Part shown: piece after piece, positions 1-64,000 of the stretch | How positions within the stretch are numbered: the stretch's first letter is position 1 | How the letters are laid out: each line of letters begins with the position of its first letter | Source: Euzebya tangerina | GTDB lineage: Bacteria > Actinomycetota > Nitriliruptoria > Euzebyales > Euzebyaceae | Assembly: GCF_003074135.1 (NCBI RefSeq) | Contig: NZ_PPDK01000001.1 | Span: 2,542,001 to 2,606,000, forward strand | Direction: 5' to 3' | Length of the DNA: 64,000 bases | Made by a program: the position numbers and the translations under genes | The notes under the pieces: generated by a model | Database searches by the model: none | Seen by the model: only the letters and a program-made list of their open reading frames with translations | What the model was told of the DNA's origin: nothing

Positions 1-555
1 CGGCATGTCGGGCGCCGTCATCAGGGAGCCGTTGGAGGTCATCGGGTCCGCGCCCAGGACCAGCAGGTAGTCGGTGCGGTCGATGTCCGGGATGGGGATC
101 GACAGCTTGTGGCCGAACATCAGCGCCGCCGAGACGTGCTTGGGCTGCTGGTCGACCGTCGTCGCCGTGAACACGTAGGGGCTGCCCAGTGCCTTCGCCA
201 CAGCGGGGGTGGTGTAGGCGCCGGCGAGGTTGTGGACGTTCGGGTTGCCGAGGTACATGGCCACGACGTCACGGCCGTGGGCCTCGATCAGACCCATCAA
301 CCGCTCCTCCACGGTCTCCCACGCCTGGTCCCAGCTGACCTCCTGCCCGTCGACCAGCGGCTGCGTGAGGCGGTCCGGGTCGGCGTGCAGTGCCCCGATC
401 GACAGCCCCTTCGGACACGCGAACCCACCGCTGAACACGTCATCGGCGTCCCCCCTGACGGACAGCACGGTGCGCTCCCTCGGGTCGACTTCTATGGCCA
501 GCCCACAGGTGGCCTCGCACAGCGGACAGGTGTGGATGTGGGTTTCGCTCGCCAT
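1..555 (-). CDS. Molybdopterin oxidoreductase, N-terminal 185 residues (runs off the window edge)
   Basis: The frame reads leftwards from an ATG at 553-555 and stays open to base 1, so the 3' part of the gene lies outside. A good Shine-Dalgarno (GGAGGAGAG) precedes the ATG by about nine bases. Residues Cys10, Cys13, Cys17 and Cys47 form the N-terminal [4Fe-4S] motif of bis-molybdopterin oxidoreductases (CxxCxxxC, then C-P-K-G). The following 130 residues resemble the start of the molybdopterin-binding region, including a YLLVLGADP stretch. The family covers formate dehydrogenases, nitrate reductases and similar enzymes. The substrate cannot be told from this fragment. No Tat signal precedes the cysteines, so a cytoplasmic enzyme is likely. 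It is divergent from the ThDP enzyme at 689. Confidence 0.85.
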   Translation of the reverse strand, partial: MASETHIHTCPLCEATCGLAIEVDPRERTVLSVRGDADDVFSGGFACPKGLSIGALHADPDRLTQPLVDGQEVSWDQAWETVEERLMGLIEAHGRDVVAMYLGNPNVHNLAGAYTTPAVAKALGSPYVFTATTVDQQPKHVSAALMFGHKLSIPIPDIDRTDYLLVLGADPMTSNGSLMTAPDMP

Positions 556-688
556 CGCCGACTTCTCTCCTCCGGGGTCGCCCGTTACCCTGACATGACT
601 CGGGTCACCTTCACAACGTCGCACCCGCCGACACCCGTGACCGCCACCGCCGCGCCCGCAGGCCCGGCCGATCCAAGGACCGCAGCGC

Positions 689-2377
689 ATGAGTGATCAG
701 TCCGGAACACGCGTCGACGACAACACGGACCAGCAGGACGAGACCAGCCAGGAGGCCAGCGGCGCCCTGGCCGTCCACGCGCTGGAGGCGGCGGGGGTCG
801 AGCACCTCTTCACCCTCTCCGGCGGGCACATCTTCCCGCTGTACGACGGCTGCCGTCAGACTGGCGTCCAGCTGTGGGACTTCCGCCACGAGCAGTCCGC
901 GACCTTCGCCGCCGAGGGGCTGGCCAAGCTGACCCGGCAGACCCAGGTGGCCGCGCTGACGGCCGGACCGGGAGTCACCAACTCGGTCAGCGCCACGGCC
1001 AGCGCCCGCTTCGGCGGCTCACCCCTCCTCGTCATCGGCGGGCGTGCGCCCGCGGCGACCTGGGGCACCGGCAGCCTGCAGGAGATCGATCACACCGCCT
1101 TCATGGGTCCGCTCACCAAGTCGGCCACGACGGCCATGACGCCCGACACCGTCGCCCGGACCGTGGCCGAGGCCTACCGCGTGGCCGGGTCATCCCACCG
1201 CGGTCCGACCTTCGTCGACATCCCGATGGACGTCGTGTTCACTCCGGCGCAGACCGACACGGTCCGCGCACCCGCCGTCCCGGACACCGTCGCCCATGAC
1301 CCGAGTGACGTTTCCCGGATCGCCGAGATGCTAGCTGCCTCCACCGCCCCTGTCCTGATCGGCGGCGGGGACGTCTGGCTGGACGGCGCCGTCGAGGCCT
1401 TCACGACGTTGGCCGAGACCACCGGCGCTGCCGTCATCCAGAACGGCATGGGCCGCGGCTGCATGCCGGCCGACCACCCGCAGGTCCTCTCCCGCGCCCG
1501 CGGTGCCGCGTTCAAGTCCGCCGACCTGGTCATCGTGATCGGCACACCGCTCGACTTCCGGCTGGGCTTCGGGACCTTCGGTGACGCCCGGACCGTCCAC
1601 ATCGCCGACCACCCCGACCAGCTCTCCTCGCACGCCAGCCCGGCGGCGACGGCTGCGGGCTCCCTGGGGCCGCTGCTCCAGGCGCTGACCGAGGCCGCCG
1701 GCGGGCCATCAGGCGAGATCGCCCAGGCTCGAGCCGCCAGACTCGACACCCTGCGAGATGCAGAAGAGGCAAAGGCTGCCGAGGACGCCGACCTGCTGAC
1801 CACGGACGGCACCACCATCCATCCGGCCCGCGTGTACGGCGCACTGCAGGAGGTCCTCGACCGTGATGCCGTCGTCATCGGTGATGGGGGCGACTTCGTC
1901 AGCTTCGCCGGCCGGTACGTCAAGTCCTACCAGCCAGGCCACTGGATGGACCCGGGCCCGTACGGCTGCCTCGGCACCGGCATGGGGTACGCCGCCGCCG
2001 CCCGGATCGCCCACCCCGACAAGCAGGTCGCGCTGATGCTCGGCGACGGGGCTGCCGGGTTCTCACTGATGGACGTCGAGTCGCTGGTCCGCCAGGACCT
2101 CCCGGTCGTCATCATCTGCGGCAACAACGGCATCTGGGCACTCGAGAAGTTCCCCATGCAGCAGCTCTACAACGGCTGGGACGTCGCCGCCGACCTGCAG
2201 CCGCAGCTCGGCTATCACACGGTCGTCGAGGCCATGGGGGGCGGGGGAGAGGTCGTGACCGACTCGCGGAACCTCACCGCAGCCATCAAGCGGGGGTTCG
2301 ACGCCGGTGTGCCCTACCTCATCAACGTCATGACCGACCCGACCGTGGCCTACCCCCGGTCCACCGCCCTGGTATGA
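689..2377 (+). CDS. Thiamine-diphosphate enzyme, IlvG/acetolactate synthase-like
   Basis: This 562-residue protein has the three-domain layout of ThDP decarboxylases and synthases. The conserved cofactor-activating Glu is residue 68 (in FRHEQSATFAAEG). A central domain follows, and the C-terminal ThDP/Mg motif runs from GDG at 452-454 to Asn479-Asn480. The N-terminal block (FTLSGGHIFPLYDG, then GGRAPAATWGTGSLQEIDH) closely recalls mycobacterial IlvG (Rv1820), annotated as an acetolactate synthase large-subunit homologue. No small regulatory subunit gene is adjacent, so branched-chain amino acid synthesis is not shown; an oxalyl-CoA/2-hydroxyacyl-CoA lyase-like role remains possible. The ATG has AAGGA about ten bases upstream. 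A short weak hairpin follows the stop. Confidence 0.85.
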   Translation: MSDQSGTRVDDNTDQQDETSQEASGALAVHALEAAGVEHLFTLSGGHIFPLYDGCRQTGVQLWDFRHEQSATFAAEGLAKLTRQTQVAALTAGPGVTNSVSATASARFGGSPLLVIGGRAPAATWGTGSLQEIDHTAFMGPLTKSATTAMTPDTVARTVAEAYRVAGSSHRGPTFVDIPMDVVFTPAQTDTVRAPAVPDTVAHDPSDVSRIAEMLAASTAPVLIGGGDVWLDGAVEAFTTLAETTGAAVIQNGMGRGCMPADHPQVLSRARGAAFKSADLVIVIGTPLDFRLGFGTFGDARTVHIADHPDQLSSHASPAATAAGSLGPLLQALTEAAGGPSGEIAQARAARLDTLRDAEEAKAAEDADLLTTDGTTIHPARVYGALQEVLDRDAVVIGDGGDFVSFAGRYVKSYQPGHWMDPGPYGCLGTGMGYAAAARIAHPDKQVALMLGDGAAGFSLMDVESLVRQDLPVVIICGNNGIWALEKFPMQQLYNGWDVAADLQPQLGYHTVVEAMGGGGEVVTDSRNLTAAIKRGFDAGVPYLINVMTDPTVAYPRSTALV

Positions 2378-2386
2378 GCCGCGGTC

Positions 2387-2407
2387 TGGCCGCATCGCGA
2401 TCGGCCA
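2387..2407 (+). terminator. Weak hairpin after the ThDP enzyme gene
   Basis: TGGCCG (2387-2392) pairs with CGGCCA (2402-2407) across a nine-base loop, ten bases after the stop codon. There is no T tract. It may be only a weak attenuating structure before the AtuA gene. Confidence 0.3.
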
Positions 2408-2453
2408 CAGCACGACGGGCCCCGTCGCGGCCGACCGCCGGCAGCACCAGTCG

Positions 2454-3845
2454 ATGATGCCCGCACAGGGTGAGGGGGCCGTGCGAGTCGCCGGTGGCCA
2501 GGGCTTCTACGGCGACACGCCGCTGGCCATCGCCGACCTGCTGACCGAGCAGCCCGACTACGTCTGTCTGGAAGCGCTGGCCGAGCTCACGCTGGCCATC
2601 CTGGCCAAGGACCGCGGACGCGACGAGACCCTGGGCTACACCCGCGACCTGCCGCTGTACCTGATGCAGCTGCTGCCGACATTGCTGGAGCGCCGCGAGG
2701 GGTCACGGCCCCTCCGGGTCATCACCAACGCGGGCGGGATCAATCCGTTGGGCGCGCTCCGGCTGCTACAGGCCCAGGCCGAGCCGTTCGGCCTCACCGG
2801 CCTGACCGTCGCCGTCGTGCAGGGCGATGACCTGCGATCTGCCCCGGACCTGCTGCCCGAGGGCTTCCCCGCCGCCGAGGAGCTGGCGTTCGCCAACGCC
2901 TACCTGGGCGTCGCCGGGATCGTCGAGGCGCTGGAGGCGGGCGCCGACATCGTCATCACCGGACGGGTCGCCGACGCCGCCCTCTTCCTCGCGCCGCTGG
3001 TGCACGAGCACGGCTGGGCCATCGGGCCCGACGGACTGGCTGAGCAGGACGTGAACCGGCTGGCCGCCGGCACGGTCGTGGGCCACCTGCTGGAGTGCTC
3101 CGGCCAGTCGACGGGCGGCAACCACGCGGGGGAGTGGTGGACGGTGCCCGAGCCGTGGCGGTACGGCTTCCCGCTGGCCGACGTGACGGCCGACGGTACC
3201 GCGACGATCTTCTCGCCGGAGGTGGCCGGTGGGCGGGTCGACTTCGACACGGTCCGCCAGCAGCTGCTGTACGAGGTCGGCGACCCAACCAGCTACCTGA
3301 CCCCGGACGTGGTCGTCGACATGACCACCGTGCAGCTGGACGACCGGGGCGATGGCCGCGTGGTCGTCACCGGCGTCGAGGGCCGTCCGGCGACCGGGCT
3401 GTACAAGGCCGTGGGCGCCTCCCGCGACGGGTACGCCGCCGACTTCTCGATCGCGTTCGGCTGGCCCGACGCACCGGCGAAGGCACGAGCAGCCGCGACC
3501 ATCGCACGCAAGCGGATCGCCGAAGCCGGGATCGAGCTGGCGGACTGGCACACCGAGATCTTCGGACTGAACGCCCTGCACGGGCCTGCAGCGTGGCAGC
3601 CCGGCCAGTCGGACCCCGAGCCCAGCGAGGTGGTGCTCCGCCTGGCGTGGAAGACCACCGAGTCCGCCGCGTGCGCCCAGGTTGGCCGCCACCTCATCCC
3701 CATGGCGCTCTCAGCCCCGCCGCCCGGGTTCAGCGGCGCCAACCGATCCCGGCCGAAGCCATCCGGGCTGCTGCAGATGCACACGGCGTTGATCCCCCGT
3801 GGACCGGTCGACGCTCGGCGTTCGGTGATCGTGGAGGTGCTGTGA
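2454..3845 (+). CDS. AtuA family protein (DUF1446), acyclic terpene utilisation-like
   Basis: The protein (463 residues from this ATG) carries the DUF1446/AtuA signature: an early GGQGFYGDTP segment, EALAELTLAIL, ITNAGGINPLGA and a middle block ITGRVADAALFLAPL. AtuA is required for citronellol/geraniol catabolism in Pseudomonas, but its exact reaction is not settled and the family is widespread in actinobacteria without terpene genes. The GTG at 2481 is an alternative start that fits the family's usual N-terminus better; it would remove nine residues. The stop overlaps the next ATG (TGATG), so the two are translationally coupled, as is usual for this pair. Confidence 0.85.
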   Translation: MMPAQGEGAVRVAGGQGFYGDTPLAIADLLTEQPDYVCLEALAELTLAILAKDRGRDETLGYTRDLPLYLMQLLPTLLERREGSRPLRVITNAGGINPLGALRLLQAQAEPFGLTGLTVAVVQGDDLRSAPDLLPEGFPAAEELAFANAYLGVAGIVEALEAGADIVITGRVADAALFLAPLVHEHGWAIGPDGLAEQDVNRLAAGTVVGHLLECSGQSTGGNHAGEWWTVPEPWRYGFPLADVTADGTATIFSPEVAGGRVDFDTVRQQLLYEVGDPTSYLTPDVVVDMTTVQLDDRGDGRVVVTGVEGRPATGLYKAVGASRDGYAADFSIAFGWPDAPAKARAAATIARKRIAEAGIELADWHTEIFGLNALHGPAAWQPGQSDPEPSEVVLRLAWKTTESAACAQVGRHLIPMALSAPPPGFSGANRSRPKPSGLLQMHTALIPRGPVDARRSVIVEVL

Positions 3846-4246
3846 TGGCCGTTGAGCCACGACGGACGGTCCAGGTGAACGATCTGGCCTTCGCCCGGCC
3901 CGGCGACAAGGGCAACGACGCCGACGTGTCGGTGTTCGCTCGATCACCGGCGGCGTACCAGCACCTCGCGGCGGTGCTGACGGCCGAGCGGGTGGCCGAG
4001 CACTACGGCGACCTGGTCCGTGGCGACGTCACCCGCTGGGAGGTCCCGAACGTCCGCGCGCTCACGTTCCTCCTCCGTGATGCGCTGGCCGGTGGCGGGC
4101 CGGCCAGTCTGCGGGCTGACAACCTGGGCAAGGCCCTGGGCGGAGCCATCCTGCGATTGGAGATCGAGGCACCCGAGGGGCTGGTGGCGGAGGGGGTCCA
4201 CCCACCACCGGACCCCTATCGCGAGGCCGGCTGGGTCGTCAGGTAG
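3845..4246 (+). CDS. AtuA-associated small protein (family often fused to the AtuA C-terminus)
   Basis: This 133-residue protein starts at an ATG that shares its A with the AtuA stop codon. It contains the typical NDLAFARPGDKGNDADVSVFA opening segment, shared with the small domain found downstream of, or fused to, DUF1446 proteins. It probably forms a complex with the AtuA-like protein; the function is otherwise unknown. It ends seven bases before the convergent tenA stop, leaving no room for a separate terminator. Confidence 0.8.
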   Translation: MAVEPRRTVQVNDLAFARPGDKGNDADVSVFARSPAAYQHLAAVLTAERVAEHYGDLVRGDVTRWEVPNVRALTFLLRDALAGGGPASLRADNLGKALGGAILRLEIEAPEGLVAEGVHPPPDPYREAGWVVR

Positions 4247-4253
4247 CGGTCGC

Positions 4254-4901
4254 TCAGCCGGGCAGCGCGGCGCCACTCCGATGGGCGGAGTCGAAGAAGG
4301 CCCACTCCAGCTCCATTGCCGTGGTGTAGGTCTGACGGAGCCGGCCCTCGTCAACCGGTGCCTCGAGCGTGACGAGGTCGTCGAGCAGGTCGTCCATGGC
4401 CGTCGCCAGCTGCTCGAAGTCGTCGGAGCTGTAGGTCTCCACCCACTCGCGGTACGCGGAGTCGGGATCGGTGTCCTCCCGCATCTGCTGCCCCAACCAG
4501 GCGTACAGGCGCATGCACGGCGTCATGGCCGCGGCCAGCAGGTGGAGCGGCTCGAGCGCGGCGGTTGCCAGCAGGAAGTCGGTGTAGGCGCGGGTGGCCG
4601 CGGTCGGCCTCGGGTGCAGGTCCACGCCCCAGCGCTCCGCGTAGGCGCCGTGGAGGGCCTGCTCGTCCATCGCCCCGTCGAGGAGCGTCTTGAACCGCCG
4701 CATCGTCGGTGCATCCGGCGAGCGGGCGATCCCCAGGGCGTAGGCCTTGGCGAAGGCGTCCAGGAAGAACGCGTCCTGTCCGACGTAGTGCTCGAAGGCC
4801 GCACGATCGAGGGATCCGTTGGCGATCCCGGTCAGGAACGGATGGGCGAGGCAGGCAGAGGCGGTGGTCGTCGACTCGGCCCAGAGGCTGGTGGCGTCCA
4901 T
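4254..4901 (-). CDS. tenA: TenA family thiaminase II / aminopyrimidine aminohydrolase
   Basis: TenA (215 residues) hydrolyses 4-amino-5-aminomethyl-2-methylpyrimidine, and thiamine more slowly, to salvage the pyrimidine half of thiamine. Signature residues are visible: HPF at 20-22, YVGQD ending at Asp43, the catalytic Cys129 in MTPCMRLYAW, and the C-terminal MELEW motif whose Glu197/199 includes the acid-base residue. Length is normal for a stand-alone TenA. No other thiamine gene is nearby, so it works as a single salvage enzyme here. A TACCAT box lies eight bases upstream of the ATG, with no Shine-Dalgarno, suggesting a leaderless message. Confidence 0.92.
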   Translation of the reverse strand: MDATSLWAESTTTASACLAHPFLTGIANGSLDRAAFEHYVGQDAFFLDAFAKAYALGIARSPDAPTMRRFKTLLDGAMDEQALHGAYAERWGVDLHPRPTAATRAYTDFLLATAALEPLHLLAAAMTPCMRLYAWLGQQMREDTDPDSAYREWVETYSSDDFEQLATAMDDLLDDLVTLEAPVDEGRLRQTYTTAMELEWAFFDSAHRSGAALPG

Positions 4902-4909
4902 GGCCCGGG

Positions 4910-4915
4910 ATGGTA
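4910..4915 (-). promoter_or_regulatory. Putative -10 box of tenA (leaderless)
   Basis: On the minus strand TACCAT ends eight bases before the tenA ATG, the spacing expected if transcription begins at the start codon. No clear -35 box is visible. Confidence 0.4.
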
Positions 4916-4930
4916 GGCGGAGCAGCGCAG

Positions 4931-5479
4931 TCAGTTCCCGGTCGACGTATCCGACCGCTCGGAGGGGGCACCGGTCGATGGTGGGTCACCGGGCGGGAAC
5001 GCCCCGTCCTGGCACAGGGTCGACCCGGAGTCGAACCGCCAGCTGACGGTGTCGTCGTTGTACGACTGGACCGCCAGACCACTCCAGTAGACCGCGTCGA
5101 GGACTCCGACAGCGTCGCCGTCATCGAAGACGATGAACTCGGAGGTGTAGGCCTCACCGTTGCCGTCCGTTCCCTCGACCACGAGGGCGGTTCCTCGTCG
5201 GAGCGGCCCCTCGTCCGGCAGCGCGACCACGCAGGTGACGGCCGGCGGTGTGGTGGGGGCGACCGGCCCGGCGGTGTCGAGCGTGTCCGGGCAGGTCGTG
5301 GCCTCGGACGGTGAGAGCGCACAGAGCCGGTCGGACCGGCCGCTGGCGACCAGGTCGACGGCCTGGTCGAGCAACTCGCGCGCCTGCTCCTCGGAGATGT
5401 TCTGCCGCGTCTCGATCAGCCCGCATCCGGTCAGGGCCACGACCAGCAGAACCAGCGCGATGGACAGACGAAGCGGCAC
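4931..5479 (-). CDS. Putative lipoprotein, unknown function
   Basis: Starting from a GTG at 5477-5479, the product is 182 residues: a short basic start, a hydrophobic stretch and a lipobox (ALTGC), giving a lipid-anchored mature protein. The remainder is acidic and contains several Cys residues (RLCALSP, TTCPDT, VTCVVAL, TLCQD) that could form disulfides. I do not recognise a named domain. An upstream in-frame start at 5641 would put 54 extra residues before the signal peptide and overlap phoH; I reject it. A TACCCT box seven bases before the GTG supports the chosen start. Confidence 0.75.
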   Translation of the reverse strand: MPLRLSIALVLLVVALTGCGLIETRQNISEEQARELLDQAVDLVASGRSDRLCALSPSEATTCPDTLDTAGPVAPTTPPAVTCVVALPDEGPLRRGTALVVEGTDGNGEAYTSEFIVFDDGDAVGVLDAVYWSGLAVQSYNDDTVSWRFDSGSTLCQDGAFPPGDPPSTGAPSERSDTSTGN

Positions 5480-5486
5480 GGCCGGC

Positions 5487-5492
5487 AGGGTA
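5487..5492 (-). promoter_or_regulatory. Putative -10 box of the lipoprotein gene (leaderless)
   Basis: TACCCT on the minus strand ends seven bases before the GTG start. It shares the 74-base divergent spacer with the phoH promoter. Confidence 0.4.
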
Positions 5493-5538
5493 TCCGGGTC
5501 CGGATTCGGTCCGGCTGCCAGGGGAGGGTTTGTTCCGG

Positions 5539-5544
5539 TAGACT
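5539..5544 (+). promoter_or_regulatory. Putative -10 box of the phoH operon (leaderless)
   Basis: TAGACT ends nine bases before the TTG start of phoH, and no Shine-Dalgarno lies between them. This is a typical actinobacterial leaderless arrangement. Confidence 0.45.
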
Positions 5545-5553
5545 CGTCTGCCC

Positions 5554-6548
<995 letters not shown>

Positions 6549-6552
<4 letters not shown>

Positions 6553-7106
6553 CGGAGGGCAGCAGACCCGTCCTGGTCAGCGACGAGCGCACGTCGGCCG
6601 ACCAGACCCCCGTCGATGCCGAGCGACTCCGGACGTTGGCCGTCATGACCCTGGACGGCATGGCCGTCCCGCCACAGATGGAGGTGACCGTCATGCTGGT
6701 CGACACCGACCGGATGGCGGACCTCAACCAGGAGCACATGGGCCACGAGGGACCGACCGACGTCCTGGCCTTCCCGCTGGACGCCGTCGACGACACCGTC
6801 CCGGACCGCCCAGCCATCCTCGGTGACGTCGTGCTGTGCCCTGCCGTCGCGGCTGCCCAGGCCCCGGAGAACGACAGCACGCCGCAGGCCGAGATGGAGC
6901 TGCTCATCGTCCACGGGATACTGCACCTGCTGGGGCACGACCACGCCGAGCCGGAGGAGGAGCGCGTGATGTTCACCCTGACCTACAAGCTCCTGGCGAC
7001 GTTTCTCGCGAGCAACCCCGCGCCCATCGCTGAGTCGAGCACAGCCGAGCCGTCACACGCCCAGCCGGTGCCCGCTCGGCCCAGCGCAGGACAGGACCAC
7101 ACGTGA
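6549..7106 (+). CDS. ybeY: YbeY endoribonuclease, 16S rRNA maturation
   Basis: YbeY is a zinc-dependent single-strand endoribonuclease needed for 16S rRNA 3' end processing and late 30S quality control. The metal triad HGILHLLGHDH is present as His122, His126 and His132. The 185-residue length includes a poorly conserved Ala/Pro-rich C-terminal tail of about 30 residues after the core. It overlaps phoH by four bases and the next gene by four bases (GTGA), so the operon is translationally coupled throughout. Confidence 0.95.
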
Positions 7107-8479
7107 GCCCCGGACTGATCCAGCTGCTGGTTGCACTGGCGCTCACCGTCATCACCGGGTACTTCGCGACCGCACGGGCCGCCCTGGACCGGATGACCGT
7201 CGCGCGAGCCGCCCGTCTGGTGGACGAGGACCGGGCCGGCGCAGCCCGGGTCGTGGCGCTGCTCGAGGGGGCCAGCCGCTCCTGGTCCGCCCTGACGCTG
7301 CTGATCGTCCTGCCCTTCGTCACCTCCGTGGCCCTGGTCACCGCAGTCCTGCTGGACCGCCTGAGCACGGGACCGGCCATCGCTGCCGCTGTCGCGGTCA
7401 CAGCCGTGACCGGGTACGTGGCCGTGGATCTCGTTCCCCGGTCGGTCGCGCTCCGCCGTCCCGAGGACATCGCGTGCCGTACCGCCGGACCCGTCACGGC
7501 GGCGACCACACTGCTCAAGCTTCCGGCCATGCTGCTGGTGTGGGCCGGCGGCCGCATCCTGCCGGGGGCCGAGGACGGGGCGGAGGCCTTCGTGACGGAG
7601 GAGGCCATCCGCGACCTGATCGACGAGGCCGAAGGACAGTCGATCGAGCCGTCCGAGCGGGCCATGATCCACTCCATCTTCGAGTTGGGCGACACGCTGG
7701 TCCGGGAGATCATGGTCCCGCGGCCGGACGTCGTCATGGTCTCCGTCGCGCAGCCGCTGTCGGAGGTCGTCGGTGTGATCCTGGACCACGGCTACTCGCG
7801 GATCCCCGTCCACCGTGGGGACGAGCGCGACGACATCGCCGGTGTCCTCTACGCCAAGGACGTGCTGAAGCGGATCCACTTCGAAGGTTCGGAGGAGGGC
7901 GACTGGGAGGAGATGATCAGGGCGCCATACGTGGTCCCGGAGCTCAAGAGCGTCGACACGCTCCTCAGTGAGTTGCAGGCCGAGCAGGTCCACCTGGCTG
8001 TTGTCGTCGACGAGTACGGGGCCCTGGCCGGCATCGCGACCATCGAGGATGTGCTGGAGGAGATCGTCGGCGAGATCGTCGACGAGTACGACTCGGAGGA
8101 GGCGTTGGTCGAGGTCGAGGGCGATGGCGTGTGGCGGGTCGACGCGAGGCTGCAGGTGTCCGCGCTGGAGGAGATCACCCAGACCGACCTGCCCGACGAC
8201 GACTGGGACACCGTCGGCGGCCTGCTCTACGGCGTGCTCGGCCACGTTCCCCGAACCGGTGAGTCGGTCGAACTCGACACTGCTCGCCTCAGCGCCGTCA
8301 AGGTGCGTGGCCGGCGAATCGTGGAGGTGCTCGTGGAGCGGATCGATCCCGAAGCGGATGAGGAGACATCGCTCACGGTGGACTCGCACGACGCCGACGG
8401 CTCGCGCGAGGAGTCGACCAACGGCGGACGCACCCGCGACCAGGTCGAGGCCGGCGTCACCGAGGAGTCGGCTCGGTGA
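7103..8479 (+). CDS. CNNM/CorC (HlyC) family membrane protein with CBS pair
   Basis: The 458-residue protein begins with a DUF21-type membrane domain (hydrophobic segments in about the first 150 residues), continues with a Bateman CBS pair (about 200-325, including REIMVPRPD and the SRIPVH motif) and ends with a CorC/HlyC-type C-terminal domain (about 345-420, DDDWDTVGGLLYGVLG). Members are linked to Mg2+/Co2+ transport or resistance; 'hemolysin' is a historical name. The Arg/Glu-rich last 30 residues look disordered. The GTG start overlaps ybeY and the stop overlaps cdd. In actinobacteria this gene regularly sits between ybeY and cdd/era. Confidence 0.9.
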   Translation: MSPGLIQLLVALALTVITGYFATARAALDRMTVARAARLVDEDRAGAARVVALLEGASRSWSALTLLIVLPFVTSVALVTAVLLDRLSTGPAIAAAVAVTAVTGYVAVDLVPRSVALRRPEDIACRTAGPVTAATTLLKLPAMLLVWAGGRILPGAEDGAEAFVTEEAIRDLIDEAEGQSIEPSERAMIHSIFELGDTLVREIMVPRPDVVMVSVAQPLSEVVGVILDHGYSRIPVHRGDERDDIAGVLYAKDVLKRIHFEGSEEGDWEEMIRAPYVVPELKSVDTLLSELQAEQVHLAVVVDEYGALAGIATIEDVLEEIVGEIVDEYDSEEALVEVEGDGVWRVDARLQVSALEEITQTDLPDDDWDTVGGLLYGVLGHVPRTGESVELDTARLSAVKVRGRRIVEVLVERIDPEADEETSLTVDSHDADGSREESTNGGRTRDQVEAGVTEESAR

Positions 8480-8910
8480 GCCCGTCACCCGAGGAACTCG
8501 ACGAGCTGCTCGAGCAGGCCGTGGCGGCCCGCGAGCGCGCCTACGCCCCGTACTCGGACTTCCGGGTCGGCGCGGCGCTGCGGACCACGGACGGCACCGT
8601 CTTTCGCGGCTGCAACGTCGAGAACGCGGCGTATCCCGCGACGATCTGCGCTGAGCGGACGGCCCTGGTCGGCGCAGTGGCCGCCGGTCATCACCACTTC
8701 GACGCCATTGCGGTCGTCGGCTCGGGCCCGGGGGCGACGACGCCCTGCGGGGTGTGTCGTCAGATGCTCTTCGAGTTCGCTCCCGACCTCGTCGTCCACG
8801 CCGCCGGGACCGATGGGGCGACGATGACGGTGCGTCTGGGAGAGGCCCTGCTGCCACACGGCTTCGGGCCGGCCCGTCTGCGCGCCGCTGGCGGCGGAAC
8901 CGCTCCCTAG
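8476..8910 (+). CDS. cdd: Cytidine deaminase
   Basis: A 144-residue homotetrameric-type cytidine deaminase that converts cytidine or deoxycytidine to uridine or deoxyuridine in pyrimidine salvage. The substrate motif CNVENAAYPATICAERTAL contains the first zinc Cys and the catalytic Glu, and PCGVCRQ provides the two other zinc cysteines. The GTG start overlaps the preceding stop by four bases. It closes the phoH operon; era, which often follows, is absent. Confidence 0.95.
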   Translation: MSPSPEELDELLEQAVAARERAYAPYSDFRVGAALRTTDGTVFRGCNVENAAYPATICAERTALVGAVAAGHHHFDAIAVVGSGPGATTPCGVCRQMLFEFAPDLVVHAAGTDGATMTVRLGEALLPHGFGPARLRAAGGGTAP

Positions 8911-8949
8911 GAGCAGGTTTGGGGGTGGCTTGTCCCAATCCTGCGTAGG

Positions 8950-8955
8950 TATGCT
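8950..8955 (+). promoter_or_regulatory. Possible -10 box of the anti-sigma-like gene
   Basis: TATGCT ends eleven bases before the ATG at 8967, with TTGTCC 14 bases further upstream (8930-8935). The spacer is short for a housekeeping promoter, so this is tentative. Confidence 0.3.
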
Positions 8956-8966
8956 CGACAACACAG

Positions 8967-9668
8967 ATGCTCGACGACAGCGATGAGCACCGTCCCTACG
9001 AGGACTATGCGGTGCGCCATGTCATGGGCAGTCTCGATGAGTCAGAGTCCGGCGCCTTCCGGTCCCACCTCCTTGACTGCTCGGAGTGCCGTGCCCGTGT
9101 TGGCGAGCTGCGTTCGATCGCCTCGGACCTGGCGGAGGTCGAGCGGACCGAACGGCTGGAGCGGGCGGCTGCGCGCGTGGAGATCAAAGAGCGCGAGTCC
9201 GAGGAGGAGGTCGCGCCGCCCGATCTCGAGGAGCCGCCGTCACGCTCCCTGCGAGCGGCGACTATCGCCGGGATCCTCTTGATCGTCGTGCTCAGCGTCT
9301 GGAACTTCGTCCTCCGGGCGCAGAACTCGGATTTGTCCACGGCGGTCTCGGCCCTCAACGGCGCCGCGGAGACGGTGAACTTCGGGGACGCCTGGACGAC
9401 CGAGGACACGGCGCTGGGGCATGAGGGGGTCGCGCGGGTGGATGATGGTCGGCTGGCCATCCTCGTTCGGGGGACCGACGACGACGCGACCTACTCCATC
9501 ACATTCTTCGATGCCGATGGGTTTCGGCTTGACCGGGACCGTGTCCGCTCGACGGGCGGACAGGTCCGCTGGTTCGTGAGCAACATGCCGGCCAGCTTCG
9601 CCCGGGCCGAGCTCTCGCTGCAGCGAGGGACCGGGGACACCGTCATCTTCCGCGCCTCGGCCAACTAG
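8967..9668 (+). CDS. Membrane-bound zinc-finger anti-sigma factor-like protein (orphan)
   Basis: The 233-residue protein has an N-terminal anti-sigma zinc-finger motif HxxxCxxC (His34, Cys38, Cys41), a coiled, charged segment to about residue 90, one membrane helix (about 93-113) and an extracytoplasmic domain of about 115 residues resembling the RskA/anti-sigma-K C-terminal domain. Such proteins hold an ECF sigma factor until regulated proteolysis releases it. No sigma factor gene is adjacent in this window, so it is an orphan. The start follows TATGCT by eleven bases and there is no Shine-Dalgarno. Confidence 0.75.
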   Translation: MLDDSDEHRPYEDYAVRHVMGSLDESESGAFRSHLLDCSECRARVGELRSIASDLAEVERTERLERAAARVEIKERESEEEVAPPDLEEPPSRSLRAATIAGILLIVVLSVWNFVLRAQNSDLSTAVSALNGAAETVNFGDAWTTEDTALGHEGVARVDDGRLAILVRGTDDDATYSITFFDADGFRLDRDRVRSTGGQVRWFVSNMPASFARAELSLQRGTGDTVIFRASAN

Positions 9669-9702
9669 GAGCGCGCCCGCTACCATCACAGCCCTCCACT
9701 GA

Positions 9703-9778
9703 GGGCGCGTAGCTCAGTGGGACGAGCGCTCCGCTCACACCGGAGAGGTCGCTGGTTCGATCCCAGCCGCGCCCACCA
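9703..9778 (+). tRNA. tRNA-Val (anticodon CAC), CCA encoded
   Basis: A full cloverleaf can be drawn. The acceptor stem 9703-9709 pairs with 9768-9774. The D arm is GCTC/GAGC. The anticodon stem CTCCG (9729-9733) pairs with CGGAG (9741-9745) around loop CTCACAC, with anticodon CAC at 9736-9738. The T arm is GCTGG-TTCGATC-CCAGC. The CCA end (9776-9778) is encoded. It reads GUG codons, which are common in this GC-rich genome. Confidence 0.95.
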
Positions 9779-9826
9779 ACGCGCTCTTCGCCATCGAGCA
9801 CCAGAGGTCCGTCGAGCACCAAGGGT

Positions 9827-10510
9827 TCAGTCCATGTCCTGGCGCGCGGCGTCTGCACGAGCGCGGAGGTCTACGATCCCCTCCTCGAAGCTGTCGTAGC
9901 GCCACAACGCCGACCCGCTGATGAACACGTTGGCCCCGGCCTTGGCTGCGCCAGCGATGGTGTCCGGACCGATGCCGCCGTCGACTTCGAGCTCGATGTC
10001 GCGGCCGCTGGCCTCGATCATGAGGCGTGCCCTGGTCACCTTCTGCTCCATCGACGAGAGGTAGCTCTGCCCGCCGAAGCCGGGGTTCACCGTCATGATG
10101 AGGATCATGTCCACCAGGTCCATGACGTCTTCGCAGTGCGAGAGCGGCGTGGCGGGGGAGAGGGCGATGCCGACACGCGAGCCCCACTCCTTGATCTGGT
10201 GATAGGTCCGGTGGGGCATCCCGAGCGTCTCCGGGTGGCAGATGATCATCTCGCAGCCGGCCTGCTTGACGTACCGCTCGAGGAGATCCTCCGGCCGGTC
10301 AGCCATGATGTGGGCCTCGAAGGGCAGGCCGACCATGCGACGGCACGCGGCGATGACGTCAGGGCCGAAGGTGATGTTCGGGACGTACGTGCCGTCCATG
10401 ACGTCCCACTGCAGCCGGTCGGCACCTGCTGCCTCCAACGCCTGGCAGTCCCGCCCCAGGTTGGCGAAGTCGGCTGAGAGGGTCGAGGGAACGATCGTGG
10501 TGGTGGTCAC
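9827..10510 (-). CDS. rpe: Ribulose-phosphate 3-epimerase
   Basis: Rpe (227 residues) interconverts ribulose-5-phosphate and xylulose-5-phosphate in the pentose phosphate pathway. Characteristic (beta/alpha)8 motifs are present: VPSTLSADFANLG, DVMDGTYVPNITFGP, EAHIMADRPE, ICHPET, MTVNPGFGGQ and EVDGGIGPDT, covering the metal-binding His/Asp residues and the phosphate grip. The start is a GTG at 10508-10510. A TAGGTT box six bases upstream lacks any Shine-Dalgarno and overlaps the stop codon of the gene upstream on the same strand. Confidence 0.95.
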   Translation of the reverse strand: MTTTTIVPSTLSADFANLGRDCQALEAAGADRLQWDVMDGTYVPNITFGPDVIAACRRMVGLPFEAHIMADRPEDLLERYVKQAGCEMIICHPETLGMPHRTYHQIKEWGSRVGIALSPATPLSHCEDVMDLVDMILIMTVNPGFGGQSYLSSMEQKVTRARLMIEASGRDIELEVDGGIGPDTIAGAAKAGANVFISGSALWRYDSFEEGIVDLRARADAARQDMD

Positions 10511-10516
10511 ACCCGA

Positions 10517-10522
10517 AACCTA
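10517..10522 (-). promoter_or_regulatory. Putative -10 box of rpe, overlapping the preceding stop codon
   Basis: On the minus strand TAGGTT ends six bases before the rpe GTG. Its first three bases are the TAG stop codon of the repaired methyltransferase frame. TTGAGC lies 14 bases further upstream. Confidence 0.4.
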
Positions 10523-11165
10523 GCCCAGGTGCACGTGCTCAAACGGTAGGTGGGCAGGCCGATGCCGGCGGTTGAGTGCGACGACGTAGTCGCCGTCGTC
10601 GTAGAACTCGCCCTCCCAGGTCGCCCATCTGGCGACCGGCTCGAGTCCGGCCCTCTGCACAGGCCGCGTCGTAGGTCGCGAGAGCCAGAGGCGTCCCTCC
10701 TGGCCCACCCTCCAGGCTCCACCCGGCGAGGAGGTGGCCGCCGGGAACGAGGTGGGCCGCCAGCCGCGCGAGGGCGGAATCCAGCGTCCCCGGGGTCAGG
10801 AAGACCATGACGTTCCCCGCAGCGACGACCACGTCGACGGTGCGCCCCAGATCCAGCTCGGCCAGGTCGCCCTGCACCCACTCGACGGTCGGGGCCTCCC
10901 GTCGCGCAACGGTGAGCATGGACGGATCGAGGTCGACGCCGATGACGTCCACACCTCGTCGGCTGAGCTCCGCGCCGACCCTGCCCGTCCCGCAGCCGGC
11001 GTCGAGGACCGTGGATGGCGCCAGGGTCATCACGAGGTTGGCCTCGCCGTGGGGGCTGCGTCCCTCCGCAGCTGTTGCGTTCTGCGCGTCCGACACGCGC
11101 CGGTGGTAGTCCTCGCCGTCGGAGCCGGCTGCGAGCCAGGGGTTGGGGTCATCACCACTGGTCAT
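10520..11165 (-). pseudogene. Class I SAM-dependent methyltransferase with an apparent +1 frameshift
   Basis: The N-terminal frame from ATG 11165 carries a clear SAM-binding fold: VLDAGCGTGRVG (motif I), an acidic VDLDPSML strand end and QGDLAELDL, then VVAAGNVMVFL. After about residue 170 the frame turns into Arg/Pro-rich sequence and ends at 10539. The familiar C-terminus (AGLEPVARWATWEGEF, then GGDYVV-type and NRRH) continues in another frame to a stop at 10520. Removing one base from the CCC at 10651-10653 (GGG on the coding strand) joins them into about 214 residues. Either the gene is inactivated or this is a base-call error. It lies 46 bases downstream of the thiolase. Confidence 0.8.
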
Positions 11166-11211
11166 GATCCCGACGACCGAATTGCGGAGGGCCGCGAGGG
11201 CGATCGCAGTC

Positions 11212-12417
11212 TCAGCTGAGGCGCTCGACGATGATGGCCATGCCTTGGCCCCCACCGACACACATGGTCTCCAAGCCGATCGTCTTGTCGGCCGTCCGCA
11301 GTCCGTTGAGCAGCGTGTTCATGATCCGGGCGCCGGTCATGCCGAAGGGGTGCCCGACGGCGATGGAGCCGCCGTTGACGTTCAGCTTGTCCCACTCGAT
11401 GCCGAGCTCGTCGGCTGAGGGGATGACCTGGGCGGCGAAGGCCTCGTTGATCTCGACCAGGTCGATGTCGTCGATCGTCATCCCTGCTCGGCTGAGCGCC
11501 TGCTTGGACGCGTCGACCGGTCCGAGCCCCATGATCTCCGGGTTCAGGGCGGTGACGCCGGTCGCGATGATCCGGGCGAGGGGTTCGATGTCGAGCTCGG
11601 CCGCCCGGCGGTCGGACATGATGACGGTGGCGGCGGCGCCGTCGTTGAGCGGGCACGCGTTGCCGGCCGTGATACGACCATCGGGACGGAAGACGGGCTT
11701 CAGCTCGGCCAGCTTCTCCACCGTCGTTCCAGGCCGGGGGCCGTCGTCGGCGGTCATCGTGCTGCCGTCGGGCAGCTCCACCGGGGTGATCTCGTTATCC
11801 CAGAAGCCGCTCTTCTGGCCGGCCACCGCGCGCTGCTGGGAGAGCGCTGCGAACTCGTCCATCCGCTCGCGCGTGATGCCCTTGGCGAGGGCGACGTTCT
11901 CGGCCGTCTGGCCCATGGGGATGTAGATGTCGGGCAGGCCCTCAGGCTCGGTCCACTCGGTTGCCCCCGTCTCGGCAACCTTGGCGGTCCGTGCCTCCGC
12001 CTCGGCGAACTTGGGGTTGTGGGGCCCGCCGTCTGAGGTGCCGTTGCCGAACCGGCTGACGGTCTCGACGCCGGCTGCGACGAACACGTCGCCCTCGCCG
12101 GCCTTGATCGCATGTGCGGCCATCCGCATGGTCTGGACCGACGAGGCACAGTAGCGGGTGATCGTGGTGCCAGGGACGTCGTCCCACCCGAGCAGGACGG
12201 ACACGACCCGGCCCATGTTGTTGCCGGACTCGCCGCCGGGCAGGCCGCAGCCGAGCATCAGGTCCTCGACGTCGGACGGGTCGAGCTGGGGGACCTTGTC
12301 CATCGCTGCCTGGACCGCGATGGCCGCAAGGTCATCGGGGCGGAAGTCCACGAGCGAGCCCTTGGCGGCCCGTCCGATCGGTGTACGCGCGGCGGCGACG
12401 ATGACGGGCTCGGACAT
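11212..12417 (-). CDS. Acetyl-CoA C-acyltransferase (thiolase II family)
   Basis: A 401-residue thiolase, starting at an ATG preceded by GAGGAG. It carries the nucleophilic Cys in RYCASSVQTMRMA, the NEAFAAQ motif, the catalytic His in GGSIAVGHPFGMTGAR and the second catalytic Cys in CVGGGQGMA. Degradative thiolases cleave 3-ketoacyl-CoA in beta-oxidation; biosynthetic ones condense acetyl-CoA. The sequence resembles the FadA-type actinobacterial group, but chain-length preference is not readable. No hydratase or dehydrogenase partner is adjacent. A longer frame to 12525 would add 36 residues with no thiolase character. Confidence 0.93.
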   Translation of the reverse strand: MSEPVIVAAARTPIGRAAKGSLVDFRPDDLAAIAVQAAMDKVPQLDPSDVEDLMLGCGLPGGESGNNMGRVVSVLLGWDDVPGTTITRYCASSVQTMRMAAHAIKAGEGDVFVAAGVETVSRFGNGTSDGGPHNPKFAEAEARTAKVAETGATEWTEPEGLPDIYIPMGQTAENVALAKGITRERMDEFAALSQQRAVAGQKSGFWDNEITPVELPDGSTMTADDGPRPGTTVEKLAELKPVFRPDGRITAGNACPLNDGAAATVIMSDRRAAELDIEPLARIIATGVTALNPEIMGLGPVDASKQALSRAGMTIDDIDLVEINEAFAAQVIPSADELGIEWDKLNVNGGSIAVGHPFGMTGARIMNTLLNGLRTADKTIGLETMCVGGGQGMAIIVERLS

Positions 12418-12551
12418 GAGGGCTCCTCTGTGGGCGACGTGGGACGGGCATGGCGTGGGTCGGGCGTGCCGGAGGGCGCCAGCGTGCCGGACCGATGCGC
12501 CGACCGCAATGTGCCAGGCGCGCACGGCGGGGGCGCGAAGCCGACGCCATC

Positions 12552-12773
12552 ATGGATGGGGTGCCGAGCTTCGAGACCCTGACCACGCTGCCCAGCGTGT
12601 ACGCCGCGATCGTGAAGGGTGCGCTCGAGGCCGAGGGCGTCACCGTGATCCTGGACGGTGGTGGCTTCGAAGCCATCTATCCCACGCGCATCGGCTCCAC
12701 CGGGACCCGTCTCATGGTGCCGCAGGAGGAGTTGGAGCGGGCCAGGACCCTCCTCGCCGAATTCGACAAGTAG
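12552..12773 (+). CDS. DUF2007 domain protein (putative signal-transducing protein family)
   Basis: This small 73-residue protein is a single compact domain: a helix-rich VYAAIVKGALEAEGVTVIL half followed by LMVPQEELERARTLLAE. That is the pattern of the DUF2007 family of small alpha/beta proteins, whose function is unknown. The ATG at 12552 is chosen because the upstream extension is only Arg/Gly-rich and overlaps the thiolase promoter region; GTG at 12561 is a possible alternative. It is divergent from the thiolase and convergent with the ggt gene. Confidence 0.7.
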   Translation: MDGVPSFETLTTLPSVYAAIVKGALEAEGVTVILDGGGFEAIYPTRIGSTGTRLMVPQEELERARTLLAEFDK

Positions 12774-12808
12774 ACGTCGACGAGGAGGTCCGGGCCCGCC
12801 TGCTCAGC

Positions 12809-15640
12809 TCACTCCTGCGGGGTCACCGCATCGGCGATGTCATTGGCCACATCGGCCGAGATGAGGTTCTCATCACCCAGGATGGTGACCGACGGGTACT
12901 CCGTCAGACCGAGGCTCGATATGTAGTCGGTCGTCTCGACCGGGGTGTTGTCGGTCCGCACCCCGAGGATCGGGGCATCGAGCAGGGCGGCCAGTGGAGC
13001 ACCGGCCAGCGCGACCGGCCAGGCGTCGTCGCCCTCGAGGTCGGCGAAGAGGAAGTCCTCGCCCGATGCCGGAACGGCGGGCCAGAGCCCGGCTGCGATG
13101 GCTGCCGCGGTGCTCATGCGGTTCCCACCGGCGACCCGTTCGGACTCGCCGATCTCGGTCTCGTTCGCCGTGTCGACCGCGTCCACCCCGCCGACGATGA
13201 CCACTTGGGTGTCGGCGTTGGTATCACGCTGCCCGCTGATGAACCGCTCTGCGGCCGGGTGCAGCCCACCGGGTGCGGTCAGCACGATCGGAGTTCCGGT
13301 CGCGCTCGAGAAGCCGCCGGAGGTGATGGCGTCCACCCAGTCAAGGCCGTCAGCCACGATGACGACGTCGGACAGCATCGTGTCCGATGGGGTGTCGGTG
13401 TCCGTACCCGTGTCCGTCCCGGTGTCCATCATCATCGAGCGGGCATCCAGTGCCTCCGCCGAGACCATCTCGGCCGTCTCGAACCGCGTGGTCCCGGCGA
13501 TCCGTTCCGTCGCACCGGGCACGGCTGCCTCGGCGGCGACGCTCACGGCGTTGGGTCCGCCCAGCACGTAGACGATCCCGTCATCGCGCAGGGCCCGCTC
13601 GATCTCGGTCTCGGTCTCGCTGTCCAGTTCGGCATCCGGTCCGCCAGCGGTGAACAGGATGCAGTCGACCGGCAGCGCCGAGCCGGTCAGCGCGTCGGCG
13701 AAGACGTCGTCCCGGGCCAACGCCAGGCTGTCAGCCTCCCCGTCCTCGACGAGTTCCTGGCAGATCTCGATGGCGGTGGTCACGGGCTGTCCGTCTCCGC
13801 CATCGATGCGGTTGACGCCCTGGACGCCCAACTCGGGCTCCTGGCCGCCGACGGCACCATCTCGACGGAGGTCGGCCCCGCCGATCAGCCCGTCGTCGGT
13901 GATCTGGATGATGGACAGTCCACTGGTCTGCTCCGTCACGCTCACCGTGTGGCCACGAGCTTCGAGGTCCTCGGTCAGCCCATCGACGTCGTACTCCTGG
14001 ATGATGCCGGGTAGCGGTGCCTCCAGGTCCGTCGTGCTGCCGTTGCGGTTCATGTAGTGCGGGACCTGGATGGCCTGCTGCGGGTCGAGGTCGAAGTCCA
14101 GCATGTTGATGATGGACTGAGCCGTGTAGCCGATGATGCGCGAGCCGCCGGGTGAGCCGGTCACGATCTCGGGCGTTCCGTCAGCACCGAGGACGATCGT
14201 CGGGGACATGGAGGACCGCGGTCGCTTGCCGGGCTGGACGCGGTTGGCGATCGGGTCTCCCTCGTCGTCCTCGAAGTCGAAGGAGAAGTCGGTCAGCTCG
14301 TTGTTCAGCAGGAAGCCGCCGCTCTCGACCATGACGCCGTTCCCGAAGGAGCTCTCGATGGTCGTCGTCACGGACAGGGCGTTGCCGAAGCGGTCCACGA
14401 TCGAGACGTGGCTGGTGCCACCCTCGGTGTCCTCCGCCTGCGGCGCGCTCGGGTCGAACTCGCCTGGTGGCGTGCCGGGCTCGGCACCGGCGGAGATGTC
14501 GTCCTCGCCGATCAGCTCGGACCGCTCGGCCAAATAGTCCTCGTCCAACATGCCCTCAACCGGCACCGTGACGAAGTCGGTGTCGCCGACGTAGAGGTTG
14601 CGGTCGGCGAAGGCCAAGCGCATGGCCTGGGTGTAGTTGTGAACGGTCAGCTCATCCAGCGGGCCGTCACCAAGCTCCACGTTGGCGAGGATCCCGAGGA
14701 TCTGGCCGACCGCGAGTGCGCCGGAGGACGGCGGACCCATGCCGCACACCTGTCGGCCGCGGTACTCCTGGCACACGGGCTCGCGCTCGATGACCTCGTA
14801 GGCGGCCAAGTCGTCGGTCGTCATGTCGCCGGGGATGTTGAGGTCACCGGTGACCGCGTCGGCGATGTCGGTCGCGAGGTCCCCGGTGTAGAACGCGGCG
14901 GCTCCGTCGGTGGCCAACAGGTCCATCAGGCTCGCGTAGGCCGCATTGGTGATGCTCGTGCCCGCGGGCTTTGCGGCGCAGTCGGTGACGGTCTCGGTGC
15001 CCGAGTCGACCTCGAACTCCTCCACGAAGTAGTCATAGGCGACCGGGTCGCGGAAGAAGAGTCGATCCTCGCACTTCTCCGCGCCGTCCACGAACGCGCT
15101 CAGTCCCAGCAGGAAGTTGACCTGGTCTGCTGTCCGGCCGGTGATCTCGAACCCGCCGGCGGCCAGGTCGCGGGCTGGGCCGAAGAGCGTGGACCACGAC
15201 AGGCGACCGTGGTTGGCATGCAGCGCCTCCATCAGCGCCGGCGTTCCGGGGACGCCCACGGACAGGCCGCTCTGCCACGCCTCGAGGAAGCCGAGACCGT
15301 CGAAGCGGTCCTCCGTCGCCGCTGCTGGCGTGGTCTCGCGCGCGTCGTAGGTGGTCGTCTCACCTGAGTCGGCGTCGTAGTACACGGCGAAGGCGCCACC
15401 GCCGATGCCGCTGGACTGCGGCTCCACCAGTCCCAGGACAGTCTGGACGGCGACGAACGCGTCGGCCACCGTGCCGCCGCTGTTGAGCACCAGCTCGCCC
15501 GCGGCCGTGGCCAGCGGGTTGGCCGTCACCACCATCTGCTGGTCGGTCTCAACCGCCTCGGCAAGATCCTGTGCGAACGCGGGTGTGGTGGTCAGGCCTG
15601 CGGCCAGGACCAGCACGAGCGCGAAGATCAATCGTCTCAT
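12809..15640 (-). CDS. Secreted gamma-glutamyltransferase fused to three cell-wall-binding repeats (CWB2)
   Basis: The 943-residue precursor starts with a signal peptide (about 1-23, cleavage near AFAQ). Residues about 30-600 form an Ntn-hydrolase gamma-glutamyltranspeptidase: SSGIGGGAF near the start and the autocleavage/nucleophile Thr409 in EGGTSHVSIVD. Such enzymes cleave glutathione and other gamma-glutamyl amides outside the membrane. From about 625 onward three CWB2 (PF04122-type) repeats follow, marked by LARDDVFADALTG, YVLGGPNAVS, RFETAEMVS, VVIVGGVDAV and RMSTAAAIAAGL. These repeats should tether the enzyme to a wall polymer. An acidic DTGTDT insertion interrupts the second repeat. 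ATG has GAGGAG upstream, partly buried in a hairpin. Confidence 0.9.
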   Translation of the reverse strand: MRRLIFALVLVLAAGLTTTPAFAQDLAEAVETDQQMVVTANPLATAAGELVLNSGGTVADAFVAVQTVLGLVEPQSSGIGGGAFAVYYDADSGETTTYDARETTPAAATEDRFDGLGFLEAWQSGLSVGVPGTPALMEALHANHGRLSWSTLFGPARDLAAGGFEITGRTADQVNFLLGLSAFVDGAEKCEDRLFFRDPVAYDYFVEEFEVDSGTETVTDCAAKPAGTSITNAAYASLMDLLATDGAAAFYTGDLATDIADAVTGDLNIPGDMTTDDLAAYEVIEREPVCQEYRGRQVCGMGPPSSGALAVGQILGILANVELGDGPLDELTVHNYTQAMRLAFADRNLYVGDTDFVTVPVEGMLDEDYLAERSELIGEDDISAGAEPGTPPGEFDPSAPQAEDTEGGTSHVSIVDRFGNALSVTTTIESSFGNGVMVESGGFLLNNELTDFSFDFEDDEGDPIANRVQPGKRPRSSMSPTIVLGADGTPEIVTGSPGGSRIIGYTAQSIINMLDFDLDPQQAIQVPHYMNRNGSTTDLEAPLPGIIQEYDVDGLTEDLEARGHTVSVTEQTSGLSIIQITDDGLIGGADLRRDGAVGGQEPELGVQGVNRIDGGDGQPVTTAIEICQELVEDGEADSLALARDDVFADALTGSALPVDCILFTAGGPDAELDSETETEIERALRDDGIVYVLGGPNAVSVAAEAAVPGATERIAGTTRFETAEMVSAEALDARSMMMDTGTDTGTDTDTPSDTMLSDVVIVADGLDWVDAITSGGFSSATGTPIVLTAPGGLHPAAERFISGQRDTNADTQVVIVGGVDAVDTANETEIGESERVAGGNRMSTAAAIAAGLWPAVPASGEDFLFADLEGDDAWPVALAGAPLAALLDAPILGVRTDNTPVETTDYISSLGLTEYPSVTILGDENLISADVANDIADAVTPQE

Positions 15641-15651
15641 GGTGAATCTCT

Positions 15652-15687
15652 CCTCATCGGGCGGTGGCCGCGGGCGGGCCGATGAGG
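15652..15687 (-). promoter_or_regulatory. Hairpin overlapping the ggt ribosome binding site
   Basis: A nine-base inverted repeat (15652-15660 with 15679-15687, loop of 18 bases containing its own GCGG/CCGC stem) lies 11 bases upstream of the ggt ATG. On the mRNA its 3' arm ends in GAUGAGG, so it covers the first part of the GAGGAG Shine-Dalgarno. It could limit ggt translation until melted or bound. Confidence 0.5.
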
Positions 15688-15723
15688 TGTCATACCACGA
15701 ATGGGTGGGCCGGCGACGGCGAA

Positions 15724-16065
15724 CTACTCGAAGGAAGTACCGTCTTCGTTAATGGTCCACGTGCGCTCCCCGCACGCTTCGTCCACGGCAAGGACGGCGA
15801 CAATCAGATCGTCGGCGTCGTAGGCCTCGAATCTGCAAGGTGAGACGTCGATCATGCGGGGGAAGTCCAGCGAACTTCGACCCCGTATCAGGATTGGTTC
15901 AACGGCTGGTTCGTGGCCGATCGGATGAACGGTGAGGTCCTCGGGGGTGCTGTTGATGACCCACATGCTGTCGGCTGGACACGAACTGAGGCCGAGGGTG
16001 AGCACGAGCAGGAGGCCGGGGAGTGCCAGCCTGCGGGTCAGTCGCGATGCTCGGCCCGTCACCAT
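15724..16065 (-). CDS. Small lipoprotein, duplicate copy A
   Basis: A 113-residue protein with a signal peptide and lipobox (GLSSC), then a mature domain of about 85 residues containing WVINSTPEDL, VSPCRFEAYD and EACGERTWTINEDG. Two further Cys residues probably form a disulfide. It is about three quarters identical to the neighbouring copy B and of equal length. I recognise no named family. It arose by a 440-bp tandem duplication and lies downstream of copy B on the same strand. Confidence 0.75.
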   Translation of the reverse strand: MVTGRASRLTRRLALPGLLLVLTLGLSSCPADSMWVINSTPEDLTVHPIGHEPAVEPILIRGRSSLDFPRMIDVSPCRFEAYDADDLIVAVLAVDEACGERTWTINEDGTSFE

Positions 16066-16134
16066 CGGGGCATCCGAAGCGGCACCAACCGACCTGCAGT
16101 TCGCGGATTCGCTGGGCGTGGTTCTGGGCGTTCA
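15728..16134 (-). repeat. Tandem duplication unit, copy A (period 440 bp)
   Basis: This block aligns base for base with 16168-16575 at an offset of 440, apart from substitutions and a single-base deletion (five G become four at about 16067-16070). It contains lipoprotein copy A and a fossil of the 3' end of the large metallopeptidase gene. Confidence 0.85.
16059..16134 (-). pseudogene. Fossil 3' end of the metallopeptidase gene
   Basis: About 76 bases repeat the last codons of the gene at 16499-19459: NAQNH, then QRIR, LQVGWCRFGCP. A one-base deletion shifts the terminal codons. It has no upstream coding part, so it is a by-product of the tandem duplication that copied the adjacent lipoprotein gene. 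Confidence 0.8.
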
Positions 16135-16163
16135 GTGCGATGGTGCGTCAAGATCGGCTGGGG

Positions 16164-16505
16164 TCATTCGAAGGTGCTGCCGTCTTCGTTGATGGTCCAC
16201 GTGCGCTCCCCGCACGCCTCGTCCACATCCAGCACGGCGACGATCAGGTCGTCAGAATCGTAGGCCTCGAATCTGCAGGGCGAGACACCTGTCATTCCCG
16301 GGAAACGGGCGGAACTCCGAGCACGCATGAACCGAGGTTGCGCCGTCGGACTTTGCCCGATGCCCTGAACAACGAGATCTTCGGATGTTGAGTTGATGAC
16401 CCACAGGCCGTCGGCAGGACATGAGCTGAGGCCGAGGGTGAGTATGAGCAGGAGGCCTGGGAGTGCCGACCTTCGGGTCAGTCCCGATGCTCGGCCTGTC
16501 ACCAT
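16164..16505 (-). CDS. Small lipoprotein, duplicate copy B
   Basis: A 113-residue lipoprotein with the same signal peptide and GLSSC lipobox as copy A. The C-terminal half (CRFEAYDSDDLIVAVL, then EACGERTWTINEDG) is nearly identical, while the segment between residues 40 and 75 has diverged most. The ATG at 16503-16505 lies inside the stop region of the metallopeptidase gene (seven-base overlap), so the two are coupled. This arrangement marks copy B as the ancestral position. Its function is unknown; the coupling suggests a partner of the secreted protein. Confidence 0.78.
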   Translation of the reverse strand: MVTGRASGLTRRSALPGLLLILTLGLSSCPADGLWVINSTSEDLVVQGIGQSPTAQPRFMRARSSARFPGMTGVSPCRFEAYDSDDLIVAVLDVDEACGERTWTINEDGSTFE

Positions 16506-16575
16506 CGGGGGCATCCGAAGCGGCACCAGCCGACCTGCAGTCCGCGGATTCGCTGGGTGTGGTTCTGGGCGTTCA
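16168..16575 (-). repeat. Tandem duplication unit, copy B (ancestral position)
   Basis: The second unit of the 440-bp-period duplication, covering lipoprotein copy B and the last 77 bases of the metallopeptidase gene. Confidence 0.85.
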
Positions 16576-19459
16576 ATTCGAGGGTGATGTAGTTGCGCCC
16601 CGGTCGGATAGGACTCGGTTGCCCGTCGAGCACCTCGTCGAAGGTGTAGTAGCTGAAGTTCCTGGCCTGGTTCCACGGGTCGTTGGAGTTGCAGCAGTAG
16701 AACCAGCTTCGGTCCAAGTCAAGCTCGCGTCGTTGTCCGTTGATGTAGAAGGTGTCGCTGGCGCGCCGCTGCAGATCGTCAGTGTGCATGATGAACAGAT
16801 ACGGCTCACTGTCGAGGCCGGGATAGGGGATGTCGACGATCATCGTGGCGCTGCTCTGTCCTGTTAGGTACCTGCCGAAGTCCGGTCCTGATGTGACCCG
16901 GACTGAGTCCAAACCGATCACGTCGGTCTGGCCGCCTAACGATTGGTCGAAGCTGATCGAGGCTCCGAAGCGGGTCGATGCTGACGAGAACGGCTCCGTC
17001 GGTGTCGTGTTGGTCGCGACAAGAGTTGCCATCGTGCAGCTGGTCCCAACCGTTATGTTGGCCGAGCCATCGACGGCCACTGCCAGTGGGTTCTGGCACA
17101 GTCGCGGGTACTGATCGAAGGCCAGCAGTGTGGCCGTCAACGAACCGAGATCACCGCTGGTGCCGATCGAAAGGGTGCCCCCACCCGTTGGCAGTTCCAG
17201 ATCAGCGTAGAGGGTTCCTGTGTTGCGCAGGTCTTTCGTCACAGACACTGATCGATCAGCGGACACAACATGCGTTTGACGTGCTGGACGTGACTCGCTT
17301 CCATCAGCGGTCGGAGATCCCGACGTGGCCAACTCCCTCCGCCAGGACGTGTCCTGCGGCAGGTCAACATCCGGGTCATCGAAGCCGAGGCCACGATTCG
17401 TCGTCCCATCGGGCAGACGGCCGGTCAGGACGTACGCCCACTCCCGATACTCGTGGAGTTCTTGGTCGAAGCCCGCGCCATCGGTCTCCCACAGATCGTA
17501 GATGACGTCGGAGGGACGGCGCGGAACGATGGCCTCCCCCAGTGTCTCCCACGTTTCTCGGACTGCATCGATTCCGAACCGGTCCTCGATGAACTCCGCC
17601 ACGAGGAACGACCCGTACTCCGCACCGCCGACGAGTTCGGTCGAGCGGTCGAACTCCCGCTCCGGTGCGCTGAGTGCATGTCTGATGTTCGTGGCATACC
17701 TGTTGGCGTCACGAACATCAGCATCCGGATGGATTTTCTCGACTTGGTGTGCGGCCCACTCGGCTGTGGCTTCACGCCACCACGTCCCGTTGTCGAAGTT
17801 CGCCACCAAGTCGGGGAGGCCGAGATAGCTGTACTGGAACTGATGGAACAACTCGTGGTGGACCAGATACGGACCCACTCGGTTGGGGTCGGTGTCCAGA
17901 TAGATGGCGGGTCGGCTTCCAGGAACCAGACTCGGCAGCGACAGCCCGGCCCCCGGCAGCATCAACGGGTTCATCACGATCTCAACCGTCTTCGACGGCT
18001 CTTGGTACCCAAGGCTGACGTAGTGCGTCCACGCTCGATTTGCCTCCGCGAGGACGAGGTCGATGAGATCGGGCCGACCGTTGCCGTCTTGGTCGTCCCC
18101 AGGCACACCCGTCTGGCCGACTGTGTAGAAGACCCGAAATTGGGGGTCGGGACTAGCCGATGACTGGGCGGATAGCTGCTGCAGCCCTGACGCTGCACCA
18201 TCTGTCGCGACGCACTCGAAGCGGGATAGGGCTGTCTGGTAGGGCTGCGAGCAGTCTGGCCAGGCGCTGGCCGGCGCCGTGCCGGCTGATGTATCCAAGA
18301 CGGGGACGAGCACGTCGACAATTGCGCGTCTTCCGTCGTCATCCACCGAGTCGAGGTAGCGCAGTCCCTCGATGCCGGCGTCACCGTCGGTCGGTCCGGT
18401 TGCGTCGGTGAACTCGCCCGGCAGGAGAGCAGGCGCGACCGTAGTGAAGAGCGCGAGTTCAGCGGCTGCCAGGTCGGTCAGATCGCTCCGATCATGGGCA
18501 GCGCGGATCAGTTGCAGCGATGTCGGGGGTGGCTGTGGAACGGTGACGGCCCCAATGGCAGGCGGAGAACGGTTCCCCGCACCATCTACCGCCCGAACCT
18601 CGTACTCGTGCGCCCCGGGCCCTGGATCCTCATCGATGTACGAGGTCTGCGCTGCCGCAGTTGTAGCCACGACGAGGCCGTCATCCACGGACGAACCTCT
18701 CCGAATCTCGTAGTTGACAACGTCGTCGGAGGGACTGGCCGTCCACCCCACAGAAGTGCCGACGGCGTCCAGTGCCAGCGTGAGCCCAGCCGGCGCGATC
18801 GGCGCCGTCCGATCAGGCGCAAGGCCTTCGATCACCGGAGACGGCGGCGCCTCAACGCCTTCGGGGCCTACGCCGACGATCCGATATCGAGGCTCATCCT
18901 GGGGCGGGTCGATGTCTTCGTATCCTCGCACAGTGATGGGGTCGGTTGTCAGTCGAACGAAGTTGTCAGTTGACGTGTCTGCGCGTTCGACATGCCATCC
19001 CGCAACGGCGCTGTCGGTCCAGTCGGGCCATCTGAGCCCGACGCCACGATCGGTCGTCTCAGTCGTGATGACTTCAGGAGATCGCAGGACATCGACAAAC
19101 GACACCGAGGCACGGAACTCCGTTCCGAGTGCCTCTCCCGAAGCGGCAGCCACCGAGCCCTCGACCACGATGTCGTATGGTCTGCTCCACGGGCGGGCCT
19201 CGATAACGACCTCGACAACGGCTGGGTCCTGGGTGACCATTGATGAGCCCGAATGGCTGTCCCCGAACTCGGTCTCAACTCGGACCGACTGGTCGGTGAC
19301 TGTCGCCGGATCGAGGGCTTCCGAGAACTGGACGATCACCCGATTCGTCCGGGGCACGTCCACGCCTGTTGGGGCGGCTTCGACCACGGTGAGTCCTCCC
19401 TGGGCCGACGCCGGCAGTGCAATGCAGAACAGAACGAAACACACCATGCCGACTGCCAT
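16499..19459 (-). CDS. Large secreted protein with FN3/Ig-like domains and a gluzincin-type metallopeptidase motif
   Basis: The 986-residue precursor has a signal peptide (cleavage near PASA-Q). An SbsA-type Ig-like domain follows (about 25-115, DVPRTNRVIVQFSEALDP), then FN3-like domains (about 120-320). The central region has HELFH (His535, Glu536, His539) and a downstream WWREATAEW (Glu563 or Glu567) as the likely third zinc ligand, which is the HExxH...E pattern of gluzincins. The C-terminal part is beta-rich and ends with a Cys-containing segment. There is no sortase signal or CWB2 repeat, so it is probably released. Base composition looks less GC-rich than its neighbours, hinting at transfer. 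Substrate unknown. Confidence 0.75.
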   Translation of the reverse strand: MAVGMVCFVLFCIALPASAQGGLTVVEAAPTGVDVPRTNRVIVQFSEALDPATVTDQSVRVETEFGDSHSGSSMVTQDPAVVEVVIEARPWSRPYDIVVEGSVAAASGEALGTEFRASVSFVDVLRSPEVITTETTDRGVGLRWPDWTDSAVAGWHVERADTSTDNFVRLTTDPITVRGYEDIDPPQDEPRYRIVGVGPEGVEAPPSPVIEGLAPDRTAPIAPAGLTLALDAVGTSVGWTASPSDDVVNYEIRRGSSVDDGLVVATTAAAQTSYIDEDPGPGAHEYEVRAVDGAGNRSPPAIGAVTVPQPPPTSLQLIRAAHDRSDLTDLAAAELALFTTVAPALLPGEFTDATGPTDGDAGIEGLRYLDSVDDDGRRAIVDVLVPVLDTSAGTAPASAWPDCSQPYQTALSRFECVATDGAASGLQQLSAQSSASPDPQFRVFYTVGQTGVPGDDQDGNGRPDLIDLVLAEANRAWTHYVSLGYQEPSKTVEIVMNPLMLPGAGLSLPSLVPGSRPAIYLDTDPNRVGPYLVHHELFHQFQYSYLGLPDLVANFDNGTWWREATAEWAAHQVEKIHPDADVRDANRYATNIRHALSAPEREFDRSTELVGGAEYGSFLVAEFIEDRFGIDAVRETWETLGEAIVPRRPSDVIYDLWETDGAGFDQELHEYREWAYVLTGRLPDGTTNRGLGFDDPDVDLPQDTSWRRELATSGSPTADGSESRPARQTHVVSADRSVSVTKDLRNTGTLYADLELPTGGGTLSIGTSGDLGSLTATLLAFDQYPRLCQNPLAVAVDGSANITVGTSCTMATLVATNTTPTEPFSSASTRFGASISFDQSLGGQTDVIGLDSVRVTSGPDFGRYLTGQSSATMIVDIPYPGLDSEPYLFIMHTDDLQRRASDTFYINGQRRELDLDRSWFYCCNSNDPWNQARNFSYYTFDEVLDGQPSPIRPGRNYITLELNAQNHTQRIRGLQVGWCRFGCPRW

Positions 19460-19677
19460 TCTGGATATGCTTCCCCCACTGGAAGTAGTCGATCGAGACT
19501 AGTTATGCGACCGAGCCATCCACAGAGTATGGAGCAATCAACTCTGAGTCAACCTGGAACAGCGGCGGACCAGCGCGTTGTGGACCGAGGGTTACAGCCG
19601 GCAGCTCGCTACCCTTGGTCGGGCCGTGGGGGACACCGCTGCGCGGCGCAGCCAGAAGAATCCAAGGAGTGCATGGC

Positions 19678-21708
19678 GTGTCAGAAGTCATCAGGGTGTA
19701 CGGACCGGAGGAGACAACTGTCCAGGTCACCCCCGGGACGACGGCCCAGGACGCGCTGAAGGCTCTGGGTGCGATCCGGGGCATGGTGGTGGCGGCCCAC
19801 GTCGATGACGCCATGGTCGACCTCGACACCCCGGTCGAGGACGGCCAGGTCGTTCGGCCCATCCCCGCGGACTCCGACGACGGTCGTTTCATCATCCGGC
19901 ACTCGACCGCCCACGTCATGGCGCAGGCCGTGACCGACCTGTTCCCGGGTACCAACTTCGGCATCGGGCCGCCCGTCGAGAACGGCTTCTACTACGACTT
20001 CGACCCGGCCGAGCCGTTCACCGAGGAGGACCTGACCAAGATCGAGGGTCGGATGGTCCAGATCGTCCGCGAGGATCAGCCGTTCGAGCGGCTGGAGGTG
20101 TCCACCGACGAGGCGCTGGAAGCCTTCTCGGGCAACCCGTACAAGGTCGAGATCATCACCGACGGCGAGGCCGCGGCCGACGACCCGACGGCCCCCGCCG
20201 GCGAGTCGGGCATCACGATCTACCGCAACACCAAACCGGAGGGCGCTGCGGGGGAGGGGCCGGGGTACTGGCAGGACCTCTGCCGCGGCCCCCACGTGCC
20301 CACCACGAAGTGGATTCCGGCCTTCACGCTGCAGCGCGTCGCCGGCGCCTACTGGCGGGGTGATGAGAAGAACAAGATGCTCCAGCGGATCTACGGCACC
20401 GCGTGGGAGTCGAAGAAGGCCCTGAAGGCGTTCCTCGCCCAGCAGGAGGAGGCCCGCAAGCGCGATCACCGCAAGCTCGGCCGTGAGTTGGACCTGATCA
20501 GCTTCCCCGACGAGTTGGGTGCCGGTCTTGCCGTGTGGCACCCGGACGGGGCGATCGTCCGGCAGGAGATCGAGGACTACATCCGGGATGCGGTCCGGCG
20601 GCGGGGCTACCAACCGGCCTACACCCCGCACATCGGCAAGTCGCTGCTCTGGGAGACCAGTGGGCACCTCGGCTTCTACGCCGACGGGATGTACCCCCCG
20701 ATGGAGATGGACGCCTCCTCCAGCGGCGAGGCCGGCACCGGGACGGACTACTACCCCAAGCCGATGAACTGCCCGTTCCACGTCCTGATCTACCGGTCGC
20801 GGGGCCGCTCCTACCGGGAGTTGCCGCTCCGGCTGGCCGAACTCGGGACCGTCTATCGCTACGAGCGTTCGGGCGTCATCCACGGTCTCATGCGGGCCCG
20901 GGGCTTCACCCAGGACGACTCCCACATCTTCTGCACCGGCGAGCAGTTGGTCGACGAGGCGCTGGCGTGCGTCGAGTTCGCCCTAGACGTGTACCGCGAC
21001 TTCGGCTTCGACGGGCCCAGTCGCGTCGCCCTGTCGACGCGGCCGGCCAAAGCCGAGACCGTCGGGACCGACGAGGGCTGGGCGCACGCCGAGAGCGCAC
21101 TGCGGGAGGCACTCGACCGCTCGGGCCTGGAGTACGTCGTGGACGAGGGTGAGGGGGCCTTCTACGGTCCGAAGATCGACATGCAGGTCACCGACGCGAT
21201 CGGGCGGGCGTGGCAGCTGACCACCGTGCAGATCGACTTCAACCTGCCGGAGCGGTTCGGCCTGACCTACACCGCCTCGGGCGGGGAGGCGCAGCAGCCG
21301 TACATGGTCCACCGCGCCCTGCTCGGATCCGTCGACCGCTTCTTCGGCGTGCTGCTGGAGCACTACGGCGGAGCCTTCCCGACCTGGCTTGCGCCGCGCC
21401 AGGCCGTGGTCATCCCGATCTCCGACAGCCACCTGGACTACGCGGCGACGGTCGCCGACTCGCTCCGCGGCGCGGGCCTTCGCGCAGAGGTCGACGTCGG
21501 CGAGGACTCGATGGGCAACAAGATCCGCAAGCACCAGGGCAACAAGGTCCCCTACATGCTCATCGTGGGGGACAACGAGGCGGAGGAGCGGACGGTGTCG
21601 ATCCGCCCGCGGTACGGCGACCAGCGCAAGGGAGTCCCCCTGGACGAGTTCGCGGACGAACTCGCCGCCGAAGTGGCCTCCCGGACGGTTGGCCCCCAGC
21701 CGGAGTAG
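19678..21708 (+). CDS. thrS: Threonyl-tRNA synthetase
   Basis: The 676-residue class II synthetase begins with a TGS domain, then the editing/SAD domain (HSTAHVMAQAVTDLFPG) and the catalytic core with motif 2, the zinc site Cys in MNCPFHV and the motif 3 region. It ends with the anticodon-binding domain. It charges tRNA-Thr and edits Ser-tRNA-Thr. The GTG at 19678 is chosen because AAGGAG lies eight bases upstream (19664-19669); an upstream in-frame ATG adds 21 residues without TGS character. It heads the locus that continues with PI-phosphate synthase, as in Mycobacterium. No T-box structure is evident in the 218-base upstream gap. Confidence 0.96.
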   Translation: MSEVIRVYGPEETTVQVTPGTTAQDALKALGAIRGMVVAAHVDDAMVDLDTPVEDGQVVRPIPADSDDGRFIIRHSTAHVMAQAVTDLFPGTNFGIGPPVENGFYYDFDPAEPFTEEDLTKIEGRMVQIVREDQPFERLEVSTDEALEAFSGNPYKVEIITDGEAAADDPTAPAGESGITIYRNTKPEGAAGEGPGYWQDLCRGPHVPTTKWIPAFTLQRVAGAYWRGDEKNKMLQRIYGTAWESKKALKAFLAQQEEARKRDHRKLGRELDLISFPDELGAGLAVWHPDGAIVRQEIEDYIRDAVRRRGYQPAYTPHIGKSLLWETSGHLGFYADGMYPPMEMDASSSGEAGTGTDYYPKPMNCPFHVLIYRSRGRSYRELPLRLAELGTVYRYERSGVIHGLMRARGFTQDDSHIFCTGEQLVDEALACVEFALDVYRDFGFDGPSRVALSTRPAKAETVGTDEGWAHAESALREALDRSGLEYVVDEGEGAFYGPKIDMQVTDAIGRAWQLTTVQIDFNLPERFGLTYTASGGEAQQPYMVHRALLGSVDRFFGVLLEHYGGAFPTWLAPRQAVVIPISDSHLDYAATVADSLRGAGLRAEVDVGEDSMGNKIRKHQGNKVPYMLIVGDNEAEERTVSIRPRYGDQRKGVPLDEFADELAAEVASRTVGPQPE

Positions 21709-21749
21709 CGGTCGGACCCGGTACCGGCGATCACGCGACCGGTCCCCCG

Positions 21750-21755
21750 TACACT
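21750..21755 (+). promoter_or_regulatory. Putative -10 box (leaderless) of the Gln-rich membrane protein gene
   Basis: TACACT ends seven bases before the ATG at 21763, and no Shine-Dalgarno is present. Confidence 0.4.
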
Positions 21756-21762
21756 GACCCCG

Positions 21763-22809
21763 ATGAGTGAGACACCTGAGGGACCCTCCGACGACTGGTC
21801 TCGCGGCTGGGACGACAGCGGCGCCGAACCCGATCCGGTCGCCGGGCCGTCCTCGGACGACGCGGCTGAGCCGCCCAGTCAGCCGGCTGCCGCTGAGCCA
21901 CCCTCCCCGCAGGACAACTCGTCGTTCCCCGACCCGGCTGCGACCGCCGGTTGGTCACTGCCCCCGGCGCAGCCCGCGTCTGGCGAGCCCGGCCAGTCCG
22001 GCTTCGGCCAGTCCGGCCAGGACCCCTTCGGCCAGTCCGGCCAGGCACCATCAGGGTGGTCGGGCCAGGGCGGTGTCGGCCAGTTGCCACCCAACCCGCC
22101 ACAGGCCGGGCCGCCACCCTCGGGCCCACCGCCAGCGCCGCCTGGGTACGGCCAGTCCGGCTTCGGCCAGCAGGGCTACCCCCAGCAGGGCTATTCCCAG
22201 CAGGGCTACCCCCAGCAGGGCTACTCCCAGCCAGGCACGGCACCGCCGGGCTACGGCCAGCCTGCATTCGGACAGCCGGGGTTCAGTCAGCCGGGGTTCA
22301 GTCAGCCAGGCCTCGGTCAGCCCCCGCAGAAGTCGGGCTCTGGGACGAAGGTCGTCCTCATCGTCCTCGGTGTGCTCGGTGTCCTGGTCCTCATCGCTGT
22401 CATCGGTGTGGTCTTCCTGGTCAATCGGGCCGGCGATGTCGTGGAGGACGCCGTCGTCCAGTTCGAGGACTTCGACTTCGACGCCGGCTCGGCGAACATC
22501 CCCGACGGCCCTCGACTGCTGGACAGCGGCGGCTCGGTGGGCGGCTCCGACGACTCCCAGTCGTTCTCCTTCATCGTCGAAACAGTCGGCCCCGTCCAGA
22601 TCGACGTCCTCGGCGACAGCGGGTTCGATCCCGTCCTCGAACTGCGCGATGAGTCCGGCAACCTCATCGCCGAGAACGACGACAGCGACATCGGGTTCGG
22701 GCTCGACTCGCGAATCAACATGACGCTCCAGCCCGGGACCTACGAGGCCCGGGTCGACGGGTTCGCGGGCGATGAGGGCTCGTTCGCCATCATCGTCACC
22801 GACCTGTAG
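21763..22809 (+). CDS. Membrane protein with a Pro/Gln/Gly-rich cytoplasmic repeat region and a PPC-like outer domain
   Basis: The 348-residue protein has a disordered, acidic-to-Gln/Gly/Pro-rich N-terminal half (about 1-190) made of degenerate [18 protein letters not shown] units. One membrane helix follows (about 196-220, [20 protein letters not shown]), then an extracellular domain of about 110 residues ([33 protein letters not shown]) resembling bacterial pre-peptidase C-terminal domains. No signal peptide is seen, so the repeats should face the cytosol. It occupies the place where mycobacteria have a HIT-family gene between thrS and pgsA. Its function is unknown; it may scaffold at the membrane. 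Confidence 0.75.
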
Positions 22810-22825
22810 CCCCACGCCGCCGCCG

Positions 22826-23431
22826 ATGGCCGTCAACGCCTACTTCCGCACCTCCACCGACAAGGTCGTCCTGCCGATCGGTCGAGGTCTGGCGCGTGCC
22901 GGCCTGACGCCGAACGGGATCACGACGCTCGGACTGCTCGGGGTCATCCTCGGCATCACCATCCTCCTGCTCGGCCGTCCGGTCCTCGGCGGGTGGATCG
23001 TGGCCTTCGCGACGATCCTGGATGCCTTCGACGGGACGGTTGCCCGTCTGACGGATTCGCAGACGGAGATGGGGGCCTTCTACGACTCCGTCGCCGACCG
23101 GGTTGCGGATGCGACGATCTTCGCCGCCTGCGCCTGGGTCGCCCGCGACCAGCCGCTGGTCTTCACCGGCGTGATGATCGCGTTCGCCACCGCACTGATC
23201 ACCTCCTACATCCGCGCCAAGGCCGAGTCGCTCGGCTTCGACGCGACGGTCGGCCTGATCGAGCGGCCCGAGCGAGTCGCCATCATCCTCCCCGCCCTCG
23301 GCTACGGGTTCCTCGGCTGGGGGGCCTGGCTGCTGGCGGTCGGGGGCGCCATCACGATCGCGCAGCGCCTGCATGCGGTGATGTCCCAGGCCAGGGAGCG
23401 CGCCGACGAGCGGACGTCCGACGAGCGCTGA
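22826..23431 (+). CDS. pgsA: Phosphatidylinositol-phosphate synthase (CDP-alcohol phosphatidyltransferase)
   Basis: A 201-residue integral membrane enzyme with the CDP-alcohol phosphatidyltransferase signature in DAFDGTVAR...GAFYDSVADR. The four metal-binding acidic residues are Asp66, Asp69, Asp87 and Asp91. The later block SYIRAKAES and IERPER matches the inositol-phosphate-binding pocket of actinobacterial PIP synthases, as in mycobacterial PgsA1, which joins CDP-diacylglycerol to inositol 3-phosphate. The neighbourhood (PatA, PimA) supports this over PG-phosphate synthase. The ATG at 22826 starts just before the first amphipathic helix; an upstream start gives only Ser/Pro-rich residues. 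Confidence 0.9.
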   Translation: MAVNAYFRTSTDKVVLPIGRGLARAGLTPNGITTLGLLGVILGITILLLGRPVLGGWIVAFATILDAFDGTVARLTDSQTEMGAFYDSVADRVADATIFAACAWVARDQPLVFTGVMIAFATALITSYIRAKAESLGFDATVGLIERPERVAIILPALGYGFLGWGAWLLAVGGAITIAQRLHAVMSQARERADERTSDER

Positions 23432-23469
23432 GATGTTCGTGCTCACCCCCTACCGGAGAGGGTTGCGAC

Positions 23470-24897
23470 ATGCAGACCCAGATGTTGATCGGCGGAGACT
23501 TCACCGACGCTGCCGACGGCAGCACGATGCCGGTCGAGGACCCGGCCACCGGCGAGACCATCGCGGAGGTGGCGGCGGGTGGCCCCGCCGACGTGGTCAC
23601 CGCGGTGGCGCGAGCGCACGTGGCCCAGTCCCAGTGGGCAGCCACCGCCCCCCGCGACCGAGCCGAGACCCTGCGACGCGTCTGGCAGTTGATGACCGAC
23701 GCCCAGGAGGAGTTGGCCGACCTCATCACGGCGGAGAACGGCAAGCCGCTCGCTGACGCCCGAGGTGAGGTGGCCTACGCCGCGGAGTTCTTCCGCTGGA
23801 ACGCCGAGGAGACCGTCCGCCTGCGCGGCGAGTTGGGCGTCGCACCGTCGGGCACCAACCGCATCCTGGTGCACCACCCGCCGATCGGGGTGGTCGCCAT
23901 GATCACCCCCTGGAACTTCCCGGCTGCGATGATCACGCGCAAACTCGCGCCGGCGCTGGGCGCCGGCAACGGTGTCGTGATCAAACCACCGGCCCAGACC
24001 CCGCTCACGGCCCTCCGCATCGGCGAACTGCTCGGCGATGCCGGCGTGCCGGACGGCCTGGTGAACGTCGTTCCGACAGCGGACTCCGCCGGCTGGTTCG
24101 ACACCTGCGTCGACCAGGAGCCGGTTCGGATGGTCTCGTTCACCGGCTCCACCGAGGTCGGTCGGGTCCTGCTCCGCCGCGCGGCGGACCGGGTGCTGAA
24201 GACGGTGATGGAGTTGGGTGGCAATGCGCCCTTCATCGTCTTCGACGACGCCGACCTCGACGCGGCGGTCGAGGGCGCGATGCTCGCCAAGATGCGCCAC
24301 TCCGCTGAGACCTGCACGGCCGCGAACCGGTTCTACGCCCATCGGTCGGTGGCCACCGACTTCGCGGAGCGCTTCGCGGCCGCCATGGCAGAGGTCCAGA
24401 TCGGCCCCGGAGCCGACGACGCCACGACGTGTGGGCCGCTCATCGACGCCGAGGCCGTCCAACGGATGGTCACGCTGGTCGAGGAGGCACGAGATGACGG
24501 GGCGCGTGTGCTGACGGGCGGGGGGGTGCCGGATCGGCCCGGCCACTTCTTCAACCCGACGGTCCTCGGGGAGGTCGGGCATGCCTCGTCCATCGCTCGG
24601 ACGGAGATCTTCGGCCCCGTGGCTCCCGTGATCCCCTTCGAGGACACCGATGCCGTCATCGAGATGGCCAACGACACCGAGATGGGCCTTACCGGCTACG
24701 TGTACACCGAGGACCTGCGTCGGGGACTCGCCGTCAGCGAACGGATCCGAGCCGGCATGATCGGGCTCAACCGCGGACTGGTCAGCGACCCTGCCGCTCC
24801 GTTCGGCGGGATGAAGCAATCCGGACTGGGCCGCGAAGGCTCCACCGACGGGATCTACGAGTTCTGCGAGACCCAGTACATCGCCACATCCTGGTAG
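23470..24897 (+). CDS. Aldehyde dehydrogenase, succinate-semialdehyde dehydrogenase-like
   Basis: The 475-residue NAD(P)-dependent aldehyde dehydrogenase has Asn149 in ITPWNFP, Glu248 in MELGGNAP and the catalytic Cys282 in SAETCTAANRF. The overall pattern (ENGKPLADARGEV, PFGGMKQSGLGREG) fits the GabD group, which oxidises succinate semialdehyde. The Cys loop is SAETCTAAN instead of the usual GQTCVCAN, so specificity could differ. ATG is preceded by GGAGAGGG. It is inserted between PIP synthase and PatA, where mycobacteria have nothing, and has no aminotransferase partner here. Confidence 0.9.
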   Translation: MQTQMLIGGDFTDAADGSTMPVEDPATGETIAEVAAGGPADVVTAVARAHVAQSQWAATAPRDRAETLRRVWQLMTDAQEELADLITAENGKPLADARGEVAYAAEFFRWNAEETVRLRGELGVAPSGTNRILVHHPPIGVVAMITPWNFPAAMITRKLAPALGAGNGVVIKPPAQTPLTALRIGELLGDAGVPDGLVNVVPTADSAGWFDTCVDQEPVRMVSFTGSTEVGRVLLRRAADRVLKTVMELGGNAPFIVFDDADLDAAVEGAMLAKMRHSAETCTAANRFYAHRSVATDFAERFAAAMAEVQIGPGADDATTCGPLIDAEAVQRMVTLVEEARDDGARVLTGGGVPDRPGHFFNPTVLGEVGHASSIARTEIFGPVAPVIPFEDTDAVIEMANDTEMGLTGYVYTEDLRRGLAVSERIRAGMIGLNRGLVSDPAAPFGGMKQSGLGREGSTDGIYEFCETQYIATSW

Positions 24898-24925
24898 CCA
24901 GTTCCGTCACCGCGGGCGCAATCGC

Positions 24926-24931
24926 TAGTCT
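24926..24931 (+). promoter_or_regulatory. Putative -10 box of patA-pimA (leaderless)
   Basis: TAGTCT ends nine bases before the patA ATG, with TTCCGT 18 bases upstream (24902-24907) as a weak -35. A private promoter here would separate patA-pimA from the aldehyde dehydrogenase gene. Confidence 0.45.
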
Positions 24932-24940
24932 CTGGCACCG

Positions 24941-25996
24941 ATGAGTGCTCGGACCGCTGACCCAACGCCGCTGGTCAGCGGCCTTCCGCCGGCCCCCCGG
25001 ACGGACTTCGGGCCCCAGCCCGACGGCTCCTACACCTACCGGGGGAGTGGCCGAGCGGGCGAGCCCGTGGACCGCAATCACGGCGCCGCCGACCGGGTGC
25101 CCGCGCCCCGAACCCCGGAGACGACCGCCCAGCAGGTCGGTGGCCACCTCTGGGGTGGCCTGTGGGAGGCGGCACGGTCCCTCCCTGGCCCGCTGGCCTT
25201 CGGTCTTGCGCGTAGCGGTGGACTGACCGCCGACACCTGGGCATCCCTCCGACGCGGTCACCACGGCGCCATGATCCGGCGGAACCTCGCGCGAGTGGTC
25301 CCCGGTCCCGATCTCGGGGATGCCGTGACCCGCGCCTATGCGTCCTACGCCCGCTACTACATGGAGGCGTTCCGCACCGCCGACATCGACCCCGACGACC
25401 TGGACCGACGGACCACCGCCGGCGGGTTCGAGCACCTCGACGGGGTCCTTGCGGAGGGACGCGGCGCGATCATCCTGCTGGCCCATCACGGCTCGTGGGA
25501 CATCGCCGCTCGCTGGGCCGAGAGCCACGGCTACCACCTGGCCTGCGTGGCGGAGGTGCTGCGGCCGCGTCGCCTCTTCAGGAAGTTCGTGACGATGCGG
25601 GAGGCCATCGGTCTCGAGATCGTGCCGCTCCGGCGAGGGGAGAATCTGGACGCGCGACTCAAGGAGGTCCTGGCGGCCAACCACCTGGTCGGGCTGCTCA
25701 GCGACCGCGATCTGTCAGGACGGGCCCCCCTGGTCGACTTCTTCGGAGAGCCCGCCCGAATCCCCGTCGGTCCCGCGCGGCTGAGCGCAGCCACGGGATC
25801 GAAGATCGTCCCGATCACCATGCTCCACCGGCCGAACATGCGCTACCACCTGCAGGTCCTCGAGCCATTTGACACCGTCGGCCTGGACCTGGCGGACGGT
25901 GTGCAACGGACTGCCAGGGCACTGGAGGACCTCATCCGGCTGGACCCGGCCCAGTGGCACGCCTTCCAGCCCATCTTCGAGGCGGACCGGAGATGA
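24941..25996 (+). CDS. patA: PatA-like phosphatidylinositol mannoside acyltransferase
   Basis: The 351-residue protein belongs to the lauroyl/LPLAT acyltransferase family. The catalytic H-x4-D motif is HHGSWD (His182, Asp187), followed by LLSDRDLSG and IPVGPARLS. In mycobacteria PatA acylates the mannose of PIM at the inner face of the membrane. An N-terminal extension of about 65 residues, rich in Pro, Gly and Arg, is longer than usual and looks disordered. The stop overlaps the pimA ATG (ATGA), coupling acylation and mannosylation enzymes. The assignment rests on context as well as on family motifs. Confidence 0.85.
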   Translation: MSARTADPTPLVSGLPPAPRTDFGPQPDGSYTYRGSGRAGEPVDRNHGAADRVPAPRTPETTAQQVGGHLWGGLWEAARSLPGPLAFGLARSGGLTADTWASLRRGHHGAMIRRNLARVVPGPDLGDAVTRAYASYARYYMEAFRTADIDPDDLDRRTTAGGFEHLDGVLAEGRGAIILLAHHGSWDIAARWAESHGYHLACVAEVLRPRRLFRKFVTMREAIGLEIVPLRRGENLDARLKEVLAANHLVGLLSDRDLSGRAPLVDFFGEPARIPVGPARLSAATGSKIVPITMLHRPNMRYHLQVLEPFDTVGLDLADGVQRTARALEDLIRLDPAQWHAFQPIFEADRR

Positions 25997-27147
25997 AGGT
26001 CGCGCTCGTCTGCCCCTACGACTGGAGCAAGCCGGGTGGGGTCAAGGCTCACGTTGCCAACCTGGCCGAGTACCTGATGGCCCGGCACGAGGTTCGCATC
26101 TTCGCCCCGACCAGCGGCCGGCTGGCGCAGGACGGCGTCGACGCGCTGGTCGAACACGTCGGCCGGCCCGTGCCGATCCGCTACAACTCCTCCGTGGCCC
26201 CGGTCGGCCTGGGGCCGCGGGTCATCTACCGGATGAAGCAGCGGCTCATGGAGTACGACCCGCACATCACCCACATCCACGAACCCCTGGCCCCGTGGGT
26301 GTCGATGGCCGCCACGGTTGCCGGGCCGATGCCGAAGATCGGGACGTTCCACGCCTGGTCCGACTCGGACCGGATCTACCGCCTGACGGCTCCCTTCATC
26401 CGCAAGATCGTGGCCGACCTGAAGGTCCGCGTCGCTGTCTCACCCTCGGCCCAGACCTACGCCAGCCAGGCCATCAAGGTGCCGGCGAGGTCCTTCGAGA
26501 TCCTGCCGAACGGGGTCGACGATGTGCGCTTCGCCAGTGCCGAGGCCATACCCCAGCTGGTCGATCCCGACCGTCCGCTGCTGCTCTTCGTGGGCCGCCT
26601 CGAACGCCGCAAGGGGCTCGAGACGCTGATCAAGGCCGTCTTGCGACTCCGTGCGGACGGACAACACCTGCGGCTGTGCGTCGTCGGTGAGGGACCCGAA
26701 CGCGAGCGTTGTCAGTCGCTGGTCCCGCCGTCCCTGCGCACCGAAGTGCTCTTCGTCGGCTCGGTCTCCCATGACGTGCTGCCTCGCTATCACGCCTCCG
26801 CCGACGTGTTCGTCTCGCCGGCGCACGGTGGTGAGTCCTTCGGCATCGTCCTGTTGGAGGGGATGGCCGCCGGTCTGCCCGTGGTGGCCAGCAGCATCCC
26901 GGGCTACCGCACCGTCATGACCGATGGCGTGCAGGGGCGGATGGTCCCGCCCGACGACGCCGTGAAGTTGGCCGAGGCGCTCCGCACACTGCTGGTCAAC
27001 CCCAAGCTGCGCGCCGCCATGGGCGCCGAGGGGCGTCGGACGGCGTCGGAGTTCTCCTGGTCCGTCGTCGGGGCCAAGGTCGAGGAGATGTACCACCGCG
27101 TGCATCGCAACTTCGTTGCGGAACAGTCGCAGCAACCCGATTCGTAA
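25993..27147 (+). CDS. pimA: Phosphatidylinositol alpha-mannosyltransferase
   Basis: A 384-residue GT4 (GT-B fold) glycosyltransferase that would transfer mannose from GDP-Man to phosphatidylinositol, the first committed step to PIM. Recognisable parts are CPYDWSKPGGVKAHV at the N-terminus, ITHIHEPLAP, GTFHAWSDSDRIYR, the GDP-binding FVGRLERRKGLETLI and the HGGESFGIVLLEGMAAG donor motif. These match mycobacterial PimA closely. ATG is chosen over the upstream frame opening because it overlaps the patA stop by four bases. Confidence 0.92.
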   Translation: MKVALVCPYDWSKPGGVKAHVANLAEYLMARHEVRIFAPTSGRLAQDGVDALVEHVGRPVPIRYNSSVAPVGLGPRVIYRMKQRLMEYDPHITHIHEPLAPWVSMAATVAGPMPKIGTFHAWSDSDRIYRLTAPFIRKIVADLKVRVAVSPSAQTYASQAIKVPARSFEILPNGVDDVRFASAEAIPQLVDPDRPLLLFVGRLERRKGLETLIKAVLRLRADGQHLRLCVVGEGPERERCQSLVPPSLRTEVLFVGSVSHDVLPRYHASADVFVSPAHGGESFGIVLLEGMAAGLPVVASSIPGYRTVMTDGVQGRMVPPDDAVKLAEALRTLLVNPKLRAAMGAEGRRTASEFSWSVVGAKVEEMYHRVHRNFVAEQSQQPDS

Positions 27148-27171
27148 GCGCCTGCGGCGGCCGAGGCCTCG

Positions 27172-27177
27172 TAGTCT
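27172..27177 (+). promoter_or_regulatory. Putative -10 box of the DUF3048 gene (leaderless)
   Basis: TAGTCT ends six bases before the ATG at 27184. This placement favours that ATG over the in-frame GTG at 27178. Confidence 0.4.
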
Positions 27178-27183
27178 GTGCCC

Positions 27184-28308
27184 ATGGTGACTGCTGCATC
27201 CAGATCGCTTCTTGCTGTCCTGCTCGTCCTGGCGCTGGCGGCTGCCGCCTGCACCGGTGACGAGCCGGAACCGGTCGTCGAGGCCACCCCGACTACGATC
27301 GAGGCGCCGACGCCGAGCCCCACACCGACGCCGACCCCCACACCGACGCCGACCCCCACACCGGAGCCGGTCATCTTCCCGCTGACCGGCGCGCCGGGCG
27401 AGGACGGTGACCGGGTCGGGCTGCCGGCACTTGGCATCAAGATCGACAACTCACCGGCCGCCCGACCACAGATCGGACTGGACCACGCCGACATCGTCTT
27501 CGAGGAGCTGGTCGAGGGAGGGCTGACCCGGTTCCTCGGCGTCTACCACTCCGTCGATCCAGACGAGGTCGGCCCGGTTCGATCAGGTCGCGACGTCGAC
27601 GCCGACCTCTTCCCGCCGTTCCTGGGAATCCTGGGCATCTCCGGCGCCGCCGGCCCCACCTACAGCGTGCTGTTCGGGGCCGGACTCCAGGTCTTCGAGG
27701 AGGGCCAGGCCGGCGGCGCCATCTACCGCGTCGACGACCGGGCGGCGCCACACAACTTGAACGCGATCGCTCGGCAGCTTTGGGATGCCGGCTCTGATGC
27801 CCCCTCCGCCATCCAGCCCTGGCCGATCGACGCCAAGCGCCCCGAGGGCGGCGTGGCCACCCCTGCGGTGGAGGCACGGTTCTCCGACGACGCCGCCCAC
27901 TCCTGGGCCTGGCGACCGGCCGACGGGGTGTTCGAGCGAGGCCAGAACGGCACCCGCCACCTCACGGCGGACGGAACGCAGGTGTCGGCGGCCAACGTCG
28001 TCTACGCCAGCGTCGGTGTGGGCTCGGGTGGGGGCGTCGACGTCAACAACTCCGGCACCGTCTCGGTGCGGGTGATCGGCGAGGGTTCGGCCGTGTTCCT
28101 CCGCGACGGCCAGCTGTTCGAGGGGTCGTGGCGCAAGACGTCCCGTGAGGCCCAGTTCGAGTGGCTGGACGAGGCCGGGGAACCCTTCCCACTGGCCCCG
28201 GGGCAGACCTGGGTCGAGCTGCAGCCGACCCGATTCGAGGTCGACGGCGCGCCCGAAGGGCCGGTCAGCGCGGATGCACCACGCCCCACTCCATCGCCGG
28301 ACGAGTGA
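27184..28308 (+). CDS. DUF3048 domain lipoprotein (YerB-like)
   Basis: A 374-residue exported protein: signal peptide with a Cys after AAAA (likely lipidated), a Thr/Pro repeat linker (about 45-65, PTPTPT) that would span the wall, then the DUF3048 domain (GIKIDNSPAARPQIGLDHADIV, VYHSVDPDEVGPVRSGR). YerB-type proteins are conserved in Gram-positives, but their function is not known. The linker is coded by two near-identical 18-bp units, so its length may vary between strains. A good hairpin follows the stop. Confidence 0.85.
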   Translation: MVTAASRSLLAVLLVLALAAAACTGDEPEPVVEATPTTIEAPTPSPTPTPTPTPTPTPTPEPVIFPLTGAPGEDGDRVGLPALGIKIDNSPAARPQIGLDHADIVFEELVEGGLTRFLGVYHSVDPDEVGPVRSGRDVDADLFPPFLGILGISGAAGPTYSVLFGAGLQVFEEGQAGGAIYRVDDRAAPHNLNAIARQLWDAGSDAPSAIQPWPIDAKRPEGGVATPAVEARFSDDAAHSWAWRPADGVFERGQNGTRHLTADGTQVSAANVVYASVGVGSGGGVDVNNSGTVSVRVIGEGSAVFLRDGQLFEGSWRKTSREAQFEWLDEAGEPFPLAPGQTWVELQPTRFEVDGAPEGPVSADAPRPTPSPDE

Positions 28309-28340
28309 CCGCCGAACGAGTGACCGCCCGGTTCGTGGTC

Positions 28341-28366
28341 CCGATCCGGCGCCCGGGCCGGATTGG
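28341..28366 (+). terminator. Terminator hairpin after the DUF3048 gene
   Basis: Ten-base arms (28341-28350 and 28357-28366) pair with a single G-U, around a six-base loop GCCCGG, 33 bases after the stop. No T tract follows, as is common in actinobacteria. Confidence 0.6.
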
Positions 28367-28395
28367 CCGTCGTGAGTGGCCCCAGGACGGCTGGG

Positions 28396-28401
28396 TACGC
28401 T
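28396..28401 (+). promoter_or_regulatory. Putative -10 box of pdxS (leaderless)
   Basis: TACGCT ends seven bases before the pdxS ATG at 28409; no Shine-Dalgarno lies between. Confidence 0.4.
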
Positions 28402-28408
28402 TGCTGGC

Positions 28409-29332
28409 ATGAGCGAGACCACACCTCAGACATCACCGTCGCCTGCACCGGGCACGACGGGGACCAGCCGGGTGAAGCGCGGACTGGCCGACATGCTCAA
28501 GGGCGGCGTCATCATGGACGTCATCAACCCCGAGCAGGCCAAGATCGCCGAGGACGCCGGCGCTGTTGCGGTCATGGCCCTCGAACGGGTCCCCGCAGAC
28601 ATCCGGGTCGAAGGCGGTGTTGCCCGCATGAGCGACCCCGACATGATCGACGGGATCATCGACGCCGTCTCGATCCCGGTGATGGCCAAGGCCCGCATCG
28701 GGCACTTCGTCGAGGCACAGGTCCTGCAGTCGCTCGGTGTCGACTACGTCGATGAGTCCGAGGTGCTGACCCCGGCCGATGAAGCCCACCACATCAACAA
28801 GCACGAGTTCACCGTCCCGTTCGTCTGTGGGGCCACGAACCTCGGCGAGGCCCTTCGACGGATCGCCGAGGGAGCCGCCATGATCCGCTCCAAGGGTGAG
28901 GCCGGTACCGGCAACGTGGTCGAGGCCACGCGGCACATGCGGTCGATCACCAGCGCCGTTCGCCGGCTCACGCGCCTCAGCCCGGAGGAGCTCTACGCCG
29001 AGGCCAAGGAGCTGCAGGCTCCCCTCGACCTGGTCCACGAGGTCGCCGAGACCGGACGGCTTCCCGTCGTGCTCTTCACGGCCGGCGGCATCGCAACCCC
29101 AGCGGATGCCGGGATGATGATGCAGCTCGGGGCTGACGGCGTCTTCGTCGGCTCGGGCATCTTCAAGTCAGGTAATCCGTCCGAACGCGCCAAGGCCATC
29201 GTGCAGGCCACGACGTACTCGCGCGACCCGGACGTCATCGCCAAGGTGTCGCGGGGGCTCGGAGAGGCGATGGTCGGCATCAACATCGACACCCTGCCGG
29301 AGTCGGAGAAGCTGGCCCACCGCGGCTGGTAG
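28409..29332 (+). CDS. pdxS: Pyridoxal 5'-phosphate synthase, synthase subunit
   Basis: PdxS (307 residues) is a (beta/alpha)8 enzyme that builds PLP from ribose-5-phosphate, glyceraldehyde-3-phosphate and ammonia. Asp37 (VIMDVIN), the Schiff-base Lys94 (VMAKARIGH) and the second Lys162 ([10 protein letters not shown]) are all present, so the enzyme should be active. The C-terminal half has [12 protein letters not shown]. The amidotransferase partner pdxT lies 0.6 kb downstream, separated by one gene on the opposite strand. Confidence 0.96.
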
Positions 29333-29359
29333 CGGGCAGGCTGGCCGCTTCAGACCGGC

Positions 29360-29851
29360 TCAGGCCGCGCCCGAGAGCTGGCCGGCCAGCAGCATCAGCG
29401 TCAGACCCAGGAGGATCGCCCACGGCAGCGTGGAGCGGCCGACCGAGATCGACTCGATCGAACCCTCGATGGGCTTGCCCTTGCGCTGCGCCAGCTTCAG
29501 GACCGCGTCAGTGCCCTCCGCAGCCGTCATCTGGATGTTGGGTGCCTCGGCAATCCTCAGGACCGGGTTGATCCGCCACCAGGCGCTGTCGGGCATGATG
29601 ACCGACTCCACCTGTGACCAGGTGAACTCGCGTGGGGAGCCGATGCCCTGCCGCTCGTGCAGCCCCGCTGCCGTCACGGTGAGCTGCCAGCTCCACTCCC
29701 GTGCCGTCTGCAACCCGATGATGGCCGGGTACACGAGCACCCCGAAGCGATCGACCTCCCCCGTGCTGGCCGCCCACGCGATGATCAGACCGAGGGAGAG
29801 GATCGACAGGATCTTGATCGGCTGCGGGCGGGAGACGGTCAGCGTCTTCAT
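29360..29851 (-). CDS. Small membrane protein with a PH-like domain, unknown
   Basis: The 163-residue product starts at ATG 29849-29851. It has two N-terminal hydrophobic segments (about 12-28 and 38-46), a soluble middle part (WQLTVTAAGLHERQGIG, FTWSQVESVIMP) that looks like a bacterial PH domain, and a C-terminal membrane helix. Its function is not known. A longer frame to 30778 on this strand runs antisense to pdxT and is not credible. The gene lies between pdxS and pdxT on the opposite strand, sharing a 69-base divergent spacer with pdxT. Confidence 0.7.
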   Translation of the reverse strand: MKTLTVSRPQPIKILSILSLGLIIAWAASTGEVDRFGVLVYPAIIGLQTAREWSWQLTVTAAGLHERQGIGSPREFTWSQVESVIMPDSAWWRINPVLRIAEAPNIQMTAAEGTDAVLKLAQRKGKPIEGSIESISVGRSTLPWAILLGLTLMLLAGQLSGAA

Positions 29852-29860
29852 CGGACCGGC

Positions 29861-29866
29861 AGCATA
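29861..29866 (-). promoter_or_regulatory. Putative -10 box of the PH-like membrane protein gene (leaderless)
   Basis: TATGCT on the minus strand ends nine bases before the ATG at 29851. Confidence 0.4.
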
Positions 29867-29907
29867 ATGCCCCGAGGCGCCAGCGTGTCCCCGACGAGCG
29901 GTGCGTT

Positions 29908-29913
29908 TACCCT
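29908..29913 (+). promoter_or_regulatory. Putative -10 box of pdxT (leaderless)
   Basis: TACCCT ends seven bases before the GTG start of pdxT and no Shine-Dalgarno is present. Confidence 0.45.
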
Positions 29914-29920
29914 GCCGCGG

Positions 29921-30508
29921 GTGACGACCATCGGCGTGCTGGGCCTGCAGGGGGACGTGGCCGAGCATCTCGCCATCCTGGACCGGTGCGGTGCGGAGGG
30001 GGTGTCGGTCAAGCACGCCCACCAGTTCGCCGAGGTGGATGGGCTGATCATCCCCGGTGGAGAGTCCACGACGATCGGGAAGCTGCTGGCGCGGTTCGAG
30101 CTGCTGGAGCCGCTGACGGCAGCCATCGCCGACGGTCTCGGGGTCTTCGGGACGTGCGCCGGCGCGATCCTGCTCGCCCGCGAGGCGCTCCACCACGACG
30201 GCACCGTCTCCGAGCAGCACCTGCTCGGCGCCATGGACACCACGGTCCGACGCAACGCCTTCGGCCGGCAGGTCGACAGCTTCGAGGCCGACCTCCACGT
30301 GGAGGGCATCGACGGCGGTCCCATCCACGCCGTGTTCATCCGGGCCCCGATCATCGAGCGTGCCGGCCCCGACGTGGAGGTCCTGGCCTGCGTCGGCGAT
30401 ACCATCGTCGTCTGCCGACAGGGACCACTGCTGGCAAGTTCGTTCCATCCCGAGCTGACCGATGACCCCCGGCTCCACCAGGAGTTCATCGGAATGGTCA
30501 GTAGCTAG
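29921..30508 (+). CDS. pdxT: Pyridoxal 5'-phosphate synthase, glutaminase subunit
   Basis: PdxT (195 residues) is the class I glutamine amidotransferase that feeds ammonia to PdxS. The catalytic triad is visible: Cys79 in GTCAGAILLA, His176 and Glu178 in SSFHPELT, and the glutamine site GGESTTIGKL at 46-55. The GTG start is chosen because the family begins with TIGVLGLQGD and a TACCCT box lies seven bases upstream; longer frames add unrelated residues. Confidence 0.95.
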   Translation: MTTIGVLGLQGDVAEHLAILDRCGAEGVSVKHAHQFAEVDGLIIPGGESTTIGKLLARFELLEPLTAAIADGLGVFGTCAGAILLAREALHHDGTVSEQHLLGAMDTTVRRNAFGRQVDSFEADLHVEGIDGGPIHAVFIRAPIIERAGPDVEVLACVGDTIVVCRQGPLLASSFHPELTDDPRLHQEFIGMVSS

Positions 30509-30551
30509 CAGCCGGTCTCCGGGCAGCGACAGGACAGACGAAGGGAGAGCC

Positions 30552-31304
30552 ATGTCAGGCCACAGCAAATGGGCGACCATCAAGCGGAAGAAGGGCGCCA
30601 ACGATGCCAAGCGCGGAAAGCTGTTCGCGCGGCTCATCAAGGCGATCGAGGCGGCAGCGCGGGACGGCGGTGCCGACCCGGACATGAACCCCACGCTGGC
30701 CACCATGGTGCAGAAGGCCAAGGACGCCTCCGTGCCCAAGGACAACATCCAGCGCGCGCTCGATCGCGCCGCCGGCAAGGAGGGTGGGGGTGCCGACTGG
30801 GAGACCGTCTACTACGAGGGCTATGCGCCCGGTGGGGTGGCGCTGTACGTCCAGTGCCTCACCGACAACCGCAACCGTGCCGCGGCCGACGTGCGCAGCG
30901 CGTTCACCAAGCACGGCGGCTCGCTGGCCGAGCCGGGTGCGGTCAACTACCTCTTCACCCGGACCGGGGTCATCGAGGTCCCCGCTGACGGCGTTGAGGA
31001 GGACGACCTGCTGATGGCCGGTCTGGATGCCGGTCTGGAGGACGTCACCTCCGACGGCGAGACCTTCACGGCCACCTGCCAGCCCGAGGATGTCATCCAG
31101 CTGCGCAAGGCCCTGGAGGAGGCGGGGATCACCGTCGCCTCCTCCGACTCGACCATGCTGCCCTCCGTGCAGGTGCCGCTGACCGACGAGGAGTCCGCGA
31201 AGAAGGTCCTGCGCCTCATCGATGCGCTCGAGGACGCCGACGACGTCCAGGACATCTACGCCAACTACGACATCTCCGACGACATCCTGGAGGCCGTCGC
31301 GTAG
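30552..31304 (+). CDS. yebC: YebC/PmpR family protein
   Basis: A 250-residue YebC/TACO1 family protein starting with the invariant SGHSKWATIKRKKGANDAKRG. It has the standard three-domain length and ends in YANYDISDDILE. Family members bind DNA or ribosomes; recent work on relatives points to relief of ribosome stalling at proline stretches, and older work to transcriptional regulation. ATG follows GAAGGGAGAG. It lies between pdxT and ruvC, as in mycobacteria. Confidence 0.95.
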   Translation: MSGHSKWATIKRKKGANDAKRGKLFARLIKAIEAAARDGGADPDMNPTLATMVQKAKDASVPKDNIQRALDRAAGKEGGGADWETVYYEGYAPGGVALYVQCLTDNRNRAAADVRSAFTKHGGSLAEPGAVNYLFTRTGVIEVPADGVEEDDLLMAGLDAGLEDVTSDGETFTATCQPEDVIQLRKALEEAGITVASSDSTMLPSVQVPLTDEESAKKVLRLIDALEDADDVQDIYANYDISDDILEAVA

Positions 31305-31354
31305 GAGCGACGGACCGACCGACCGGCCTCCTCGGGCGACCGTCGAGTGCCTGC

Positions 31355-31360
31355 TACCGT
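31355..31360 (+). promoter_or_regulatory. Putative -10 box of the ruvCAB operon (leaderless)
   Basis: TACCGT ends eight bases before the ruvC ATG. Confidence 0.4.
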
Positions 31361-31368
31361 GCGTACAC

Positions 31369-32013
31369 ATGTTCGAGCATCGAGTGCTTGGCGTCGACCC
31401 GGGCCTGTCCCGGTGTGGCATCGCGATCCTCGACGGTCCGGGCCACCGCGCCACCGTCGTCGACTCGGAGGTGGTGAGGACCCCTGCCGACATGGCCCTC
31501 GGGGGTCGGCTCCACGCCATCCACGCTCGCCTGCGGGCGCTGGTCACCGCGCACCGGCCCGCCTCGATGGCCGTCGAACGGGTCTTCATCAACGCGCAGG
31601 CCCGAACAGGGACCGGGGCCATGCAGGTCGTCGGGCTGGTCCACCTGCTGGCTGCGGACGCCGACCTTCCCGTCGCCGAGTACACCCCCAGCCAAGTCAA
31701 GGCCGCCGTCACGGGGGTCGGAGATGCCGACAAGGACCAGGTGACCTTCATGGTCCAGCGTCTGCTCACCCTCGACGTCGCCCCGACGCCCGCCGATCGA
31801 GCCGACGCCATGGCCGTCGGGCTCTGCCACCTCCAGCAACCTGGGTTTGGTCGCCGCAGACGCTCCGGCGGCCAGGGTCGAGCCGGCGACCAGGCGACGA
31901 CCACGGGGATGTCCTCTCGCCTGGCGGAGGCGTTGGCCGCCGCCGGTCCCGGCTTGACGGCCGTCGATCCAGCTCGTCCGCGTCCCACGCCGTCGAAGGG
32001 AACCGGGCAGTGA
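31369..32013 (+). CDS. ruvC: Holliday junction resolvase RuvC
   Basis: RuvC (214 residues) resolves Holliday junctions after RuvAB branch migration. The acidic active site is present: Asp10 (GVDPG), Glu70 (AVERVF) and Asp143/Asp146 (ADRADAMAVGLCH). The core ends near residue 160; the remaining 54 residues are an Arg/Gly/Pro-rich tail not seen in standard RuvC. The ATG lies eight bases after TACCGT. The stop overlaps a GTG that opens a tiny ORF (GTGA). Confidence 0.93.
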   Translation: MFEHRVLGVDPGLSRCGIAILDGPGHRATVVDSEVVRTPADMALGGRLHAIHARLRALVTAHRPASMAVERVFINAQARTGTGAMQVVGLVHLLAADADLPVAEYTPSQVKAAVTGVGDADKDQVTFMVQRLLTLDVAPTPADRADAMAVGLCHLQQPGFGRRRRSGGQGRAGDQATTTGMSSRLAEALAAAGPGLTAVDPARPRPTPSKGTGQ

Positions 32014-32120
32014 GGTCTCCTCGCCGGGTGCGCCGACGCATGCGTGACCTCACCCGCCAGGGCCGGGTCAACTCACGCATGCGGTCCCACGACCGGCACA
32101 CGGGGACGGCCGTCGGATGA
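32010..32120 (+). CDS. Arg-rich 36-residue ORF linking ruvC and ruvA
   Basis: A GTG overlapping the ruvC stop (GTGA) opens 36 codons whose stop overlaps the ruvA ATG (ATGA). The predicted peptide is very basic (starts RSPRRVRRRMRDLTRQGR) and similar to nothing I know. Without it a 103-base untranslated gap would lie between ruvC and ruvA. It may be a coupling ORF whose translation delivers ribosomes to ruvA, or a real small nucleic-acid-binding peptide. An 11-base inverted repeat lies inside it. Confidence 0.5.
   Translation: MRSPRRVRRRMRDLTRQGRVNSRMRSHDRHTGTAVG
32037..32083. repeat. Inverted repeat between ruvC and ruvA
   Basis: CGCATGCGTGA (32037-32047) and TCACGCATGCG (32073-32083) are perfect inverse copies separated by 25 bases. 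As RNA they form an 11-base-pair hairpin; as DNA they could be an operator half-site pair. The left arm also contains the self-complementary CGCATGCG. Confidence 0.75.
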
Positions 32121-32707
32121 TCGCCATGCTCCGGGGCGTGGTGGCCCACCTCAGCCCGGGCGAGACCATCATCGACGTGGCCGGCGTCGGGTACCGCGTC
32201 CGGGTGCCGACGGGCGCTCGCCTGGCCGGCCTGGGGGAGGAGATCACGCTGCACACCCACCAGGTCGTCCGCGAGGACGCGCTGGATCTGTACGGCTTCG
32301 TCTCGGCCGACGAGCGAGACCTGTTCTCGACCATGCTCGGGGTCTCCGGCGTCGGACCCAAGATCGCGCTGTCCGGCATCGACACGTTGGGTGCTTCCGG
32401 CCTGCGCACCGCGGTGGTGGCCGACGACGTCACGGCGTTGACGGCCATCCCCGGGGTGGGCAAGAAGGGTGCGCAGCGGCTGGTACTCGAGCTGCGGAGC
32501 AAGGTCGGGGCGCTCCCCGAGTCCTCGACGGCCGACCTGCCCGGCGGCGCACCCGAGGCCGAGGACCCACGGACGGAGGCCCGGCAGGCTCTGGGCGCGC
32601 TCGGGTACGGCGCCGGCGAGGTGGAGCACGCCCTGCGCGGCCTGCCGACCGATGTCGAGGCGGAGGAGCTCATCCGGCTGGCGCTCCGCGGGCTGGCGAC
32701 CACATGA
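32117..32707 (+). CDS. ruvA: Holliday junction branch migration protein RuvA
   Basis: RuvA (196 residues) forms the tetrameric platform that holds the four-way junction and loads RuvB. The OB-fold N-terminal domain (MIAMLRGVVAHLSP, VAGVGYRV) is followed by the two helix-hairpin-helix motifs (LGVSGVGPKIALSG and AIPGVGKKGAQRLVLEL) and a C-terminal RuvB-contacting domain (EARQALGALGYGAGEVEHAL). Both ends overlap tiny ORFs by four bases. Confidence 0.95.
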   Translation: MIAMLRGVVAHLSPGETIIDVAGVGYRVRVPTGARLAGLGEEITLHTHQVVREDALDLYGFVSADERDLFSTMLGVSGVGPKIALSGIDTLGASGLRTAVVADDVTALTAIPGVGKKGAQRLVLELRSKVGALPESSTADLPGGAPEAEDPRTEARQALGALGYGAGEVEHALRGLPTDVEAEELIRLALRGLATT

Positions 32708-32778
32708 GCTCGCGCAGTCGGCTGCGAATCCCCCCGGCTCGGAAGCCGACGGCTCGGCGTGGGCGTGAGACCGCATGA
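32704..32778 (+). CDS. Arg-rich 24-residue ORF linking ruvA and ruvB
   Basis: An ATG overlapping the ruvA stop (ATGA) opens 24 codons whose stop overlaps the ruvB ATG (ATGA). The peptide contains eight Arg and no acidic residue except one Glu ([18 protein letters not shown]). It mirrors the larger ORF between ruvC and ruvA in composition and in its double four-base overlap. Coupling ORF or microprotein cannot be decided from sequence. Confidence 0.5.
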
Positions 32779-33818
32779 GCGACAGCGCCCACGACCCGCT
32801 GATCGACCCGGCGCCGATGGAGGACGACGTCGACATCGATGCCTCGCTGCGCCCGCGCCAGCTCAGCGAGTTCGTGGGCCAGCCGACGCTCAAGAGCCAG
32901 CTCGAGCTGATCCTGGAAGGCGCCCGGCGCCGCGGGTCGGCCGTGGACCACCTGCTGTTCAGTGGGCCGCCGGGGCTGGGGAAGACGTCGTTGGCCCACA
33001 TCGTCGCCGTGGAGATGAATGCCGCCCTTCGTGCCACCAGCGGGCCGGCCCTCGAACGTCCCGGTGACCTGGCGGCGATCCTGACCAACCTGGAGCAGGG
33101 CGATGTGCTGTTCCTGGATGAGATCCACCGGCTGCCCCGCGCTGTCGAGGAGATCCTCTACCCGGCGATGGAGGACTTCGTCCTGGACATCGTCGTGGGC
33201 AAGGGGCCGGCCGCCAAGGCCTTCCGGCTGCCGCTGCCGGCCTTCACGTTGGTCGGGGCCACCACCCGGACGGGACTGCTGACCGGGCCGCTCCGAGATC
33301 GCTTCGGGTTCGCCACCCGGATGGAGTTCTACTCGGCGGAGGACCTGCGGCAGATCGTCACCCGATCGGCTGGGGTGCTCGGGGTGCCGATCGACGATGG
33401 CGGTGCCCTCGAGATCGCCCTCCGGAGCCGCGGGACACCGCGCATCGCCAACCGGCTGCTCAAGCGGGTCAGGGACTTCGCGGAGGTTCGCAGCGACGGT
33501 CGGGTGACGGGTGCGGTCGCCGGCTCGGCACTCGAGCTGTTCGAGGTGGACCAGGCCGGCCTGGACAAGCTGGACCGGATGGTCCTCACCCGACTGTGCC
33601 AGGACTTCGGCGGCGGCCCGGTCGGCCTCGGGACGTTGGCGGTTGCGGTGGGGGAGCAGCCTGACACCGTCGAGGACGTGGTCGAGCCGTTCCTCATCCA
33701 GCGGGGCCTGTTGGCACGAACCCCCCGAGGTCGTGTGGCGACGGCCAAGGCCTACGACCACCTGGACCTGCCGTTCGACCCGACCCGAGACGAACCCCCC
33801 ACGCTGTTCGGCAGCTGA
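32775..33818 (+). CDS. ruvB: Holliday junction helicase RuvB
   Basis: RuvB (347 residues) is the AAA+ motor for branch migration. Walker A GPPGLGKT is at 64-71 and Walker B LFLDEIH at 112-118. The sensor 1 segment ([19 protein letters not shown]) with the arginine finger region, sensor 2 ([18 protein letters not shown]) and the C-terminal winged helix ([17 protein letters not shown]) are complete. Its end is marked by a long terminator. Confidence 0.97.
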
Positions 33819-33828
33819 CCAGGTCCTG

Positions 33829-33871
33829 GTGGGTGGACTTCCCACGCCTGCGCGTGGAGAAGTCCACCCAC
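33829..33871 (+). terminator. Strong terminator of the ruvCAB operon
   Basis: The arm GTGGGTGGACTTC-CCACGC (33829-33847) pairs with GCGTGG-(A)-GAAGTCCACCCAC (33852-33871) around loop CTGC. That gives 19 base pairs with one bulged A, starting ten bases after the ruvB stop. There is no T run. Confidence 0.85.
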
Positions 33872-33930
33872 ACTCGACCGAGCTGCGCGTCCAGGGCTCC
33901 CACCCGCAAGCCCATGCCGGACTCCGCTGC

Positions 33931-33936
33931 TACCGT
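33931..33936 (+). promoter_or_regulatory. Possible -10 box of yajC
   Basis: TACCGT lies 35 bases before the yajC ATG, giving a leader of about 28 bases. No clear Shine-Dalgarno follows, so the assignment is tentative. Confidence 0.3.
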
Positions 33937-33971
33937 GGCCCGCCCCACCCCTCATCAGGCGTACTTCACCC

Positions 33972-34445
33972 ATGACATTCGGACTCATCCTGCTCGCCGA
34001 GAACGGCGGCGAGGCGGCACCCGCCGGCGGCGGTCTGGCCAGCTTCCTGCCCTTCCTCCTGGTCGGTGCCCTCTTCTACCTGCTGCTGATCCGGCCGCAG
34101 CGCAAGAAGCAGCAGGAGCAGCAGACCATGATCCGCAACCTGGAAGTCGGGGCCGTCGTGGTCACGATCGGCGGGTTCCACGGTGAGATACTCGGGCTGA
34201 CCGATGAGACCGCCGAGGTCGAGATCAGCGACGGGGTGGTCGTGACGATGGCACGCAACGCCATCGCGCGGTCCATCCCCGACCCCAGCGCCACGGCCCT
34301 GGATGACTTGGATGACGAGTTCGACGACCTCGATGACGAGTTCGACGACGACGATCTGGACGACATCGACCTGGACGACTTCGATCTGGACGACCTGGAC
34401 GACGTCGACGCGGACGAGGCACGGGACGGCGGCTCCGACCGCTGA
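33972..34445 (+). CDS. yajC: Preprotein translocase subunit YajC with an Asp-rich C-terminal tail
   Basis: YajC (157 residues) accompanies SecDF in the Sec translocon. It has a single membrane helix (about 24-40, SFLPFLLVGALFYLLLI) followed by the typical RPQRKKQQEQQTMIRNLEVGAV and the GGFHGEI segment. Beyond the normal end at about residue 105 it carries about 45 residues dominated by Asp with spaced Leu/Phe/Ile, coded by repeated GATGACGAGTTCGAC-type units. The tail faces the cytosol. It precedes an HD-domain gene and secDF. Confidence 0.88.
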   Translation: MTFGLILLAENGGEAAPAGGGLASFLPFLLVGALFYLLLIRPQRKKQQEQQTMIRNLEVGAVVVTIGGFHGEILGLTDETAEVEISDGVVVTMARNAIARSIPDPSATALDDLDDEFDDLDDEFDDDDLDDIDLDDFDLDDLDDVDADEARDGGSDR

Positions 34446-34474
34446 CACCCGGCGGCGCCCGCCACCACCTCGCC

Positions 34475-35332
34475 ATGGACAACTCGATCGACTCCGAACT
34501 GCTGCCAGCCAGCGTGCCGCTCGGCGGGCGCCTGCCCGACGGGCAGGACCAACCCACCGCGCCGTTCCCCTCGCGCTCGAAGATCGCGCTGCTGCAGGCT
34601 GTCCGAGAGCACGCCGAGGTGACCGGCATGCTCGAGATGGCCGATGAGTTCCTGGCCAGTCAGGGCTTCACCGAGCACGGCTTCCGCCACGCCAACCTGG
34701 TCGGGCACATCGCCTACAACGTCCTGCGCTACCTCGACTTCGACGACCACACCGCGGAACTCGGTGCGGTGGCCGGCTACCTCCACGACATCGGCAACGT
34801 GGTCAGCCGTGCGCAGCACGGACAGTCATCCGGTCTGATCGCCTTCACGATCCTGCGTGAGATGGACGTCCCGATTCGCGACATCTCCCAGATCATGGGC
34901 GCCGTCGGCAACCACGAGGAGCAGTACGGCGTTGCCGTCAGTCCGGTCAGCGCAGCGGTCATCGTGGCGGACAAGTCTGACGTCCACCGTTCGCGAGTGC
35001 GTGATACCGGAGACATCGAGGCTGACATCCACGACCGCGTCAACTTCGCGGTGACGTCCTCCTTCCTCCGGGTCTCCGATCTCGTGGAGGACGTCGACCC
35101 GGATCAGACAGACGCCGCAGCCGTCCCCGCCGACCCCCCCGCCGCGCCGCTGCCAACACGTCTGCTGCAGCCCACCAAGACCCTTACCCTTGAGCTCGAG
35201 GTCGACACGACGGTCACGCCGGTCTTCGAGTACTTCGAGATCTTCATGGAGCGGATGGTCATGTGCCGTCGCGCCGGGCAGACACTTGGCGCCGAGTTCA
35301 AGATCACCGTCAACGACGTCCCCGTGCTCTGA
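34475..35332 (+). CDS. HD domain metal-dependent phosphohydrolase
   Basis: The 285-residue protein has the HD superfamily metal ligands: FRHANLVGHIAYNVL, the HD pair in YLHDIGN, GNHEEQYG and VADKSDVHRSR. The C-terminal 70 residues (LTLELEVDTTVTPVFEYFEIFMER) form a small separate domain. Members hydrolyse nucleotides or cyclic nucleotides; the substrate is not readable. It sits between yajC and secD, where mycobacteria have no such gene. The start ATG has no clear Shine-Dalgarno; 29 bases separate it from yajC. Confidence 0.8.
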   Translation: MDNSIDSELLPASVPLGGRLPDGQDQPTAPFPSRSKIALLQAVREHAEVTGMLEMADEFLASQGFTEHGFRHANLVGHIAYNVLRYLDFDDHTAELGAVAGYLHDIGNVVSRAQHGQSSGLIAFTILREMDVPIRDISQIMGAVGNHEEQYGVAVSPVSAAVIVADKSDVHRSRVRDTGDIEADIHDRVNFAVTSSFLRVSDLVEDVDPDQTDAAAVPADPPAAPLPTRLLQPTKTLTLELEVDTTVTPVFEYFEIFMERMVMCRRAGQTLGAEFKITVNDVPVL

Positions 35333-35404
35333 CGGAGCCACCGCCCACACCAGAGCCGCCCAGACCAGACCGCCCAAGCCCACGAACCGAAAGCTGCCAC
35401 TCCG

Positions 35405-36925
35405 TTGTCACAAGGACGCCTGACCACGCTCATCGTCGTGTTCCTCGTCACGCTGGGTGGCTTGTGGGGCTACATCGTCGCCGCCGACCTGTCGCCGCGG
35501 CTCGGACTCGACCTGCAAGGTGGCGTCAGTGCCAACCTGCTCCCGGCGGAGGGTCAAGGGGAGATCGACGAGGAGATCCTCGACCAGACCGTCGCAACCA
35601 TCCGCGAACGTGTCGACGCCCTCGGCGTCGCTGAGCCAGACATCGCTCGGCAGGGTGACACGATCCAGGTGCAACTGCCCGGCGTGGCCGACCAGGAACA
35701 GGCCCGCGAGATCATCGGCCGGACCGCCCAACTGCAGTTCCGCCAGGTGGTCGAGGAGCTGCCGCCTGATCCTGGGTTGCTCTCCGACACCGCGAGCGAG
35801 CTGGCCGGAGCGACCTGCGACGAACGCAGCGACCTCTCGATTCCCGACCCTGACGAGGAGGTGGTCCTGTGCCTCCGCGGCACCGACGCGGATGGGAACG
35901 ACCTGCCCCGGGACCAGTGGTTCCGGCTTCGTCTCGGACCGGTCGAGGTGTCCGGAGCCGACCTCACCGACGCCCAGGCCGTGCTGCAACCCCAGACGCT
36001 CGGCGAGGTGTGGCAGACCAACCTCGAGTTCAACAGCGAGGGGGCCGCAGCGTTCGCCGAGATCACCGGCAACCTGGCGTGCCTCCAAGGCCCCCAACGT
36101 CAGCTCGCGATCGTGCTGGACAACATCGTCGAGCAGGCTCCACCCGTCGCACAGGACGTGGCCTGTGGCGTCGGGATCGGGGGCGGCACCGCAGTCGTCC
36201 AGGCCACCAGCGAGGATGACGCGCGCGATCTGGCCATCGTGCTGAAGGCCGGAGCGCTGCCGATCCAGCTGGACTTCGGCACCTTCCAGACCATCTCCCC
36301 GACACTCGGGCGTGACTCGCTGGACGCTGGCCTGCTGGCCGGCTTGATCGGGCTGGTCCTGGTCGCGGTCTACCTGGTGCTCCTGTACCGTGGCATGGGC
36401 GCTGCGGCCGTCCTGGAGCTGATCCTCTTCGGCGCCACCGTCTTCGGCCTCATCATCGCGCTCGGCGAGTGGATCGGCTTCACGCTGACGTTGGCGGGGA
36501 TCGCGGGTGTGATCGTCTCGATCGGCATCGCTGCGGACTCCTCGATCATCTATCGCGAGCGGTACCGCGACGAGGTCCGAGCAGGTCGGACCATCCGCAC
36601 GGCGGCCGATCACGCCTTCGACAAGGCCTTCCGCACCAACCTGACCGGCAACACGGTGTCGTTCCTCGCGGCCGTCGTCCTGTACCTGCTGGCCGTGGGA
36701 CCGGTCCGCGGCTTCGCATTCACGTTGGGGTTGTCGACCCTGGTCGACACGCTGCTGTTCGCCACGTTCACCCGCGGTCTGTTCGGCCTCGTCGCCCGGA
36801 ACCCCAAGCTGGTGGACGCCCCGCTGATGGGACTGCGGTCGGGCGTGACCAGTGAGCAACTGGCAGCCGCAACGGCCGGCGGACGCCGTCGCCGCAAGGG
36901 CGGCCGGAAGAAGGGTCGGAAGTGA
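35405..36925 (+). CDS. secD: Protein translocase subunit SecD
   Basis: SecD (506 residues) uses the proton gradient to pull exported proteins out of the Sec channel together with SecF. The first membrane helix (about 8-26) is followed by LGLDLQGG, the large outer domain (28-290) and five C-terminal membrane helices with the RND-like motifs (GIAGVIVSIGIAADSSIIYRE). A Lys/Arg-rich tail ends the protein. The start is a TTG, the only in-frame start before the first helix. The stop overlaps secF (GTGA). Confidence 0.95.
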   Translation: MSQGRLTTLIVVFLVTLGGLWGYIVAADLSPRLGLDLQGGVSANLLPAEGQGEIDEEILDQTVATIRERVDALGVAEPDIARQGDTIQVQLPGVADQEQAREIIGRTAQLQFRQVVEELPPDPGLLSDTASELAGATCDERSDLSIPDPDEEVVLCLRGTDADGNDLPRDQWFRLRLGPVEVSGADLTDAQAVLQPQTLGEVWQTNLEFNSEGAAAFAEITGNLACLQGPQRQLAIVLDNIVEQAPPVAQDVACGVGIGGGTAVVQATSEDDARDLAIVLKAGALPIQLDFGTFQTISPTLGRDSLDAGLLAGLIGLVLVAVYLVLLYRGMGAAAVLELILFGATVFGLIIALGEWIGFTLTLAGIAGVIVSIGIAADSSIIYRERYRDEVRAGRTIRTAADHAFDKAFRTNLTGNTVSFLAAVVLYLLAVGPVRGFAFTLGLSTLVDTLLFATFTRGLFGLVARNPKLVDAPLMGLRSGVTSEQLAAATAGGRRRRKGGRKKGRK

Positions 36926-37959
36926 GCAACGACAAGACCAACGTGGACACTGCACCCGAGGAGTTCGACGCGGCCACCACCGGCCGACGCGAGGACACCG
37001 ACTCACCTCTGGCCCGACTGCTGACGGGACGGAGCAACGCCGACATCGTCGGTAGCTCCCGGCGCTGGTTGATCGTGACCGCCGTCGTCCTCGGCATCAG
37101 CCTGGCGGCGCTGGCGGTGCGGGGACTGAACTTCTCGATCGAGTTCACCGGTGGGTCCTCGTTCGTCGAGGAGGGGGCCACGCAGACCTTCACGGCGGCA
37201 GAGCTCGAGGAGACGCTGGTCGAGTTCGGCATCACCGACGCAATCGTCCAGATCGTGGACGACGGCACGGGTGCCCAGATCTCGACGCCGGCGATCTCGG
37301 ACATCGAGGGGGTCGACGACCTCGAGGTAGCCGCCGCCATCGAGGAGCAGACCGGTGGCGACGTCTCCGTCTCGACCATCGGCCCGCGCTGGGGTGAAGC
37401 GGTGACGGGACAGGCCATCCGCGGCCTGATCGTCTTCCTGCTGCTGGTGATCACCTACATCACGTTCCGCTTCGAGTGGCGGATGGCGGTCTCCGCCGTG
37501 GTGACCCTGGCCCACGACGTCCTGGTCACCATCGGGCTGTACGCCCTGGTCGGGTTCACCGTCTCGCCGAGCACCGTGATCGCGATCCTGACCATCCTCG
37601 GGTACTCGCTGTACGACACCGTGGTGGTGTTCGACCGGATCACCGAAGACGCGTCGAAGTTGACCAGCGTCTCCACGGTGTCCTACGGCGAGGTGGCCAA
37701 CACCGCGCTCAACCAGGTGCTCGTCCGCTCGGTCTCCACCTCGATCACATCCGTGCTCCCGGTTGCGAGCCTGCTGGTCATCGGGGCCAACCTGCTCGGC
37801 GCAGCAACCCTGTCCGACCTCGCGCTGGCGCTGTTCATCGGGATGACGGTCGGGACCTACTCCTCGATCATCATCGCCGCGCCGCTGCTGGTCTGGTTGA
37901 AGGAGAAGGACCCGAAGTTCGCCGAGCTCAAGGAGCGGGCGGCCGCCGGGTCCGCCTGA
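36922..37959 (+). CDS. secF: Protein translocase subunit SecF
   Basis: SecF (345 residues) is the six-helix partner of SecD. It carries FSIEFTGGSSF after the first helix, the outer P4-like domain and the C-terminal helices with ILGYSLYDTVVVFDRI, the conserved proton-path region. The GTG start overlaps the secD stop. A 50-residue hydrophilic N-terminal extension precedes the first helix. Confidence 0.96.
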   Translation: MSNDKTNVDTAPEEFDAATTGRREDTDSPLARLLTGRSNADIVGSSRRWLIVTAVVLGISLAALAVRGLNFSIEFTGGSSFVEEGATQTFTAAELEETLVEFGITDAIVQIVDDGTGAQISTPAISDIEGVDDLEVAAAIEEQTGGDVSVSTIGPRWGEAVTGQAIRGLIVFLLLVITYITFRFEWRMAVSAVVTLAHDVLVTIGLYALVGFTVSPSTVIAILTILGYSLYDTVVVFDRITEDASKLTSVSTVSYGEVANTALNQVLVRSVSTSITSVLPVASLLVIGANLLGAATLSDLALALFIGMTVGTYSSIIIAAPLLVWLKEKDPKFAELKERAAAGSA

Positions 37960-38064
37960 CCGCCAGCGGCCTCCCGTCGAACACGGACGGAATCAGTCCG
38001 CCGAACAGTTGGGCGACGTGAGCTGGACCGGCAACTGCCTGGCCTCGACCGCTTCCTGGCGGAC

Positions 38065-38070
38065 TAGAGT
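38065..38070 (+). promoter_or_regulatory. Putative -10 box of apt (leaderless)
   Basis: TAGAGT ends eight bases before the apt ATG. Confidence 0.4.
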
Positions 38071-38078
38071 CTGCGGTC

Positions 38079-38600
38079 ATGACGCTGGACCTCACCACCT
38101 ACATCCGTGACGTCCCGGACTTCCCTGAGCCGGGGATCGTCTTCAAGGACATCACCCCCTTGCTGGGTGACCCGGCTGCACTGGAGGCGGCCGTGATGGC
38201 CTTGTGCAGCCCGTACCGCGAGGCCCGCCTCGACCTGGTCGCCGGCATCGAGTCCCGGGGGTTCATCTTCGGGACCGCGGTGGCGCGCGAGCTCGGTGTC
38301 GGGTTCACACCGGTCCGCAAGGCCGGCAAGCTGCCACGCGACACCCACGAGGTCAGCTACGACCTGGAGTACGGGTCCGCCACCCTGGAGGTCCACACCG
38401 ACGCGATCACGCCTGGCGCACGGGTGCTGGTGGTCGATGACGTCCTGGCCACCGGCGGCACGGCGGCGGCCACCTGTGAGCTGGTCAAGCGATCTGGCGG
38501 GGTCCTGTCCGGGGTGGCTGTCCTGATCGAGTTGGTGTTCCTCGGCGGTCGCCAGCGGCTGTCCGGCACGCCGGTCTCGTCCGTGCTGACTGTCTCCTGA
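38079..38600 (+). CDS. apt: Adenine phosphoribosyltransferase
   Basis: Apt (173 residues) makes AMP from adenine and PRPP in purine salvage. The N-terminal DFPEPGIVFKDITPLL, the ESRGFIFG loop, the flexible RKAGKLP segment and the PRPP-binding VLVVDDVLATGGTA are all intact. It precedes the (p)ppGpp enzyme gene by 22 bases, the same pair as in mycobacteria. Confidence 0.96.
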   Translation: MTLDLTTYIRDVPDFPEPGIVFKDITPLLGDPAALEAAVMALCSPYREARLDLVAGIESRGFIFGTAVARELGVGFTPVRKAGKLPRDTHEVSYDLEYGSATLEVHTDAITPGARVLVVDDVLATGGTAAATCELVKRSGGVLSGVAVLIELVFLGGRQRLSGTPVSSVLTVS

Positions 38601-38622
38601 GTCGTTCGGATTCATCCCATGA

Positions 38623-41166
38623 TTGGACAGGCGGTCTACGCTGGGTGCTTCATCACCGGCAGTCCTGGCAAGGCTGTCGTCCGTCCAGCACCACCCACCG
38701 GAGACACAGACGAGCACGAACGACGCCCCGACCACCGCGACAACCGTTGCTCCCGACACGCCAGGGGGCGGACCGCCGTCAGCGGGTGATGAGGCTGGTC
38801 CGGAACAGGGGCTCACCACCCAGGCCACCCACACCCCGCCGACCGGCACCGATCAGGTCCTTCCACCCGGTGGTCGCCAGGCACGCCGTCAGTCCGGCGT
38901 CCGGGCCGTGCTGGCCCGTCTCCCGTTCGATCTGGGGCCCACCGTCCCCGAGCAGATCCAACCCCTGGTCCACATCCTGCGCGGCAACGGCACCCGTGTG
39001 GACCTGAAGATGATCCTGAAGGCCTACGAGATCGCCGAGAGCGCGCACCGGGGCCAGAAGCGACGGTCCGGTGAGCCCTTCATCATCCACCCGGTCGGCG
39101 TGGCGGAGATCCTGGCCGACCTGGGTGCGGACACGCCGACCATGGCCGCGGCGCTGCTCCACGATGTCGTCGAGGACACCGAGTTGACCGTCGAGGAGAT
39201 CACCGAGCAGTTCGGCGCAGCCACCGCCGCGCTGGTCGACGGTGTCACCAAGCTGCAGCGGGTCAAGGTCCAGACCAAGGAGGAGCAGCAGGCCGAGTCC
39301 CTCCGCAAGATGCTGCTGGCGATGGCGGAGGACTACCGGGTCCTGCTGATCAAGTTGGCCGACCGCCTGCACAACATGCGGACCATCCACCACATGCCGC
39401 GCCACAAGCAGGAGGAGAAGGCGTCGGAGACCCTCTCGATCTACGCCCCCCTGGCGCACCGACTCGGCATGCAGCAGTTCAAGTGGGAGCTCGAGGACCG
39501 CAGCTTCCAGTGTCTGCACCCCAAGCGGTACGACGAGATCAAGAAGATGGTCGCCGAGCGGCAGTCCGGTCGCGACCAGTACCTCGATGAGATCATCGCT
39601 GACGTGACCGAACGCCTGCGGGCCGTGAAGATCCGGGCGCAGATCACGGGCCGGCAGAAGCACTACTGGTCGATCTACGAGAAGATGGTCGTTCGGGGCA
39701 AGGAGTTCGACGACATCTACGACCTGGTCGGCATCCGGGTGATCGTCGACTCGGTCAAGGACTGCTACGCCGCCCTCGGCACCCTCCACTCGGTCTGGCG
39801 TCCCGTGCCGGGGCGCTTCAAGGACTACGTGGCCATGCCGAAGTTCAACCTCTACCAGTCGCTCCACACCACGGTCGTCGGGCCGGGCGGCAAGACCATG
39901 GAGGTGCAGATCCGCACCCAGGCGATGCATCGGACGGCCGAGTTCGGGGTCGCTGCCCACTGGCGGTACAAGGAGACGGGACGCGAGGCGCCCAACTCCG
40001 ATGCGCAGTGGCTGGACCAGATGCTCGACATGGAGTCCGTCACGGACTCACCCACCGAGTTCATGCGCAACGTGCAGCTGGACCTCTACGCCGACGAGGT
40101 CTTCGTCTTCACGCCCAAGGGGGACATCCGCCAGCTCCCGCGTGGCTCGACCCCGGTGGATCTCGCCTACGCCATCCACACCGAGGTCGGTCACCACACG
40201 ATCGGCGCACGGGTCAACGACCGGTTGGTGCCGCTCGAGTACGAGCTCCGCAACGGCGAAACCGTCGAGATCCTGCTGTCGAAGGCCAAGTCAGCCGGTC
40301 CCAGCCGCGACTGGCTCGAGTTCGTGGGCTCGGCCCGGGCACGCTCGAAGATTCGCGCCTGGTTCAGCCGCGAGCGCCGCTCCGATGCCATCGAGAAGGG
40401 TCGGGAGGAGCTCCGACGGACGCTCGCCAAGTCAGGACGTGGCTGGAAGAAGCAGATCGGATCCCCGCTGCTGCTGGAGGTTGCCCAGGGCCACAACTAC
40501 GCCGACCTCGATGCGCTGTTCCGGGCGATCGGGGACCGCCACATCACGGCCAAGGCCATCGCCCAGCAGTTGGGGGAGAAGCTGGCGGAGGCCGAGGGGC
40601 TCATCGACACGAGTGTCGAGGAGGAGGAGCCGTACCAGGCGCCCGCCGTCCAGGAGAGGCCGGCTCGGCGATCCAGCGAGGCGGTCTTCGTCGAGGGCAT
40701 CGACGACGTGCTGGTCACGCTGGCCCGCTGCTGCTCGCCGGTCCCACCGGACGAGATCCTGGGCTTCGTCACTCGGGGCCGTGGCATCAGCATCCATCGC
40801 ACGGACTGTCCCAACGGTGCCAACCTGCGCAGCCAACCCGACCGGATCGTGCCGGTCCGCTGGAACACCCAGATCCCGGCCACGTTCCGGGTCACGATCG
40901 ACGTGGAGGCCTTCGACCGCAAGCACCTGCTGCGGGACATCACCACGGTGCTGGGCGACGAGTCCGTCAACATCATCAGCGCCAACGTGACGACGAAGTC
41001 CGACGCGGTCGCCCGACTGCAGTTCACCTTCGAACTCGCCGACATCCACCACCTCGACCACGTCATGCGCCAGGTCAAGAAGATCGAGTCGGTGTACGAC
41101 GCCTATCGAGTCATCCCCCGCGCCAGCGGTCGCAAGAGCCACGACAGCCGCATGGGCGATCTCTGA
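38623..41166 (+). CDS. rel: Bifunctional (p)ppGpp synthetase/hydrolase Rel
   Basis: The 847-residue long RSH protein has the hydrolase HD motif HDVVEDT (180-186), the synthetase region with RFKDYVAMPKFNLYQSLHT, a TGS domain (EVFVFTPKGDIRQLP), a helical/zinc-finger region (ARCCSPVPPDEI) and a C-terminal ACT domain. The RxKD form (RFKD) is typical of bifunctional Rel. Intact HD residues mean both synthesis and hydrolysis are expected. The TTG start gives a Thr/Pro-rich 90-residue extension; the true start could lie further in. Confidence 0.93.
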   Translation: MDRRSTLGASSPAVLARLSSVQHHPPETQTSTNDAPTTATTVAPDTPGGGPPSAGDEAGPEQGLTTQATHTPPTGTDQVLPPGGRQARRQSGVRAVLARLPFDLGPTVPEQIQPLVHILRGNGTRVDLKMILKAYEIAESAHRGQKRRSGEPFIIHPVGVAEILADLGADTPTMAAALLHDVVEDTELTVEEITEQFGAATAALVDGVTKLQRVKVQTKEEQQAESLRKMLLAMAEDYRVLLIKLADRLHNMRTIHHMPRHKQEEKASETLSIYAPLAHRLGMQQFKWELEDRSFQCLHPKRYDEIKKMVAERQSGRDQYLDEIIADVTERLRAVKIRAQITGRQKHYWSIYEKMVVRGKEFDDIYDLVGIRVIVDSVKDCYAALGTLHSVWRPVPGRFKDYVAMPKFNLYQSLHTTVVGPGGKTMEVQIRTQAMHRTAEFGVAAHWRYKETGREAPNSDAQWLDQMLDMESVTDSPTEFMRNVQLDLYADEVFVFTPKGDIRQLPRGSTPVDLAYAIHTEVGHHTIGARVNDRLVPLEYELRNGETVEILLSKAKSAGPSRDWLEFVGSARARSKIRAWFSRERRSDAIEKGREELRRTLAKSGRGWKKQIGSPLLLEVAQGHNYADLDALFRAIGDRHITAKAIAQQLGEKLAEAEGLIDTSVEEEEPYQAPAVQERPARRSSEAVFVEGIDDVLVTLARCCSPVPPDEILGFVTRGRGISIHRTDCPNGANLRSQPDRIVPVRWNTQIPATFRVTIDVEAFDRKHLLRDITTVLGDESVNIISANVTTKSDAVARLQFTFELADIHHLDHVMRQVKKIESVYDAYRVIPRASGRKSHDSRMGDL

Positions 41167-41177
41167 GGCGACACCAC

Positions 41178-41864
41178 ATGAGCGACACCTTCATCGATGT
41201 CCTGACGCTCGGGATGTGGCAGGCCAACTGCTACGTCATCGGCAACCTGGAGCAGCGCGAAGCCGTCGTCATCGACCCCGGCCAGGGTGGTGACGGACCG
41301 GTCCAGGAGATCCTGGACGAGCGGGGTGTCACCTGCCAGGCGATCCTCCTCACCCACGGCCACCTCGACCATCTCTGGGCGGTGCCGTCCCTCGTCGCCG
41401 ACCTCGACGTGCCGGTGCGGATGCACGCTGAGGACCGCTGGCTGTGGGACTCACCAGCGGCGGCCTTCGGTGCGCCCCCGGCGATGCTCCAGACCCAGTT
41501 CGGGCTGGACTGGCAGCCGCCCACGGAGCACCTGGAGACCTTCGGCGATGGGCAGACGATGGCGTTGGCCGGGTTGGCCTTCACGGCCCATCATACGCCG
41601 GGGCACACGCCGGGCTCGTCGGTGTTCATCACCGACCAGGTCGGTCCGGCGCCGGTGATGGTGTCCGGCGACCTCATCTTCGCCGGCTCCGTCGGCCGGA
41701 CGGACTTCCCGCGAGGGTCTCGTGACACGCAGGATCAGTCGATCCGTCGTGTGGTGCTGCCGCAGCCCGACGAGACCCGGATCATCAGCGGGCACGGGCC
41801 TGAGACGACGGTCGGCCGTGAGCGGCTTACAAATCCGTTCGTGGTACCGCTGACCACGCACTGA
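41178..41864 (+). CDS. Metallo-beta-lactamase fold hydrolase (glyoxalase II-like)
   Basis: A 228-residue MBL-fold protein with the metal motif THGHLDH, then HTPGHTPGS, SGDLIFAGSVGRTD and the final SGHGPET. This is the small glyoxalase II/YcbL type found downstream of rel in actinobacteria (mycobacterial Rv2581c position). Thioester hydrolysis is the likely chemistry; the physiological substrate is unknown. The ATG lies 11 bases after rel without a clear ribosome site. Confidence 0.9.
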   Translation: MSDTFIDVLTLGMWQANCYVIGNLEQREAVVIDPGQGGDGPVQEILDERGVTCQAILLTHGHLDHLWAVPSLVADLDVPVRMHAEDRWLWDSPAAAFGAPPAMLQTQFGLDWQPPTEHLETFGDGQTMALAGLAFTAHHTPGHTPGSSVFITDQVGPAPVMVSGDLIFAGSVGRTDFPRGSRDTQDQSIRRVVLPQPDETRIISGHGPETTVGRERLTNPFVVPLTTH

Positions 41865-41869
41865 TCAGT

Positions 41870-41875
41870 TACCGT
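41870..41875 (+). promoter_or_regulatory. Putative -10 box of the DUF5684 gene (leaderless)
   Basis: TACCGT ends six bases before the ATG at 41882. Confidence 0.4.
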
Positions 41876-41881
41876 GCTGGC

Positions 41882-42541
41882 ATGGAATCCATGCTGCTCG
41901 CCCAGGGCGAAGAGGCCATCGGTCTGGCCTTCCTGTTGATCTTCGGGCTCATCTATCTGGGCCTGCTCATCTTCATCATCGCCGTCTACTGGAAGATCCT
42001 GACCAAGGCCGGCGAGGACGGGTGGAAGTGCCTGGTGCCCTTCTACAACGGCTGGGTCTACGCCGAGATCGTCGGGCGGCCCGGCTGGTGGGGCCTGCTG
42101 CTGTACGTGCCACTGGTCAACATCGTCTTCACGATCCTGCTGGCGATCGACCTGGCGAAGTCCTTCGGGAAGGATCCGGCGTTCGCCGTCGGCATCGTGT
42201 TGCTGGGACCGGTCTTCATGGGGATCCTGGCCTTCGGCTCGGCGCAGTACCTGGGTCCCGCGGGTCCCGAGGGCCGCCCCGGGTGGTCGCCACCGGGCGG
42301 TGGCTACGGTGCCTACAACCAGGGCTACGCGGCCGTGCAGGGTGGCTACCAACCGCCGGCCGGGCAGCAGTGGGGGCAGCCGCCACAGCAGTGGGGGCAA
42401 GCACCGCAGCAGCCTCCACCGCAGCAGTGGGGGCAGGCTCCGCCGCAGCAACCCCAACCGCAGCAGCCCCAACCGCAGCAACCCCCGCCGCAGCAGGGCG
42501 GCTGGGGGGACCAGTCGAACTGGGGTCAGCCGAGCGGCTAG
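41882..42541 (+). CDS. DUF5684-type membrane protein with a Gln/Pro-rich tail
   Basis: The 219-residue protein has four hydrophobic segments in its first 120 residues (LAFLLIFGLIYLGLLIFIIAV is helix 1). Between them lies WKILTKAGEDGWKCLVPFYN, the hallmark of DUF5684/signal-peptidase-associated small membrane proteins. The C-terminal 90 residues are low-complexity QQWGQ/PQQPQ repeats. Its function is unknown. It ends seven bases before the convergent GGDEF-EAL gene. Confidence 0.8.
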   Translation: MESMLLAQGEEAIGLAFLLIFGLIYLGLLIFIIAVYWKILTKAGEDGWKCLVPFYNGWVYAEIVGRPGWWGLLLYVPLVNIVFTILLAIDLAKSFGKDPAFAVGIVLLGPVFMGILAFGSAQYLGPAGPEGRPGWSPPGGGYGAYNQGYAAVQGGYQPPAGQQWGQPPQQWGQAPQQPPPQQWGQAPPQQPQPQQPQPQQPPPQQGGWGDQSNWGQPSG

Positions 42542-42548
42542 TTCCCGA

Positions 42549-44729
42549 TCATCGTTCCAACCGCGTCCGGGCCAGCAGGGCTGCCTCGTCGCGCGGGCGA
42601 CCGATCAGGAAGCCCTGACCGACGTCACAGCCCATGTCGGTCAACCGCTCCAGCTGAGCGGGTGTCTCGACCCCCTCTGCGATCGTGGTGAGCCCGAGCG
42701 TCCTGCTGAGGTCCAACGTGGCACGCACGATCGCATCGTCCTCACGCTCGGTCTCGATCCCCGCCACGAAGCTCCGGTCGATCTTGACGAAGGTCACCGG
42801 CATGTTGCGCAGGTAGGACATCGAGGCGTATCCCGTCCCGAAGTCGTCGATGCCGATCGCGATGCCGCAGTCGTCGATCTCCCGCAGGTTGGTCGTGACC
42901 TGCTCGTCGGCCTCGACCACCACCGTCTCGGTGATCTCCAGCCGCAGCGCATCGGGAGGGACGTCGGCTTCGACCAGGCTCCGTGTGATCGCCGCTGCGA
43001 TGCCAGGGGTGGTGAGCTCCTTCGGGCTCAGGTTGACCGAGACGTACAGCGGGATGCCGGTCCGGCGGCGCCAGCGCGCGACTGCGGAGATGGACTCGCG
43101 CAGCACGAACCGGCCCAGGGGGTTGATCAGACCGCTGTCCTCGGCCACTGGCAGGAAGGACGCAGGCGACACCGTGCCGAGCACGGGGTCCTCCCAGCGC
43201 ACCAGCGCCTCCGCGCCGACAACACGGCCGGTGCGCAGGTCGAGGAGCGGCTGGAACGCCTGGTGGAGCCCAGAACCCGGCGCATCGACACGAGCGACCA
43301 TCCCCGGGCCCACGGTGGAGAGCGCGGCACGCAGCTGGGTCTCGACCTGCAGCCGGTGGGATCCGTCGGGTGACCGGTCCGGGTCGACGAACTCCGTCCG
43401 GGCCCGGCCGCGCGCCTTGGCCTGGGCCAGCGCCTGCGAGGTCATCATGATGACCTCGTCGCCGGACAACTCCGATCCCGGGCCCACCACGGTCAGGCCT
43501 GCGGACGCCGTGACCTCCACGCTCGCTCCGGCGATGTCCATCGGAGCGGCCACCGCGCGCAGCAGTCGGCTGGCCAGGTCCTCGGCCTCGGCACGGGTGG
43601 TCACGCTGCCACAGAGGAGGACGAAGTCGTCGCCGGAGAGCCGGGCCGCGCTATCGCCCGGCGGGAGGGTACCGCGGACACGATCGGCGACCTCGACCAG
43701 GATCGCATCACCTGAGGACTGGCCGACGGCGTAGTTCACGGACCTGAAGCGGTCCAGGTTGAGCACGACCACCCCGAACGCCGTCCGTCGACCACGCAGG
43801 TGGTCGGACAACAGGTCGATCAGGAGCGTTCGATTCATCAGCCCGGTCAGGGGATCGAACAGGACTCGCTTCGAGACGAACTGCTCGGCCTTGCGCTGCC
43901 GAGACACGTCGAGGACCTGCGCGAGGAACTGGGTGCACCGGCCGTCGGGATCGCGCGCGGCACTGATCGCGACGCGGACCTGTCGTTCGCGGCCCTCCGG
44001 TGAGGTGAGGACGCAGTCGCTGTCGTAGTGGTCGATGCCGCCAGCCAGCATGCGCCGCACGGCGAGTTGGAAGGCGTCGTGCTCGTCGGGCGTGCCGATG
44101 TCGGAGTGCCTGCGACCGATCAGCACGTCAGCATCGGCCCCGACCAGTTGAGCGAATCGTTCGTTGGCCGCAACGATCACACCATCGGGGTCGAATGCGA
44201 CCATGCCGATCAACCGCTGGCCGAACAGAGCCGATGCCGGGACGGCGTCACCAACGCCGACCACCGGTGTCGCAACCAAGGAGAGCATGGTGCGATTGAC
44301 TCTGGGATCGGCGGCCCGTGTCATGACCAGCGCGTCCAGTGGGCGGCATCCCGGCTCGGGGACCAAGGTCCGACGCCTCATGTGGACCCAGGTCGTCGGC
44401 CGCTCCGACATCGTGATCCCGACGAGGCGCCGCGCGCGCTCCGGCAGCGAACGGATGACGTCCGACGGATCCGCGAAGACGGCACCCTCCGCATCGACCA
44501 CTCCCCATCGGTCGGAGCCGACGGCCAGGCCCGTCAGGTCGCCGCCGAACAACACCTGTGCCGCCCGGTTGTGCAGCTGCACCACACCGCAGGAGTCGAT
44601 GATGACGATCGCGTCCGGCACCGCGTCGATCAGCCGGTCGATGGAGCCGCTGGCGACGGACGGAGCCCCCGACAGCGCATCACCCGACGCGCTCGACCCG
44701 GTGGTCGGGTGGGCGTCGAGCGAGGACAC
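42549..44729 (-). CDS. PAS-PAS-GGDEF-EAL protein, probable c-di-GMP phosphodiesterase
   Basis: The 726-residue cytoplasmic protein has two PAS-type sensor regions (about 31-155 and 172-282), a GGDEF domain whose signature is SGDDF (365-369), and an EAL domain starting with AEALVRW (EAL at 507-509). The EAL metal and catalytic residues all appear: Asn in VNLSPKE, the Glu in ITETVVVEA, DDFGTGYASMSYL, the Lys in VKIDRSF, AEGVET and QGFLIGRP. So the EAL part should hydrolyse c-di-GMP, while the altered GGDEF may only bind GTP. GTG start with AAGGAG ten bases upstream. Confidence 0.9.
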   Translation of the reverse strand: MSSLDAHPTTGSSASGDALSGAPSVASGSIDRLIDAVPDAIVIIDSCGVVQLHNRAAQVLFGGDLTGLAVGSDRWGVVDAEGAVFADPSDVIRSLPERARRLVGITMSERPTTWVHMRRRTLVPEPGCRPLDALVMTRAADPRVNRTMLSLVATPVVGVGDAVPASALFGQRLIGMVAFDPDGVIVAANERFAQLVGADADVLIGRRHSDIGTPDEHDAFQLAVRRMLAGGIDHYDSDCVLTSPEGRERQVRVAISAARDPDGRCTQFLAQVLDVSRQRKAEQFVSKRVLFDPLTGLMNRTLLIDLLSDHLRGRRTAFGVVVLNLDRFRSVNYAVGQSSGDAILVEVADRVRGTLPPGDSAARLSGDDFVLLCGSVTTRAEAEDLASRLLRAVAAPMDIAGASVEVTASAGLTVVGPGSELSGDEVIMMTSQALAQAKARGRARTEFVDPDRSPDGSHRLQVETQLRAALSTVGPGMVARVDAPGSGLHQAFQPLLDLRTGRVVGAEALVRWEDPVLGTVSPASFLPVAEDSGLINPLGRFVLRESISAVARWRRRTGIPLYVSVNLSPKELTTPGIAAAITRSLVEADVPPDALRLEITETVVVEADEQVTTNLREIDDCGIAIGIDDFGTGYASMSYLRNMPVTFVKIDRSFVAGIETEREDDAIVRATLDLSRTLGLTTIAEGVETPAQLERLTDMGCDVGQGFLIGRPRDEAALLARTRLER

Positions 44730-44827
44730 GAGGCTGGACTCCTTGTCGCTGAGAGAATCGCGCTAGCTACGGTTCGTAACCAACTGGGTCATGGATGGTT
44801 GGCGGGTTCTCATCGGCAGGGCGCAGG

Positions 44828-44833
44828 TACGGT
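44828..44833 (+). promoter_or_regulatory. Putative -10 box of aspS (leaderless)
   Basis: TACGGT ends seven bases before the aspS ATG and no Shine-Dalgarno is present. Confidence 0.4.
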
Positions 44834-44840
44834 TTAGAAC

Positions 44841-46631
44841 ATGGAACCCTTCGGCAGCATGCGAACTCACGGCGCCGGCACGTTGCGCAGCAGCAATGAC
44901 GGCGACGAGGTGCTCCTCGCGGGCTGGGTCGCCAAGCGACGGGACCACGGGGGTGTGGTCTTCCTCGACCTGCGGGACCGCAGCGGGGTGTGTCAGGTCG
45001 TCGCAGACCCGAGCGCAGGCGAGGCCCTGCAAGCAGCCCACGATGTGCGTACGGAGTACGTGGTTCGAGTCCGAGGTTCGGTACGGGTTCGACCCGACGG
45101 GCAGGCCAACGAGGCGTTGGCCAGCGGTGAGGTCGAGGTTGCGGCCTCCGCGCTCGAGGTCCTGAGCGTCGCGCAGACCGTTCCCTTCCCGATCGAGGAC
45201 GGGATCGAGACCGACGAGAGCGTCCGACTGACGCACCGCTATGTGGACCTGCGACGTCCTGCGCTGGCACACCGGATCCGGGTCCGGGCCCAGGTGACTT
45301 CCGTCATCCGCCGTGTCATGGAGGACCACGGGTTCCTGGACATCGAGACGCCGATACTGACGCGATCAACGCCGGAGGGGGCTCGTGACTTCCTCGTGCC
45401 CTCCCGCCTCCAGCCGCGGTCCTTCTACGCACTGCCGCAGTCACCGCAGATCTTCAAGCAGTTGCTGATGGTCGCTGGGTTTGAACGGTACTACCAGATC
45501 GCCCGTTGCTTCCGCGACGAGGACCTGCGGGCCGATCGGCAGCCCGAGTTCACCCAGCTCGACATCGAGGCGTCCTTCATCTCCTCCGACGACATCTACG
45601 CCGTGTGCGAGGAGATGATGGCCGCCGTGTGGGATGAGGTGCTCGACGCCCAACTCCCCACCCCCTTCCCCCGCATCTCCTACGACGAGGCGATGCGGCG
45701 CTTCGGCTCGGACAAGCCGGATCTGCGCTTCGGGATGGAACTGGTGGACCTGAACGAGGCGCTCGAGGGGACCGGTGTCGGCGTCTTCAAGGGTGTGCTG
45801 GACGCCGGCGGGTCCGTCGTTGCGCTCTGCGTCAGCGGCGGCGGGGACATGACCCGCAAGCAGTTCGATTCGTGGACGGACTTCGCCAAGCGGCGCGGCG
45901 CCAAGGGCTTGGCCTGGGGCGTCGTCGAGGACGACGGCAGCCTGCGCTCGCCCCTGGCCAAGTTCATGGAGGACGCTGAGGTCAAGCGCATCCTCTCCGC
46001 AGCCGAGGCCGACCCGGGCGATGCCATCTTCTTCGGTGCTGGCGAGACGACCTTCGCCAGAGAGCTGATGGGCGCCCTCCGGGTTGCGGTGGCCAGCGAA
46101 CGCGGGCTGCTGGACGACCTGCCGGAGGAGGACCGCTGGCGCTTCGTGTGGGTGACCGACTGGCCGATGTTCGAGTGGGACGGCGATGCCGACCGCTGGG
46201 ACGCCATGCACCACCCCTTCACCGCACCGGCCGAGCCCGGCTTCGCCGACGACCCGGGTGCGGCCAAGGCACTGGCTTACGATCTGGCCCTGAACGGGAC
46301 CGAGCTGGGCGGCGGGTCGATCAGGATCCACGACCGGGGGATGCAGGAAACCGTGTTCTCCCTGCTCGGCATCTCCGCCGAGGAGGCAGACGAGCGCTTC
46401 GGGTTCCTCCTGCGTGGTCTGTCCTACGGCGCACCGCCGCACGGGGGCATCGCCTTCGGCATCGACCGGATCGTGATGCTGCTCACCGGGGCTGCCTCCC
46501 TGCGAGACGTGATCCCGTTCCCGAAGACCCAGTCCGGAGGGGATCCCATGACCGATGCGCCGGCGCCGGTCGACACCCCGCAACTGAGCGAACTCGGACT
46601 GCGAATCCTGCCGCCACCGGTCAAGGGCTGA
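44841..46631 (+). CDS. aspS: Aspartyl-tRNA synthetase
   Basis: AspRS (596 residues) has the N-terminal OB anticodon-binding domain (VLLAGWVAKRRDHGG, FLDLRDRSG), class II motifs (LDIETPILTRSTPEGARDFLVPSR and the ARCFRDEDLRADRQPEFTQLD block), the inserted bacterial GAD domain and the C-terminal GLSYGAPPHGGIAFGIDR motif 3. Many actinobacteria also use it to make Asp-tRNA-Asn; that is not tested here. The ATG lies seven bases after TACGGT. A 7-bp hairpin follows the stop. Confidence 0.97.
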   Translation: MEPFGSMRTHGAGTLRSSNDGDEVLLAGWVAKRRDHGGVVFLDLRDRSGVCQVVADPSAGEALQAAHDVRTEYVVRVRGSVRVRPDGQANEALASGEVEVAASALEVLSVAQTVPFPIEDGIETDESVRLTHRYVDLRRPALAHRIRVRAQVTSVIRRVMEDHGFLDIETPILTRSTPEGARDFLVPSRLQPRSFYALPQSPQIFKQLLMVAGFERYYQIARCFRDEDLRADRQPEFTQLDIEASFISSDDIYAVCEEMMAAVWDEVLDAQLPTPFPRISYDEAMRRFGSDKPDLRFGMELVDLNEALEGTGVGVFKGVLDAGGSVVALCVSGGGDMTRKQFDSWTDFAKRRGAKGLAWGVVEDDGSLRSPLAKFMEDAEVKRILSAAEADPGDAIFFGAGETTFARELMGALRVAVASERGLLDDLPEEDRWRFVWVTDWPMFEWDGDADRWDAMHHPFTAPAEPGFADDPGAAKALAYDLALNGTELGGGSIRIHDRGMQETVFSLLGISAEEADERFGFLLRGLSYGAPPHGGIAFGIDRIVMLLTGAASLRDVIPFPKTQSGGDPMTDAPAPVDTPQLSELGLRILPPPVKG

Positions 46632-46639
46632 GCCAACGA

Positions 46640-46657
46640 CCTGTCCAGATGGACAGG
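46640..46657 (+). terminator. Hairpin after aspS
   Basis: CCTGTCC (46640-46646) and GGACAGG (46651-46657) form a perfect 7-bp stem with loop AGAT, nine bases after the aspS stop. No T tract. Confidence 0.5.
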
Positions 46658-46753
46658 CGGTGAGGTGTCCACTGCGGGCGGTTACGTGGGCCGGCATGTC
46701 ACCTAAACGCCGAATCAGGCCGAAATCCCTGGCCAATCGGTGGTCTGGCGTGC

Positions 46754-46782
46754 TTGCACCGGCTCTACGGCCTACCTAGCCT
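46754..46782 (+). promoter_or_regulatory. Putative promoter of the CWB2 surface protein gene
   Basis: TTGCAC (46754-46759) and TAGCCT (46777-46782) are spaced by 17 bases. Transcription would begin near 46789, right at the start of the structured leader. An AT-rich GATAAT at 46923-46928 is a second candidate, which would give a very short leader. Confidence 0.4.
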
Positions 46783-46788
46783 CGTCCA

Positions 46789-46952
46789 TCAGGTCGGGAA
46801 GTTCGCAGTCGGCTACCCGTAAGGGTGCTGGCTTTGCGTACGTCCCTACTCCCGACCACCGCTCGCAGGACAACCACGTCCCTCGATCGGTCGGAACCGG
46901 GTCACACCCGGGTTCTAGTTCTGATAATCGAGGCTTAGGAGGCCTTCCACAC
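46789..46952 (+). promoter_or_regulatory. Structured 5' leader of the CWB2 surface protein mRNA
   Basis: The 321-base gap between aspS and the CWB2 gene holds no credible gene. It contains a nested structure: GGTCGGGA (46792-46799) with TCCCGACC (46850-46857), inside it CGCA/TGCG (46804-46807 with 46835-46838) and ACCC-GTAA-GGGT (46815-46826). Two further hairpins follow: GGAC/GTCC at 46868-46881, and GAACC-GGGT with ACCCGGGTTC at 46894-46915. A strong AGGAGG (46937-46942) ends the leader ten bases before the ATG. I match it to no known riboswitch class. Confidence 0.45.
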
Positions 46953-48200
46953 ATGACTGTCACCCACATTGGGCGCCGATTGGTGCTCGTCGGGTTGCTC
47001 GCGCTCGTCGCCTCGTTGCTGCCGTTCTCGGCCAGCCAAGCGCAGGACGACTCTGACGACTCCGGCGACACCGAGAACGTCTATCTCGACCTGGATCTGT
47101 CGGACACCAGCACGACGAGTGAGTCTGTCCAGACATCGATCCTGTTCTCGCAACTGCAGTTCCCCGACACGGACACGCCGGGCGACACGCTGGCTGATGA
47201 CGTGATCCTGGCGACCGACGCCGACGGTGCAGACGCACTGGCCGCTGGTTCCATCCAGGACAACGCACCGCTGCTGTACTTCAACCCCGACACGGGCGTC
47301 GAGACTGCGCACATCCAGGAGATCACCCGTCTGGGTGCTTCCCGGGTCATCATCGTCGGTGAGTCCGACGCGATCGACACCGCAACCGAGACCGCCATCA
47401 ATGGCCTTGGTCTGCTCACCGTCCGTCTGGGTGGCGACACCCGTATCGAGACGGCCAACGAGGTCGCTGACTTCCTGTACTGCCGGAACGACTCCAGCAG
47501 CTCCACTGAGGGCAACTGCGAGGACTCCCGCACCGACACCGGTTTCGTGGAGTCTGACGACACCGCGAACGACACTGCCATCCACCTCTCCCGTGCCTTC
47601 GGTACCGCCACCGACCCGTCTGCAGCCTTTGCTGACGCCGCCGGTCTGGGTGCCTGGGCCGCTCAGAGCGGTGTGGCCACCGTCCTGACCGACACCGCAC
47701 AGGTGCTCCCGAGCACCGCGGCGTTCTACATGGACACCACCAACGACTCCGTCACCCGGTCGGTCACCATCGGTGGTCCGGCTGCTGTATCTGACGCCGT
47801 CCTCGACACGCTCGAGGAGGAGTACGACCAGGACGTCGACACCCGCGTGAGCATGCCCGACATGGACAACCGTGCCGGTACTGCCATCGCAGTGAACGGC
47901 GCCCGTGGCCTCGACACCGGAAGTGACTCCCTGCTGGGTGTCGTCTTCGTCGAGGGGTACACCGGTGACTTCTTCATCGACGCGTACGCGCTCGCTGGCC
48001 TTGCTGGCGTGAACGACCACGCGGTTGTTCTGGTCAACGACGGGATGCTCCCGCCGGAGTCCCTGGCCTACGTTGAGGCCCTGGACTTCACCGGCCTGAA
48101 CATCTTCGCCACCCCGAACGTCTCTGAGGACGGCATCGCTGCCATCGAGGCAGCAACCGGCCAGACGCTCGACACGCTGACCTACAGCGACGCGCCGTAG
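46953..48200 (+). CDS. Secreted protein made of cell-wall-binding repeats 2 (CWB2), S-layer-like
   Basis: The 415-residue precursor has a signal peptide (cleavage near SASQAQ), an acidic linker and then only CWB2-type repeats. Marks of these include DDVILATDADGADALAAG, ITRLGASRVIIVGESDAI, LGGDTRIETANEVADF, AWAAQSGVATVLTD, SVTIGGPAAVSDAV, RAGTAIAVNGARG and a last unit with FFIDAYALAGLAG. There is no enzymatic domain. In Clostridioides difficile three CWB2 repeats bind a wall polysaccharide and hold the S-layer. A strong Shine-Dalgarno, a long structured leader and a powerful terminator suggest high, controlled expression. Confidence 0.85.
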   Translation: MTVTHIGRRLVLVGLLALVASLLPFSASQAQDDSDDSGDTENVYLDLDLSDTSTTSESVQTSILFSQLQFPDTDTPGDTLADDVILATDADGADALAAGSIQDNAPLLYFNPDTGVETAHIQEITRLGASRVIIVGESDAIDTATETAINGLGLLTVRLGGDTRIETANEVADFLYCRNDSSSSTEGNCEDSRTDTGFVESDDTANDTAIHLSRAFGTATDPSAAFADAAGLGAWAAQSGVATVLTDTAQVLPSTAAFYMDTTNDSVTRSVTIGGPAAVSDAVLDTLEEEYDQDVDTRVSMPDMDNRAGTAIAVNGARGLDTGSDSLLGVVFVEGYTGDFFIDAYALAGLAGVNDHAVVLVNDGMLPPESLAYVEALDFTGLNIFATPNVSEDGIAAIEAATGQTLDTLTYSDAP

Positions 48201-48238
48201 GTCAAGCCAGCTCGCAGCACCACGCTGCACCGCTAGTC

Positions 48239-48273
48239 ACGATGACCCGGCCACCTGGTGGCCGGGTCATCGT
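48239..48273 (+). terminator. Very strong terminator after the CWB2 surface protein gene
   Basis: Perfect 17-base arms (ACGATGACCCGGCCACC and its exact inverse) flank a single T, so the hairpin closes with a small loop of central bases. It starts 38 bases after the stop and is followed by TTC. It is symmetric and would work in either direction. Confidence 0.88.
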
Positions 48274-48292
48274 TCATGTCCGGAGCCACCAG

Positions 48293-48298
48293 TAGGGT
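48293..48298 (+). promoter_or_regulatory. Putative -10 box of the polysaccharide cluster (leaderless)
   Basis: TAGGGT ends seven bases before the GTG at 48306, with no Shine-Dalgarno. This would be the first promoter of the cluster. Confidence 0.4.
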
Positions 48299-48305
48299 TG
48301 CGCCC

Positions 48306-50138
48306 GTGTTCATCTCCAGAACTGCCGTCGCGACGACGCTGGCCACCGTCGTGGTCATCACCGCCCTGATCGTCATCCCCAGCGGACTGAACGCCTTCGA
48401 GCCGTCCAAGCTGATGAGCATCGTCGTCGGCGCCGCGGCCTGCGCCTGCGCGGTGTGGCTGACCGGCGGAGTCGATCGCAAACGGGTGGCCGAGGCGCGT
48501 GTCCCGCTCATCGTCGCGGCCGTCTTCCTCGTGCTGCTGCTGATCGCCGCCCTTGCCTCGCCCAGCCCGTTGAGCGCTCTGGTCGGGTCCCGGAGCCGGT
48601 GGGGTGGTGTGGCCCTGTACGCCGGGTGTGGGGTGCTGTTCGCCGTGGCCACGCAGCTCTCCCGCCTCCAGGTCCGACAGGTGCTGACGGCGGTGGCGCT
48701 GGCCGGTGGCGGCGTCGCCGCCTTCGGTGTCCTCCAGTCGATCGGCTTCAACCCGCTCGAGGGCATCGGTGATCAGACCGGCGTTCCCTCGACCTTCGGC
48801 AACATCAACTTCGCCGCCGGATTCGTCGGCGCGACGCTCGGCGCCATGCTGTGGTTGGTGCTCGACGACGACCTGCCGTTCAAGCGGCGCGTCCTGGGCG
48901 GGGTCCTGCTGGTGTTCGGGTTGGCCTACGTCTGGGTCAACGACTCGTTCCAGGGCATCCCGACCGGGGCCGCAGCCATGGCGATCGCTGCCGCCGGCTG
49001 GGCGTGGACACGTGGCGGGTCGATTCGGAAGGTCGGCATCCCGCTCATCGGTCTACTGTCGGCAGTCGGCGCCGCGGTGGTGGGTGCCGGGGTGGTGGGG
49101 AGCGGACCCCTCAGTGCCCTCAGCGCGCAGCGCGGCATCCTGATCCGTCGCTACTACTGGGACGCCGCGCTGGACATGATCGCCGACAACCCGCTGCTCG
49201 GTGTCGGGCCTGACCGATACGTCTACGCCTACCGCACCAGTCGCTCGTTCGAAGCCGCGTCCGATCTGGAGTTGCTGCTCGACAACGACGCGGCCCACAG
49301 CGTCTTCCTGCACTTCGGCACCGCGGGCGGCGTGCCGCTCATGCTGGCCTTCGTCGCGCTGGTGGTCACGGTCCTCATCATGGCGGGACGCGGGCTCCGG
49401 GCGGAGAACAGCGATCCGATGCTCATCTTCGGAGCTGCCGCCGTGGTGACCGGGTACATCGTCCAGGCCCTGGTCAGCATCGATGTGCCCGGGTTGGCCA
49501 TGCTCGGCTGGGTGTCACTCGGCCTGCTGGTCAGCGCGGGGCTGGTACGCCTGCCCGTCACGACCAAGGGCAAGAGGAAGCGGTCCAAGAAGCAGACTGC
49601 GGCAGCGCGCCGGCCGGATGGGGCAACGATCTCCTGGCAGCCGCTGCTCGGCTCGGCGGTGATCGTGACCGTGGTCTTCGTCATCGCGATCACCCCCGTG
49701 CGGGTGGAGAGCCAGACCTTGACGGCACTGCGTCAACCCGATTCGTTGCGCACGGTCGAGGGCACGTCGGCCGCCGCCGACCTCGGCTTCTGGGACCCCC
49801 GATACCGTGAGCGGAGCGCCCTGTCGATGATGATCGTCGATCGTGCGGAGGGGTTCGACATCGCGCGGGAGTTGGACGAGGAGAACCGCCTGACGGCATC
49901 CGTCGCCATCCGGGCGGCCGGTGTCGCAGCCGATTCGGGTGACGACGAGCTGGCCGTGGAGTGGTACAACCGCGCGCTCGAGGGCGAGCCGCTCCACCCC
50001 GAGCTGCGTGTCCAGGCCGCCCAGTTTTTCGCTCAGGCAGGGGAGACCGAGCGGGCGGAGGAGGTGGCGTCCGGGTTGCTCGCTGACGACCCTGACAACA
50101 CCGATGCTCAAGCGATCCTCGACTCGCTGCCCTCGTGA
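48306..50138 (+). CDS. O-antigen ligase/polymerase-like membrane protein with C-terminal TPR
   Basis: The 610-residue protein has about 12 hydrophobic segments, with a central outer loop before the Wzy_C-type block RRYYWDAALDMIADNPLLGVGPDRY and DNDAAHSVFLHFGTAGG. Those are hallmarks of the O-antigen ligase/polymerase superfamily. The last 130 residues hold tetratricopeptide-like repeats (ELAVEWYNRALEGEPLHPELR). It could polymerise or ligate lipid-linked glycans outside the membrane. The GTG start is chosen from a TAGGGT box seven bases upstream; longer frames run into the terminator hairpin. Its stop overlaps the next start (GTGA). Confidence 0.85.
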   Translation: MFISRTAVATTLATVVVITALIVIPSGLNAFEPSKLMSIVVGAAACACAVWLTGGVDRKRVAEARVPLIVAAVFLVLLLIAALASPSPLSALVGSRSRWGGVALYAGCGVLFAVATQLSRLQVRQVLTAVALAGGGVAAFGVLQSIGFNPLEGIGDQTGVPSTFGNINFAAGFVGATLGAMLWLVLDDDLPFKRRVLGGVLLVFGLAYVWVNDSFQGIPTGAAAMAIAAAGWAWTRGGSIRKVGIPLIGLLSAVGAAVVGAGVVGSGPLSALSAQRGILIRRYYWDAALDMIADNPLLGVGPDRYVYAYRTSRSFEAASDLELLLDNDAAHSVFLHFGTAGGVPLMLAFVALVVTVLIMAGRGLRAENSDPMLIFGAAAVVTGYIVQALVSIDVPGLAMLGWVSLGLLVSAGLVRLPVTTKGKRKRSKKQTAAARRPDGATISWQPLLGSAVIVTVVFVIAITPVRVESQTLTALRQPDSLRTVEGTSAAADLGFWDPRYRERSALSMMIVDRAEGFDIARELDEENRLTASVAIRAAGVAADSGDDELAVEWYNRALEGEPLHPELRVQAAQFFAQAGETERAEEVASGLLADDPDNTDAQAILDSLPS

Positions 50139-51262
50139 GGGTTGCCCACGTCATCGCCCGGCTGAACGTCGGGGGCCCGGCCGCGATCCTGCAGACGCTG
50201 GTGGAGGAGTCGGCCCGGGCCGGGAGTGACGTCGACCACGTCGTGCTTGCCGGCACCCCGGGGGAGGGGGAGGCCAGTTGGCACGACGTCCGGGGCGGGG
50301 AGTTGGACGTCCGCCTGATCTCAGGGCTTCGGCCGGACATCCGACCGCCTCAGGACATGCAGGCACTCGCGCACCTGGTCCGACACTTGCGATCCATCCG
50401 ACCCGACATCGTCCACACCCACACGGCCAAAGGCGGCCTGCTGGGTCGGCTGGCCGCGCGCCGCGTGCCCCTGGCCAAGACGGTTCACACGTTCCACGGC
50501 CATGTCCTGCACGGCTACTTCGGGCGGGGCTCGACCCGGGCCTACGTCGCACTCGAGCGGCGGCTGGCCCGACGGACGGACGGGTTGATCGGTGTGGGAG
50601 AGCGGGTGCGGTCGGAGCTTCTCGAGGCGGGCATCGGACAGGCCGACCGGTTCTGGTCGGTGGCGCCCGGGGTGACGGCACCGGACCTGGTCCGGCGAGA
50701 GGAGGCGCGTGAGCAGCTCGGCCTGGCCGCCGATGCGCCGGTCGTGTGCATGGTTGGGAGACTGACCCAGATCAAGCGCGTGGACCGAGCCCTGGCCGTA
50801 CTGCGGGAACTGCGGAGTCGGGATGTCCGGCCGGTGCTGCTGGTGGCCGGAGGCGGGGATCTGGAGGAGACGATGCGGGCCCAGGCGGCTGATCTGGGCG
50901 ACCAGGTGCGCTTTCTCGGCTGGGTGCGCGATGTCGGCACGGTCATGGGGGCGTCCGACCTGATCCTGCTGACCAGCGACAACGAGGGGATGCCAGTAGG
51001 GCTCATCGAGGCCGCACTGGTTGGGCTGCCAGCAGTCGCCACCGACGTGGGTGGTGTGTCGGAGGTCGTGTTGGACGGCAAGTCCGGCCGGGTCGTGCCC
51101 GCGACGGTGCAGGATCTGGCCGACGCCATCGAGGACCTGGTGATGGATCGGGGCCGGCTGTCGACGATGGCCGAGGTGGCCAAACGGCACGGGTCAGCCT
51201 GCTTCGGGGCCGATATCCTGATTCGTCGACACCACGAGATCTATCGCGAGGTACTTGCGTGA
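50135..51262 (+). CDS. Glycosyltransferase family 4
   Basis: A 375-residue GT-B enzyme. It has the N-terminal VAHVIARLNVGGPAAILQTL acceptor loop, DIVHTHTAKGGLLGRLAA, a His-rich HTFHGHVLHGYF segment (common in the WcaA/PelF-like group) and the donor-side CMVGRLTQIKRVDRAL and TSDNEGMPVGLIEAALVGLP with the conserved Glu. It presumably adds a sugar to the lipid-linked intermediate. It overlaps its neighbours on both sides by four bases. Confidence 0.88.
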   Translation: MRVAHVIARLNVGGPAAILQTLVEESARAGSDVDHVVLAGTPGEGEASWHDVRGGELDVRLISGLRPDIRPPQDMQALAHLVRHLRSIRPDIVHTHTAKGGLLGRLAARRVPLAKTVHTFHGHVLHGYFGRGSTRAYVALERRLARRTDGLIGVGERVRSELLEAGIGQADRFWSVAPGVTAPDLVRREEAREQLGLAADAPVVCMVGRLTQIKRVDRALAVLRELRSRDVRPVLLVAGGGDLEETMRAQAADLGDQVRFLGWVRDVGTVMGASDLILLTSDNEGMPVGLIEAALVGLPAVATDVGGVSEVVLDGKSGRVVPATVQDLADAIEDLVMDRGRLSTMAEVAKRHGSACFGADILIRRHHEIYREVLA

Positions 51263-52218
51263 AGGCGCTCATCACCGGCGGCGCCGGATTCATCGGATCA
51301 CACCTGGCGGAGCACCTCCTGGCCCAGGGTGACCAGGTGATCGTCCTGGACAACCTGTCCACTGGCCGCCACTCCAACATCGAAGCCCTGGTCGGCAACC
51401 CGAACTTCGAGTTCGTCCTCGGGTCGATCCTGAACGCCGACCTGGTCGACGACTGCGTCAGCCGCGCCGATGTGGTCTTCCACCTGGCTGCTGCCGTCGG
51501 CGTCGAGTTGATCGTGCGGAAGCCCGTCGAGTCGTTGCGGACCAACATCATCGGCTCCGAGACCGTCATCGAGAAGGCACACAAGTACAGCCGACCCGTC
51601 CTGGTCACCTCCACCAGCGAGATCTACGGCAAGAACACCTCAGACCTGCTGAGCGAGGAGGATGACCGGATCCTCGGCTCACCGCTGAAGTCCCGCTGGT
51701 CCTACTCCGAGGCCAAGGCCATCGAGGAGATCCTGGCCTACACGTACTGGCGCGAGAAGGGCCTGCCCACCGTCATCGTGCGCCTTTTCAACACCGTGGG
51801 TCCGCGGCAGGTGGGGCACTACGGCATGGTCATCCCGCGGTTCGTGAACCAGGCCCTCCGCGGGCAGGCGCTGACGGTCTACGGCGACGGGTCGCAGACC
51901 CGCTGCTTCCTCGACGTCGGTGATGCCGTGCCGGCGCTCGACACCCTCATCCGCACCGATGCGGCCCACGGAAACGTCTTCAACGTCGGAGGCTCGGACG
52001 AGATCTCCATCGCCGACCTGGCTGCAACCGTCATCGAGCGGTCGAAGTCGCAGTCGGTGATCCGCAAGGTGTCGTATGAGGACGCGTACGAAGATGGATT
52101 CGAGGACATGCAGCGACGAGTGCCGAACACGGCCAAACTCCGTGAGTTCATCGGCTGGGAGCCGACCTACTCCCTGCCGGAGATCATCGACCGCGTCATC
52201 GCCGGGCAGCGGTCCTAG
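51259..52218 (+). CDS. NAD-dependent nucleotide-sugar epimerase/dehydratase
   Basis: A 319-residue extended short-chain dehydrogenase with the Rossmann motif GGAGFIGSH (7-15), catalytic Tyr149 and Lys153 (YSEAK) and the TSTSEIYG segment. The pattern of DNLSTGRHSNIE plus RFVNQALRGQALTVYGDG resembles UDP-glucose 4-epimerase and UDP-glucuronate decarboxylase relatives. It could supply UDP-galactose for the UDP-galactopyranose mutase further on, but the substrate is not fixed by sequence. GTG start overlaps the GT4 stop. Confidence 0.88.
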   Translation: MKALITGGAGFIGSHLAEHLLAQGDQVIVLDNLSTGRHSNIEALVGNPNFEFVLGSILNADLVDDCVSRADVVFHLAAAVGVELIVRKPVESLRTNIIGSETVIEKAHKYSRPVLVTSTSEIYGKNTSDLLSEEDDRILGSPLKSRWSYSEAKAIEEILAYTYWREKGLPTVIVRLFNTVGPRQVGHYGMVIPRFVNQALRGQALTVYGDGSQTRCFLDVGDAVPALDTLIRTDAAHGNVFNVGGSDEISIADLAATVIERSKSQSVIRKVSYEDAYEDGFEDMQRRVPNTAKLREFIGWEPTYSLPEIIDRVIAGQRS

Positions 52219-52234
52219 GAGCGTGTCCTGACCA

Positions 52235-53407
52235 GTGTCTGACTGGTTGCTCTACGCGGGGATCTTCACGGTGGCGGTGGCCCTGAGCCTGCTCGCCGTC
52301 CCGCTGGCGATTCGCTTCGCGGCCTCCCGGCAGGTCGTCGACCGGCCCGGCGGGTACAAGCTGCAGGAGGCGGCCGTGCCCTACCTCGGGGGCGTCGCGA
52401 TCGTCTCGTCCTTCGTGGTGGTGGCGGTCGCGGCGATGGTCATCCGGCCACCGATCGGCGGCGATGTCCGCGATATCGCGATCATCCTCGGTCTGGCCGT
52501 GACGCTCTCGCTGATGGGGCTGATCGACGACCTGAAGGGGCTGGGTCCGGTCCTCCGGTTGGTCATCCAGGTCGGGGCGGCCGTCACGCTGCTGTTGGCC
52601 ACCACCACCGGCGTCCGCCTGTTCGACTCCGGCGGGGTGATCGATGCCGCCATCACCGTGGTCTGGATCGTCGGGATCACCAACGCCTTCAACCTGCTCG
52701 ACAACATGGACGGGCTCTCCGGCGGCATCACTGCGATCGCTTCCCTGGCGTTCTTCGTGATCGCCGCACTGTCCAACCAGTACTTGATCGCCAGCATGTC
52801 GATCGCGCTGGCCGGCTGCGCGCTGGGGTTCCTGGCGTACAACTGGCACCCGGCGAGGATCTACATGGGGGATGCTGGGTCGCTCTTCCTCGGCTTCATG
52901 CTGGCCGTTTTGGGATTGCGGCTGCGCTTCGCGGCACCGCGGGAGGTGACCGCGTTCGTGCCGGTCGTGGTTCTGGCGCTGCCGGTGCTCGACACCGCCC
53001 TGGTCACCGTGAGCCGGATGCTGCACGGCCGGAACCCGCTCGCGGGGGGCCGGGATCACATGTCGCACCGGCTCGTCTTCGTCGGCCTCTCCGTACCCAA
53101 CGCCGTGCGCACCATGTACCTGGTCGCGATCACGCTGGGCTGGACGGGCTTGATCATGAGCCGGGTTGACACCGTGACGGCGTTCCTCACCCTGGGGTTG
53201 GTCGCCGCTGGGATGGCGCTGTTCGGCTTCCTCCTCGGCCGCGTGCCGGTCTACTCCAACTCCAAGCGCGAGAAGGTCGTCGTGACCACCGTCGAGAAGG
53301 TGCCCGAGGACTACGAGCACGAAGAGGAGGATGTCGCAGCAGCGGCCGACGCGGAAGAGACGACGGCTGCCGCTGCTTACGTGACCACCGACCAGTCGGC
53401 GCAGTGA
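52235..53407 (+). CDS. WecA/MraY-type polyprenyl-phosphate sugar-1-phosphate transferase
   Basis: The 390-residue polytopic enzyme carries the family's catalytic motifs: GLIDDLKGLGP, NAFNLLDNMDGLSGG, IYMGDAGSLFLG and the cytoplasmic loop GGRDHMSHRL. It transfers GlcNAc-1-P (or a related sugar phosphate) to decaprenyl or undecaprenyl phosphate, starting a wall polymer such as arabinogalactan, teichoic-type or other lipid-linked glycan. A hydrophilic Glu/Ala/Thr-rich tail of about 55 residues follows the last helix. GTG start with TAGGAG upstream. Confidence 0.92.
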   Translation: MSDWLLYAGIFTVAVALSLLAVPLAIRFAASRQVVDRPGGYKLQEAAVPYLGGVAIVSSFVVVAVAAMVIRPPIGGDVRDIAIILGLAVTLSLMGLIDDLKGLGPVLRLVIQVGAAVTLLLATTTGVRLFDSGGVIDAAITVVWIVGITNAFNLLDNMDGLSGGITAIASLAFFVIAALSNQYLIASMSIALAGCALGFLAYNWHPARIYMGDAGSLFLGFMLAVLGLRLRFAAPREVTAFVPVVVLALPVLDTALVTVSRMLHGRNPLAGGRDHMSHRLVFVGLSVPNAVRTMYLVAITLGWTGLIMSRVDTVTAFLTLGLVAAGMALFGFLLGRVPVYSNSKREKVVVTTVEKVPEDYEHEEEDVAAAADAEETTAAAAYVTTDQSAQ

Positions 53408-53475
53408 CGACGACGACCCCTTCGCGCCCAGAGCTGCGCTGAGGCGAGCCCGGGCATCACACAGCTGACGATGGC

Positions 53476-54933
53476 GTGAGGAACCAGACCCGAGACGGGG
53501 AGCGGGGAGAGCACGCTGTTGCCCGGTGGTCCACCGCAGCCTCGTTGCTGCTCCTGGTGACCGTGCTGCTCAGCGTGGCAGTGCCGCTACGCACGTCGCG
53601 CGCCCCGACCAGTGACGGTCGGCAGTACGTCGCTGCGGCGGCCAACCTGGCGGTATCAGGAGTGTTCTCGACGCAGCTGCGGCCCGACGGCGGCAGTCCC
53701 ACTCCGAACGCCCGCCGCGAGCCCCTGTACCCAGCCATCCTCGCTCTTGGCATCGAGGTCATCGGGGCCGACAGCCCCGACCTGGCCTGCCTCCTGGATG
53801 CCAGCCGCTCGTGCCGAGACCACCTGCGGGCCTTGCGTCTGATCAACGTGATGCTGTTGGTGGCGCTGGGTCTCTCCACGCGGGTTCTGGCGCGACAGGT
53901 CGGCCTAGGACGATGGCTGGCCACGTGCCTCGGCATCGGGGTGGGTCTCTCCACGGTCTTCACGTCCGACGTCGACGAGTTCTTCAGCACCACCACGGCA
54001 GCAACGCTGCTGACGGCAGCTGCCGCACTGCTGCACCAGGTCGTCACGGACGGCCGGCGCAGAGCTCCGGTCCTCCTCGCTGGGGTGATGTTGGGGCTGC
54101 TGATGCTGACGCGGGCTTCGTTCATGGTCAGCGGGCTGGTGCTGGTGCCGGCGGCTTGGCTCGCATCACGCTGGGATTCGCGCGGCGCTGGTCGCAGGTG
54201 CATCGCTGTTCTGCTGATCAGCTGGATGGTTGCATCGCCCTGGATGGCCCGGAACGCAGCCCTCACCGGCAGTCCCGCCCTGACCAGCGGGGCATCACGG
54301 GTCCTGGCCGTCCGGGCCGAGGCCTCAACGATGTCGTGGGCCGAGTACCCCTGGGCCTTCGTGGTCTACACACCCGAACTCGGCGAACGCATCGTTCGCG
54401 CCGCGCCCGAGGCCCCGTGGCGTCGGTGGGACCGTCGGCAGGAACCCAGCTTCTACGGGCTGGCCCTCGGCCTCGATCCCGGTGGGGAGGTGCAGCAGCG
54501 TGCGGGCGCCGACGTGGACCGACTCGGCTCGGCCGCAGCGGCCGTGATCGCTGACAACCCAGTTGAGTTCGCAGCCCTGACGCTCCCGTACGCCTGGCGA
54601 GGGCTGTTCGGCGAGGCGGGTCGACAGCCGTTGCAGAACCAGGGGACCGAAATGGCCGACATCCTGGCCCGCTGGCTCGCACCGCTCGTCGGCGTGGCGC
54701 TGATCGCGCTGGTGCCCGCGTCGATCATCACCATCACCCGGGTCCTGAGGCACCGGGACGCCGCGGTCATGATGATGCTGTCGTTGGTCGCCGGATCCTA
54801 CGTCTTCCACGCTGCGACGACCCACTTCATCCGACGCTACAGCCACCCATTCGTGCCCGTGCTGGTGGTCACCGTCGTGTGGGTGCTCAGGCGGGACTAC
54901 CGCACGGCCGCGGCAGACGACGTGCCATCATGA
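53476..54933 (+). CDS. GT-C type membrane glycosyltransferase (GT39/ArnT-like)
   Basis: The 485-residue protein has about ten membrane helices. An early outer loop with SDGRQYVAAAANLAV holds the acidic residue expected for a GT-C active site, and ARREPLYPAILAL follows. GT-C enzymes use polyprenyl-phosphate sugars outside the membrane. The fold is inferred from helix layout; the donor is unknown. The GTG start has no good ribosome site; the stop overlaps the next ATG (ATGA), tying it to the GT2 gene. Confidence 0.72.
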   Translation: MRNQTRDGERGEHAVARWSTAASLLLLVTVLLSVAVPLRTSRAPTSDGRQYVAAAANLAVSGVFSTQLRPDGGSPTPNARREPLYPAILALGIEVIGADSPDLACLLDASRSCRDHLRALRLINVMLLVALGLSTRVLARQVGLGRWLATCLGIGVGLSTVFTSDVDEFFSTTTAATLLTAAAALLHQVVTDGRRRAPVLLAGVMLGLLMLTRASFMVSGLVLVPAAWLASRWDSRGAGRRCIAVLLISWMVASPWMARNAALTGSPALTSGASRVLAVRAEASTMSWAEYPWAFVVYTPELGERIVRAAPEAPWRRWDRRQEPSFYGLALGLDPGGEVQQRAGADVDRLGSAAAAVIADNPVEFAALTLPYAWRGLFGEAGRQPLQNQGTEMADILARWLAPLVGVALIALVPASIITITRVLRHRDAAVMMMLSLVAGSYVFHAATTHFIRRYSHPFVPVLVVTVVWVLRRDYRTAAADDVPS

Positions 54934-56450
54934 CCGGGATGCCGAGCCAGCCGCTTCACCTGTGGAACCGCCGCCCAACGCCGGCTGCAGGATCGGGCTG
55001 GACGCCAACGGTCAGTGTCGTGATCCCGCACTACCGTTCTGTCGAGCTGTTGCGCAACACGGTGGCTGGACTGGCCCAGCAGGACTACCCACTGGGACGG
55101 ATGCAGGTCATCGTCGTCGACGACGGCTCGCCGGTGCCACCACGACCGCCGGACCTCGCCGATGCCGACCTGTCCGTCGACCTGATCCATCAGCGCCGCG
55201 ACGGCTTCGGTGCCGGTCGGGCGCGCAACCGTGGTGCCGACGCTGCAGAGGGCGACGTGCTGGTGTTCCTCGATGCCGACGTGATTCCCTCGCCCACCTT
55301 CCTCACGCAACACGTGGCGCTGCACGAGTCAGTCGACTACGCGGTTGCATTCGGTGAGCGGACCCACGTCGACATCGCCCGCGTGGACGCCGAGACGATG
55401 CGCCAACGCCTGCGCGATGGTCACAGCGCTGACGACCTGCTCGCGGACCTGCCCACGCGCACGGTGGCCTGGCGCGAAGCGTTCCTGCGCGAAACGGCAC
55501 ATCTGACGACGGACCGGGCGCGGGGGTGGCGACTGTGCAACACCGGGAACCTGTCCATGCGCCGGTCCTTCTTCACCGACGTGGGCGGGTTCGATGAGCG
55601 GTTCTGGGGGTGGGGTGGTGAGGACATCGAGTGGGCCTACCGCGCGCTCCAGGCTGGCGCGCTCCTGACACATCACCCCGAGGCCCATGGCTGGCACCAG
55701 GGCCTCGAGGGCGCCACGACAGCCTCGGAGCGCGCGTCCCAGGCGGCGCAGGCGCGATTCCTCGCGTCGTTGATCGCCGACTCCGAGATCAGAGCACCGT
55801 TCGGTCCGAGGTTGTGGGAAGTACCTCGCGTCGCCGTCGAGATCGCGGCGGCCGCTGCGGACGACGGTGCTGTCGAGATGCTCGTGGACGGACTGCTCGC
55901 CGAGCTCCGGGACGTCATCATCGCGCTGGACGATGGGGGGAGGAGCCTCCGACTGCTCCGGGGGTACGCCTCCGAGCCACGGGTTCTCCTCCGTCCCGAA
56001 TCGGTCCCGGCGAGACCCGAAGCAGACCCCCGTCCGGAGCAGTCGTGGTGGCCAGGCCTGCCGTCGGCGGCGGCAGCGCCAACCCAGGTCATCATCGACC
56101 AGCCCGACCTGATGAGCGCGCACGACATCGGACGGGCGCTCCAGCGATTGGACACCGACGATCCACGTCCCGTCGGTGTCCGATTCCGAGCGGCTGGAGG
56201 TGCGGTCGCGGCATCGGCATGGAGTACGCAGATGCTCAGGCGGGCGACACGATGCGGTGAAGACCTGCTGGCGGGCCAGATCCCGGACGGATGGCCGATC
56301 ATCACCGAGACACCGCAGGGGCCGCCGCGAGCCTCCATCCGATCAGCCCGGCGTCGGCAGTTGCCAGCCGAGGTCCGGCAGCTGTGGTGGCGCCTGCCCA
56401 GCCCGGTGCGACACCAGCTTGACCGGTTGCGCTCCGGAGGACCGCGCTGA
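54930..56450 (+). CDS. Glycosyltransferase family 2 with galactosyltransferase-type C-domain
   Basis: The 506-residue GT-A protein has VSVVIPHYRSVELLRNTV, the nucleotide Asp pair in VIVVDDGSP, the DxD in VFLDADVIP and the acceptor block CNTGNLSMRRSFFTDVGGFDE plus WGWGGEDIEW. The last of these is the Glyco_transf_7C motif of galactosyl/GalNAc-transferase-like enzymes. The last 200 residues are poorly conserved. It overlaps both neighbours (ATGA before, TGATG after), so it belongs to the same translational unit as the sulfotransferase. Confidence 0.87.
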   Translation: MTGMPSQPLHLWNRRPTPAAGSGWTPTVSVVIPHYRSVELLRNTVAGLAQQDYPLGRMQVIVVDDGSPVPPRPPDLADADLSVDLIHQRRDGFGAGRARNRGADAAEGDVLVFLDADVIPSPTFLTQHVALHESVDYAVAFGERTHVDIARVDAETMRQRLRDGHSADDLLADLPTRTVAWREAFLRETAHLTTDRARGWRLCNTGNLSMRRSFFTDVGGFDERFWGWGGEDIEWAYRALQAGALLTHHPEAHGWHQGLEGATTASERASQAAQARFLASLIADSEIRAPFGPRLWEVPRVAVEIAAAAADDGAVEMLVDGLLAELRDVIIALDDGGRSLRLLRGYASEPRVLLRPESVPARPEADPRPEQSWWPGLPSAAAAPTQVIIDQPDLMSAHDIGRALQRLDTDDPRPVGVRFRAAGGAVAASAWSTQMLRRATRCGEDLLAGQIPDGWPIITETPQGPPRASIRSARRRQLPAEVRQLWWRLPSPVRHQLDRLRSGGPR

Positions 56451-57415
56451 TGCTCGATCGTGTCACGCCGGCGGTGCGCGCCGCTCTGGGGCGTCTCAGC
56501 CATCTTCCCGTCGTCGGAACGGTCATCCTCCGAGGCCGGGCCCGTCTCGAGGACAGGGAGCAGCAGGCTGTCGCGCGGCGACCCATGACGCGGGTGGTCG
56601 ACGACCTCCGGGATCGCACCGGGAGTCCCGAGCCTGACGGCCCCGCGCCGGTGTTCGTCCTCGCCGCAGGGTGGCGGTCGGGCTCGACCCTCGTCCAGCG
56701 CCTGGTCATGTCCTCCGGTGACGTCTTCCTGTGGGGTGAGCCGTTCGACCGGTCATCACCGATCTCCACGTTGACCGCGCAGGCCCGGCCGATGCGTCGG
56801 GACTGGCCCCCCCGGGAGTGGTTGATCGATCCCGACTCGCCTCCGGCTGATCGTCTCGTGAACGACTGGATCGCCACGCTGAGTCCTCCGCTCGAGCGGC
56901 TGGCGGACGCGCACCGCGCCTACCTGACGACGCTGCTCCGGCCCCCCGCAACCTTCACGGGGTCGCGGTGGGGAGCCAAGGAAGTCCGGCTGTCCGGGGA
57001 GGATGCCGTGTGGCTGAGTCACCTGTACCCCGCGGCCTCGTTCGTCTTCGTGGTGCGAAACCCGTGGGACGCCTATGCCTCATACAAGGGCATCCGACGC
57101 TGGTATCACCGCTGGCCCGATGCCATGGTCTCGAGCGTCGCCCAGTACGCGACGCTGTGGAATGACTTGGCGGCGTCGTTCCTGGCGGTGTCCGAGGAGG
57201 TGAACGGGACGCTTCTGCGGCACGAGGATCTCAGCGACCCCGACCGGCTCGACGAACTCGACGCGTTCCTCGGTGCACCGGTGGATCGAGCGGTCCTGGG
57301 TACCCGCCGCCCCGGCCCCGACGTATGGCGGCCTCGTCGGCTCTCCCGCTGGGACAGCTGGCAGATCGACCACATCGCGGGTGAGACAGCAACGCGACTG
57401 GGCTACGGCGACTGA
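56450..57415 (+). CDS. Sulfotransferase (PAPS-dependent), P-loop fold
   Basis: The 321-residue protein contains the 5'-phosphosulfate loop GWRSGST (74-80) and the 3'-phosphate motif FVFVVRNPWDAYASYK (Arg203 to Ser211). This is the Sulfotransfer_1/3 pattern. It would move sulfate from PAPS onto a hydroxyl of the glycan or its lipid. A basic N-terminal segment of about 45 residues precedes the core. No PAPS synthesis gene is in the window. The ATG shares its A with the GT2 stop codon. Confidence 0.85.
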   Translation: MLDRVTPAVRAALGRLSHLPVVGTVILRGRARLEDREQQAVARRPMTRVVDDLRDRTGSPEPDGPAPVFVLAAGWRSGSTLVQRLVMSSGDVFLWGEPFDRSSPISTLTAQARPMRRDWPPREWLIDPDSPPADRLVNDWIATLSPPLERLADAHRAYLTTLLRPPATFTGSRWGAKEVRLSGEDAVWLSHLYPAASFVFVVRNPWDAYASYKGIRRWYHRWPDAMVSSVAQYATLWNDLAASFLAVSEEVNGTLLRHEDLSDPDRLDELDAFLGAPVDRAVLGTRRPGPDVWRPRRLSRWDSWQIDHIAGETATRLGYGD

Positions 57416-57466
57416 CGGCTGGTACGGCTGGACGACCACGCCACCGGGAACCGGCAGCAGCACCTG

Positions 57467-57472
57467 TACTCT
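57467..57472 (+). promoter_or_regulatory. Possible -10 box of glf
   Basis: TACTCT lies 68 bases before the glf ATG, within a 125-base gap. It would give a leader of about 60 bases ending in the GAGG ribosome site. Confidence 0.3.
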
Positions 57473-57540
57473 GGATGGGTCAGTCGGCCGAGTCGGGAGG
57501 GCCGACGTCCTTCTGTCCCGCTACATCTCCCAGAGGCGAC

Positions 57541-58686
57541 ATGTACTTCGGAATCGTTGGCGCCGGCTTCTCCGGTGCGGTCATCGGGCGTGAGCTGGCA
57601 CAGGCTGGACACGACGTCGAGATCTTCGACGCGCGCGACCACATCGCCGGCAACTGCCACACCTCCCGTGACGACGAGACCGGTGTCATGGTGCACCGCT
57701 ACGGCCCACACATCTTCCACACCGACATCGAGCGGGTGTGGACCTACATCTCGTCCTTCGCGGACATGCAGCCGTACCGCCACAGCGTCCGGACGACGGT
57801 GGGCGATCGCGTCTTCAGCCTCCCCATCAACCTCCACACGATCAACCAGGTCTTCGGAGCGGCAATGAGTCCCTCGGAGGCCAAGGCGTTCGTCGCCGAA
57901 CAGGCGGAGGCTGACATCGAGGAGCCACAGAACTTCGAGGAGCAGGCCCTCAAGTTCGTGGGCCGCGAGCTCTACGAGATGTTCTTCTACGGCTACACCC
58001 GGAAGCAGTGGGGTGTGGAGCCGACGAAGCTTCCCGCGTCGATCCTGAAGCGCCTGCCGCTCCGGTTCAACTACGACGACACCTACTTCGGCCACCCCCA
58101 CATCGCGATTCCTCGGGGTGGGTACACGGAGGTCGTCTCGCGGATCCTCGATCATCCCAACATCACCGTCCATCTGTCCTCGCCAGTAACCCGGCCGGAC
58201 CTGGTTGAGTTCGACCACGTCGTCTGGTCCGGCCCGTTGGACGCCTGGTTCGGCTTCGCCGAGGGCCGACTGGGCTACCGGACGCTCGACTTCGTCGCCG
58301 AACGGCACGCCGGTGACTATCAGGGCATCCAGGTGATGAACTACGGTGAGTACGAGGTGCCCTACACCCGGATCACGGAGCACAAGCACTTCTCGCCGTG
58401 GGAGGAGCACGATGACACGATCGTGTTCCGCGAGTTCAGTCGCGCGGCTGAGCCGGAGGACATCCCGTACTACCCGATCAGGCTGACCGAGGACCAGGGG
58501 CTGCTCGACACCTACGTCAGAATGGCGCAACAGGAGCCTGGCGTGACCTTCGTGGGACGACTCGGCACGTACCGCTACCTCGACATGGACCGCACCATCG
58601 ATCAGGCCCTGACGGCGGCCGAGGGGATCACGGCCGCCATCGGCCGTGGCGAGCCGATCCCGTCGTTCCTGGTCGATCCGACATGA
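57541..58686 (+). CDS. glf: UDP-galactopyranose mutase
   Basis: Glf (381 residues) is an FAD enzyme that converts UDP-galactopyranose to UDP-galactofuranose. The dinucleotide motif GAGFSG is at 8-13. The family marks HRYGPHIFHTD, FFYGYTRKQWG, IPRGGYTEV and the C-terminal GRLGTYRYLDMD are present. Its presence predicts galactofuranose in the polymer. ATG follows GAGG; a frame opening 22 codons earlier lacks family similarity. Confidence 0.96.
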   Translation: MYFGIVGAGFSGAVIGRELAQAGHDVEIFDARDHIAGNCHTSRDDETGVMVHRYGPHIFHTDIERVWTYISSFADMQPYRHSVRTTVGDRVFSLPINLHTINQVFGAAMSPSEAKAFVAEQAEADIEEPQNFEEQALKFVGRELYEMFFYGYTRKQWGVEPTKLPASILKRLPLRFNYDDTYFGHPHIAIPRGGYTEVVSRILDHPNITVHLSSPVTRPDLVEFDHVVWSGPLDAWFGFAEGRLGYRTLDFVAERHAGDYQGIQVMNYGEYEVPYTRITEHKHFSPWEEHDDTIVFREFSRAAEPEDIPYYPIRLTEDQGLLDTYVRMAQQEPGVTFVGRLGTYRYLDMDRTIDQALTAAEGITAAIGRGEPIPSFLVDPT

Positions 58687-58720
58687 CCCCGCAGCCACAC
58701 TCCCCGGAAAGGGGCCATCG

Positions 58721-60649
58721 ATGAGTTCTTCGATCTTTTGGCTGGGCGCCCACAAGACCGCGACCACCTTCTTGCAGCACAGCCTGGACCACTCCCAGGA
58801 CGCACTGCAGGAGTACGGGGTCAAGTACGTGGAGTTGGAGGAGTTCCGGCAGCGCTATGCGCGACCCCTGCTCAACTTCGATGCGGACTCGAAGCCTGAT
58901 GCCACCGTCTTCGACGGACCAGAGCCCATCAATCTCATCTTCGACGAGAACATCCCCGGGTACGTCCAGCACGCGCTGTCGACCAAGGGCTTCTACCCAG
59001 AGATGATCGATCGAGTCGACACGGTGGCCCAGCATCTCGGGATCTCGGTCGACGAGGTCATCTTCGGCGTCAGACGGTATGACACCTTCCTACCCTCGCT
59101 GTACTGCGAGACGCTCAAGTCGACACCGTTCAAGACCTTCGACGAGTACCTGCAGTCGTCGTTCAGGAACTCATCGCGGTTCTCCCGTCTGAACTGGTAC
59201 AACCTGCTGCGGCAGTTCGTCGACGCCTATCCGGGTCGCCGCGTCCGCGTGTACTTCTACGAGGAGTTGCGCGGGCGTGAAGCGGAACTGCTCGAGTCGG
59301 TGCTCCGCATTCCGTCGGGAGACTTCACGCTGCACGAGGGAACGGAACGTCCGGGGTTCTCCCAGAAGGCGGTCGAAGAGCTCCACCGGATCGCGGGTCA
59401 GCGTCAGGTCGAGCGCAAGGACGTTCGCCGGGCGGTCAAGCGCCATCCGAAGGGAAGGGGCAACCCGTCCTTCGATCCATGGGACGAGGACCAGCGCCAC
59501 GCTCTACTGCTGGCCCACGAGAGTGACCGAGCCCGAATCCTCAGCGATGGTGATCTCGAGGTCATCGAGCTCGATGATGCTGGTCCTGCGCCGCTCACCC
59601 GTCGGAGTTCGGGTGCCCAGACGGTTCACGCAGCCCGACCGTCGCCTCGCTCCTCTGGCGCCGCAGAGACGGGACGGGACCACCTCGACAGCCCAGACCT
59701 CTCCGTGGTCATCCCTGCTCACCAGGCAGTCGGCACGATCCAACCGCTGGTCGAGACCCTCCTCGCGGTGCCCTCTCTCAGCGTCCAGATCGTCCTCGTC
59801 GACGACCACTCCGACGACGGGACGGGCGAGCTTGTACGTCGCCTGTCCTCTGATGATCGGATCGTGGCCTTCCACCACGCCGACAATCGCGGGGCGGGCG
59901 TGGCGCGCAACACCGGTTTCCGGGCTGCGACGGGGCGGTACACGCTGTTCTTCGACGCGGACGACGTCATCCACGTCGACGCGTTGGTCGAAGCCGTCGA
60001 GGCGCTGGACGAGACTGGTGCGGATGTCGCGGTCATGCCGTATCGCTATGAGCGCGGCACGTCCAGCGATCGGGAGATGAACACCTTCGATCGTGAGCTC
60101 TGGACCGGCTACGTCGGAAGCGCAGCCCGGCGAGTGACGAGCCTTGACGAAGCGCCTCGCCTGCTCGGTCTGTCCCACTACCCGTGGAACAAGATCCTGC
60201 GGACCGACGTGTTCCGGACGGCAGGCTTGCGCTTCGGCTCGACACCGGTCCACAACGACATCCTCGGCCACTGGTACAGCCTGCTGTTCGCCCAGAAGAT
60301 CGTGCTGGTCAACCGGATCATCTGCACCCACGTGGTGAGCAGCGGCGGGCCGAACCTGACCAACCGGCACAACGACGAGCGCTTGACGCTGTTCGACGCG
60401 CTCGATGAGACCTACGACCTCCTCGAGCGCCATCCCGCCTGGCGAAATCGGTACTCGCATCACTACTGGGCCGTTGCCCTCCGCATCGCCGGATGGGCCG
60501 ACGCTCGGATCTCGGGGGCCCACCGCGAGGAGTTCAAGCTTCGGCTGCAAGCCCATCTGCTGCGCGCCAACCTGTCTGACTACACGCGGATCCGCATGAA
60601 GCGGGACCCCGCGCTGGCTGATGCGATCCTCAGCCGAACCCTATCCTGA
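58721..60649 (+). CDS. Sulfotransferase-like domain fused to a GT2 glycosyltransferase
   Basis: The 642-residue protein combines two enzymes. Residues about 5-285 are sulfotransferase-like: the PAPS loop is GAHKTATTFLQ (9-19) and a 3'-phosphate-like VRRYDTFLPSLY occurs near 118-128. A Ser/Arg-rich linker covers about 286-325. Residues 326 onward are a GT2 domain with LSVVIPAHQAVG, VLVDDHSDDGTGE, NRGAGVARNTGF and the DxD FFDADD (411-415). A C-terminal helical part completes it. It could glycosylate and sulfate the same chain. ATG follows GGAAAGG. Confidence 0.85.
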   Translation: MSSSIFWLGAHKTATTFLQHSLDHSQDALQEYGVKYVELEEFRQRYARPLLNFDADSKPDATVFDGPEPINLIFDENIPGYVQHALSTKGFYPEMIDRVDTVAQHLGISVDEVIFGVRRYDTFLPSLYCETLKSTPFKTFDEYLQSSFRNSSRFSRLNWYNLLRQFVDAYPGRRVRVYFYEELRGREAELLESVLRIPSGDFTLHEGTERPGFSQKAVEELHRIAGQRQVERKDVRRAVKRHPKGRGNPSFDPWDEDQRHALLLAHESDRARILSDGDLEVIELDDAGPAPLTRRSSGAQTVHAARPSPRSSGAAETGRDHLDSPDLSVVIPAHQAVGTIQPLVETLLAVPSLSVQIVLVDDHSDDGTGELVRRLSSDDRIVAFHHADNRGAGVARNTGFRAATGRYTLFFDADDVIHVDALVEAVEALDETGADVAVMPYRYERGTSSDREMNTFDRELWTGYVGSAARRVTSLDEAPRLLGLSHYPWNKILRTDVFRTAGLRFGSTPVHNDILGHWYSLLFAQKIVLVNRIICTHVVSSGGPNLTNRHNDERLTLFDALDETYDLLERHPAWRNRYSHHYWAVALRIAGWADARISGAHREEFKLRLQAHLLRANLSDYTRIRMKRDPALADAILSRTLS

Positions 60650-60658
60650 AAGAGATCA

Positions 60659-61945
60659 GTGGCCCGTCTCTCCGTCATCGTCACCAGTTACAACATCGAG
60701 GCGTATCTCGAGCAGTGCTTGGAGTCCATCCTCGCGCAGACCCTCGAGGATCTGGAGATCATCGTCGTCGATGACGGATCGAGCGATGACTCGCCCGCAA
60801 TCATCCGGCGCTTCGCTGATCGCGACGATCGAGTTGTACCGCTGCTGCTCGAGGAGAACAGCGTGGGTGGTGTGGCGACGGCTGCCAACGCGGGACTCGA
60901 CATCGCCACCGCTCCCTACGTTGGCTTCGCCGACGGCGACGACGTCTACGACGTGCGGATGTTCGAGCAGCTGCTGCAGGCCGCGGAGGCCGAGGACGCG
61001 GACCTCGCCATGTGCCAGTACGTGCTCCTCGATGACAGCGACGGGTCGATTGCCCAGCCCGCAGACTCCCGCCGTTGGGATGATCTGGCCAGGGGGACCT
61101 ACGCGCTGGACGTCGACCGGAGCAAGCAGATCCTCCGCTTCATCGCCGTTCCCTGGCGCAAGATCTACCGACGGAGCCTGCTGGAAGAGAACTCGATCCG
61201 GTTCCCCGTGGGCGACTACTTCTACGAGGACAACCCCTTTCACTGGTTCAGTGTCCTCTCAGCGAACTCCATCGCCGTGGTGCCAGAGGTGCTGTGCCAG
61301 CACCGGGTCGCCCGGGTCGGTCAGACGATGGGAACCGCTGACGAGCGCCTGTTCAAGATCTTCCTCCACCACGCCACCATCTTGGAATGGCTGCAGCAAC
61401 GCGGTCTGGCCGAGGAGTACCAGACGACGTTGTTGGCCTGGGCGATGTCGCAGATGGAGTGGATCTCCAGGCGGACCCCGGAAGAACTCCACCAGCGGCT
61501 GTACGACGTCCTGCGAGCCGTCTTCGCAGCCCACGACGATGCCACGGCCGAGCACGCGTTGGTGGAGGGATCCAAGGGCGCCTACGCACGTCGTCTCACC
61601 TCGGCGCTGATGGCAGACGACTACGCGGCCTTCAAGGCCGCGCTCGGTCGTGATGATGCCAACGCGTCTCTGGTCGACAAGGCACTGCACCACGTGCGAA
61701 GTGCCGGGGTCGTCGAGACCTCACGGATCGCGGGCCGGTTTGCGTACTACCACGGGCGCCGGCGTGGGCGTCGAGTGATGAACGCTGCACGTCGGCTGCT
61801 CGCCGGGGTCCGTCGCGGCTCCAGCGCGGGAGCGGTCACCCGGGACGACCTCATGTTCGGCCTCATGATCGTCGAACAGCGGCTGGGATCCATCGAGGAG
61901 GAACTGGCTCGTCAGCGTCGAGACACCTCGGGTGAGGGCACGTGA
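60659..61945 (+). CDS. Glycosyltransferase family 2
   Basis: The 428-residue GT-A enzyme has LSVIVTSYNIEAYLEQCLES, IIVVDDGSSDDSP and the DxD-like GFADGDDVYD. The acceptor-side VPWRKIYRRSLL and YEDNPFHW are typical of the WcaA/EpsJ-like group, and it resembles the GT2 half of the fusion protein before it. The C-terminal 150 residues are helical and end in a coiled-coil-like basic region. GTG start; nine bases separate it from the fusion gene. Confidence 0.88.
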   Translation: MARLSVIVTSYNIEAYLEQCLESILAQTLEDLEIIVVDDGSSDDSPAIIRRFADRDDRVVPLLLEENSVGGVATAANAGLDIATAPYVGFADGDDVYDVRMFEQLLQAAEAEDADLAMCQYVLLDDSDGSIAQPADSRRWDDLARGTYALDVDRSKQILRFIAVPWRKIYRRSLLEENSIRFPVGDYFYEDNPFHWFSVLSANSIAVVPEVLCQHRVARVGQTMGTADERLFKIFLHHATILEWLQQRGLAEEYQTTLLAWAMSQMEWISRRTPEELHQRLYDVLRAVFAAHDDATAEHALVEGSKGAYARRLTSALMADDYAAFKAALGRDDANASLVDKALHHVRSAGVVETSRIAGRFAYYHGRRRGRRVMNAARRLLAGVRRGSSAGAVTRDDLMFGLMIVEQRLGSIEEELARQRRDTSGEGT

Positions 61946-62918
61946 GGTGGACCGCGGCAATCGGGCGACCCGCTCCCGAGCGGATGAGGTCGTCGTGAGC
62001 GCCTCGACGGAGTCGGCGCCCGCCCGACTGGAGCCAGCCGTGCCTGAGCACCTGGTGCCGTCCGCCGATCCGGTGACGGCATCGGATGACGCAGAGCTGC
62101 GCCGACTCGGTGAGCGACTGTCGTTGCGGCGCTACCTCGCCGAGGTCTGGTCGTTCAGGGAGTTCGCAGCGATCGGACCCGTGGCACAGATGCGCGCCGA
62201 GAGTTCCGAGACACGGCTCGGGACGGCATGGAATCTCATCAACCCGCTGCTGCTCGTCGCGGTGTACTACCTGATCTTCCAGGTGATCCTCGGCATCGAG
62301 GAACGGCGTGGCGTGAGCAACTACCTGCCGTTCCTCACGGTCGGCATCCTCGCCTACAACTTCCTGCGGCGCAGCACGCAGAGCGGCTCGAAGTCCATCA
62401 TCAAGGGTCGCAAGATGATGCAGTCGATCTACTTCCCTCGGGTCATCCTGCCGATGAGCGCAACGGTGACGCAACTGCTGTCCTACTTCTGGTCGATCGG
62501 TGCGATGGTCATCCTGCTGCCCATCATGGGGGTCCGCCCAAGTCGAATGCTCCTGCTGTTCCCGGTGGCCCTGATCCTGCAGCTGGTGATGAACTTCGGA
62601 CTCTCGTTCCTCGCGGCTCGGCTCACCTTTCACTTCAGGGACTTCGAGAACCTGCTCCCGTTCCTGCTGCGCGTGGGAACCTACATCTCCGGTGTGCTCA
62701 TCCCGATCAATCCCGACATCATCAGCAACGATCTGCTGCGCGGCGCACTCCGCGTGCTGCCGACATCGGCGATCGTGGACGTCGTGCGCCAGACGCTGCT
62801 CGACGACTACGCCTTCGACCCCGTTTCGTGGATCCTCGCCGGCGTCTGGTCGGTGGTGCTGATGACCGTCGGCTTCTGGTGGTTCACGCGCGCTGAGAAC
62901 GAGTACGGCCGTGTCTGA
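61932..62918 (+). CDS. ABC-2 type polysaccharide exporter, permease (Wzm/TagG-like)
   Basis: The permease (328 residues from the GTG at 61932) has six membrane helices with the ABC-2 pattern LGTAWNLINPLLLVAVYYLIF and later FLLRVGTYISGVLIP. It forms the membrane channel for the ATPase that follows. The first 60 residues are hydrophilic and poorly supported: in-frame GTGs at 61947 or 61995 are also possible, and the start given overlaps the GT2 stop by 14 bases. The stop overlaps the ATPase start. Confidence 0.9.
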   Translation: MRAREVDRGNRATRSRADEVVVSASTESAPARLEPAVPEHLVPSADPVTASDDAELRRLGERLSLRRYLAEVWSFREFAAIGPVAQMRAESSETRLGTAWNLINPLLLVAVYYLIFQVILGIEERRGVSNYLPFLTVGILAYNFLRRSTQSGSKSIIKGRKMMQSIYFPRVILPMSATVTQLLSYFWSIGAMVILLPIMGVRPSRMLLLFPVALILQLVMNFGLSFLAARLTFHFRDFENLLPFLLRVGTYISGVLIPINPDIISNDLLRGALRVLPTSAIVDVVRQTLLDDYAFDPVSWILAGVWSVVLMTVGFWWFTRAENEYGRV

Positions 62919-63801
62919 ACCCACCGCCGCCGGTCCATTGGACGTGGACGCGCACCCAGTCGGTCCCCGCGACCTCAACGGCGATGCCGATCGCAGCCAC
63001 GGTCAGCGGCCGGCCGTCTCCGTCGAGCACGTCGACGTCCGGTACCAGGTCTATGCGGAGAAGCGTCGAAGTCTGCGGCGCCTGTTGGCCGGCGACGCGC
63101 GCCAACGGCAGCAGCGCGAGATCCACGCGGTGCGAGACGTCTCATTCATGGTGCAGTCGGGCGAGGCCATCGGCGTGCTCGGTCACAACGGCTCCGGCAA
63201 GTCGACACTCCTGCGTGCGATCGGCGGGCTGATGCCCGTCTCCGGCGGCGCGGTTCGGGTCCGGTCCTTGCCCGTGCTGCTCGGGGTGAAGGCCGCGCTC
63301 GAGGGCGATCTGTCAGCCCGGGCGAACGTGATCCTCGGGGGATTGGCTCTGCAGATACCGCGCAAGGTGCTGCAGGAGAACATGGACGACATCATCGAGT
63401 TCGCTGGGGTCGAGGAGCACGCGGACATTCCGCTGCGTGCCTTCTCTTCTGGAATGAAGGCCCGCTTGCAGTTCGCGATCTCCACCGTGGTCTCACCCGA
63501 GATACTGCTCATCGACGAGGCACTCTCGGTTGGGGATGCCGAGTTCAAGGCCAAGTCGGACGACCGAATCCGCGAGATGATGGCGGACGCGAGCACGGTC
63601 TTCCTGGTGTCGCACTCGCCGAAGAACATCACCGACATCTGTAGTCGTGCCATCTGGTTGGACCAGGGTCGGCTGATCGCCGACGGTCCGGCGGAAGACG
63701 TCGTCGAGGCGTACCAGGACCACGTGGAGGAACTCCGCAGACGCCGCCGCCAGCGCAAGCGGGCCCAGCAGAACAGCGCCCGCACACCGGTGTCAGGCTG
63801 A
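62911..63801 (+). CDS. ABC-2 type polysaccharide exporter, ATPase (Wzt/TagH-like)
   Basis: The 296-residue ATPase has Walker A GHNGSGKST (91-99), an altered signature FSSGMKAR (178-185), Walker B EILLIDEAL (Glu203) and the switch His235. The FSSGM form is typical of the polysaccharide-exporter subfamily. It lacks the extra C-terminal carbohydrate-binding domain of O9a-type Wzt, so substrate recognition lies elsewhere; the last 25 residues are very Arg-rich. The GTG start overlaps the permease. Confidence 0.93.
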   Translation: MSEPTAAGPLDVDAHPVGPRDLNGDADRSHGQRPAVSVEHVDVRYQVYAEKRRSLRRLLAGDARQRQQREIHAVRDVSFMVQSGEAIGVLGHNGSGKSTLLRAIGGLMPVSGGAVRVRSLPVLLGVKAALEGDLSARANVILGGLALQIPRKVLQENMDDIIEFAGVEEHADIPLRAFSSGMKARLQFAISTVVSPEILLIDEALSVGDAEFKAKSDDRIREMMADASTVFLVSHSPKNITDICSRAIWLDQGRLIADGPAEDVVEAYQDHVEELRRRRRQRKRAQQNSARTPVSG

Positions 63802-64000
63802 GTCCACGCGCATGACCTGCGCCAGCGTCGAGCGATTGCGGTCCCATCCCAGCTCGGGACGGAGTTCCAAGCAGGCGGCGACGCACTGCGCATGCCGCTC
63901 ATCGTCTCGGGCCAGCGTTCGGACCGCGGCAGCCAGGGCCTCAGGATCATCGACCGGAACCGCCAACCCGACACCGTGGTCCCGGACCAAGTCGCGTTGT
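63793..64000 (-). CDS. Glycosyltransferase, C-terminal fragment (runs off the window edge)
   Basis: Only the last 68 residues are inside the window. The block HGVGLAVPVDDPEALAAAVRTLA is the C-terminal donor-domain end of GT-B (GT1/GT4) glycosyltransferases. It faces the ABC exporter gene and its coding end overlaps the exporter gene by nine bases. The start lies beyond 64000. Confidence 0.65.
   Translation of the reverse strand, partial: QRDLVRDHGVGLAVPVDDPEALAAAVRTLARDDERHAQCVAACLELRPELGWDRNRSTLAQVMRVDSA

Follow-up and report, generated by a model that had tools for sequence, protein, structure and literature searches.

The DNA analysed here, a 64-kb window from genome G000 of the genus Euzebya, raises the question of what a long, folded untranslated leader does in front of a single gene for a secreted CWB2 cell-wall protein. 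The preceding gene, aspS, ends at 46631 and the CWB2 protein starts at the ATG at 46953, leaving a gap of 321 nt, compared with a median of 28 nt for the 39 co-directional gene pairs of a mechanical ORF set of the window. This is a crude check on gaps only, and it agrees with a preliminary description of the window, according to which most genes have almost no leader. The mechanical set itself gave the CWB2 gene an upstream GTG start and hence a gap of 108 nt; the longest gap in that set (433 nt, 16066-16498) lies upstream of a minus-strand gene. Indeed, the CWB2 reading frame stays open across the entire leader and promoter (46707-46952, with the GTG at 46740), so an automatic caller may place the start too early and thereby hide the leader. 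The extended frame from GTG 46740 was ruled out because it crosses the promoter, and because the three relatives from the genus used for comparison (G001, G002 and G003) have an equal Shine-Dalgarno (SD) sequence and start and share the signal peptide, which back the ATG at 46953. The gene and its downstream flank contain the following features:

46953 to 48200, forward strand: secreted CWB2 cell-wall protein, 415 aa, with signal peptide MTVTHIGRRLVLVGLLALVASLLPFSASQAQ and a PF04122 match of 63.5 bits in 2 stretches
48240 to 48272 (approximate), forward strand: strong hairpin just past the gene, inverted repeat GATGACCCGGCCACC/GGTGGCCGGGTCATC, read by sequence

The hairpin probably marks where a transcript of this one gene ends. 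The other end of this transcript would be set by a promoter within the gap:

46754 to 46782, forward strand: sigma-70-type promoter read from the letters, TTGCAC (46754-46759), 17-nt spacer, TAGCCT (46777-46782)

Judging from the position of this promoter, the RNA start is expected near 46788-46790, which would make the leader about 160-165 nt long up to the ATG. The 17-bp-spaced promoter and an RNA start at a nested stem had been proposed in the preliminary description; the coordinates were confirmed, and in 4/4 Euzebya leaders CTTGC and CTAGCCTC are invariant, as is the spacing of 17 nt. A simple promoter scan did not list the TTGCAC/TAGCCT pair because TAGCCT is far from TATAAT. The scan did list GATAAT at 46923 (with GTCACA 16 nt upstream), a start from which had been named as the case that would overturn the long leader. 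We consider this unlikely and rejected it as the main start, since the hexamer is without counterpart in the three relatives and the RNA would begin about at the SD, while the upstream promoter is invariant.

Downstream of the expected start the leader is predicted to fold into four elements:

46792 to 46857, forward strand: 5'-proximal nested stem-loop, outer stem GGTCGGGA (46792-46799) with TCCCGACC (46850-46857)
46858 to 46891, forward strand: second hairpin of the leader, ACCG-UCG-GGAC, its internal loops 1x1 and 2x2, part of the MFE fold
46893 to 46916, forward strand: third leader hairpin, GGAACCGGG-UCACA-CCCGGGUUCU, with a weak terminator-like tail, part of the MFE fold
46930 to 46946, forward strand: hairpin GAGGCU...GGCCUU in the predicted fold, with the SD sequence AGGAGG (46937-46942) partly in the loop

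The nested three-level stem, the two further hairpins and the AGGAGG after it are thus all present as originally described. The stretch 46788-46862 has an MFE of -35.0 kcal/mol and a z of -3.73, with 0/200 shuffles as good, and a z this low is not reached in any of 400 randomly chosen 75-nt stretches of the window. For the second and third hairpins together (46857-46922) z is -3.35, again with 0/200 shuffles as good; a terminator-like site (46897-46911) lies inside the third hairpin. The whole leader (MFE -69.9, z -3.13) is equalled by 1/200 shuffles, and its z is reached by 3 of 200 random 168-nt stretches of the window. Comparing the two backgrounds, the 5' stem is exceptional in the window and the whole leader less so, although it was the preliminary description that had singled out the 75-nt stretch in advance, a selection that inflates the significance of the fold somewhat.

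Each of the four Euzebya genomes has one homologous leader, and in every case the gene behind it encodes a secreted CWB2 protein. A model of the promoter and 5' element sequences, built from these same four leaders, has one strong place per genus genome (E 1e-24 to 1e-25), so that no leader copies were seen on paralogous CWB2 genes; the other 63 of 67 genomes are without a strong match (best E 0.003). With an HMM built from the three relatives only, leaving the window out, the window leader comes out first among the matches in the 64 kb, at E 1.7e-7 when the promoter is included and 0.0015 when it is not. In wider collections we found one chance match among genome contigs (an archaeal record), none among viral contigs and, for the protein, none among plasmids. 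In G002 and G003 the leader occupies the same position, between aspS and the CWB2 gene, and the gene after the leader-bearing one is related to its counterpart in the window, Wzy_C (O-antigen ligase). The G001 leader shares both contig and strand with aspS and lies ~21 kb downstream of it, behind another CWB2 gene. This contig (C26; L080, L082), which carries both aspS and the leader-bearing gene, contains several CWB2 genes, suggesting local duplication of surface-protein genes. As for the genus assignment, G003 has a 571,580-base contig, and the 3,001-base stretch of it that was tested matches the Euzebya pacifica plasmid NZ_CP031166.1 without a difference.

From start to ATG the leaders measure ~164 nt in the window, 336 nt in G003, 336 nt in G002 and 271 nt in G001, and those of the three relatives each fold well for their composition (z about -2.9 to -3.0). 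The folds differ: G002 and G003 have an additional hairpin, and after the first element we found no similarity between the window leader and the relatives, so that the second and third hairpins are unmatched. Conservation of the specific three-level stem was not supported either. On the ungapped alignment with G001, 11/24 of its pairs survive (shuffled mean 11.7), and a joint fold of window and G001 is equalled by 491/1000 shuffles. In the leaders, which amount to about three independent sequences, promoter, SD hairpin and a block of 28 nt are kept in 4/4, but the stem pairing compared with G001 stands at shuffle level. This block lies within the 5' element:

46817 to 46844, forward strand: 28-nt block CCGTAAGGG...GCGTACGTC (CCGTAAsGG-N12-GTRCGTC), ungapped in 4/4 leaders

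The block bears first on whether the leader is anything more than ordinary drift, that is, a long untranslated region, rich in GC, in which a few promoter and ribosome-binding letters are conserved and the folds have no role. Such a reading accommodates the unconserved stem, the 3' half unrelated to the relatives and the 3/200 random 168-nt stretches that fold equally well relative to shuffles. However, it sits poorly with a block that has been kept between the -10 hexamer and the SD while the leader diverged elsewhere, with the 0/400 random stretches that match the 5' element, and with leaders that have stayed 164-336 nt long in 4/4 genomes. We consider drift very improbable.

The pattern CCGTAASGGN{8,16}GTRCGTC occurs once per genome in 4/4 genus genomes, on the leader-bearing gene. 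Outside the genus it was found in 7/199 genomes, compared with 6/199 in each case for two kinds of reversed control taken jointly; inspection by eye revealed neither a promoter nor an SD hairpin beside any of these outside matches, one of which sits in a ribosomal-protein gene cluster. Window and G001 have the same distance from block to -10, and in G002/G003 it is about 16 nt longer. RNAalifold pairs CGUA with URCG (8 pairs, 2 of them doubly changed, from ~3 independent sequences), while the single-sequence folds of the block differ among the leaders. The same letters could be read as DNA: CGTA...TRCG is an inverted repeat of fixed 28-nt length in 4/4 leaders just downstream of the start, its half-sites are centred 21 bp apart, equal to two helical turns, and its position relative to the start proxy is +28 both in the window and in G001, as might be expected of an operator bound by a repressor or activator. 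At the strict pattern, however, the repeat occurs once per genome in the 4 genus genomes and not at several promoters, which would be unusual for a regulator with multiple targets; the site is displaced by 14 bp in G002/G003, and an operator would leave the fold excess and the SD hairpin unexplained. This makes a DNA operator rather improbable in our view, if less so than drift. Whatever its partner, the block probably adds a specific contact, be it with a protein or through a dedicated RNA fold; it exceeds the needs of a generic stabiliser and counts against a purely protective leader.

A second shared element is found in the relatives. G001, G002 and G003 have GCGCAGCCGAGGCGCGCCCC and CCGGTGCGCGGGTCGGGTGCG in common within otherwise drifted leaders, and these segments pair as a three-way junction:

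L060 1496 to 1595, minus strand; L016 1303 to 1450; L017 1303 to 1450: three-way-junction element in the leaders of three relatives

A model of this junction, built from the same G001-G003 leaders, scores 75.9-171 bits at its three places, and the best other match in 67 genomes reaches 23.5 bits. The junction was not found in G000, where the plus strand of the window leader gives only 0.4 and 1.6 bits. The internal loops of the window's second hairpin (46858-46891) come in the order 1x1, 2x2, as do those in the junction's outer stem, possibly by chance. Among the 44 pairs of the junction 1 is doubly changed, and this pair is missing from G001, so the covariation is weak; the main support for the junction is that both stem arms are kept.

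At the 3' end of the leader, CGAGGCT(c)TAGGAGGCCTT precedes the start in 4/4 leaders and forms the SD hairpin (-7.0 to -7.3 kcal/mol). By itself, the hairpin in the window has a z of -0.36, and its sequence is so nearly invariant that the pairing gives no covariation test. The pairing could also reduce translation. Attenuation through a leader peptide was rejected: the two start codons within the leader (GTG, TTG) have neither an SD-like site nor an evident counterpart in the relatives.

The preliminary description had stated that the leader matches no riboswitch it could name and had called for an Rfam search. In line with this, at gathering score Rfam 15 reports only a tRNA (9703-9775) in the window, and for 46740-46990 nothing appears up to E 10, c-di-GMP and c-di-AMP riboswitches included. 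Fourteen related loci gave no match, and neither did the loci with the three-way junction, apart from two chance-level matches in the L016 leader. Among the papers listed for Euzebya together with S-layers, CWB2, noncoding RNA or riboswitches, none is on this leader.

These data can be read as an undescribed family of cis-acting riboregulators, in which the 28-nt block would be part of a sensor for a ligand or protein and would, through its folding, act on a terminator or the SD hairpin, with the three-way junction of the relatives as a second module. The equal distance from block to -10 in the window and G001, the two doubly changed pairs in the CGUA/URCG helix, the SD held within a hairpin in 4/4 leaders, and the junction with both arms kept in drifted leaders (75.9-171 against 23.5 bits) all speak for this. 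But there are only about three independent sequences, the junction is missing from the window leader and the rest of G000 and has scant covariation (1/44 pairs), no switch partner helix was seen in the leader, the window's own stem is unconserved in detail, and the family would have no relevant Rfam match and one gene per genome only. We regard a riboregulator as somewhat unlikely; a ligand riboswitch in particular is possible but unsupported. A slightly bolder form of this idea, to which we give a little less credence, is an RNA class restricted to the genus and dedicated to the main CWB2 protein. Its parts would be a sensor block close to the promoter (CCGUAAsGG...GURCGUC), a three-way junction that is optional and was lost or never gained in the window's species, and a hairpin presenting the SD. 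If true, such an RNA class would tune the synthesis of the surface coat to the state of the envelope.

The gene behind the leader offers a different clue. CWB2 proteins form the S-layer of C. difficile; to our knowledge, their role and expression in deep-branching actinobacteria such as Euzebya have hardly been studied. The 415-aa protein matches the high-molecular-weight S-layer subunit SlpH of C. difficile weakly (E 0.0018), and the CWB2 proteins behind the leader in the relatives are secreted, S-layer-like and larger, with 814 aa in G003 and 1005 aa in G001. In G002 a frameshift, either genuine or from assembly, divides the gene (L062 3031-5458) between two frames; the G003 frame is intact. 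In G000, 18 places match the 415-aa protein at E <=1e-10, itself included, so the leader singles out one CWB2 gene among many, and for this reason the likeliest gene for the main coat protein.

Codon use was compared on the same gene. Its codon log-ratio towards ribosomal genes is 0.025, compared with a maximum of 0.009 for the other 41 window genes and 0.003-0.087 for 16 ribosomal genes. GGT stands at 16/34 in the CWB2 gene vs 275/1710 in the other window genes (p 3e-5), and CGT at 6/13 vs 168/1426 (p 0.002); the values for 15 CWB2 paralogs are 277/1317 and 47/480, respectively, based on 15 of the 16 CWB2 frames of G000 (L086 was dropped as it has no acceptable start) with some starts uncertain. 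The GGT shift is shared in part by ribosomal genes (0.26), but that of CGT is not (15% vs 41%), which makes the codon argument a mixed one. With this mixed signal, the codon use suggests high expression.

Taken together, we favour a leader that boosts expression and protects the one-gene mRNA of an abundant CWB2-anchored surface protein, a reading we hold with evenly balanced confidence. By prediction, the gene has its own promoter and a long leader with a stable 5'-proximal stem. The vegetative-type promoter at 46754-46782 would produce a one-gene mRNA with a 163-165-nt leader, whose stable structure a few nucleotides from the 5' end may shield the message from 5'-end-dependent decay, while the SD hairpin would present the strong AGGAGG to ribosomes. 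Shielding and presentation together would lead to strong expression, as for S-layer genes elsewhere. The folds differ among the relatives and yet are all stable, so protection fits better than a ligand pocket. Between the two functions put forward in the preliminary description, riboregulation and mRNA stabilisation, the latter thus appears to fit better; a long folded leader for a probably abundant surface protein stands, with promoter, block and SD hairpin kept in 4/4 leaders, whereas the pairing of the stem does not share this conservation. For Euzebya-type bacteria the leader would be a natural part for strong expression, and it is also a small, testable candidate RNA element outside Rfam.

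How does this leader compare with known systems? The c-di-GMP and c-di-AMP riboswitches are cis-acting leaders through which surface and cell-wall genes are controlled; unlike these, the Euzebya leader has no Rfam match, either at gathering score or up to an E of 10. In E. coli, ompA has a 5'-terminal stem-loop that stabilises its mRNA. The Euzebya leader likewise has a stable stem a few nucleotides from the RNA 5' end, but its sequence is unrelated and its stabilising effect would be a prediction; moreover, the decay enzymes of actinobacteria differ from those of the E. coli ompA setting. CwpV of C. difficile is a member of the CWB2 family. The cwpV leader, too, is a regulatory 5' leader, in front of a cell-wall protein of this family, but there control runs through a DNA inversion that forms a terminator, according to PMC8844915. 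A long leader need not stabilise, since in mycobacteria the long sigA leader shortened half-life (PMC7148126); S-layer mRNAs, on the other hand, tend towards raised stability (PMC8056022). The slpA leader of L. acidophilus, a stable-mRNA leader, is described as forming a large stem-loop with a possible protective effect on the mRNA (Boot et al. 1996, as cited in PMC6482533). It resembles the Euzebya leader in being long and untranslated, with a predicted large stem-loop and one dominant promoter before an S-layer-type gene; in contrast, the anchor is SLP-A there and CWB2 here, and mRNA stability, which is only a prediction in our case, is reported for slpA in the title of the cited paper. This is a likeness by description, where a relation in sequence is not expected. 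The Euzebya leader is thus restricted to its genus and outside the catalogued RNA families, and it belongs to a kind, the long structured leaders of surface-protein genes, that is already known.

What the first reader, a model, noticed from the sequence alone, without database searches (positions are those of the whole stretch)
56450..60649. Two sulfotransferase domains, one fused to a GT2, predict a sulfated glycan
A stand-alone sulfotransferase (56450) and a sulfotransferase-GT2 fusion (58721) lie on either side of UDP-galactopyranose mutase. Both keep a PAPS loop. Fusion of sugar addition and sulfation in one polypeptide suggests stepwise building of a sulfated repeat. Sulfated wall or capsular polysaccharides are rare in actinobacteria and would fit a marine or saline habitat.
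Basis: partly seen in the sequence, partly recalled or inferred. Interest (0 to 1): 0.62.

Follow-up and report, generated by a model that had tools for sequence, protein, structure and literature searches.

The report
Sulfated galactofuranose glycan locus in Euzebya
A bacterium of the genus Euzebya (a marine actinobacterial group) carries a surface-sugar gene cluster with at least four enzymes predicted to add sulfate groups, two of them fused to sugar-adding enzymes, which suggests that it makes a sulfated polysaccharide of a kind long thought to be almost absent from bacteria other than cyanobacteria.

Summary
At 56450-57415 lies a Sulfotransfer_3 protein, at 57475-58686 a Klebsiella-like UDP-galactopyranose mutase, and at 58721-60649 one continuous 642-codon frame with an N-terminal sulfotransferase (ST) and a C-terminal GT2. 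Two more STs lie 0.9-5.4 kb beyond the window; one is also fused to a putative glycosyltransferase. The ST half of the window fusion has no Pfam match. Profile searches tie it to solved sulfotransferases (3rnl, E 1e-7) and to Sulfotransfer_3 (93%). It keeps both PAPS motifs.

The genome has CysD-CysNC for PAPS and a CysH of the APS-reductase type, so PAPS is probably made for sulfation. The fusion's GT2, the next GT2 and UGM form a module also found without any fused ST in Flexivirga. So the ST is a lineage-specific addition to a galactofuranose module. No other ST-GT fusion was seen in 66 genomes of the class. The locus (WecA-like primer, Wzm/Wzt-like exporter) sits in a variable glycan region whose E. 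pacifica counterpart also carries an ST.

Best reading: an ABC-exported, Galf-containing, sulfated surface polysaccharide. The sugars, the linkages and sulfation itself are unproven.

The parts
46740..48200 (+). CWB2-domain protein (secreted cell-wall binding); first gene of the locus after aspS
   Evidence: Pfam CW_binding_2 62.5 bits; 44-46% identical counterpart after aspS in G002 and G003
48258..50138 (+). Wzy_C (O-antigen ligase-like) membrane protein with C-terminal TPR
   Evidence: Pfam 34.2 bits; about 10 TM-like segments; counterpart in G002 and G003
50135..51262 (+). GT4-type glycosyltransferase
   Evidence: Glycos_transf_1 111.7 bits
51259..52218 (+). NAD-dependent sugar-nucleotide epimerase/dehydratase; conserved flank of the locus
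   Evidence: Pfam; 81-82% identical in G003 and G002
52235..53407 (+). WecA/TagO-like polyprenyl-phosphate sugar-1-phosphate transferase (priming enzyme)
   Evidence: PF00953 127 bits; WecA model 101.8 bits, below its cut-off; 64% identical in G002 and G003
53476..54933 (+). Membrane protein, no family; perhaps a GT-C-type glycosyltransferase (motif read by eye)
   Evidence: No Pfam match; 5 TM-like segments by a simple hydropathy scan; GT-C is inference
54879..56450 (+). GT2 glycosyltransferase with Glyco_transf_7C
   Evidence: PF00535 81 bits, PF02709 43.5 bits
56450..57415 (+). Stand-alone sulfotransferase (ST1); PAPS motifs GWRSGST and RNPWDAYAS
   Evidence: PF13469 37.3 bits, above cut-off; start overlaps the previous stop, RBS GGAGG
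57475..58686 (+). UDP-galactopyranose mutase (source of UDP-Galf)
   Evidence: GLF 234 bits; solved UGM 2bi7 E=3e-153; TIGR00031 300.8 bits against 303.75
58721..59620 (+). Sulfotransferase half of the fusion (residues 1-300); PAPS motifs GAHKTATT (58745) and VRRYDTFLPS (59069)
   Evidence: AlphaFold model pTM 0.75; best fold matches are PAPS sulfotransferases but weak
59621..59695 (+). Disordered, low-complexity linker between the two domains
   Evidence: pLDDT under 50 at residues 286-321; frame continuous
59696..60649 (+). GT2 half of the fusion (GT2-A), TarP/TarS-like fold
   Evidence: PF00535 99.8 bits; 51-62% identical to stand-alone GT2s in Flexivirga and G035; fold matches TarP/TarS E about 1e-13
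60659..61945 (+). Partner glycosyltransferase GT2-B
   Evidence: PF00535 117 bits; 52-58% identical partner next to GT2-A in Flexivirga and G035
61932..62918 (+). ABC-2 permease, Wzm/TagG-like
   Evidence: PF01061; galactan Wzm model 30.6 bits, below equivalog cut-off
62911..63801 (+). ABC ATPase, Wzt/TagH-like, without an added carbohydrate-binding domain
   Evidence: PF00005; TagH and galactan Wzt models 167-177 bits, below equivalog cut-offs; 296 aa
63793..64000 (-). 3' end of a GT4 glycosyltransferase (391 aa) that runs on outside the window; next along, also outside, are ST P0005 (C1:2606880-2607665), the ST-GT protein P0004 (C1:2608136-2611420) and galE (C1:2612219-2613295)

Best explanation
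This is a biosynthesis locus for a surface polysaccharide that contains galactofuranose and is sulfated in the cytosol before export. A WecA-like enzyme loads the first sugar on a polyprenyl carrier. GalE and UGM supply UDP-Galp and UDP-Galf. GT2-A, GT2-B and the other glycosyltransferases build the chain. Four PAPS-dependent sulfotransferases (ST1, the ST half of the fusion, P0005, the ST part of P0004) sulfate sugars of the growing chain. The Wzm/Wzt-like ABC transporter exports it, and the Wzy_C-like or CWB2 proteins may anchor it. In the fusion the ST domain is tethered to GT2-A so that it acts on the same glycan, most simply on or next to the residue GT2-A adds. PAPS comes from CysD-CysNC. 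Shown: gene content, motifs, homology, conserved GT2-A/GT2-B/UGM module, fusion, PAPS genes, synteny. Inferred: enzyme activities, identity of the sugars, that the STs act on this glycan, order of steps.
For: ST homology and motifs; CysD+CysNC operon beside a putative anion permease, and a second APS kinase; the only other PAPS_reduct protein carries CCQIRK...CQPC, the motif of APS reductases (motif meaning from established knowledge), so PAPS is not needed for assimilation; GT2-A+GT2-B+UGM adjacent in two Flexivirga species and GT2-A+GT2-B adjacent in G035, all without an ST fused to GT2-A; UGM very close to solved UGM 2bi7; GalE above its curated cut-off downstream; exporter and primer families; tight same-strand gene run with overlaps; 8 of 12 ST genes in the genome lie within 10 kb of a GT2 gene against 1.0 expected; the homologous locus after aspS has STs in E. 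pacifica (G003) and G002.
Against: No chemistry exists. The GT2s match no solved galactofuranosyltransferase above threshold, so Galf transfer rests on the UGM link. Exporter and primer models score below their equivalog cut-offs. A Wzy_C-like gene sits beside an ABC exporter, so the pathway type is not clean. The best fold matches of the ST half are sulfotransferases, but TM-scores are 0.30-0.40 and P-loop kinases follow closely. P0005 and P0004 are on the opposite strand and may serve another product.
Confidence: 0.7

Rival explanations
1. The sulfotransferases act on a small glycolipid or lipid-linked oligosaccharide (as mycobacterial Stf0 or rhizobial NodH do), not on a polysaccharide; the product is a sulfated surface glycolipid.
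For: The known mycobacterial and rhizobial STs on sugars make lipid-linked or lipo-oligosaccharide products (PMC8205485 discussion); Stf0 is among the fold matches.
Against: The locus has the priming, chain-building and ABC-export set of a polymer and no acyltransferase or polyketide synthase was found among the genes scanned.
Confidence: 0.14
2. Sulfation by the fused domain caps the chain: the ST-GT2 protein adds the last sugar and a terminal sulfate that stops growth, as methyl or phosphate caps do in some ABC-dependent O antigens.
For: ABC-dependent systems often set chain length by terminal modification (established knowledge); the fused enzyme pairs a sugar addition with a modification.
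Against: The Wzt-like ATPase is only 296 aa and lacks room for the extra carbohydrate-binding domain that reads such caps; there are four STs, more than a cap needs.
Confidence: 0.08
3. The ST half of the fusion is catalytically dead and only scaffolds the GT2; sulfation, if any, is done by the stand-alone STs.
For: It is divergent (no Pfam hit; 18-23% identical to relatives).
Against: The 5'-phosphosulfate loop (GAHKTATT) and the 3'-phosphate motif (R...S, VRRYDTFLPS) are kept as in the stand-alone relatives.
Confidence: 0.1
4. The fusion is an assembly or sequencing artefact that joins two adjacent genes.
For: Only one genome holds it; relatives carry GT2-A alone.
Against: Continuous 642-codon frame with high GC3 on both sides and a linker-like joint without an evident start codon and RBS for GT2-A; a second ST-GT frame built on a different ST family lies about 5.5 kb downstream.
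Confidence: 0.04

Closest known systems
Synechan (xss) cluster of Synechocystis 6803 and related cyanobacterial sulfated EPS clusters (PMC8205485)
   Same: Polysaccharide locus with two PAPS sulfotransferases of different subfamilies among glycosyltransferases; ABC-type clusters with STs are reported in other cyanobacteria.
   Different: xss is Wzx/Wzy-type with separate ST and GT genes; here ABC export, UGM/Galf, and two ST-GT fusions in an actinobacterium.
wps-1 cluster of Actinoplanes missouriensis (PMC13390465, 2026)
   Same: Actinobacterial locus with two STs predicted to make a sulfated polysaccharide; its GT2 WpsA clusters with galactofuranosyltransferases.
   Different: Wzx/Wzy-type; no ST-GT fusion or UGM mentioned in the passages read; sulfation also unverified there.
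Klebsiella D-galactan (O1/O2) ABC-dependent O-antigen system
   Same: WecA priming, UGM/Galf, GT set, Wzm/Wzt export; the closest solved relative of the UGM is 2bi7 (Klebsiella enzyme, from general knowledge).
   Different: No sulfotransferases; Gram-negative LPS; the GT2s here are not shown to be homologous to WbbM/WbbO.
Putative sulfated GAG-like cluster of Pontiella sulfatireligans (PMC7356697)
   Same: Marine non-cyanobacterial bacterium with an ST in a GT2/GT4 cluster; sulfated exopolymer was detected chemically.
   Different: One ST in the cluster, unfused; different phylum and glycan.
TarP/TarS wall teichoic acid glycosyltransferases
   Same: Best structural matches of the GT2 half.
   Different: About 15-19% identity, other substrates, no ST domain.

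Membership tests
PAPS-dependent sulfotransferases | 5'-phosphosulfate-binding P-loop (K/R-x-G/A-[ST]-[ST]) | tested here: met
   ST1 GWRSGST; fusion GAHKTATT; P0005 GGQKCGTT; P0004 GYPRSGHS
PAPS-dependent sulfotransferases | 3'-phosphate-binding R-x7-S after a beta strand | tested here: met
   ST1 RNPWDAYAS, fusion RRYDTFLPS, P0005 RDPVERYLS; P0004 has T for S
PAPS-dependent sulfotransferases | Sulfotransferase fold with PAPS pocket | tested here: inconclusive
   Fusion ST half: 6 of the top 8 fold matches are PAPS sulfotransferases and a seventh is the SULT-like retinol dehydratase, but E is about 1e-3 and TM at most 0.40; profile hit 3rnl E=1.1e-7
PAPS-dependent sulfotransferases | Sulfate transfer activity | not testable with these tools
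   Needs biochemistry
Sulfated-polysaccharide clusters (synechan type) | STs among polymer-building GTs and an export system, with PAPS supply in the genome | tested here: met
Sulfated-polysaccharide clusters (synechan type) | Sulfate in the isolated polymer | not testable with these tools
   Needs chemical analysis
Sulfated-polysaccharide clusters (synechan type) | Wzx/Wzy polymerisation (xss itself) | tested here: not met
   ABC exporter found and no flippase family hit in the genes scanned; a Wzy_C-like ligase/polymerase is present
Klebsiella-type ABC-dependent galactan | UGM, WecA-like primer, Wzm/Wzt pair | tested here: met
   at superfamily level, equivalog cut-offs not reached
Klebsiella-type ABC-dependent galactan | Galactosyl/galactofuranosyl transferases of the WbbM/WbbO kind | tested here: inconclusive
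   GT2-A and GT2-B hit generic GT2 structures only; not compared directly with WbbM/WbbO

The most novel reading that the evidence does not exclude
The ST-GT2 protein is a two-headed enzyme that adds a sugar of a galactofuranose polymer and sulfates it (or its neighbour) while still bound, and together with the second ST-GT fusion makes a sulfated galactofuranan in a marine actinobacterium, a polymer for which no biosynthetic enzyme turned up in the papers searched here.
Probability: 0.3. Interest if true: 0.65.

Novelty: new variant of a known kind. Interest (0 to 1): 0.46.

Why it matters
Two of the papers read (PMC8205485, PMC13390465) describe sulfated bacterial polysaccharides as confined to cyanobacteria, with one actinomycete cluster predicted in 2026. 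This locus adds a marine actinobacterial genus with four sulfotransferases in one glycan cluster, a likely dedicated PAPS supply, and enzymes that join sugar transfer and sulfation in one chain. It makes directly testable whether actinobacteria sulfate polysaccharides, and it offers a possible bacterial tool for position-controlled glycan sulfation. The relatives that carry the same GT2/UGM module without the fused ST give a built-in control.

Tried and rejected
Pfam, PDB sequence search and NCBIfam gave nothing for the ST half of P0003; only alignments and profiles worked. Fold search with the whole fusion returned only glycosyltransferases among the 50 matches shown, so the ST half was modelled alone. 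A search for other ST-GT fusions in the class (large Sulfotransfer_3 frames) found tandem STs and one methyltransferase-TPR-ST frame but no ST-GT fusion; this covers 66 genomes, only frames that match Sulfotransfer_3, and not the rest of the bacterial world. Full-text searches for published ST-GT fusions found none. The C-terminal part of P0004 had no convincing sequence match to solved structures. The scan of genome contigs with P0003 gave GT2-half matches only. G001 does not show the locus downstream of its aspS.
Full report
WHAT IS THERE. The window is C1:2542001-2606000 of a 4.78 Mb genome. A genome of the same GTDB genus (G003) is Euzebya pacifica by 100% identity of a 6 kb stretch of its second replicon to NZ_CP031166.1, so the source is a Euzebya species (Actinomycetota, Nitriliruptoria). 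The genes at the stated coordinates are real and in the stated order: ST1 56450-57415, UGM 57475-58686, fusion 58721-60649. ST1 starts in a TGATG overlap with GGAGG ahead of it, and the fusion starts at ATG 58721 behind GAAAGGGG. Thirteen genes from 46740 to 63801 run on one strand with short gaps or overlaps.

THE FUSION. The 642-codon frame is continuous with high GC3 on both sides of a linker. The linker has low predicted confidence (residues 286-321). The C-terminal half is GT2 (99.8 bits) and its model resembles TarP and TarS. The N-terminal half has no Pfam match even at E=10. It is nevertheless homologous to a stand-alone protein (E=2.7e-6) of a family that is sparse in the phylum (11 of 396 genomes with a three-row profile). 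An eight-row profile of that family hits the solved sulfotransferase 3rnl at 1.1e-7 and, weakly, many SULTs. Profile-profile comparison with Sulfotransfer_3 proteins gives 93% and 2.6e-7, with both PAPS motifs in register. A model of the ST half alone (pTM 0.75) finds mostly PAPS sulfotransferases at the top (SULT2A8, SULT4A1, Teg14, Stf0, StaL). E-values are only about 1e-3 and TM-scores 0.30-0.40, so the fold evidence is supportive and not conclusive.

Sulfotransfer_3 finds 14 matches in this genome, about 12 genes. Two lie just past the window end: P0005 (Sulfotransfer_1 51.4 bits) and P0004, a 1094-aa protein with an N-terminal Sulfotransfer_3 domain, a likely Glyco_tranf_2_4 domain (22.5 bits, below the curated cut-off of 27.5) and an unassigned C-terminal part. 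Homologues of P0004 elsewhere in the phylum cover only the ST part, so it too looks like a local fusion. In the genome as a whole, 8 of 12 STs lie within 10 kb of a GT2 gene against 1.0 expected by random placement. STs in one cluster are not independent, so this is a rough measure. The three other genomes of the genus have 3-4 Sulfotransfer_3 matches each.

PAPS SUPPLY. CysD and a CysN-APS kinase fusion (CysNC) lie together on contig C4 near a CitMHS/TrkA_C permease; a second APS kinase joined to a PUA-like domain lies on C3. The genome's other PAPS_reduct protein carries CCQIRK and CQPC, the cysteine pattern of iron-sulfur APS reductases (established knowledge). Sulfate assimilation would then not need PAPS, which leaves sulfation as the likely use of it.

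WHICH GLYCAN. The UGM is very close to solved UGM 2bi7 (E=3e-153). GalE follows downstream, above its curated cut-off. In Flexivirga meconopsidis and F. caeni the counterparts of GT2-A and GT2-B (51-56%) stand directly beside a UGM (62-63%), and in G035 the pair stands without UGM in the stretch read. None of these GT2-A proteins has an ST domain, and the Flexivirga genes scanned around them include no ST. The simplest history is that an ST domain was joined to the GT2 of an existing galactofuranose module. The WecA-like primer and the Wzm/Wzt (TagGH-like) pair point to a polyprenyl-linked polymer exported by an ABC transporter. These models stay below their equivalog cut-offs, so the class is supported and the exact pathway is not.

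THE REGION. After aspS, the order cwb2-wzyC-gt4-epimerase is kept in E. pacifica (G003) and G002; the wecA-like gene follows directly in G003 and lies at the far end beside an ABC pair in G002. The stretch between or beyond differs and carries other STs in both (G003: one, 81.5 bits; G002: one of 102 bits, a further Sulfotransfer_3 match, and one of the fusion's own ST family). So a variable surface-glycan locus with STs recurs in the genus. G001 does not show it at this place.

HOW IT PROBABLY WORKS. Lipid carrier primed by the WecA-like enzyme; chain built by GT2-A, GT2-B and the other GTs with UDP-Galf from UGM; sulfate added in the cytosol from PAPS by up to four STs; export by the ABC pair. 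The tether in the fusion would keep the ST on the chain that GT2-A is extending. The gene content is shown; the chemistry and the coupling are inferred.

COMPARISON. Synechan (PMC8205485) is the characterised precedent for two STs in a bacterial polysaccharide locus; that paper states that ABC-type clusters with STs exist in cyanobacteria and that no sulfated polysaccharide had been reported from other bacteria. Pontiella (PMC7356697) has chemically detected sulfated exopolymers and one ST in a GT cluster. Actinoplanes wps-1 (PMC13390465) is an actinobacterial cluster with two STs, sulfation unverified. Thus the kind is known; the new features are the ST-GT2 fusion, a second ST-GT fusion in the same locus, the galactofuranose module and the genus. 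No ST-GT fusion was found in the 66 genomes of the class, among phylum relatives of the fusion's ST, or in the full-text search.

VERDICT. Observation confirmed and extended; interpretation partly supported; new variant of a known kind; moderate interest.

Noticed in passing
L029:2136-5420 (C1:2608136-2611420, minus strand): 1094-aa protein with a sulfotransferase domain, a probable GT2_4 domain and a 400-aa C-terminal part of unknown family (perhaps a beta-propeller, judged by eye only).
   Followed up: partly
L001:1390-2793 (C3, minus strand): Second APS kinase fused to an ATP-sulfurylase-like PUA_2 domain, with no ATP-sulfurylase catalytic domain found by Pfam.
   Followed up: partly
L062:10061-13557 and L063:9935-13401: Two Flexivirga species share the GT2-A/GT2-B/UGM module at 51-63% identity although they are distant actinobacteria: possible horizontal transfer.
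   Followed up: partly
L071:3511-6447 (G002) and L079:2110-4428 (G020): Other multi-domain proteins in related genomes: a GT2-GT4 double glycosyltransferase frame, and a frame with two sulfotransferase domains in tandem.
   Followed up: no
G000 contig C4, about 36-42.5 kb: Three further sulfotransferase genes within about 6.5 kb, about 30 kb from the CysD-CysNC genes and without GT2 genes on that contig.
   Followed up: no
window 53476-54933: Multi-spanning membrane protein without a Pfam family between the primer gene and a GT2; the REPLYP stretch is reminiscent of GT-C glycosyltransferases.
   Followed up: no
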